Source: a virus
Direction: 5' to 3' (one strand)
Length of the DNA: 20,159 nucleotides
Virus record (IMG/VR): IMGVR_UViG_3300045941_000360
Coordinates: 1 to 20,159 of that record
Shown here: in pieces, positions 1 to 20,159 of the stretch
Layout of the letters: every line of letters begins with the position of its first letter
Position numbering within the stretch: position 1 is the first letter of the stretch
Notes under the pieces: generated by a model
The model's input: only the letters and a program-made list of their open reading frames with translations
Told to the model about the DNA's origin: nothing
Databases searched by the model: none
Position numbers and translations under genes: made by a program

Positions 1-1
1 A

Positions 2-160
2 TCGAAGGCGGAGGTCACGACGAGCTCGCGCAGCGACATCAACGGCAACCGGATCATCGAGCTCATGGTCAAGGACGCCGTCGCCGCAGGCTTCCGCTCG
101 GGTGCGTTCGATTCCGTCATGGGCACGACCTACGGGTTGAACCGCCAGGGAGCGCGCTGA
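2..160 (+). CDS. Tail tape-measure protein, C-terminal fragment
   Basis: The frame is open from the window edge and ends in TGA at 158-160, giving 52 residues of a C-terminus (ending GLNRQGAR). The stretch with RSDINGNRIIELMVKDAV followed by a Gly-rich tail resembles the last residues of siphophage tape-measure proteins, where a short Gly/Arg-rich end is common. The position supports this: the next four genes follow the lambda order M, L, K, I/J, and the gene before M in lambda is the tape measure (H). A tape measure sets tail length and is ejected with the DNA. The fragment is too short for a firm family call, and any tail protein upstream of M could end this way. Confidence 0.5.
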   Translation, partial: SKAEVTTSSRSDINGNRIIELMVKDAVAAGFRSGAFDSVMGTTYGLNRQGAR

Positions 161-161
161 C

Positions 162-518
162 ATGCCAAATAACCCCTGGCCGCCCGGCATCAGCGAGGCG
201 TTCACCTCCGACGCCTTCAGCGAGAGCCCGCAGGAAGTCACGATCCGCACCGACATGGACACCGGTCCGCCGAAGGTGCGCCGGCGGTTCTTGAACCCGG
301 TGCGCACCTACGAGTGCAATATCGTGCTCCGGAATGCCGCCGAGTATGCGGAGCTTCGCGACTTCTACTACGTCATCTGCCAGGGCGGCACCGACACGAT
401 CCTGATGGCGCACCCGATCACGGGCGTCGCGACCTCGTTCCGCTTCGCCTCGCCGCCGCAGTTCTCCGCGCTCGGCATCGCCTGGCGCGCGGCGTTCCGG
501 CTCGAGGCGCTGCCGTGA
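162..518 (+). CDS. Minor tail protein, gpM-like position
   Basis: A 118-residue protein. The ATG at 162 follows the tape-measure stop by one base, and a GGGAG ribosome site lies at 148-152. It has no signal peptide or membrane segment. The N-terminal half is rich in Pro and Arg (GPPKVRRRF), and the end has the pattern WRAAFRLEALP, typical of small phage tail proteins just downstream of the tape measure. It sits where lambda gpM, a tail-tip assembly protein, would be and has a similar length (gpM is about 109 residues). The stop overlaps the GTG of the next gene (515-518), so the two are probably translationally coupled. The role is inferred mainly from gene order; sequence similarity to gpM itself is not obvious by eye. 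Confidence 0.6.
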   Translation: MPNNPWPPGISEAFTSDAFSESPQEVTIRTDMDTGPPKVRRRFLNPVRTYECNIVLRNAAEYAELRDFYYVICQGGTDTILMAHPITGVATSFRFASPPQFSALGIAWRAAFRLEALP

Positions 519-991
519 GCCGCACGCTCTCCGCGCAGGCAGTCCTGTCGCTCAACTCGCTCTCGACCGGGGCGGCGTGGTTCGTCCTGGTCCATATCCA
601 GCACCCGGAGCTGGATACGCCGCATCGCTTCGTCAATAACACGACCGATGTTGTCGCGCTCGGTCACACCTGGGTCGGGTATCCGTTCGATCTCACGCTC
701 GCGGTTGATGACGGACAGACGAATCCGAGCGTGGAGGTCCGCTTCGACAACGTGAACCGCGCCCTGATCGAGGTGATCCGGGGACTCCCCAGCGCGCCGA
801 CGCTCGACGTGTATGTGGTGCTCTCGACGCAGCCGAACGTGATCGAGATGAGCCTCCTCGACATGACGATCATGGACATCACCTACGACATGCAGTCGAT
901 CAGCGGGCGGCTCATCAGCGGGGATTTGCTCAACGCCCCATGGCCTGCGGATAGTTATGACCCGAGCCAATTCCCTTCGGTGTTCGCGTAA
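515..991 (+). CDS. DUF1833 family phage tail protein (gpL-like position)
   Basis: The frame is open further upstream (from 314), but the chosen start is GTG at 515, giving 158 residues and a 4-base GTGA overlap with the preceding stop. The body matches the DUF1833 pattern of tail-tip proteins: an early PHRFVNNTTDV segment, a Gly-Tyr-Pro-Phe stretch, a central strand with SVEVRFDNVNRALIEVIRGL, and the C-terminal signature SGRLISGDLLNAPWPADSYDPSQFPSVF. DUF1833 proteins replace or accompany lambda gpL between M and K in many proteobacterial siphophages and are thought to belong to the tail tip. The gene ends three bases before the HNH endonuclease gene, which appears to have been inserted between this gene and the NlpC/P60 gene. 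Confidence 0.8.
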   Translation: MSRTLSAQAVLSLNSLSTGAAWFVLVHIQHPELDTPHRFVNNTTDVVALGHTWVGYPFDLTLAVDDGQTNPSVEVRFDNVNRALIEVIRGLPSAPTLDVYVVLSTQPNVIEMSLLDMTIMDITYDMQSISGRLISGDLLNAPWPADSYDPSQFPSVFA

Positions 992-994
992 CCC

Positions 995-1489
995 ATGAAA
1001 ACGGCCAAGCATATCGATCAACAACTGGCGCTCGAACTGTTCGAGTATCGCGATGGCAGGCTGTTCTGGAAGGTGTCGCGCAGGGGCATTTGGATTGGAC
1101 GGCAGGTGCGCACTCCGCACGGCGGCGGCTATCTCGTAGTGGGAGTCAAAGAGTTCGGAGGATTGGTGTTAGTTCATCGCGTCGTCTGGACGATGCATCA
1201 CGGAGCTATCCCAAAGGGATATCAGATCGATCACATCAACGGCGACAGAGCCGACAACCGCATCGAGAATCTGCGCGTGGTTCCGCAGGAACTAAACATG
1301 CGCAATGTCCCGCGTGGGAACGGCAGCGGCATCTGTGGGGTTCACAGAAAGGGAAAATCGTGGCGGGCACATGTGAGCCTGAACAATCACACGGTCTACA
1401 TTGGCACCTATCCCGATTACTTTGAAGCCTGCTGCGCCCGCAAGTCGGCGGAAGCGCAGCATGGGTTCACGTCACGGCACGGACGATGA
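995..1489 (+). CDS. HNH homing-type endonuclease with AP2-like C-terminus
   Basis: A 164-residue free-standing nuclease. Residues about 61-93 carry the HNH_3 core: H61 in VHRVVW, then DH at 79-80, N82, N88 and N92 in DHINGDRADNRIENLR. Residues 112-158 (GICGVHRKGKSWRAHVSLN and following) look like the AP2 DNA-binding domain often fused to HNH in phage homing enzymes. Such enzymes nick or cut an allele lacking the insertion so that the gene copies itself. Base use is less GC-rich than in the tail genes on both sides, which fits recent entry. It starts three bases after the DUF1833 stop and its TGA overlaps the ATG of the NlpC/P60 gene, so it sits in the tail operon without breaking a reading frame. 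It is not expected to have a structural role. Confidence 0.88.
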   Translation: MKTAKHIDQQLALELFEYRDGRLFWKVSRRGIWIGRQVRTPHGGGYLVVGVKEFGGLVLVHRVVWTMHHGAIPKGYQIDHINGDRADNRIENLRVVPQELNMRNVPRGNGSGICGVHRKGKSWRAHVSLNNHTVYIGTYPDYFEACCARKSAEAQHGFTSRHGR

Positions 1490-1884
1490 TGCGCGACCTT
1501 GCCCGCTACGTCGGCATACCGTATCGCGACAAGGGAAGCGATCCCGAGACCGGGCTCGACTGCTGGCAGCTCGTGCGCCTCTTCTACCGCGAGGAGCTCG
1601 GGAAGACGATCCCCGACTACATGGCGTTCTACCGCTCCTCTCTCAGCATCGTGGAGGCGAGCGGTGCCATCGTGCGCGCGATCCCCGACTGGAATCCGGT
1701 CGAGCCGCCGGCATACGGTGACGTTCTGGTATTCCGCATCACGCGTTCGCCCTGGCACACGGCGATCTGTCTGGACGACGGGCAGATGCTGCACACCGAC
1801 GAAGGCCACGGCTCGGTCATCGAGCCGGTATCGTCGCTGCGCTGGCGCGACCGTTTCTACGGCGCCTACCGATGGAAGTTCTGA
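1486..1884 (+). CDS. NlpC/P60 peptidase-like tail assembly protein (gpK-like)
   Basis: A 132-residue papain-like NlpC/P60 domain and little else. The nucleophile is C26 in GLDCWQLVRLFY, the catalytic His is H91 in SPWHTAICLDDGQ, and H103 is a plausible third polar residue. This layout and size match tail proteins in the lambda gpK position, which are proposed to cut peptidoglycan cross-bridges during DNA entry or to act in tail-tip assembly. The start is ATG 1486 (an MM start) or ATG 1489; both overlap the stop of the inserted HNH gene. Its end overlaps the start of the J-like gene by 13 bases. The tail-tip function is inferred from gene order; the fold assignment rests on the motifs. Confidence 0.85.
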   Translation: MMRDLARYVGIPYRDKGSDPETGLDCWQLVRLFYREELGKTIPDYMAFYRSSLSIVEASGAIVRAIPDWNPVEPPAYGDVLVFRITRSPWHTAICLDDGQMLHTDEGHGSVIEPVSSLRWRDRFYGAYRWKF

Positions 1885-4800
1885 CGCAGCGGCTCGACCG
1901 GCGGCGCTCGCGCGGCTTCGCCGAAGAGGGCAAGACGTGCGCTGACCTGGTGGAGGCCTTCGCGCCCGCGATCGACCACGAGTTCATCGTCGTCACCGTG
2001 AACGGCGTCGATGTCCCGCGCGAGTGGTGGCCGAGCGTCACGCCCAAGGAGCACACGACCGTCATCGTTGCCATCGTCCCCGGCAAGGGCGGGGGCGGGA
2101 AGAAGAACGCGCTGGCGTTGATCGCCTCGATTGCGATTGCAGTCGTCGCTCCGGTCGCGGCGGGCGCGATACTCGGGGCATCGGCAGGCACAACGATCGC
2201 GTTCGGGGTCACCTACGGACAGGTGCTCGCCGCCGGCATCGGCATGGTCGCTAACCTGGCGTTGGGCGCGCTCTTCAAGCCCTCGCAGCCGTCGATCTCT
2301 GCCGCGAGCGCATCGACCAGCAGTGCGGGCGCCTCGCCGACTTACTCGCTGCAGGGACAGTCGAACCTGATCGACCCGTTCGGCCCGGTGCGCCGGATCT
2401 TCGGGACGCACCGCATCTGGCCCACTGTCGTCGGCCGCCCGATCGTGGAGGTCTACGGCGACGATCAATACATGACGACGCTCTACGACATCGGGGCGGG
2501 CGACTACGAAGTGTCCGATGTTCGCATCGGCGCCTCGCACATCGGCTACTTCCAGAATGCGAGCTACAACGTTCACCGCAACACCAAGACGCCGACCCTC
2601 TCCTGGTATTGGGGCGCGCGTCACGACGACGCCTATAACCTGAAGCTCTCGAGCTCGGCGTGGAGTCAGGTCGATACCGTCATCGACGCCGGCTACTTCA
2701 TCGTTACGTTCCTGTTTCCGACCGGCATCGCGGCGATCGACCAGAATACCGGCGCGACTCTTCAGAACATCGTCAAGTTCCATCTGCAGTATGCCGACTA
2801 CGGACAGGAGAACTGGCGACCGGTCGAGGGCGCCTATCAGTGGTGGAGTTCGCGCCCGATCAATCAGCCATCGGGAGCGAATGCCGAAGTCAGTGGCGGG
2901 CAGCAGTTGCGTTCCGACTATGACGGCTCCTCACCGAATCCGGACGACTCCGAGGGCAACTGGGGAGGCCCGCCGGACGATGGACAAGGCGGCGACCTGC
3001 GCGTGCCGCGCGTGGGGCCGCGCATAGTCAGGCAACGCACCTATACGAAAACGGACGGCTACCCGGTCGGCGCGACATCGCTCGTGCTGCGCTCGACCAG
3101 CATCACGATGCCTTACGGGTCGAAGTTCGCCCACAACGGCACGACCTATACCGTGAACGGCACGGTGACGACCACGGCACAGTCGCACAGTATCTCGCCG
3201 CCGCTGCAGACGGAAATCATCACGCAGGTATGGCTCGTTACGACGGGCGAGGACGGAGGGGAGAGCGAAACATACGCATCGCCGCCTCTGGTCACGCTCT
3301 ACGATACCAGCGGCGCCTACGAGGTCCGCGACTCGCGCATCCAGCAACTGGCGCTCTCGGTCTCGGTGCGCCCGGTCTACGATTCATGGGTAGGTGGCAA
3401 GCGTTACTCCATCCGCGCCATGCAGACGATGGGGGCCGGCGACGACCGCACGACCTACGGCGACATGCTGCTCGCGAGCGTGACGACGATCCTCGGCAAC
3501 GTGCCCACCATCAACCTGCGAAACGAGCACACGCTCCTCGAGCTCCGCGTGAAGGCCAACGACCAGGTGAGCGGCGTCCTGGAGGAGCTCTCGTGCTTCG
3601 CGCAGTCGTATCTCACGGTCTATCGGGCCGGGGCGTGGCGCTACGAAATCTCCAACAATCCCGCCTGGTGTCTGCTCGAGGTGCTGCGCGGGAAGATGAA
3701 CAAGCGCCCCATAGCGGACGCCAAGATCGACTGGCAGAGCTTCATCGACTGGGCCGACTACTGCGACTCCACGCACCCGGCGACGGGACAGATGCGCGCC
3801 AAGTTCGATCACGTCGTCGATTACAACACGACGATCTTCGCTCTGGCCCAGACGATCACGGCGAGCGGGCGCGCGACGCTTACGCCCGGCGACGGGAAGC
3901 TGCGCGTCATCATCGATCAGCCGAAGTCCACGCCTGTGCAGGTATTCACGCCGCACAACTCCAGAAGCTTCAGCGGGACGCGCACCTTCATCGAGGCGCC
4001 GCACGGCTTCCGCGCGAAGTTCATGAACCGGCACACCTGGAAGATCGAGGAGTTCGTCGTCTACAACGACGGCTATGACTTCAGCAACGCAGCCGTATTC
4101 GAGCAGATCGAGTTCCCCGGCGTCACGCGCGACTACCAGGTCTGGTGCGACGCGCGCTACCGCATGGCGCAGGCCATCCATCGCCAGGAGACGTGGACGC
4201 TCGACGTGGACCTGGAGAACTTGATCTGCACGCGCGGCGATCTCGTTCACGTCGCGCACGACGTGCCGATGCTCGGCGGACTCCCCTCGCGCATCAAGGA
4301 TGTCGTCTACAGCGGGAACGTCGCCGTTCAGTGGACGCTGACCGAGCCCGTGGACTTCGGCGGGAATCCGGGCGCCTACGGCTTCACGATGCGCTCGATC
4401 GCTGGCGTCATCCAGCAGGGGCAGTTTGCCGAGCAGATCGATCCCTACACCGTGCGGCCGGCCGTTCCGATCGGGAACGTCGAGATCGGGGATCTCCATG
4501 TCTGGGGAGAGATGTCGCGCGTGACCTATCCGTTCCTGGTCGCGGCGATCAACCCGCAGCCGGACCTGGCGGCCTCGTTGACGCTCGTTCCCTACGCGGG
4601 CGCGGCGATCCACGGCGCGGACACGGGCGCGATCCCGCCCTACGATCCGGTAGTCGATTCGGACCTGTCGCTGATTGCGCCGCCAGCGATATCGCGCGTC
4701 ACGGTGCTGCAGAAGATCGTCTACGCGAACCGTCGCCCGCTGCTCACTGTGTCATTCGATTGGCGCGACTACGTAGCGCCCACGGCTGTTACCTACGAGG

Positions 4801-6188
4801 TCTGGGTGGCGTGGGATCTTCACGAGGGCGGCACGCCGTTCCTGCTCGGGCGCTCCAATGCGCCGAACATGCAATGGCTGCAGGACGTGGATCTCTCCGT
4901 GCTGCGCTCGTATCCGGGGACGCATTTCTGCGTGTGGGTGCTCGGCGTCAACGCCTTCGGCGCGAAGCGCACGATCTACGAGACGCCCGCGACGTGCGAC
5001 AACCTGATCGGGGACTTCACCAAGCCCAGCGCGCCGCCGATGTTCGAGCTCGATCTCAAGCGCGACACCATCACGCTCAACTGGGAGCATCCGGACAACC
5101 CGGACGTGGACTTCTACGAGGTGCGCTACGACCCGCGCGTCGCTGGCGCGGCCTATGGCGCATCGACGCTCCTCGCGCCGCAGATCGCTTACCCGACGCG
5201 CTCCATGGATGTCCCGAGCAGGCTGGGGACGTATTACATCAAGACGATCGATACGAGCGGCAACCGCTCGGACGAGTTCGCGAGCTCGTTCACGCCGGGG
5301 GAGAACATCTGGCAGTTGAACGTGATCGATACGTGGGACGACAAGCCGGAGGGCTGGCACGGGATCAAGAGCAATTTCAAGGTGACGGACGGCGCGCTCG
5401 AGACGGTGCAGACGACGCCAGGCGAATACGTGCGGCGCGCGGAGTATTACTACGCCGACATCTACGACGGGGGCGCGATCTTTCAGACGCGCTTCACTTC
5501 CAAGATCACGGGCGGTGCGGTGAGCGCGAATTCCACGATGGCATTCTGGATTCCGTTGGCGGCGGCGGCGCCGATCGGCGGCTCGGTCGTCCTCGACTCG
5601 GGCACGGTCGAATCGATTGCCGAGCTCGTGGACGTGTGGCACGAGATCCGCTGGGTGACGGTCGAGGGCACGATGTCCGATTGGGAGCCACTGGCGAGCG
5701 CCGATCCGATCGGCGTGGGGGAGGCCAACTTCGGGGCCTGGCGGCGCTTCCAGGTCGGCGACTACATCGGGCAGCAATTCCAGTTTCGCCTGATCGCGGA
5801 ATACATCGGGCCGGATGTCGTCGCCGACGTGGGCGCGTTAATCGGCGGGGCGCAGATCGACATCGACATGACCGACCGCGTGGACGGTCAATACGATGTG
5901 CACTGTCCTGCCGGCGGGATGCGCATCCTCTATCAGCCTGCATTCAAGGAGCGCCCGGCGCTCGGGATCACTGGCGACAACGTGAGCGTTGGGGATCGGC
6001 ACGTCATCAGCAACGCCGACCGTAACGGCTTCGATCTCGAGTTCTTCAACGGCGCGGGATCGGTTGCGCGCCAGTTCGACTGGCTCGCGAAGGGCTATGG
6101 CATGGAGTCAACACGCGTGATAGATGCGCTGACACGCAGGGGCACGCGAGGGGCTGCACAGCGCGTCATCACAAGGAGAGCAGCATGA
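1872..6188 (+). CDS. Tail tip host-specificity protein, gpJ-like with gpI-like N-terminus
   Basis: A 1438-residue central tail-tip protein. Residues 1-70 look like the beta-grasp domain of lambda gpI (DHEFIVVTVNGVDVP segment), followed by GKGGGGKK (71-78) and a long hydrophobic Ala/Gly/Ile stretch (about 80-134). The J-type body begins near residue 160 (IDPFGPVRRIFGTHRIWPTV) and includes the baseplate-hub-like section with LEELSCFAQSYLTVYRAGAW and RAKFMNRHTWKIEEFVVYND. A polar, probably flexible insert lies around 326-383. A fibronectin-III-like domain is visible around 1054-1150 (DTITLNWEHPDNPDVDFYEV), and the last 280 residues are probably beta-rich and involved in receptor or fibre contact. 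It acts at the distal tail to contact the host. It overlaps the genes on both sides (13 and 4 bases). Confidence 0.9.
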   Translation: MEVLTQRLDRRRSRGFAEEGKTCADLVEAFAPAIDHEFIVVTVNGVDVPREWWPSVTPKEHTTVIVAIVPGKGGGGKKNALALIASIAIAVVAPVAAGAILGASAGTTIAFGVTYGQVLAAGIGMVANLALGALFKPSQPSISAASASTSSAGASPTYSLQGQSNLIDPFGPVRRIFGTHRIWPTVVGRPIVEVYGDDQYMTTLYDIGAGDYEVSDVRIGASHIGYFQNASYNVHRNTKTPTLSWYWGARHDDAYNLKLSSSAWSQVDTVIDAGYFIVTFLFPTGIAAIDQNTGATLQNIVKFHLQYADYGQENWRPVEGAYQWWSSRPINQPSGANAEVSGGQQLRSDYDGSSPNPDDSEGNWGGPPDDGQGGDLRVPRVGPRIVRQRTYTKTDGYPVGATSLVLRSTSITMPYGSKFAHNGTTYTVNGTVTTTAQSHSISPPLQTEIITQVWLVTTGEDGGESETYASPPLVTLYDTSGAYEVRDSRIQQLALSVSVRPVYDSWVGGKRYSIRAMQTMGAGDDRTTYGDMLLASVTTILGNVPTINLRNEHTLLELRVKANDQVSGVLEELSCFAQSYLTVYRAGAWRYEISNNPAWCLLEVLRGKMNKRPIADAKIDWQSFIDWADYCDSTHPATGQMRAKFDHVVDYNTTIFALAQTITASGRATLTPGDGKLRVIIDQPKSTPVQVFTPHNSRSFSGTRTFIEAPHGFRAKFMNRHTWKIEEFVVYNDGYDFSNAAVFEQIEFPGVTRDYQVWCDARYRMAQAIHRQETWTLDVDLENLICTRGDLVHVAHDVPMLGGLPSRIKDVVYSGNVAVQWTLTEPVDFGGNPGAYGFTMRSIAGVIQQGQFAEQIDPYTVRPAVPIGNVEIGDLHVWGEMSRVTYPFLVAAINPQPDLAASLTLVPYAGAAIHGADTGAIPPYDPVVDSDLSLIAPPAISRVTVLQKIVYANRRPLLTVSFDWRDYVAPTAVTYEVWVAWDLHEGGTPFLLGRSNAPNMQWLQDVDLSVLRSYPGTHFCVWVLGVNAFGAKRTIYETPATCDNLIGDFTKPSAPPMFELDLKRDTITLNWEHPDNPDVDFYEVRYDPRVAGAAYGASTLLAPQIAYPTRSMDVPSRLGTYYIKTIDTSGNRSDEFASSFTPGENIWQLNVIDTWDDKPEGWHGIKSNFKVTDGALETVQTTPGEYVRRAEYYYADIYDGGAIFQTRFTSKITGGAVSANSTMAFWIPLAAAAPIGGSVVLDSGTVESIAELVDVWHEIRWVTVEGTMSDWEPLASADPIGVGEANFGAWRRFQVGDYIGQQFQFRLIAEYIGPDVVADVGALIGGAQIDIDMTDRVDGQYDVHCPAGGMRILYQPAFKERPALGITGDNVSVGDRHVISNADRNGFDLEFFNGAGSVARQFDWLAKGYGMESTRVIDALTRRGTRGAAQRVITRRAA

Positions 6189-7306
6189 GTCAATTCGATT
6201 TCGGAACCATCGACCCCAACGTCAAGACAGGGACGCAGCTCGCCTCCGACCTGAATCAGTGGCGCACTGCAGTCCACTCCACCCATGCAGGCGCAGCGCG
6301 GCCCTCCTATGCTTCGCCAGGTATGCTGTGGGTCGATCAGACGAGCGCGTCGGATTGGAAACTGAAACTCGCGACGGCGACCGGCGACACGATCATCGGC
6401 GGGATCAATCCGACGACGAATGTTTCCGTGTCGCGATTCCCTGACGGCACGTTCGCCGCGCCGTCGATTGCGTTCGCGAGCGAGCCGGGATTGGGGATTT
6501 ATAGGTCCGGCCAGGGGTCCATGAATATTGCTGCCAACTTTCTGACGTTAAAGGCTAACGGCAACGGGCACGCATTTATTGATATTCAGAATGATGGCAG
6601 CGGGAAAACGTGTCAGATTCGCAGTTATACAAACACTTCAATGCGCTGGAGAATGATGTTTGGGAACGGCGACGCTGAGTCATCTGGCAATGCTGGTTCC
6701 GATTTTCAGCTAAACCGATTCGGTGACGCTGGCAATGATCTTGGCACTACGCTCTTAATCTTTCGCGCTACCGGCGCGTTCAAAGCGGTGGGCAATCAGG
6801 CCCCAGCAGCCGGAGTTAGTGAGCACGAATTCAACAATAATGTTGATGGCGGCTTGTATGGGCTTCGCGTCAGGAACAGCGCGCCGACTAGTGGTCACGG
6901 AATTCATTTGATGTTGCCGAGCGTGGGCGATAATAGTTCCTGTAATTTCATTACGGGTGCCAACAGCGCGGGATACAGGTTTGGCGTCATGTCAAACAGC
7001 GGCATCTATAACAATCAGTCTGCTAACTCCAACTGGAGCGATGCCAACGTGAAACAGAACATCGTTCCCTCGCCTGATTACACCGCGTTCGTCGAGCAGT
7101 TGCAGTTCAAACGGTTCAGCTACGTGAGCGATCCGACCTACGAAACGGACGACGTTATCGCGCAGGAGCTGGAAGCACTCGATCAATCGCTGGTGACGAC
7201 GGTAGAGGGCACGCGCGCCGTATACAGTCACCGGCTGCAACAACGCATTAATTCCGTGATCCCTAGACTTATCGCGCGGATCAAGGCGCTAGAGGCGAAA
7301 CAATGA
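6185..7306 (+). CDS. Tail fibre protein with C-terminal S74 intramolecular chaperone
   Basis: A 373-residue receptor-binding fibre. The N-terminal 90 residues (start MSQFDFGTIDPNVKTGTQLA) resemble tail-attachment segments; the middle is Gly/Asn/Ser-rich beta structure. From about residue 283 it has the peptidase S74 chaperone: SDANVKQNI with S285, D286 and K290 matching the Ser/Lys self-cleavage centre of endosialidase-type chaperones, then FKRFSYVSD, a QELE segment and a C-terminal helix (INSVIPRLIARIKALEAKQ). The chaperone trimerises the fibre and then cuts itself off before S285. Base use becomes clearly more AT-rich from about 6480 to 7260, suggesting an exchanged receptor-binding module. 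ATG 6185 overlaps the J stop by 4 bases, and an AGGAG site lies at 6174-6178. Confidence 0.85.
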   Translation: MSQFDFGTIDPNVKTGTQLASDLNQWRTAVHSTHAGAARPSYASPGMLWVDQTSASDWKLKLATATGDTIIGGINPTTNVSVSRFPDGTFAAPSIAFASEPGLGIYRSGQGSMNIAANFLTLKANGNGHAFIDIQNDGSGKTCQIRSYTNTSMRWRMMFGNGDAESSGNAGSDFQLNRFGDAGNDLGTTLLIFRATGAFKAVGNQAPAAGVSEHEFNNNVDGGLYGLRVRNSAPTSGHGIHLMLPSVGDNSSCNFITGANSAGYRFGVMSNSGIYNNQSANSNWSDANVKQNIVPSPDYTAFVEQLQFKRFSYVSDPTYETDDVIAQELEALDQSLVTTVEGTRAVYSHRLQQRINSVIPRLIARIKALEAKQ

Positions 7307-7473
7307 GCGACAAGCCGAACGGAACGAATGGGACGATGACGGAACAGGAAGTGGAATACGTGGCGCAAGTTCTGGCGCAACGTCCGCTCGCCGAATCGTT
7401 GGCGCTCTGGTTGAAATTGACAGGCCAGGAAATCGTGAAGGCGGGACCGCCCGCGCCGCCGCCCGCCGGGTGA
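7303..7473 (+). CDS. Small phage protein of unknown function (56 aa)
   Basis: ATG 7303 overlaps the TGA of the fibre gene (ATGA), and the frame runs 56 residues to TGA 7471-7473. The sequence has a polar N-terminus, an amphipathic helical middle (MTEQEVEYVAQVLAQRPLAE, then SLALWLKLTG) and a Pro/Ala-rich end (GPPAPPPAG). There is no signal peptide or membrane segment. I do not recognise the family. Tight coupling to the fibre gene at one end and four bases to the lipoprotein gene at the other support its being a real gene. A tail-fibre accessory role is possible but only by position. Confidence 0.6.
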   Translation: MSDKPNGTNGTMTEQEVEYVAQVLAQRPLAESLALWLKLTGQEIVKAGPPAPPPAG

Positions 7474-7477
7474 ACCA

Positions 7478-7675
7478 ATGTGGTTCCGTTACGTGGTCGC
7501 GCTCGGGCTCGTGCTGATCGGGATCGCGTTCGTCCTGATGATCCTCGCCGGCTGCAGCGGGTTCAAGGTCGAGGGCGCCTGCACCTACGAGCGCACCGTC
7601 ACGACGAGCTACCAGTGCCAGCCCGACGGCCAGCTCGAGCACTACCGCGTCGCGCCCGGCGGGCCGGAGCCGTGA
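7478..7675 (+). CDS. Small phage lipoprotein (65 aa)
   Basis: It begins MWFRYVVALGLVLIGIAFVL and continues to a lipobox LAGC with the lipidated cysteine at C26; the mature part is about 40 residues with two further cysteines (C35, C47). This predicts export and lipid anchoring. It is the last gene of the tail operon, four bases after the 56-residue gene. Phage lipoproteins in this place can block superinfection by the same receptor or take part in lysis as an Rz1-like spanin. No embedding Rz frame or proline-rich Rz1 body is seen, so the role is open. The stop at 7673-7675 is followed by the gene-free attP region. Confidence 0.65.
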   Translation: MWFRYVVALGLVLIGIAFVLMILAGCSGFKVEGACTYERTVTTSYQCQPDGQLEHYRVAPGGPEP

Positions 7676-7702
7676 GGGTTACACGTGGAACGATCGGCCC
7701 TC

Positions 7703-7727
7703 TGGCATAATGGCCGGCATAATGGCC
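7703..7727 (+). repeat. Left arm-type integrase repeats (two copies)
   Basis: Two direct copies of GGCATAATGGCC start 12 bases apart (7704 and 7716). The same 8-mer GGCATAAT recurs twice at 7866-7888 in the same orientation on the other side of the core. Paired direct repeats on both sides of an attP core are typical arm-type sites bound by the N-terminal domain of tyrosine integrases. Confidence 0.72.
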
Positions 7728-7798
7728 AAAAAAACCCGGTTATCGGGGGTAGTCGAACATCCCTGTTTATCTATGAAGCGATAACCCGGAAATATCGC

Positions 7799-7811
7799 TA
7801 AGTCCTTGATT
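7799..7811 (-). promoter_or_regulatory. IHF binding site, left of core
   Basis: On the minus strand the 13 bases fit the IHF consensus WATCAANNNNTTR at every defined position (on the plus strand TAA, four bases, TTGATT). It is the mirror partner of the site at 7844-7856. IHF bends attP DNA so that arm-bound integrase reaches the core. Confidence 0.7.
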
Positions 7812-7817
7812 TAATGA

Positions 7818-7840
7818 TTCGATTCCAATCGCGCCTACCA
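7818..7840 (+). other. attP core matching a tRNA 3' end
   Basis: The 23 bases fit the tRNA plan exactly: a T-loop TTCGATT (7818-7824), five bases of T-stem (CCAAT), seven of acceptor stem (CGCGCCT), discriminator A and CCA (7838-7840). The bases upstream do not complete the T-stem (ATTGG would be needed), so only the 3' end is present. This is the usual situation when a phage integrates into a tRNA gene and restores its end. An inverted repeat CGATT-CC-AATCG (7820-7831) may mark the core-type integrase sites. I cannot name the tRNA; the 5' end of the host gene should read AGGCGCG. Confidence 0.65.
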
Positions 7841-7843
7841 TAA

Positions 7844-7856
7844 AATCAATGACTTA
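7844..7856 (+). promoter_or_regulatory. IHF binding site, right of core (H'-like)
   Basis: The 13 bases AATCAATGACTTA fit WATCAANNNNTTR at every defined position. The site lies between the core and the right arm repeats, where lambda has its H' site. Confidence 0.72.
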
Positions 7857-7864
7857 CGAGCGTC

Positions 7865-7888
7865 TGGCATAATACTGGCATAATGGCC
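7865..7888 (+). repeat. Right arm-type integrase repeats (two copies)
   Basis: Two direct copies of TGGCATAAT start 11 bases apart (7865 and 7876); the second is extended to TGGCATAATGGCC like the left-arm copies. They correspond to P'-arm sites in lambda. Confidence 0.72.
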
Positions 7889-7892
7889 CGCG

Positions 7893-7918
7893 AAAAAAAG
7901 CCCGGAGCGCGTCCGGGC
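7893..7918 (-). terminator. Rho-independent terminator of the leftward operon
   Basis: Read on the minus strand this is a perfect 7-bp stem (7912-7918 pairing with 7900-7906) with a 5-base loop, followed directly by seven U residues (7893-7899). It lies 20 bases past the stop of the last leftward gene and keeps that transcription out of attP. For rightward transcription the hairpin has no U-tract, so it is not an obvious terminator for the tail operon. Confidence 0.85.
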
Positions 7919-7938
7919 GGTGCGGGTAGACCTACCCC

Positions 7939-8193
7939 TCAACCGTTGCCTTCCAACGCGTCCTGCGCGTCCTCCCGCGGCTCCCTGGCCCATCCGTCGT
8001 AGGGTTCGGTGATCCACCAATCGTCCGCGTTCTTGGCCATCCCGGCTTTCAACATCTCAGCCGGTGTCATGCAACGCCGGTCTTTCCCAAACTCACCAGT
8101 GCGGTGCATGTCGAAGGCGGTATCGGAGTTGAAATACTCGTTACAGCCCGAGCACTGGCAGCGGCTGTCGGTCAGCTTGCGAGTGGGTCTCAT
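7939..8193 (-). CDS. Small zinc-finger-like phage protein (84 aa)
   Basis: An 84-residue protein with an early Cys/His cluster: CQCSGCNEYFNSDTAFDMHR, followed by RRC. The C-x-x-C, His and Cys spacing suggests one zinc site in a small finger. The rest contains MTPAEMLKAGMAKNADDWW and a polar, acidic end. This resembles short conserved phage proteins found near integrase modules, but I do not know a function. It is the last gene of the leftward operon, 18 bases after the preceding gene, and ends 20 bases before the terminator. The start site is not fully certain because an AGG directly abuts the ATG at 8191-8193. Confidence 0.65.
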   Translation of the reverse strand: MRPTRKLTDSRCQCSGCNEYFNSDTAFDMHRTGEFGKDRRCMTPAEMLKAGMAKNADDWWITEPYDGWAREPREDAQDALEGNG

Positions 8194-8211
8194 CCTTCAG
8201 CGCGCCGCGCG

Positions 8212-8601
8212 TCAGGGCTTCTTCGGCGGCACGAATTGCACGTCTTGGAATGGGTGATGCTCGATGCCGAGCCCCTGCTTGTCGAGCAGCTCGGCCATCA
8301 TATCCATGTGCTTGAACAGCATCGCAGCGTAATCGCGCGTGTTGAAGATCGCGCCGACCGTCTGTTCGACGACGTAATGCTGTCCAGTGGCGCTCTGGAA
8401 GTCGGCGCGCTTGGCGCGTACGCGTGCCGCCCCGGTTTCCGGGTCGAAATGCAGGCAAGACCAGCTTGACTCGAAGTGGTAGGCCCAGTGCGTGCGCGTC
8501 GTGCTACATACGCTTATGCAGCCCCATAGGTCATACTCGGTGAGGATCGCGCGTATCTTGTCGATCGCTTCCAGTGTTTTCGGGTCTTTCAGCTCACTCA
8601 T
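8212..8601 (-). CDS. Phage protein of unknown function (129 aa)
   Basis: The start chosen is ATG 8599-8601, with an AAGGA site seven bases upstream; a TTG six bases earlier is less likely. The protein has an N-terminal helix (DPKTLEAIDKIRAILTEYD), then a beta-rich part with several Cys and Trp residues (WGCISVCSTTRTHWAYHFES), a basic segment, and a second long helix (YAAMLFKHMDMMAELLDKQG). No catalytic motif or membrane segment is evident and I do not recognise the family. It begins just after the integrase stop (8604-8606), so it is co-transcribed with int. Confidence 0.6.
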   Translation of the reverse strand: MSELKDPKTLEAIDKIRAILTEYDLWGCISVCSTTRTHWAYHFESSWSCLHFDPETGAARVRAKRADFQSATGQHYVVEQTVGAIFNTRDYAAMLFKHMDMMAELLDKQGLGIEHHPFQDVQFVPPKKP

Positions 8602-8603
8602 CG

Positions 8604-9872
8604 TCAATCCTTCGGTCCCTTCAACGCGCCGCGGACGAGTTTCAACTTCGCATCTGAGCGCTTCGCGCCAGGCTTGGCCGGCCGCCCGGCCGGCACCGGC
8701 ACGTACTCACGCACCGGTACGGCTCCGTGCACGTCCTCCAGTTTCGCCAGCTCGCGCCCGCGATCGGCGCCGTCGATCCACTTGGCGTAGGTCTCGTACA
8801 GCATCTTGGTGTTCTTGTGCCCGAGCTGGCGCGCGATGTAGGCGGGATTCACCCCGCCCATCAGCGCGAGCGTCGCGTACGTGTGGCGCGTCTGGTAGGG
8901 CACGCGCGCGCGGATTCCGACCCGCTCGAAGACGCGATCCCAGTACTCCTCGCGCTGGCTCCGGCCGTCATACCAGGGGTTCCCCGTCTGCGGGTTCTCG
9001 AAGATGTGGCCGTGGGCGCTCTTCCCGGTCAGCACGCGCTGGCGCTCGAGCACGGCGCGCGCCCTGGTGGTCAACTCGAGATCCCGGACCTCGTAGGTCT
9101 TCGTGGGCTTGACCCGCCCCCGGAAGCTCCGCGCGCGCTCAACGCGCACCGAGCCGCGACGCGCCTCGTAGTCGCGCCACAGAAGCGCCACCTCTTCCTC
9201 CGGGCGCAGCCCCGTCAGGAAGGCGAACTCGAAGTAGTTCACGATGTTTGGCTGATAGTGCTCGGCCAGATCGGCCAGGATGATCTCGCGCTCCTCGCCG
9301 TCCAACGGATCGGGCGGCGCCTTCTGCACGCGCCCGGCCTTGATGCCATCGGACGGATCGGATACTCCGCAGTCCTTGGATGCCATTTCGAAAAGCCCCC
9401 GTAACGGTATCAGTCGATTGTTCATCATGCGGTTTGACGGCCATGGATGACGCCCCACGAGCGCGGCCAGCTGGCTGTGGCGCACGCGCGTGACCTCCGC
9501 ATCTCCAAGGAGAAATCTCGTCCGCCCCGGATCAAGCGGCTGCGCATACCAGAAATCGAGCGCCCCCTGGTACTGGTAGCGCGTGGCTTCCGCGAGCGCG
9601 CCCTTGGAGGCGTGCCAGAGCTCCCCGTAGTGGCGCACCGTGCGCTCGCCGCTTGCACCTGCGTTCGGCGAATCGGGGAAGAACTCGTGATAGGAAAACG
9701 TGCCCGACTCGAGCGCGCGCAGCAACTGCGCAGCCACTCGACGCGCCGCGCGCTGCTCGGGCGGGGTGATGCCGCCTGGCAAGGACTCGAAGCGTTGAAC
9801 CCCCTCCCACGTAAAGATCAGGCGAATGCTTTTTGCACGGACATCTACCTTGACCGTTCTTCGACTACCCAT
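8604..9872 (-). CDS. int: Tyrosine-family integrase
   Basis: A 422-residue site-specific recombinase. The N-terminus (residues 1-60; IRLIFTWEGVQRFESLPGG) resembles the arm-binding DUF3596 domain, followed by a SAM-like core-binding domain (about 75-170). In the catalytic domain R223 (TGLRPEEEV), K258 (PTKTYEVRD), R329 (YQTRHTYATL), H352 (RQLGHKN) and Y362 (ETYAKWI) form the expected set. The first His of the HxxR box is Tyr (Y326), which is common in this subgroup. The C-terminal 45 residues are a Lys/Arg/Pro-rich tail. It joins attP (7701-7888) to a host tRNA site. A GGAAGGGG ribosome site precedes ATG 9872, and the start overlaps the excisionase gene by 28 bases. Confidence 0.95.
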   Translation of the reverse strand: MGSRRTVKVDVRAKSIRLIFTWEGVQRFESLPGGITPPEQRAARRVAAQLLRALESGTFSYHEFFPDSPNAGASGERTVRHYGELWHASKGALAEATRYQYQGALDFWYAQPLDPGRTRFLLGDAEVTRVRHSQLAALVGRHPWPSNRMMNNRLIPLRGLFEMASKDCGVSDPSDGIKAGRVQKAPPDPLDGEEREIILADLAEHYQPNIVNYFEFAFLTGLRPEEEVALLWRDYEARRGSVRVERARSFRGRVKPTKTYEVRDLELTTRARAVLERQRVLTGKSAHGHIFENPQTGNPWYDGRSQREEYWDRVFERVGIRARVPYQTRHTYATLALMGGVNPAYIARQLGHKNTKMLYETYAKWIDGADRGRELAKLEDVHGAVPVREYVPVPAGRPAKPGAKRSDAKLKLVRGALKGPKD

Positions 9873-10141
9873 TTAGTGACCCCTTCCAGGTCTATCAGAA
9901 TTCTCTCATCGGGCGCGCGCACCCATTCGCGGCCCTCGCGCCACACCCCCTCGTGGATCTTGCGGCGTATTGCCGCTTCCGTGTATCCGGTGACGGCCGC
10001 GGCCAGGTGGACCAGCACGTAGCGTACCGGGTTCAGGTGCACGTGCGTCACCGCTTCGGGCGCCGGGGCGCCGCGCTGGACGAAGGTCTGCAGAACCGCC
10101 AGAGCCTTGTCGGCTGCTTCTGCGTCTTTCCAGATTGCCAT
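9845..10141 (-). CDS. xis: Excisionase (DUF1233-like)
   Basis: A 98-residue protein. The C-terminal half, GYTEAAIRRKIHEGVWREGR and then RAPDERILIDLEGVTKWV, is the winged-helix pattern of DUF1233/YdaQ-type putative excisionases (an entry helix, the VWREG turn, and a beta hairpin with RAPDG-like text). Excisionases bind attP/attR and steer the integrase toward excision. The first 40 residues are less typical, so an internal start is possible, but an AAGGAG site nine bases before ATG 10141 supports the long form. It is directly followed by int with a 28-base overlap, the usual xis-int pair. Confidence 0.82.
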   Translation of the reverse strand: MAIWKDAEAADKALAVLQTFVQRGAPAPEAVTHVHLNPVRYVLVHLAAAVTGYTEAAIRRKIHEGVWREGREWVRAPDERILIDLEGVTKWVVEERSR

Positions 10142-10154
10142 GATCTCGCGCTCC

Positions 10155-11114
10155 TTACGCCGCTTCCTGATCTTCCTTCAGCGCCTTCAGCGTTTGCTCG
10201 AGGTCCGTGTACTCGGCCGGCGTCAGGTCGCCGAAGTGCTCCTTCCCGTAGGCCTTCTTGCAGTAGTCCTTCACCTTCTCGCGGTCGAGCTGGTATTCCT
10301 TCACCAGCGCCTCCAGGCGCTTTTTCTGCGGCTCGCTGATGGCGCCGCGCTCGGCCGCCTTCTCCGCGGCGGCCATGCGCTTGATGGCCGCGCGCGCCTT
10401 GCTGTCGAGGAGCGACCAGAGCGCGACCTTCTCGTCGTTGTCGAAGCCGGAGGTCTCGCAGAGCGCGTAGGCGTCCATCGGGCGGGACTCGGACAAGCAC
10501 GTGCGGATTCCCGCCGCGGTCGCCATGACTACTTCCTGGCGCTCGGCGGTCAGTGCATCCAGGGCGCCGGTCGTGGGCGTGATCGGGGCGGACGGCAACG
10601 GCACCTCCGGGGTGATGTCGTGCTCGACGCTGGTGAAATCCCGCACTTCCTCCGGCGTGTAGACACCGCTGCAAACCGACGGGAAGCAGGTTCGCACACC
10701 CTCGCTGATGACGCGCGAGCGCAGCATCGCGCGCGGGTAGGTTTTCCAGTTTTCCTTGTTGGCGAGGTTGGCGCGGCGCGCCATGTCGATCGTCCACTCC
10801 ACTGTCACCGGGGTCGGGCTCTTCGGATGGCTGAACTGGCCGCACACCTTGGTATCGGTGTAGGCGGTCCACTTGACGATGCCCCCGGAATCCTGGAAGC
10901 GCCCGAGGATCGCGTCGGCCTTCAGCGCCGGCCGGCCCTGGATGATGTGGTAGTCGGAAGCGACGCTTCCAGGGTGCCGGCCCTCGGCCTGCGCGACGAT
11001 CATCAACGCGAGCGCCTGGTCGGCGGTCTTCATGCCGAAGAGCTGCGACTTGGCGATCGCCTCTGCCATGCGCTGCATGTCCTGCAGCGGGACTAGCGAC
11101 GTACTGGTGTTCAT
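10155..11114 (-). CDS. recT: RecT-family single-strand annealing protein
   Basis: A 319-residue protein. The RecT core lies at about 20-175 and contains PGSVASDYHIIQGRPALKAD, the FSHPKSPTPVTVEWTIDMAR block and NWKTYPRAMLRSRVISEGVR, all characteristic of this recombinase family. The C-terminal third is helical and charged (AAAEKAAERGAISEPQKKRL) and may be a partner-binding region. RecT anneals complementary strands after 5'-end resection. No RecE- or YqaJ-type exonuclease lies next to it; the nearest nuclease candidate is the VRR-NUC gene in the rightward operon. ATG 11114 overlaps the preceding stop (ATGA) and follows an AGAGGAA site; an ATG five codons upstream is less likely. Confidence 0.88.
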   Translation of the reverse strand: MNTSTSLVPLQDMQRMAEAIAKSQLFGMKTADQALALMIVAQAEGRHPGSVASDYHIIQGRPALKADAILGRFQDSGGIVKWTAYTDTKVCGQFSHPKSPTPVTVEWTIDMARRANLANKENWKTYPRAMLRSRVISEGVRTCFPSVCSGVYTPEEVRDFTSVEHDITPEVPLPSAPITPTTGALDALTAERQEVVMATAAGIRTCLSESRPMDAYALCETSGFDNDEKVALWSLLDSKARAAIKRMAAAEKAAERGAISEPQKKRLEALVKEYQLDREKVKDYCKKAYGKEHFGDLTPAEYTDLEQTLKALKEDQEAA

Positions 11115-11314
11115 TTCCTCTCCGTCCATTCTCTGGGCACGCTCATGTTCAACTCGCGCTCGAGCGTGCGGGCGAACTCAGCCCACGCCACCATCTGCTC
11201 GCGGATCTGTATCGTTGCCCGCACCAGGCCGTTACGGTAGGCGAGATCGGCAGGATCGAGGACGATCGCCGGTAGCTGCGCGACGAAGTTGTCGGTTCTA
11301 GGCGTTTTCGACAT
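11111..11314 (-). CDS. Small phage protein of unknown function (67 aa)
   Basis: The frame is open well upstream, but the protein-like part begins at ATG 11314, seven bases after an AGGAG site, giving 67 residues: MSKTPRTDNFVAQLPAIVLD and on to LERELNMSVPREWTERK. The segment LAYRNGLVRATIQIREQMVA WAEFARTLE is amphipathic helix, similar to short phage proteins with one coiled helix of Leu/Arg/Glu repeats. No enzymatic motif is visible. It overlaps the HNH-like gene upstream by 17 bases and RecT downstream by 4, so the three are probably translationally coupled. A role with RecT is possible only by neighbourhood. Confidence 0.65.
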   Translation of the reverse strand: MSKTPRTDNFVAQLPAIVLDPADLAYRNGLVRATIQIREQMVAWAEFARTLERELNMSVPREWTERK

Positions 11315-11834
11315 GGCGATGCTCCTTCGCATGGTGAACAGCACAAAGCCACCGCACCTCAAGCGGTCGCGAATAGTCTTCGTGATGTGCGTGGGCGAGC
11401 GCACCGCATACTTCGCACGGTTGCCGGTGCAATTTCCCGCGTGCGATATGGGTTCGCACCAGATTGCGGGCCAGCACTTTCGTCTTGTCCCGCGCCTTGT
11501 CGTAAGTGCGTCGCTTCTCGTAATTGCGCTTCGCGGAGTCCCGATCCTGCTGCAACCTCTTTGCATGCTTTTCCGGGTCGGCGAGAATCGCCGCGTTGTG
11601 GGCTTTCTGCCACGCGAGAACCTCGTCGCGATGCTTCCGCTTGTATTCTCTACTCGCGGCAAGTCGTCGTTCATGCGCCTCAGCTTTTTCCGTGTCGCTC
11701 TTGGCCGGGCTCCGGCGTCGCTGCTTAGGCAGCACCTCATCGGTGACGTCTTTGATTCTCACGAGGGTGTCCGGCGCCGGGCGCCGGCTGCGCTGATCCT
11801 TTAGTTTCTGAACAAGGTTACGGTTGCGTTTCAT
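11298..11834 (-). CDS. HNH-like zinc-binding phage protein
   Basis: A 178-residue protein. The first 125 residues are very basic and helical (REYKRKHRDEVLAWQKAHN, KRNYEKRRTYDKARDK). The last 50 form a treble-clef/HNH-like zinc fold: C140-x-x-C143, HHEDY at 150-154, WLC at 162-164, and H167-H168. This C-terminal signature recurs in phage proteins of the HNH type, but the usual fourth Cys is replaced by His (CAVH). It could be a nicking nuclease or a DNA-binding protein; catalysis is not assured. ATG 11834 overlaps the upstream stop (ATGA) and has an AGGAG five bases before it; a GTG at 11840 would fall against the AGGAG and is rejected. Confidence 0.72.
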   Translation of the reverse strand: MKRNRNLVQKLKDQRSRRPAPDTLVRIKDVTDEVLPKQRRRSPAKSDTEKAEAHERRLAASREYKRKHRDEVLAWQKAHNAAILADPEKHAKRLQQDRDSAKRNYEKRRTYDKARDKTKVLARNLVRTHIARGKLHRQPCEVCGALAHAHHEDYSRPLEVRWLCAVHHAKEHRHVENA

Positions 11835-11983
11835 GGGCACTCCTTTGCGAGGCGTTCGGCCACGTAGTTGCGTACGGAAAGCCGCTCCTCTTCGGCCAGG
11901 TCGATGGCGCCGGCGGCGCCGAAGGCGCCGAGGATCAGCACGAGGTAGATCACGATGAGCGGCCAGGAAGGGTAATTGGTCAT
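11831..11983 (-). CDS. Small single-span membrane protein (50 aa)
   Basis: ATG 11983 opens a 50-residue frame with an AAGG site seven bases before it, five bases after the upstream gene. Residues 6-26 (SWPLIVIYLVLILGAFGAAGA) are one clear membrane segment; the remainder is a charged, helical tail (DLAEEERLSVRNYVAERLAK) that probably lies in the cytoplasm or on the membrane face. The family is unknown. Small membrane proteins in early left operons often affect superinfection or host membrane functions; here nothing in the sequence decides it. The frame extends 16 codons further upstream, but into the preceding gene. Confidence 0.65.
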   Translation of the reverse strand: MTNYPSWPLIVIYLVLILGAFGAAGAIDLAEEERLSVRNYVAERLAKECP

Positions 11984-11988
11984 CGCCT

Positions 11989-13236
11989 TTACCACTGTCC
12001 TTCGACCATAGGAACTGAAGGGATCATGCATTCTGCGTCCGGGTTCTTCTCAAGAAGGCCGGCCAGCATGTTGATCACCTGATATACCCGCTGCAGCCTG
12101 ACGCGTTCCGCCGGTTCGTGCGTGCGCTTCAGGTAGAGTTCAAGCCACTTCGTCGAGAACCGGATCAGGATCGCGCGCGACCCGGGACTGTTGTCGTTGC
12201 GGGTCTGCAGCAGATTGTCGAGGTCGCGGAAGTACCAGACGGCGGTGCAGATCTGGTAGTAGTCGTAGCTGCCTAGCCGGAAGTCGGTGAGGGGCCACAC
12301 GCGCACGCCGTACACCACGATCTCCTGCTGATCGGCCGGCATCGCGCTCAGTGCATCGGTCGCCTTCTTCTCTTCGCTCGCCTTGCGTTTGGCGTCCTCC
12401 TTCTGCTTCCAGTACCGGGACACCACGGCTTCCAACGTTTCCGGCGCGGCCAGGAGCTCCTCGCGATGGGCTACCACTGCCGGCATGATGTGCTCGCGCA
12501 CGTGCTGTCTGGTCTTCGCGGTCGAAAGATCGAAGCGGGCGCAATAGGCCTTCGGTCCCCACGGGAACAGAACGCGAAGCGGGAGGGTCCGAAAGTCGAT
12601 GCTGTTGCGAGTGAGGAGCTTCTCGTCGAGCGCCTGCAGAATCAGGGACCACAGATCCTTACCTCCGCGTTCGCGGATTGCCTTGCCGATTGTGGTTCGT
12701 CCGTGCGTGTTGTCGTACATGGCGAATACTTCGTCCGCTCTCAGAAAACCGTAGAACGGACTGTTGTGCCTGATCGTGACTGACTGATCCTGGTTGTTCG
12801 TTGGCGCACTTTCCGCGGAAGGTTTTTGCTCCGGCGCCGGCTCTGCGGGAGAAATCTCAGCGTTTTCGGAAACGACGTCCGGTTTGGGAAGCTTCCCAAA
12901 CCTCTCTTTGTGTTTGCGCCAGAGTGAATCTGGTTGCAGCTTGTCCTGCTGTTCGATGAGTACTTCCCGAAGCAAGTCAGGACGCTCTGCCATGTTGATG
13001 AGTGACGCGCGATCATTGGCGCCAAGCCTGTCGAGATCGTTCTGCGCGAGCCAGACGGAGAAGTCGCGGTCAGCGGGGAACCGCTCCCTCGCTTCGGCGA
13101 GCGCGACGGCGAGCTCCAGTGTTCCCTCTATCCACTCCTGGTGACCGTGCACGGTGCGCTCGTATGCCGAACGGATGCGATCCGCGAGCACGTTCATCGG
13201 GGTGGGCATCGGTACGACGTTGGTGGTGTCTGTCAC
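11989..13236 (-). CDS. Phage protein of unknown function (415 aa)
   Basis: It starts at GTG 13236 with a GAGGA site eight bases before it, directly after an intrinsic terminator. Residues 15-100 are helical with an acidic pattern (WIEGTLELAVALAEARERFP, DFSVWLAQNDLDRLGANDRA) and resemble the N-terminal region of phage or plasmid DUF3102-like/ParB-associated proteins. A Pro/Glu/Gln-rich linker spans about 115-150. The second part (155-415) is compact, with a charged coiled stretch (KQKEDAKRKASEEKKATDAL) and an aromatic section (DFRLGSYDYYQICTAVWYFR). No catalytic motif or membrane segment is seen. The function is not known. It is one of the longest early left genes and is conserved-looking rather than low-complexity. 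Confidence 0.65.
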   Translation of the reverse strand: MTDTTNVVPMPTPMNVLADRIRSAYERTVHGHQEWIEGTLELAVALAEARERFPADRDFSVWLAQNDLDRLGANDRASLINMAERPDLLREVLIEQQDKLQPDSLWRKHKERFGKLPKPDVVSENAEISPAEPAPEQKPSAESAPTNNQDQSVTIRHNSPFYGFLRADEVFAMYDNTHGRTTIGKAIRERGGKDLWSLILQALDEKLLTRNSIDFRTLPLRVLFPWGPKAYCARFDLSTAKTRQHVREHIMPAVVAHREELLAAPETLEAVVSRYWKQKEDAKRKASEEKKATDALSAMPADQQEIVVYGVRVWPLTDFRLGSYDYYQICTAVWYFRDLDNLLQTRNDNSPGSRAILIRFSTKWLELYLKRTHEPAERVRLQRVYQVINMLAGLLEKNPDAECMIPSVPMVEGQW

Positions 13237-13249
13237 TGTGATATCCTCG

Positions 13250-13278
13250 AAAAAAACGGGCGGGCTGCAGTCCCGCCC
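13250..13278 (-). terminator. Intrinsic terminator inside the early left operon
   Basis: Read on the minus strand: GGGCGGG (13272-13278), a 7-base loop, CCCGCCC (13258-13264), one G, then seven U residues (13250-13256). It begins 13 bases after the stop of the DGQHRL gene and its U-tract ends 13 bases before the GTG of the 415-residue gene. A perfect 7-bp GC-only stem plus U7 should stop most RNA polymerase that has not been modified. Confidence 0.85.
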
Positions 13279-13291
13279 ATAGGGTGCTGCC

Positions 13292-14290
13292 TTACGCCGC
13301 TTCCGAAGTCAGTTCGGCCGGATAGCCAGGCTTCGGAAGCTCTTTCTTGACTGCTGTTTTCAGGGTGCTGGCGCTCATCGCCTTGGTACCCCGCTCCGCG
13401 GCGAGCATCGCGCTCACCACGACACCGAGCTCCTTGAGAGAGCTCAGACGCTCCCGCGCCTGCCAGCGGTTCCGCGCGTTCTTGATGATCTCGGCCGCGA
13501 CGAAGTAGGGCGTCTTCTCGCCATCAGCCGATACGCCGGTCTGGAAGAGCGCGAGCTTCTCGCGCACGCGCTGCTCGGACCATCCGCCCGTCAGCATCAG
13601 GTACGAAACGGTGTGGGCCTGGGTGGCCTTCAGCACCGGATCGGCGATTCCCTGCCGCGAGCCCTCGCCGACGGACATGGCGAGATCGAGCAGGTTGTTG
13701 TTGCTCCTGATCGCGACGGCCACGTCCACTTCCGACTTGAGCGCGGCCGACTTGTCGCCCGTCTTGACGAGATAGGAAGAAGCGAGCCGGATGATGGTCT
13801 GCTTCGCCTTCGCTTCCGTGACGCCTTCGAGCGTGACCGCGTCGGAAGCGTGCCGGACCTTGACATCGTCCACGGTGGCAATCGCGGTACGGGAGATGCC
13901 GTACACCACCACGTTCGAGAGCGCGTAGGAGGCGATCGCGGAACCGCCCAGCCGGTGCTGGCCGTCTTCCAGCGCGCCGTCGCCGTAGAAGCCGATCGTC
14001 GCGTTGTTGAACTGCCACTGGCCTGCGGTCATCCGCCGGGCGTATTCGCGGGAAAGCTCCGGGCGCCACTCCCGGTTGTGGATGTTGCTGCCCAGAAACA
14101 GGATGGCGCTCGCCCCCGGGGTAAGCGTCAGGATCTCTGTTTCCTTCTTGCCGGTCTTCGCCTTCGCCATGATGTCAGCCGCCAGCTTCTTGTCTTCCGC
14201 GGGCGCCTTCTCGGCCACGGCGCGGATCTCGGCAAGAACCTGATCGGCGACGTTCTCTTTGATGCTCACTACCTTGTTACTACTGTCCAT
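13292..14290 (-). CDS. DGQHRL-motif (ParB-like fold) phage protein
   Basis: A 332-residue protein. A GAGGGA site sits three bases before ATG 14290; a TTG at 14353 would run into the PL promoter and is rejected. The core at about residues 60-140 has NREWRPELSREYARRMTAGQ, then an I-x-F-Y-G-D-G strand and EDGQHRLGGSAIASY. This mirrors the ParB/sulfiredoxin fold plan: Arg, helix, G-x-W, strand, [DG]-x-x-HRL-x-A. The remaining 190 residues are helical (EAKAKQTIIRLASSYLVKTG; WQARERLSSLKELGVVVSAM). DGQHR proteins are often DNA-bound regulators or nuclease-like modules; function here is unknown. It is the first gene after PL, the position of lambda N, and like N is followed by a terminator. Confidence 0.7.
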   Translation of the reverse strand: MDSSNKVVSIKENVADQVLAEIRAVAEKAPAEDKKLAADIMAKAKTGKKETEILTLTPGASAILFLGSNIHNREWRPELSREYARRMTAGQWQFNNATIGFYGDGALEDGQHRLGGSAIASYALSNVVVYGISRTAIATVDDVKVRHASDAVTLEGVTEAKAKQTIIRLASSYLVKTGDKSAALKSEVDVAVAIRSNNNLLDLAMSVGEGSRQGIADPVLKATQAHTVSYLMLTGGWSEQRVREKLALFQTGVSADGEKTPYFVAAEIIKNARNRWQARERLSSLKELGVVVSAMLAAERGTKAMSASTLKTAVKKELPKPGYPAELTSEAA

Positions 14291-14308
14291 AAATCCCTCA
14301 TCGTTGAT

Positions 14309-14345
14309 CTCGAATAGCGTCGAGCACGCGTCGGGCGTGATGCCC
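14309..14345 (-). promoter_or_regulatory. Two hairpins in the PL transcript leader
   Basis: With transcription starting near 14346, the 56-nt leader can fold into two small stem-loops. The first is GGGC-ATCAC-GCCC (14342-14345 with 14333-14336), one base from the 5' end. The second is CTCGA-CGCTAT-TCGAG (14320-14324 with 14309-14313). Both stems are perfect but short (4 and 5 bp). A nut/boxB-like or put-like antitermination role is possible because an intrinsic terminator follows the first gene; the hairpins could also be chance. Confidence 0.35.
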
Positions 14346-14352
14346 TGGCGCA

Positions 14353-14381
14353 ACTATAGGTGGCCCTAAGACCATTGTCAA
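14353..14381 (-). promoter_or_regulatory. Promoter PL of the early left operon
   Basis: On the minus strand the -35 is a perfect TTGACA (14376-14381), the spacer is 17 bases, and the -10 is TATAGT (14353-14358). The expected start is A at about 14346. It lies about 60 bases before the first leftward gene. One operator palindrome covers the -10 and spacer, another the upstream edge of the -35, so repressor binding should shut it off. Confidence 0.85.
14357..14368. promoter_or_regulatory. Repressor operator in PL, site 1
   Basis: TAGGTGGCCCTA, a slightly imperfect 12-bp palindrome (TAGG/CCTA outer halves intact). It overlaps the PL -10 box and spacer. Its centre is 25 bases from that of site 2. 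Confidence 0.7.
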
Positions 14382-14395
14382 TAGGCGAGCCTATT
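14380..14395. promoter_or_regulatory. Repressor operator in PL, site 2
   Basis: AATAGGC-GA-GCCTATT, a perfect inverted repeat of 7-base arms with a 2-base centre. It contains the TAGG-n4-CCTA core at 14382-14393 and overlaps the upstream end of the PL -35. Confidence 0.75.
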
Positions 14396-14440
14396 AATAT
14401 CCAGGGCAGGAAGCGTCCACGCTGTAGGGAAAACCCAGGG

Positions 14441-14779
14441 TTACTTGCGGGACTTTTGCTGCGCCAATAGCGAGAGGGCTATGGCGTAAAGATTCGCCTT
14501 GTTGTCCTGGGATAGCGCGCCGAAGGTCTCGCGCAAGGAGTGCTCGAGGGCCTGCGCTGATTCGCCTTTGGGGCGCCGAGCGAGGATCTCAGTCATCGGC
14601 ACGCCTAGAGCGTCGGCAATGGCCTTCAGGGTCGTGTACTTGGGCATTTTTGTATTGCCTTTTTCCAAGTCGTGGACACTGGGCTGTGATAGCCCGGAAC
14701 GTCGGGCGAGCTCGGCCTGGCTCCATTGCTTGGCCTCGCGCAGGCGCACGATGGCCGTGGGATCGTAAGGTAGAAGCAT
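14441..14779 (-). CDS. CI-like repressor, short form without protease domain
   Basis: A 112-residue HTH_3 (Cro/CI family) protein. The helix-turn-helix region is about residues 8-65: IVRLREAKQWSQAELARRSG, LSQPSVHDLEKG, then TTLKAIADALGV. The C-terminal 45 residues are helical (ALEHSLRETFGALSQDNKAN) and may allow dimerisation. There is no S24/LexA-type peptidase domain, so RecA-stimulated self-cleavage is not expected. The start chosen is ATG 14779, six bases after a GATAAT -10 box, which would make the mRNA leaderless like lambda cI from PRM; a longer form from 14824 would translate the promoter and operator DNA. It faces the Cro-like gene and probably binds the TAGGYnnRCCTA palindromes. It could instead be a second Cro-type regulator. 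Confidence 0.82.
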   Translation of the reverse strand: MLLPYDPTAIVRLREAKQWSQAELARRSGLSQPSVHDLEKGNTKMPKYTTLKAIADALGVPMTEILARRPKGESAQALEHSLRETFGALSQDNKANLYAIALSLLAQQKSRK

Positions 14780-14785
14780 AGGACC

Positions 14786-14791
14786 ATTATC
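14786..14791 (-). promoter_or_regulatory. PRM-like -10 box of the repressor gene
   Basis: GATAAT on the minus strand, ending six bases before ATG 14779, so the first base of the message is expected at or next to the start codon. No good -35 is visible at 16-18 bases upstream, as is usual for a promoter needing activation by its own repressor. Confidence 0.6.
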
Positions 14792-14804
14792 CTGCCAGTG
14801 GCAA

Positions 14805-14816
14805 TAGGCAGGACTA
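14805..14816. promoter_or_regulatory. Weak operator-like site upstream of the repressor
   Basis: TAGGCAGGACTA keeps the TAGG half and four of five bases of the other half (ACTA instead of CCTA). It lies just upstream of the repressor -10 and 33 bases (centre to centre) from the strong PR operator; it could be a low-affinity site for autoregulation. Confidence 0.4.
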
Positions 14817-14825
14817 AGCATCATC

Positions 14826-14853
14826 TTGACCGGTCGTTAGGTCGACCTATAAT
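14826..14853 (+). promoter_or_regulatory. Promoter PR of the early right operon
   Basis: TTGACC (14826-14831), a 16-base spacer, then a perfect TATAAT (14848-14853). The Cro-like ATG at 14862 begins eight bases after the -10, so transcripts should have no leader or one or two bases. The palindrome TAGGTCGACCTA occupies the spacer and the first -10 bases. Confidence 0.85.
14838..14849. promoter_or_regulatory. Repressor operator in PR
   Basis: TAGGTCGACCTA is a perfect 12-bp palindrome, the best copy of the operator in the window. It overlaps the PR spacer and the first two bases of the -10. Confidence 0.78.
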
Positions 14854-14861
14854 GGACGACC

Positions 14862-15059
14862 ATGACCTACGATGAATTAATCGACCATTTCGGCAGTCAG
14901 GCGGAAGCCGCGCGGTCCCTCGGCCTCAAGCAACCGTCCATCTCGGAATGGAAAAAACGCGGTATTCCACCTCTACGGCAACTCGACATCCAGCGGCGAA
15001 CCAGAGGGCGCCTGCGGGCCGACACGACGGCACTGGATACGGACAGGGCCTGCGCATGA
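14862..15059 (+). CDS. Cro-like / YdaS-type DNA-binding protein
   Basis: A 65-residue protein. Residues 1-45 follow the Cro/YdaS helix-turn-helix pattern: MTYDELIDHFGSQAEAARSL, then LKQPSISEWKKRGIP, then a basic stretch (RQLDIQRRTRGRLR). The gene is the first of the rightward operon and starts eight bases after the PR -10 box, with no room for a ribosome site, so translation is expected from a leaderless message. By position it is the lytic-side regulator opposing the CI-like repressor. It overlaps the next gene by ATGA (15056-15059). YdaS proteins have also been called antitoxins, but promoter layout favours a Cro role here. Confidence 0.82.
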   Translation: MTYDELIDHFGSQAEAARSLGLKQPSISEWKKRGIPPLRQLDIQRRTRGRLRADTTALDTDRACA

Positions 15060-15259
15060 GCCTCGAGCTCAAGCCCGTTCAAGTACGCCTCTCTACCGAT
15101 GCCTATGAGGCACTGCGCATCGTTGCGGATGCGAGCGACAAGGACATGGGCGAGGTTGCTCGAGAAATGCTGACCGAAGTTCTGCTGGGCAAGGCTCATG
15201 CAATCAAGATATTGGCTGAGCGGCTATCGCGCGCGACAACTTCCGGTAGCAAGCGATAG
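15056..15259 (+). CDS. Ribbon-helix-helix-like small protein (67 aa)
   Basis: ATG 15056 overlaps the Cro-like stop (ATGA). The N-terminal PVQVRLSTDAYEALRIVADA has the beta-strand-then-helix start of Arc/CopG RHH proteins, with a second helix (DMGEVAREMLTEVLLG) and a short third helix. RHH proteins bind operator DNA as dimers. It occupies the place where lambda has cII, so it might help the lysis-lysogeny choice, but no sequence feature of CII is visible. The frame is open upstream of the chosen start, but that part is out-of-frame Cro sequence. Confidence 0.68.
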   Translation: MSLELKPVQVRLSTDAYEALRIVADASDKDMGEVAREMLTEVLLGKAHAIKILAERLSRATTSGSKR

Positions 15260-15268
15260 GTAGTGGTA

Positions 15269-15463
15269 ATGAGCCGTCAGCTCCGGACCCGTGAGCGTCT
15301 GCATCGCGAGCTCCTCGACCGCCTGGCCGGCAAGCGACCGGTACGCGTCATCGTGATCGACACATTCGGCTGCGGGCACGCCAGGGCGTACAACACCTGG
15401 GTCGATGCCAATGGGCAGAGTCGGTGCGTGATGTGCCGGCAGGCGCGGCGGAAGGCGGCATGA
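15269..15463 (+). CDS. Small cysteine-motif phage protein (64 aa)
   Basis: A 64-residue basic protein starting at ATG 15269, ten bases after the preceding gene, with an AGGTAG-type site upstream. The first half is a charged helix (LRTRERLHRELLDRLAGKRP). The second half has C-G-H (residues about 34-36) and C-V-M-C (52-55), a possible zinc-ribbon-like site, and ends in a basic tail (RQARRKAA). The family is unknown; such short Cys-pair proteins are common early phage genes. Its stop overlaps the VRR-NUC start (ATGA at 15460). Confidence 0.62.
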   Translation: MSRQLRTRERLHRELLDRLAGKRPVRVIVIDTFGCGHARAYNTWVDANGQSRCVMCRQARRKAA

Positions 15464-15855
15464 GGCCAACGCTGCACCAGCGCTGGCAGGCCTGCCTCTT
15501 CCGGGCCGATCCGGCGCCGGTCGTGCCGAAGCGATTCAACCGGCACGAGGAGCAGGGCGTGTTGAATGCCGTGTTGAAGGTGCTGAGCTATCACCCGAAC
15601 GTGGCCTGGTGCGCGCGGTTCAACACTGGAGGTTTCAAGGACGCGCGGGGCCAGTTCGTGCGCTTCGGGTTCGCCGGCTGCTCGGATATTTTGGGTCAGA
15701 TGGTCGACGGCCGCTTCCTCGCTCTTGAGGTCAAGGCTGCGAAGGGCCGTCTTACGGATGACCAGGAGTTCTTTATCGCGAAGGTCCGGGCAAATGGCGG
15801 CGTCTCGGGCGTGGCGAGATCGATCGCGGATGCGCTCAAGATCGTGGAGGGTTAG
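15460..15855 (+). CDS. VRR-NUC domain nuclease
   Basis: A 131-residue protein from ATG 15460. The VRR-NUC/PD-(D/E)XK pattern is clear: EE near residues 31-32, FNTGGFKDARGQFVRFGFAG, SDILG with D76, LALEVKAAKGRL with E90 and K92, then Q102 in TDDQEFF. Stand-alone VRR-NUC proteins of phages cleave branched DNA, for example Holliday junction-like structures, and may stand in for a resolvase or exonuclease. The neighbours are replication genes. It could provide the nuclease partner that RecT lacks next to it, but that is only inference. The next gene starts directly after its stop (TAGATG). Confidence 0.87.
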   Translation: MRPTLHQRWQACLFRADPAPVVPKRFNRHEEQGVLNAVLKVLSYHPNVAWCARFNTGGFKDARGQFVRFGFAGCSDILGQMVDGRFLALEVKAAKGRLTDDQEFFIAKVRANGGVSGVARSIADALKIVEG

Positions 15856-16509
15856 ATGGACGTCGAGTTACCAGAATTCGCAGTCGTCCCGACCAAGCCC
15901 TGCGCGTGCGGCTGCACCACGTTCTGCAACTTCTTCCAGGTCGGCCCCAATATCGGCGGCAAGTGCCGCGACTGCCTGAAGGAAAAGCGCTGGTTCAGCC
16001 GCTTCGAACTGGGCCTTTCCAGGACTGAACGCCGGCGCAAGGGATCGGTCTCGCGAAGCGAGATGCTTGCGCGCTGGGGCCATCGCTGCGCGTGGTGCGG
16101 CATCAGTGCGCATGCGCTCAAGGACTATGGCGAGGAGCTCGTGGACGGCCACATAGTCCCCTATCACACACTGCACAGTCTGCCGGATATCCGCAATCAC
16201 CCAGCGAACATCGTCCCGAGCTGCCACGCCTGCAACGACTTCGCGCACAAGATCGGCAATTCGGAGAGACTCCTGGACCTTTCCATACTGCTACACGCTG
16301 CGGTTGCCTATGCCGCGGGCGTACTGGGGGAACACGAGGATGAGCACGGCGGAGAAACTGACGACGACCCCGGTGCAGTTCGCCCTGAGATACGCCGCCC
16401 TGGGTTGGTCAGTATTCCCATGCCGCGAGAACGACAAGCGACCCTTGGTGGAGCGGGGACTTCACGCAGCGACGACGGATGGGGAGATGATCCAGAAGCT
16501 GTGGCGTGA
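15856..16509 (+). CDS. HNH endonuclease, zinc-ribbon type, long overlap with the next gene
   Basis: A 217-residue protein. Residues 16-40 have a Cys cluster (CACGCTTFC, CRDC) like a zinc ribbon. The HNH region is 78-127: C78-x-x-C81, DGHI with H99, N118, C123-x-x-C126 and N127. HNH proteins beside phage replication genes are usually nicking endonucleases or homing types. The last 56 residues (about 162-217) are unlike a folded tail and are read in another frame inside the start of the primase-polymerase gene, with 170 bases shared. The likely explanation is that an original stop near 16330-16345 was lost; the functional domain ends before residue 160. Confidence 0.8.
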   Translation: MDVELPEFAVVPTKPCACGCTTFCNFFQVGPNIGGKCRDCLKEKRWFSRFELGLSRTERRRKGSVSRSEMLARWGHRCAWCGISAHALKDYGEELVDGHIVPYHTLHSLPDIRNHPANIVPSCHACNDFAHKIGNSERLLDLSILLHAAVAYAAGVLGEHEDEHGGETDDDPGAVRPEIRRPGLVSIPMPRERQATLGGAGTSRSDDGWGDDPEAVA

Positions 16510-18031
16510 GAACCCGCGCGCCAATATCGGCGTGCCTTGCGGGGCCCATTTCTGGGTGCTCGACATCGATCCGCGTCACGGCGGCCACGAGGCGCTCGCG
16601 GCGCTCGAGGATGCGCACGGCGAGATCCCTGAAACGCTGACGGCAAAGACGCCATCGGGTGGCGTTCACTACTACTTCCACCCATCGCCAGATGCGCGCA
16701 ACAGTGCCGGCAAGGTCGGGCCGGGGATCGATGTTCGCGGCCATGGCGGCTATGTCTGCGTTGAGGGCTCGCGCGTCAACGGCTCGGGCTATTCGTTCCA
16801 GGACTGGGACCCGCTCACCGATGGCGTGCCGCAGATCAGCGTGGCACCCAAGTGGCTCACTGACCGGGCATTCGGCGCCGGGCGTCCGAAGAAAGACACC
16901 CCTGACGCAGCGGGTGGCGTAGTCGAGGGGCGCCGCAACGATTTCCTGTCCCGGGAGGCGGGCAAGCTTCGGCGTACGGGGCAGAGCGCTGCGGTGATCG
17001 AGGCGGCGCTGCAGAAAATTAACCTGGAACGGTGCAGCCCGCCGCTCGCCGAGCGCGAGGTTGCCAATATCGCGAAATCGATCGGGCGCTACGAGCTGCC
17101 GGCCGATGAGTTCGCCGCAGTCCGTACGGCGAGCACGATCATGGCGGCGCCGGTTACCCCGGCAAAGTACTGTGTCGAGGGTAGAGTCCCGTGCGGTCTC
17201 GTCATCATCGGCGGCAGGCCCAAGGCGAGAAAATCCTGGTATGCGCTGCAGCTCGCCATTGCGAAAGCGGCTGGCGGTAGGTTCATGCACATGATGGTAC
17301 CGCCATGCCGCGTGCTGTACATTGCGCTCGAAGACAACGACCGGCGCATGCGGCAACGGCTCGAGTTCTTTGGGCTGCAACCTGGGCAGGCGCCCGATAA
17401 CCTGCACCTGGTGTATGAGTGGCCCAGCGGACTCGAGGGCGTGGAAAAGTTAAACCGCTGGATGGACCAATACCCGGACACCGGCCTCGTCATCGTGGAT
17501 GTCTTGCAGCGCTTCCGCGGCGCGCGCGACCCAAAGGTATCGGCCTATGACGGGGACTACCAGACGATGGGGCTATTGCATGGCGTCACCCAACGCCATG
17601 ACGGCATGACACTGCTGGTCGTGCACCATGTGCGCAAGGGCGTGGTGGAGGACCCGGTCGAGGCCCTGAACGGCACCTTCGCCATCGCCGGGGCTGCGGA
17701 TGCCTACATCATTCTGCGAAAGGGCAGCGACAAGGATCAATGGATCGCCCACGTCGACGGCCGGGACTGGGCCTCGTGGGACCACGACTTCCTGTGGGAG
17801 TTCGTGGCGCAGGAAGGCTGGCGCCAGGTCGGGCTCTCAGAGGGCGTCTCGCTCACCCACACACAGCAGGCCATCGTACAGTCGGCCAGGGACGAGGGGT
17901 TCTTGACGCCCACCACGCTCGCCAAGCTGCGCGTCATCAGCAAGCCGGCTGCGCATGAGGCGCTGCAGGCAATCGTCGGCAAGGGCGCAATGCGCGTCTA
18001 CGCCGGCAAGTACTACCCGAACGGAGACTAA
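16340..18031 (+). CDS. Primase-polymerase/helicase replication protein
   Basis: A 563-residue protein from ATG 16340. Residues 10-175 form a Prim-Pol domain: YAALGWSVFPCRENDKRP, the catalytic DID at 75-77 and GGVHYYF at 107-113. A PriCT-like helical section covers about 196-252 (RRNDFLSREAGKLRRTGQSA). Residues 280-470 are an AAA_25/RepA-like ATPase: the Walker A-like GRPKARKS at 292-299 (R where most have G before K), Walker B LVIVDV at 383-388, and VVHHVRKG with two His. The C-terminus (505-563) looks like a winged helix. It should prime and unwind phage DNA in the cell. The iteron region starts 60 bases after the stop, so it may be its origin. It resembles P4-alpha-type fused proteins in logic but not order. 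Confidence 0.88.
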   Translation: MSTAEKLTTTPVQFALRYAALGWSVFPCRENDKRPLVERGLHAATTDGEMIQKLWRENPRANIGVPCGAHFWVLDIDPRHGGHEALAALEDAHGEIPETLTAKTPSGGVHYYFHPSPDARNSAGKVGPGIDVRGHGGYVCVEGSRVNGSGYSFQDWDPLTDGVPQISVAPKWLTDRAFGAGRPKKDTPDAAGGVVEGRRNDFLSREAGKLRRTGQSAAVIEAALQKINLERCSPPLAEREVANIAKSIGRYELPADEFAAVRTASTIMAAPVTPAKYCVEGRVPCGLVIIGGRPKARKSWYALQLAIAKAAGGRFMHMMVPPCRVLYIALEDNDRRMRQRLEFFGLQPGQAPDNLHLVYEWPSGLEGVEKLNRWMDQYPDTGLVIVDVLQRFRGARDPKVSAYDGDYQTMGLLHGVTQRHDGMTLLVVHHVRKGVVEDPVEALNGTFAIAGAADAYIILRKGSDKDQWIAHVDGRDWASWDHDFLWEFVAQEGWRQVGLSEGVSLTHTQQAIVQSARDEGFLTPTTLAKLRVISKPAAHEALQAIVGKGAMRVYAGKYYPNGD

Positions 18032-18090
18032 ACCGGAGCCTCAACCCGACGGATTCGTAAGGTGGGACCTTTGATGCGTCAGCCTTCCGA

Positions 18091-18200
18091 CCCTAACGGT
18101 TAGGGTATACCGACCCTAACGAAAATAGCCCTAAAACGGCCCCTTTTGAGTATGTACACACAACTACCCTAACTGTTAGGGACGTTAGGGTTGGTTAGGG
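18091..18200. repeat. CCCTAAC iteron cluster, candidate replication origin
   Basis: Seven exact copies of CCCTAAC or its complement GTTAGGG occur in 110 bases: 18091, 18099, 18114, 18167, 18175, 18184 and 18194; CCCTAAA at 18129 is an eighth with one change. Four of them form two perfect inverted pairs with a 1-base centre (18091-18105 and 18167-18181). The stretch 18120-18165 between them is AT-richer than its surroundings. It lies in the 214-base gap after the primase-helicase gene. Such clustering beside a replication gene is typical of an origin; an alternative is an operator region for the following genes. No other gene is seen in 18032-18245. Confidence 0.6.
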
Positions 18201-18245
18201 TATGTGTTGGCTAAGAGGCAGCGAATTGCTCAAAGAGTACGCAAC

Positions 18246-18344
18246 ATGAAGCACGACGACGAGGACGACAACACGCCATTCATCGTCCTGGCGGCGATCG
18301 TGGTCATCGTCTCCGCGTTCGTGCTGGCGTGGGTGCTCGCGTGA
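18246..18344 (+). CDS. Tiny single-span membrane protein (32 aa)
   Basis: ATG 18246 opens 32 residues: an acidic start ([10 protein letters not shown]) followed by a hydrophobic segment [20 protein letters not shown] covering the rest. This is an acidic N-terminus plus one membrane helix. The stop TGA overlaps the GTG of the methyltransferase (GTGA at 18341-18344), which supports translation. Its function is unknown; by size it is similar to small phage membrane proteins that alter host membrane complexes. Confidence 0.55.
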
Positions 18345-19058
18345 GAGTCGAGCGCATCGGCGAGGCGACGTTATACCTGGGCGACTGTCTGGAGATTCTG
18401 CCGACGCTCGGCAAGGTCGATGCAGTGATTACCGACCCGCCGTATGGGATTGCGTTTTCGCACCACGGTCAAGACGTGAAAGGCATTGGTGGCGGCAAGT
18501 ATAAAACTGCCTTTGCTGGCCATAAAGTCATCGGTGACGAGAAGCCCTTCGACCCTTCCCCGTGGCTGGACTTTCCCAAGGTAATTCTGTGGGGCGCGAA
18601 CCACTACGGCAGCAAGCTACCGGACGTCGATAAGTGGCTCGTCTGGGACAAGCGGGAGGCCGAGTCATCCCTGTCGTTTGCGGATTGTGAACTCGCATGG
18701 ACGAAACCTTCCAGGCCAAGCGCGCATCTTCCGCCACTACTGGAACGGCATGCTCAAGGCGTCAGAGCGCGGCGAGGCTCGGACCCATCCCACACAGAAG
18801 CCAATAGCCCTAATGGCGTGGTGCATGACGCAGGCGGCCTTGGAACCATACGAGGTATGGCTTGACCCCTACATGGGGACCGGAGGCGCAGGCGTAGCTG
18901 CTACGCAAGCCGGACAGCCCTTTGTCGGCATCGAGATCTATGGGCCTTATTTCGACATCGCCTGCGAGCGGATCGAGAACGCCTACCGGCAGCAGAAGCT
19001 ATTCCCTGAACCCGTGCGCGACGTATACGCGCAATCTACGCTGGACTACGGCACATGA
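18341..19058 (+). pseudogene. DNA methyltransferase (N6-A/N4-C), interrupted by a 1-base frameshift
   Basis: The N-terminal part from GTG 18341 reads [20 protein letters not shown] and has DPPY at residues 32-35 (motif IV), then [20 protein letters not shown]. After 18703 the family text continues in the next frame: [30 protein letters not shown] and motif I as DPYMGTGGAGVAATQ, ending at 19058. The order IV then I is that of beta-class enzymes. Removing one A from the run at 18704-18706 restores a continuous protein of about 238 residues, normal for this phage family; as read, the first frame stops at 18865. It would protect phage DNA from host restriction. No cognate nuclease lies beside it. 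Whether the shift is a mutation, an assembly error or a programmed +1 slip is undecided. Confidence 0.85.
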
Positions 19059-19186
19059 AACGCTGGCCGCTCATCCGCCACATCCGCTATCTGTGGCTCT
19101 CGTGGAAGCTCCGTAGAATTGCGGGCAGGCTGCCATCGCAGGAGGAACTGGCGTTACTCAACGATGTGTGGGAAGGACGCGCATGA
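19055..19186 (+). CDS. Small basic phage protein (43 aa)
   Basis: ATG 19055 overlaps the methyltransferase stop (ATGA) and the frame ends at TGA 19184-19186, which overlaps the next ATG in turn. The product begins MKRWPLIRHIRYLWLSWKLR, a basic amphipathic stretch rich in Trp and Arg, and ends in an acidic helix. It could sit on a membrane surface. I do not recognise the family. Tight overlaps on both sides are the main support. Confidence 0.5.
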   Translation: MKRWPLIRHIRYLWLSWKLRRIAGRLPSQEELALLNDVWEGRA

Positions 19187-19398
19187 ACACACTGAACGAG
19201 GACGCGATAGACAGGGAAGAGTTCGATAAGCGGATTCACGAGCGGATGATTAAGGCTATCGGTCTCGCCATATGCGAATGGGAAACAACCCGACGAAAGC
19301 TGACCGAACAGCAATTCGATGTTTTAAAGTTCGCATTCATCCGTGGAATGAAATTCGTCGCACGCGAAAACGAGCGCATACGCGCGGGAGAAGAATGA
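19183..19398 (+). CDS. Small phage protein of unknown function (71 aa)
   Basis: It starts at ATG 19183, overlapping the preceding stop, and gives 71 residues that are mostly charged helix: DREEFDKRIHERMIKAIGLA, then TTRRKLTEQQFDVLKFAFIR and a charged end (RENERIRAGEE). This looks like a small helical DNA- or protein-binding protein. Its family is unknown. It lies three bases before the HNH gene, so it belongs to the same transcript. Confidence 0.6.
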   Translation: MNTLNEDAIDREEFDKRIHERMIKAIGLAICEWETTRRKLTEQQFDVLKFAFIRGMKFVARENERIRAGEE

Positions 19399-19401
19399 GC
19401 C

Positions 19402-19749
19402 ATGAGCGGAAACCGCGGTCTGGTGCAGAAACTCCTCGGCGAGCAGTGGCGAGAGCGCAAGGGGACCGATCCCTTCTATTCCTCGAGCGCTTGGCGGGAA
19501 CTGCGCTACAAGGCGCTTGAGCGTGATCACTGGAAATGCACAGTATGCGAGCGCAGTGTGCGCATGAAGGGCGCAAGCAGGGTCGATCACATCGAGCACA
19601 GGCGCAAGCGGCCTGACCTGGCGCTGGTGCTGTCGAATATCAGAACCCTGTGCGTGGGTTGCGATGCGAAGCGGCACAGCGCGAAAGGCGGTAACCATGT
19701 CGAGCGTCAGCCCGTGGCCATCGATGGGTTGCCGGCAGGGTGGAGATAG
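19402..19749 (+). CDS. HNH endonuclease, terminase-associated type
   Basis: A 115-residue protein. FYSSSAWRELRYKALERD (25-42) is the lead-in typical of phage HNH proteins found next to terminase. The nuclease core has C46-x-x-C49, VDHIEH with D62 and H63, N79, C84-x-x-C87 and H92. In cos-type phages such an HNH protein works with the large terminase in genome cutting and packaging. The position, near the end of the early right genes, suggests the terminase genes lie just past the window. It is unrelated in sequence layout to the homing enzyme at 995-1489. Confidence 0.88.
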   Translation: MSGNRGLVQKLLGEQWRERKGTDPFYSSSAWRELRYKALERDHWKCTVCERSVRMKGASRVDHIEHRRKRPDLALVLSNIRTLCVGCDAKRHSAKGGNHVERQPVAIDGLPAGWR

Positions 19750-19750
19750 C

Positions 19751-19984
19751 ATGACACGCATTCGCATACAAGGGCTCGAAGTGAGTGGCAAGGTCTACCG
19801 CATCCCTGTCCCCATCTGGATTGAATATTTCGAGCAGCATCGCGACGGGCAGTGGCACGCACGCCTGACTACCGACCGCGACCGCGCACTGGTTTTCTCA
19901 ACGCAGAACGTGACGTTTGAGTGGGAGCACGCAGCCGCCCTGATCGAGCCTACGTTCTACATCGAGATGGACCACGCAGCATGA
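19751..19984 (+). CDS. Small phage protein of unknown function (77 aa)
   Basis: It starts at ATG 19751, one base after the HNH stop (19747-19749) and near a GGAG site; the open frame upstream is within the HNH gene. The 77 residues are beta-rich with alternating polar/hydrophobic text (RIRIQGLEVSGKVYRIPVPI), aromatic residues (WIEYFEQHRDGQWHARL) and a C-terminal helix. No motif is recognised. The stop overlaps the next ATG (ATGA), and the arrangement is like the small genes between an HNH gene and terminase in other phages. Confidence 0.6.
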   Translation: MTRIRIQGLEVSGKVYRIPVPIWIEYFEQHRDGQWHARLTTDRDRALVFSTQNVTFEWEHAAALIEPTFYIEMDHAA

Positions 19985-20159
19985 AAGGGGACCGGGCAAA
20001 GAAGGCGTATAGGTTCTATCGCCTCGTCATGCGTTATCCCGATCGCCGCTATCAGTGGTATGTCGTTCGCAGTGACGCAGTGGAAGCGGCGAGAGTGTAT
20101 CGGGAGTGCGATCGAGTGCGGCGGGGGGGAAGCGAGCGACTCGAAGCGGGCCGGCGCAC
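19981..20159 (+). CDS. Small basic phage protein, cut off by the window end
   Basis: ATG 19981 overlaps the preceding stop; 59 codons are open to the window edge with no stop. The product is very basic and Tyr/Arg-rich: MKGDRAKKAYRFYRLVMRYP, then RRYQWYVVRSDAVEAARVYR and an Arg/Gly-rich end. Possibly a small DNA-binding protein. Since the gene is incomplete, length and family cannot be judged. Confidence 0.45.
   Translation, partial: MKGDRAKKAYRFYRLVMRYPDRRYQWYVVRSDAVEAARVYRECDRVRRGGSERLEAGRR

Follow-up and report, generated by a model that had tools for sequence, protein, structure and literature searches.

Organization of the early left operon

The 20,159 bases analysed here (the window) form an IMG/VR virus record and are contained at 100% identity in the 66.5-kb contig IMGVR_UViG_3300045944_000276. 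The comparison was made in three pieces (window positions 1-9749, 1750-19749 and 19750-20159) that together span the whole window, which is therefore part of the phage represented by that contig. A DNA search of the phage collection gave no near match to the whole window and no distant one to positions 11900-14900. The tail region of the window (5-964 and 1507-6059; L009 1-5567) has a second copy in the parent contig that is 81-83% identical. The features of the early left operon and its control region, from right to left, are as follows.

Right of the repressor gene: short cro-like ORF, named from its sequence and place
14838..14849, no strand: third operator-like palindrome, exact match, at the rightward promoter before the cro-like gene
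14441..14824, minus strand: CI-type repressor gene, 127 aa (HTH_3, Pfam 4e-15)
14382..14393, no strand: operator-like palindrome TAGGN4CCTA, exact match, just before the PL -35
14353..14381, minus strand: PL, putative early leftward promoter, TTGACA-17-TATAGT, 11/12 consensus
14357..14368, no strand: second operator-like palindrome, exact match, reaching into the PL -10; its spacing is fixed by the search pattern
13292..14290, minus strand: gene 1, predicted ParB-like phage protein, 332 aa from ATG 14290 or 353 aa from an upstream TTG
13299..13340, minus strand: 10-bp perfect inverted repeat at the 3' end of gene 1, 22 nt between arms 13340-13331 and 13308-13299
13250..13280, minus strand: intrinsic-type terminator, 7 G-C pairs, 7-nt loop, U7
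13244..13248, minus strand: GAGGA, the ribosome site for gene 2, 1 nt past the U-run and inside the 13 bases 13249-13237
11989..13236, minus strand: gene 2, 415 aa, no family, starting at GTG 13236
10155..11129, minus strand: recT (phrog_561, E 5e-30; PF03837)
9845..10141, minus strand: xis, excisionase (phrog_9668, E 2e-12)
8604..9872, minus strand: tyrosine integrase, int (phrog_1, E 3e-41; PF00589)
7893..7918, minus strand: second compact terminator-like site, 20 nt past the stop of an 84-aa ORF

The left operon likely ends at the terminator-like site at 7893..7918. Before recT there is a 67-aa ORF (MSKTPRTDNF..., 11111-11314), and by eye a similar ORF occupies the same place in a related phage (L006).

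On a sigma-70 weight score PL reaches 16.8, the top minus-strand promoter score of the window, the next being 11.8. The palindrome TAGGN4CCTA occurs three times exactly and five times with one mismatch, a count that 11 of 100 shuffles reach, so the case for operators rests on the place of the palindromes. The third of them lies where a plus-strand promoter-like site (14826-14853) overlaps it, and CI would be expected to bind at all three. A search with the pattern TAGGN4CCTATTGACAN7TAGGN4CCTA (22 fixed bases) found the PL module in 49 stretches of viral contigs, the window's phage counted, and in seven stretches of cellular genomes (Acinetobacter, Stenotrophomonas, Zoogloea, Castellaniella, Nitrosomonas, a gammaproteobacterium and a Phycisphaerales bin). 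In 22 of the PL-module loci, tblastn matches the window's cro-like protein to DNA upstream of PL. Judged by its sequence, PL is a widespread repressor-type promoter.

The terminator and the stop codon of gene 1

In minus-strand orientation the terminator is formed by GGGCGGG (13278-13272) and CCCGCCC (13264-13258) enclosing the loop ACTGCAG (13271-13265), with G at 13257 and T7 at 13256-13250 directly after the stem. Two further pairs, U13279-G13257 and A13280-U13256, lengthen the stem to 9 pairs. A G+C-rich stem leading directly into a U-run, as in an intrinsic terminator, is thereby found at 13250..13280, and the hairpin would be expected to stop transcription in vivo. The stop codon of gene 1 (TAA, 13294-13292) is separated from the stem by a 13-nt spacer. 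On the other side the U-run is followed by CGAGGATATCACA and then by the GTG at 13236 that opens the 415-aa ORF, the U7 leading to both ribosome site and GTG within 22 bases. A bidirectional terminator was ruled out, as the plus-strand side has no U-run. These features agree with the original prediction, whose perfect 7-bp GC stem with U7 is matched base for base at 13278-13250 and whose ribosome site of the 415-residue gene, placed in the 13 bases after the hairpin, is the GAGGA at 13248-13244. Its 'second early left gene' is the 415-aa gene, second after PL, and PHROGs matches put recT, xis and int beyond the hairpin as it had proposed.

The hairpin alone folds with -17.1 kcal/mol, equalled by 1 of 200 shuffles. 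Folded with its flanks the region is ordinary for its composition (z -0.8), with three bases of the ribosome site weakly paired to the CCU before the stem. Under a strict rule (perfect stem of at least 7 bp with at least 6 G/C, loop of 3-8, T6 starting 0-2 bases after the stem) a stem of this grade with a near U-run never appeared when the 20-kb window was dinucleotide-shuffled 400 times and both strands were scanned. A looser rule, admitting imperfect hairpins that reach -14.9 kcal/mol and have U6 behind them, gave 7 in 40 shuffles, and a simple scan for terminator-like sites returned 10 where 12.5 are expected, with no excess. It is therefore the grade and place of the terminator that are significant and not the number of such sites. 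A scan of the window against Rfam gave no known RNA family at gathering score.

The inverted repeat at 13299..13340 stops 4 nt short of the gene 1 stop codon. It co-folds with the terminator hairpin without competition, and on the plus strand it is followed by UCUUUCUU. It might slow the ribosome near the stop codon, or it could be a chance repeat.

No promoter is recognizable between the terminator and gene 2. The best sigma-70 score for starts within 13150-13450 is 4.1, compared with 16.8 for PL; a promoter serving gene 2 after the terminator was ruled out on this score, as had been anticipated ('no promoter fits between'). From PL to the end of int the best candidate other than PL scores 8.3 and lies at 12053-12023. 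Since no recognizable promoter lies between the terminator and gene 2, expression of gene 2, recT, xis and int seems to require transcripts that read through it. PL, gene 1 and the terminator do make up a complete unit, and a full terminator might close this self-contained unit and leave the later genes to weak internal promoters, of which the site at 12053-12023 is a candidate. However, that candidate is situated where gene 2 ends and so is unable to serve this gene, the GTG at 13236 is only 14 nt past the end of the U-run, and gene 2 is still linked to gene 1 in a distant phage (see below). A full terminator of this kind is very unlikely.

The short distance between stop codon and stem bears on how readthrough could occur. 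According to Li et al. (2015; PMC4824070), the terminator tR2 in E. coli is almost fully repressed at short stop-codon distances. Two spacer series gave efficiencies of ~0.12 (17 bp) and ~0.8 (18 bp), and past 30 the efficiency was ~0.9; the repression is gone once upstream translation is removed, and most stop-to-terminator distances given there are <50 bp. Translation coupling would require the stem to follow a stop codon at <~27-30 nt, and the gene 1 stop lies 13 nt away. A coupled ribosome at a stop codon within ~27 nt of the stem should block the hairpin, and by the rule of Li et al. a 13-nt spacer implies that the ribosomes on gene 1 should open the terminator to a partial or large extent, the rule being that of E. 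coli, which may not hold in the phage's host. Readthrough would on this reasoning be partial and set by translation. The spacer is not in itself unusual, as the site at the end of the operon has one of 20 nt. The window resembles the translation-coupled terminators described in that source (the tR2 constructs, and the pyrBI attenuator as cited there) in having its stem within ~27 nt of the upstream stop. It differs from them in that the upstream ORF is a 332-codon phage gene and not a leader peptide or reporter.

The same anatomy would suit a constitutively leaky terminator, at which a fixed fraction of transcripts passes regardless of translation or phage proteins and the ratio of gene 1 to the rest is static. 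There would be no regulator to assume, and in an archaeon internal termination is reported to set the expression ratios of genes within operons (PMC10450193). The stem of 7 G-C pairs with U7 is nevertheless of strong grade, and the 13-nt spacer predicts, from the tR2 data in PMC4824070, dependence on translation in E. coli. A constant leak is thus an improbable explanation.

A two-gene module with an intergenic hairpin

Gene 1 belongs to phrog_5931 (E 4e-29), for which no function is named. Among seven sequences its family has 19 invariant columns, and the motif DGQHRL is invariant in all seven. No Pfam match was obtained. The AlphaFold model has a pLDDT of 89 and gave no match in the PDB at E 0.001, sulfiredoxin appearing only at E 4.9; in BFVD it matches a phage protein with a ParB-like nuclease domain (E 9e-7). 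The protein is probably ParB-like, a description that follows the annotation of its relatives. A terminator-like site was found no more than 260 nt past the stop in 6 of 85 gene 1-like loci, some of which have little downstream DNA, and the terminator as a constant companion of such genes was ruled out.

Gene 2 gave no family match, and PADLOC showed no defence link for the pair of genes. Assignment of a fold by structure was abandoned, the model being too weak (pLDDT 58) and the PDB giving no match at E 0.001. In viral contigs its relatives are confined to the window's phage and the phage of L087, L168 and L169. None was found in phages or plasmids (the plasmids queried with the window protein only), none was confirmed in genome contigs, and none occurs in 398 genomes from the phylum of genome G004, although the same query does match the L168 and L169 records.

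Among the best 80 of at least 488 confirmed gene 1 relatives from a profile scan, L087 is the one contig with a nearly full-length relative (38% in the best segment). A gene 2 relative follows it after 63 nt, with 28.5% identity over 414 positions (E 5e-45), and the DNA of L169 is identical to that of L087 at the gene pair. The interval between the two genes holds a hairpin with a perfect 12-bp stem, longer with a bulge, that folds with -29 kcal/mol (equalled by 0 of 200 shuffles) and begins 19 nt from the stop of the gene 1 relative. This hairpin has no U-run; hairpins with U-runs are present elsewhere in the L087 phage. The pair stands there behind a terminase-looking ORF, recognized by eye, and another ORF, and so appears to travel as a unit. 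The RecT of L006 is 81% identical to that of the window over residues 175-321, and no match was found to phrog_5931 in its 56.6-kb record or to the 415-aa protein in the 13.3-kb locus searched; the pair therefore looks like an optional insert. Gene 1 and gene 2 form a module that is also present in the distant L087 phage.

As the L087 hairpin has no U-run, the feature shared by the two phages may be a hairpin and not a terminator. The hairpin might then be mainly a feature of the mRNA, protecting a 3' end, marking a processing site or acting as a barrier to ribosomes between the genes, and its presence at the same place in L087 is consistent with this. The stem in the window, however, is followed by U7, which a terminator needs and these other roles do not, and such a purely mRNA role is extremely improbable.

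Antitermination, and the terminator as a possible ribosome-gated element

The early left operon of phage lambda has the order PL-N-tL1 and is subject to N/nut antitermination. The window is similar in having a repressor-type PL, one gene and an intrinsic-type terminator, with the early-left recombination genes, xis and int past it. Unlike lambda, its first gene is ParB-like, its leader has no boxA above chance, and its terminator stands 13 nt past a stop codon and adjoins the next ribosome site. In a lambda-type scheme the terminator would be near-complete until an early phage protein or a leader RNA makes RNA polymerase resistant, delaying gene 2, recT, xis and int. The position of the site right after the first PL gene fits such a scheme, and N-like early antitermination with nutL sites is reported from phages outside the lambdoid group too (PMC11893012).

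The window's own phage offers little that matches it. In the first 400 nt of the PL leader the best boxA scores 9/12, a level that 12 of 100 shuffles also attain. With up to 3 mismatches allowed, the two strands of the window contain 34 boxA-like sites, against 23.6 expected (2 of 100 shuffles have as many); all of them have at least 2 mismatches, the PL leader contains none, and three on the minus strand are inside gene 1 (13540, 13912 and 14005, 3 mismatches each). This excess was set aside as not specific. The 66.5-kb parent contig has no match to PF06530 or PF03589 and thus showed no Q-type or Antiterm protein, though short N-type proteins may escape these searches. In antitermination by put-type RNA, as in HK022, two stem-loops form in the leader immediately behind the early promoter. 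Here the leader (14347-14280) folds no better than shuffles (z 0.25) and has one GGGC/GCCC hairpin with the loop AUCAC. A further point against the lambda-type scheme is that L087 has the pair and a hairpin between its genes in a different setting, the genes before it being, as judged by eye, no immunity region. A short N-type protein or an RNA element of unknown type may still be present in the window's phage.

Some other phages with the same PL do show such a system. Of 49 distinct PL units, L065 being merged with L034, nine with <1 kb downstream were excluded and the remaining 40 were examined under the strict rule for terminators. It identified a site in five of them (L020, L034, L046, L058 and L049, the window's own phage), whereas the opposite strand of these 40 stretches, taken as a control, gave 1. 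Inspection by eye leaves compact hairpins in L034, L049 and L058 only. The terminator as a constant companion of the PL module was thus ruled out. A perfect boxA is found in 3 of 47 distinct PL leaders of at least 100 nt (L034, L058 and L044). L034, L058 and L065 have GCTCTTTAACAA 13 nt past the PL module and, like the window, a strong terminator directly before a ribosome site behind the same PL and operator module, here the AGGAGG and ATG of a gene for a 75-aa hydrophobic protein. An SSB-like ORF follows the 75-aa gene in L034 and L065. L044 has boxA, yet no terminator-like site in the 3.5 kb searched.

The terminator is kept in seven loci with the 75-aa gene (L074-L080, of which three lie on the contigs of L034, L058 and L065), and the sequence upstream differs among most of them. 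Four of its 11 pairs are changed on both sides, as in 3 of 500 shuffles, and 92% of cells are paired compared with 88% in shuffles, a level that 1 of 500 shuffles attains; pair types are no more numerous than in shuffles. A boxA matching at 11 or 12 of 12 positions lies upstream in six of the seven (at most 4 of 100 shuffles per locus), L075 being without one, and 0.9-2 kb of variable DNA stand between boxA and terminator. The nearest upstream ORF of at least 30 aa is separated from the stem by 19-319 nt; the gap is no longer than 27 nt in only two loci, where the ORF is short (45 aa in L075, 35 aa in L078). No Q-type or Antiterm protein was found in the L034, L058 and L065 records. With boxA in six of the seven loci and a kept, covarying terminator, these phages likely have a boxA antitermination system of lambda-like logic. 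They differ from the window both in this boxA and in their next gene, the 75-aa hydrophobic protein.

Other features were seen in the PL leaders and their surroundings. Leaders of low G+C, Acinetobacter type (L022, L039, L042, L059, L060 and L068) have a hairpin GCACACCG..CGATGTGC or GCCCC..GGGGC, and several of them also a distant inverted repeat, TTATCTC/GAGATAA, extending to where the first gene starts. In many phages a CCANCGC-like stretch is seen by eye ~9-15 bases past the PL module, close to where the transcript should begin, and the L023 leader holds a tRNA-like sequence ~180-245 nt past PL, also noted by eye. In L034, positions 6324-6398 and 9437-9622 match the Rfam families Burkholderiales-2 (on the strand opposite the PL leader) and RT-15.

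The boxA and covarying terminator against AGGAGG in phages of the same PL make lambda-type control of the window's terminator conceivable, and it is unlikely in view of the leader, the missing protein matches and the ParB-like first gene. The likeness to lambda PL-N drawn in the original prediction therefore appears to hold for the other phages of this PL and is a poorer fit to the window's own. Its general reading, an intrinsic-type terminator in an early-left operon with no promoter past it and with recombination genes dependent on passing transcripts, is borne out as far as sequence analysis goes. Of the two routes that it offered, leaky readthrough fits better than antitermination.

The reading that we tentatively favour, at somewhat less than even probability, is of an operon-internal, intrinsic partial terminator opened mainly by translation of gene 1. 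Transcripts from PL would cross gene 1 and reach the terminator 13 nt past its stop codon; those stopped there would be mRNA for gene 1 only, and those that pass would also give gene 2, recT, xis and int, in smaller amounts. A closely coupled ribosome at the gene 1 stop codon would hinder folding of the hairpin and allow readthrough, whereas with the ribosome lagging or absent the terminator would work. A dedicated antiterminator would not be needed. Gene 1 would be expected in excess and the rest lower, with a larger drop when translation lags. It is possible, if doubtful, that the ParB-like gene, the hairpin and the 415-aa gene are a mobile module that carries its own ribosome-gated terminator and, placed behind PL, subjects transcription of the whole recombination and excision operon to translation of the first gene, the ribosome replacing the boxA antitermination of related phages that share this PL.

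An operon-internal intrinsic-type terminator with seemingly obligatory readthrough is a known kind of control. What appears to be new is where it stands, between the two genes of a module that follows a widespread PL, and that it lacks the recognizable boxA which some phages of the same PL have. If the favoured reading is true, one terminator would gate the left-operon functions past gene 1, including recombination, excision and integration, and its opening would report host translation of phage mRNA. The phages would then offer a natural comparison around one PL module, with boxA and terminator in some and, here, a stop-codon-proximal terminator without recognizable boxA.

Follow-up and report, generated by a model that had tools for sequence, protein, structure and literature searches.

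A heptamer array follows the replication gene

The DNA studied here holds a tight cluster of the heptamer CCCTAAC in the gap beyond a primase-helicase gene, which raises the question of whether this cluster is a replication origin and, if so, which protein reads it. The window, meaning the whole stretch of 20,159 nt that was analysed, is contained at 100% identity in a 66,513-base IMG/VR record. The features used below are the following; iterons marked − read GTTAGGG on the + strand.

15424–15855, +: VRR-NUC gene, the left flank common to related prophages with other replication modules
16340–18031, +: replication gene (563 aa) with Prim-Pol (aa 15–164), PriCT-1 (191–252), RSF1010-RepA-like AAA_25 helicase (267–434) and a predicted C-terminal winged helix (Pfam, AlphaFold)
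17816–18028, +: predicted C-terminal winged-helix domain, the proposed iteron reader (separate AlphaFold model)
18091–18105: iterons at 18091 (+) and 18099 (−), together palindrome 1, CCCTAAC-G-GTTAGGG, perfect over 15 bp
18114–18120, +: iteron CCCTAAC
18121–18166: core between both iteron groups, 46 bp, 41% GC, candidate unwinding site
18129–18135: near copy CCCTAAA, inside the core
18167–18181: iterons at 18167 (+) and 18175 (−), together palindrome 2, CCCTAAC-T-GTTAGGG, perfect over 15 bp
18184–18190, −: iteron
18194–18200, −: iteron
18246–18344, +: ORF for a 32-aa membrane-like protein, the right flank common to related prophages (84% identical in the sister prophage; seen by eye in L045 and L048)

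All seven exact copies of CCCTAAC/GTTAGGG in the window fall within the 110 bp at 18091–18200, and neither the remainder of the window nor that of the 66,513-base record contains another. Shuffling gave an expectation of 0.85 copies per whole 20 kb, and none of 100 shuffles reached seven. In 300 second-order Markov sequences of the window's length, the highest count of any 7-mer per 110 bp was two (twice), three (273 times), four (24 times) or five (once), compared with seven in the array. Beyond-chance short direct and inverted repeats therefore adjoin a replication initiator gene, the arrangement by which iteron-type origins are recognised. The left iteron group is oriented + − + and the right group + − − −, giving the two groups opposite net orientations. 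Our recount confirmed, position for position, the seven exact 7-mers, the near copy and both 15-bp palindromes described in an earlier note on this DNA, as well as its placing of the cluster directly after the Prim-Pol/helicase gene: the gene ends at 18031, the array starts 60 bp on, and the next small ORF begins at 18246.

GC content is 62% in the window, 48% in the array and 41% in the core, a modest local dip. With regard to a single large stem-loop of the pRN1 type, the array folds better than shuffled sequences (z −3.5 to −3.8), but through its iteron inverted repeats. No hairpin other than these inverted repeats was recognised in the array, nor was an RSF1010-type ssi hairpin recognised in the window. 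No Rfam family matched the arrays, and GC skew across the containing record showed no clear switch at this site. The exact palindrome is present in 24 viral stretches, none of which has a cluster outside this phage, so that the palindrome alone is uninformative.

We utilized AlphaFold to model the 563-aa protein (mean pLDDT 82.8). The model matches RecA-fold proteins, with the RSF1010 RepA hexameric helicase (PDB 1olo) giving the top target-normalised TM-score among the matches listed (TMt 0.68). The last ~70 residues, modelled separately together with those of relatives, gave a mean pLDDT of 83 and an H-H-H-E-E order of secondary structure. This model resembles the winged helices of MarR, IclR and Z-alpha proteins (TMq 0.6–0.7, with no match below E 0.001), and the C-terminus is accordingly predicted to be a winged helix. 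Single-protein scans with the primase returned only the containing record from viral contigs and nothing from genome contigs. We found no homologue above 51% (partial) or 35% identity, so that CCCTAAC itself is seen in this phage alone.

Two other genes in the window deserve mention. An N6/N4 DNA methylase gene beyond the array (18329–19058) is apparently split by a frameshift near 18705 into frames 18329–18865 and 18678–19058, likewise in the containing record. The protein encoded at 13292–14353 (−) belongs to phrog_5931 and by eye shows a ParB/sulfiredoxin-like stretch, DGQHRL.

The repeats change with the replication module

The containing record carries a second, related (sister) prophage, and three more relatives were found through the VRR-NUC gene (L045/L046, L047 and L048/L049). 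In the sister prophage, the interval from VRR-NUC to the small ORF is occupied by a VapE-type gene and, after it, an AT-rich stretch with CCCACCTAA-type repeats on both flanks. In L045 and L048 the replication gene looks lambda-O-like and contains GAAGTGAAGAG repeats; in L047 a helicase-like gene is accompanied by an O-like gene that contains GGGGTT repeats. The O-like labels were assigned by eye. Among these related prophages, CCCTAAC accompanies only the gene of the 16340–18031 type; the other modules each come with repeats of their own. Replication genes and repeats thus differ together between conserved flanks, which indicates that the repeats belong to the replication module and not to the downstream genes. 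The earlier note's reading of the array as the phage origin gains indirect support from this change of repeat with replication gene, and also from the analogous stop-codon arrays of homologues described below.

The same comparison bears on whether the palindromes are instead an operator, through which a phage repressor or activator would control the small ORF, the methylase and the genes beyond, and which would take no direct part in replication. The two perfect 15-bp palindromes, the several HTH regulators encoded in the window and the position of the array between two ORFs would all fit such a site. However, sister prophages retain the same downstream ORFs without CCCTAAC, which disfavours an operator of those genes; the array's position in relatives is tied to the stop codon of the replication gene and not to any downstream gene; and the only three sigma-70-like promoters called lie at 14.35–14.85 kb, none of them near the array. 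We therefore consider the operator, which the earlier note had kept as its alternative, improbable.

Several further observations were made on these prophages. The record IMGVR_UViG_3300045944_000276 (L035–L038) holds two related prophages at ~1–36 kb and 39.6–66 kb of the contig, whose tail-tip regions are ~83% identical and whose replication modules differ. GAAGTGAAGAGAAG repeats with 10-bp spacing lie inside the O-like genes of L045 (8787–8860) and L048 (8784–8818), and are likely to be these prophages' own lambda-style origins. A DNA scan with CCCACCTAACCCACC of the sister module gave 90 stretches; among the 80 listed, a related VapE gene was present in the sister alone. Scanning with the small ORF returned the two prophages already known and no others.

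Arrays recur at the stop codons of distant homologues

Scanning with aligned distant homologues yielded 80 loci, and two further scans added 55. Homologues with ~27–33% identity carry analogous arrays of other heptamers at their stop codons. In most close groups, the heptamer cluster that is strongest across the locus starts no more than a few bases from the stop of the primase-helicase gene. The heptamer differs by group: TGGGACA, CGTAACA, CGGGACA, ACCCCCT, GTATGCA, GCGGTAC, CGTAGCA, CGTCACA, ATAATCG, CGCTACA, TGTAGCA, ATGACGG and GTTGACA. At least five copies of one 7-mer occur near the stop in 68 of the 102 proteins longer than 450 aa. We reduced the set to 37 representatives less than 60% identical to one another; in 12 of these, the window included, five or more copies of one heptamer form a cluster whose start lies from −12 to +100 relative to the stop, compared with none of 738 other ORF ends listed mechanically from the same loci (Fisher p = 2e-17). 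Each heptamer is apparently matched to its gene's own DNA-reading C-terminal tail.

The other 25 of the 37 non-redundant relatives have no array at the stop, and many of them have other ATPase types. No array was found at the stop codon of the window's nearest relatives, L144–L149. The window array is offset by +60, compared with about −6 to +34 in most relatives. In L223, L232 and L265, heptamer groups of opposite (convergent) orientation flank an AT-rich core.

Some loci carry additional features. In L147, seven direct repeats of TGTGGAG (6481–6570) lie 0.8 kb downstream of a relative of the window primase; they may be an origin that has moved off the gene, or something else. L277 has 19 copies of GAGCGCC in 200 bp (3626–3824), 3.6 kb upstream of the primase stop. 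Hairpins lie next to or between inverted heptamers in many arrays (L152, L161, L199, L215, L219, L230); the loop is often TTTA-like and the stems differ between phages. These hairpins are possibly a signal for single-strand priming or loading. A conserved TTTA-loop hairpin was rejected as a family feature, being present in many but not all arrays and different in the window.

The C-terminal domain and the heptamer change together

We then compared closely related proteins with different heptamers. L215 (CGTCACA) and L201 (CGTAGCA) are 99–100% identical in each of Prim-Pol, PriCT and helicase, with a C-terminus only 59% identical; L220 (CGTAACA) and L199 (CGTACCA) are likewise 99–100% identical in each of the three domains and 76% in the C-terminus. 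Both pairs are at least 98% identical outside the C-terminal domain, and in both the heptamers differ along the array while much spacer sequence is held in common. Among 100 same-heptamer pairs of similar closeness, C-terminal identity never fell below 77%. These comparisons are most simply read as recognition of the heptamer by the C-terminal winged helix. They represent two events in relatives of the window phage, not a recognition code. A third candidate, L195, has two heptamers mixed in its array and was therefore dropped. When protein identity in sliding windows was correlated with heptamer identity, the correlation stayed nearly flat along the protein (about 0.5–0.76) and did not localise the reader, as expected from shared ancestry; near-identical pairs alone localise it. 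Repeats are thus linked to the initiator and co-vary with it, as seen in the module swap, in the recurrence across homologues and in the heptamer swaps of relatives.

The earlier note had named either the fused protein or a host factor as the binder. Many origins do use host DnaA or a separate initiator (such as RSF1010 RepC, PMC4234260), and CCTAAC is common to the repeats of the sister module and the window array, so we considered an origin bound mainly by a host factor or a separate phage protein. Against this, heptamers vary by phage and change with the protein's C-terminal domain, and the Prim-Pol/helicase protein has a predicted winged helix of its own. A host factor is disfavoured since it leaves phage-specific heptamers unexplained. 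A separate binder is therefore hardly likely, and of the note's two candidates the fused protein is the one that the two swaps favour.

A centromere-like partition site could also consist of direct repeats adjoining a replication gene, as in parS-type sites. This explanation seems extremely improbable: array identity tracks the replication protein and not a ParB, the window proteins that were scanned included neither an identified ParA nor a ParB, and an integrase is encoded by the phage.

A proposed iteron-type origin and its relation to known systems

On sequence grounds, 18091–18200 very probably serves as an iteron-type replication origin, with the 16340–18031 protein as its reader. By analogy with the C-terminal domains of SaPI Rep and SCCmec Cch2, the C-terminal winged helix would bind the CCCTAAC heptamers in their two groups, and this binding may load one or more RepA-type helicase rings, head to head, to the left and right of the relatively AT-rich core. 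This core, at 18121–18166, would be unwound after loading, the fused Prim-Pol domain would make the first primers at this start site, and the host replisome would then take over. We regard this explanation as a whole as highly probable, with binding in this phage, head-to-head loading, unwinding, priming and use of this start site as its inferred parts.

In SaPI/PICI and SCCmec elements, the origin directly follows the gene for the initiator helicase (PMC7581432, PMC6092414), and the iterons bound by the C-terminal domains of SaPI Rep and SCCmec Cch2 lie a short way 3′ of the genes for these proteins (PMC7581432). The SaPI/PICI layout has been stated to be known in no other bacterial replicon (PMC6092414). 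The window array resembles it in lying just 3′ of the primase/helicase gene, with the two functions fused or adjacent in SaPI/PICI, and in having two iteron sets around an AT-rich region (the 46-bp core of 41% GC; clearer in L223 and L232). As in SaPI Rep, where the C-terminal domain reads the iterons (PMC6092414, PMC7581432), the proposed reader is the C-terminal winged helix. Unlike SaPI/PICI, these arrays consist of heptamers and lie on tailed-phage genomes, next to an RSF1010-RepA-like AAA_25 helicase instead of the SaPI Rep type. Satellites have no virion genes of their own, whereas the window encodes a TipJ-like tail protein as well as an integrase, and the sister prophage has TerL.

The RSF1010 oriV system likewise combines a RepA-fold helicase (AAA_25 in Pfam; the 1olo match concerns fold only), a primase and iterons. 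It uses a separate iteron-binding RepC and the RepB′ primase, whereas helicase, DNA reader and a primase of the Prim-Pol type are fused in the window protein. ORF904 of pRN1 also joins Prim-Pol, helicase and C-terminal winged helix, and the pRN1 origin lies just downstream of its gene (PMC4234260), but that origin is a 100-bp stem-loop without iterons and the helicase is of SF3 type. The alpha protein of phage P4 is a single primase-helicase with a winged helix that binds repeats (as described in PMC4234260), with a TOPRIM primase, another ATPase and other repeats. In lambda-type origins, iterons lie inside the O gene, as do the repeats of the O-like genes in sister prophages; the window array lies outside its gene. 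Fusions with RepA helicase and winged helix are named in a survey of archaeo-eukaryotic primases, which makes no mention of iterons (PMC5862659). Iteron origins are already a known kind, and within the open-access literature the combination of a RepA-type helicase gene with a heptamer array on full phages is a novel variant. It brings tailed phages under an origin layout previously described for phage satellites alone, and allows origins to be located from sequence alone in many phages encoding RepA-type primase-helicases.

Similar arrays in cultured phages

Rhizobium phage 16-3, whose protein has a Prim-Pol N-terminus, carries 14 copies of CGTGACA just after p101 (record DQ500118, 56245–56611; L283 2513–2880); p101 and the array together occupy about 54081–56620 of that record. 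An origin at this array is unmentioned in the open-access text searched, and the array is likely to be the origin of this classical phage. The same layout follows TOPRIM-type genes in Idiomarinaceae phage 1N2-2, Alteromonas phage XX1924 and Salicola phage CGphi29. Because genes with arrays have either a Prim-Pol or a TOPRIM N-terminus, the array tracks the helicase and C-terminal part and not the primase type.

We see even chances that these phages represent a widespread, undescribed replicon class, in which a Prim-Pol or TOPRIM primase, a RepA-like helicase and a winged helix are encoded with a heptamer array at or near the stop, the winged helix and heptamer forming a matched, swappable pair. 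If true, such pairs would give closely related phages mutually incompatible origins. In the natural pairs, origin specificity has apparently been switched with a domain of ~110 aa, so that both protein-iteron recognition and origin incompatibility become open to direct tests, also in cultured Rhizobium phage 16-3.
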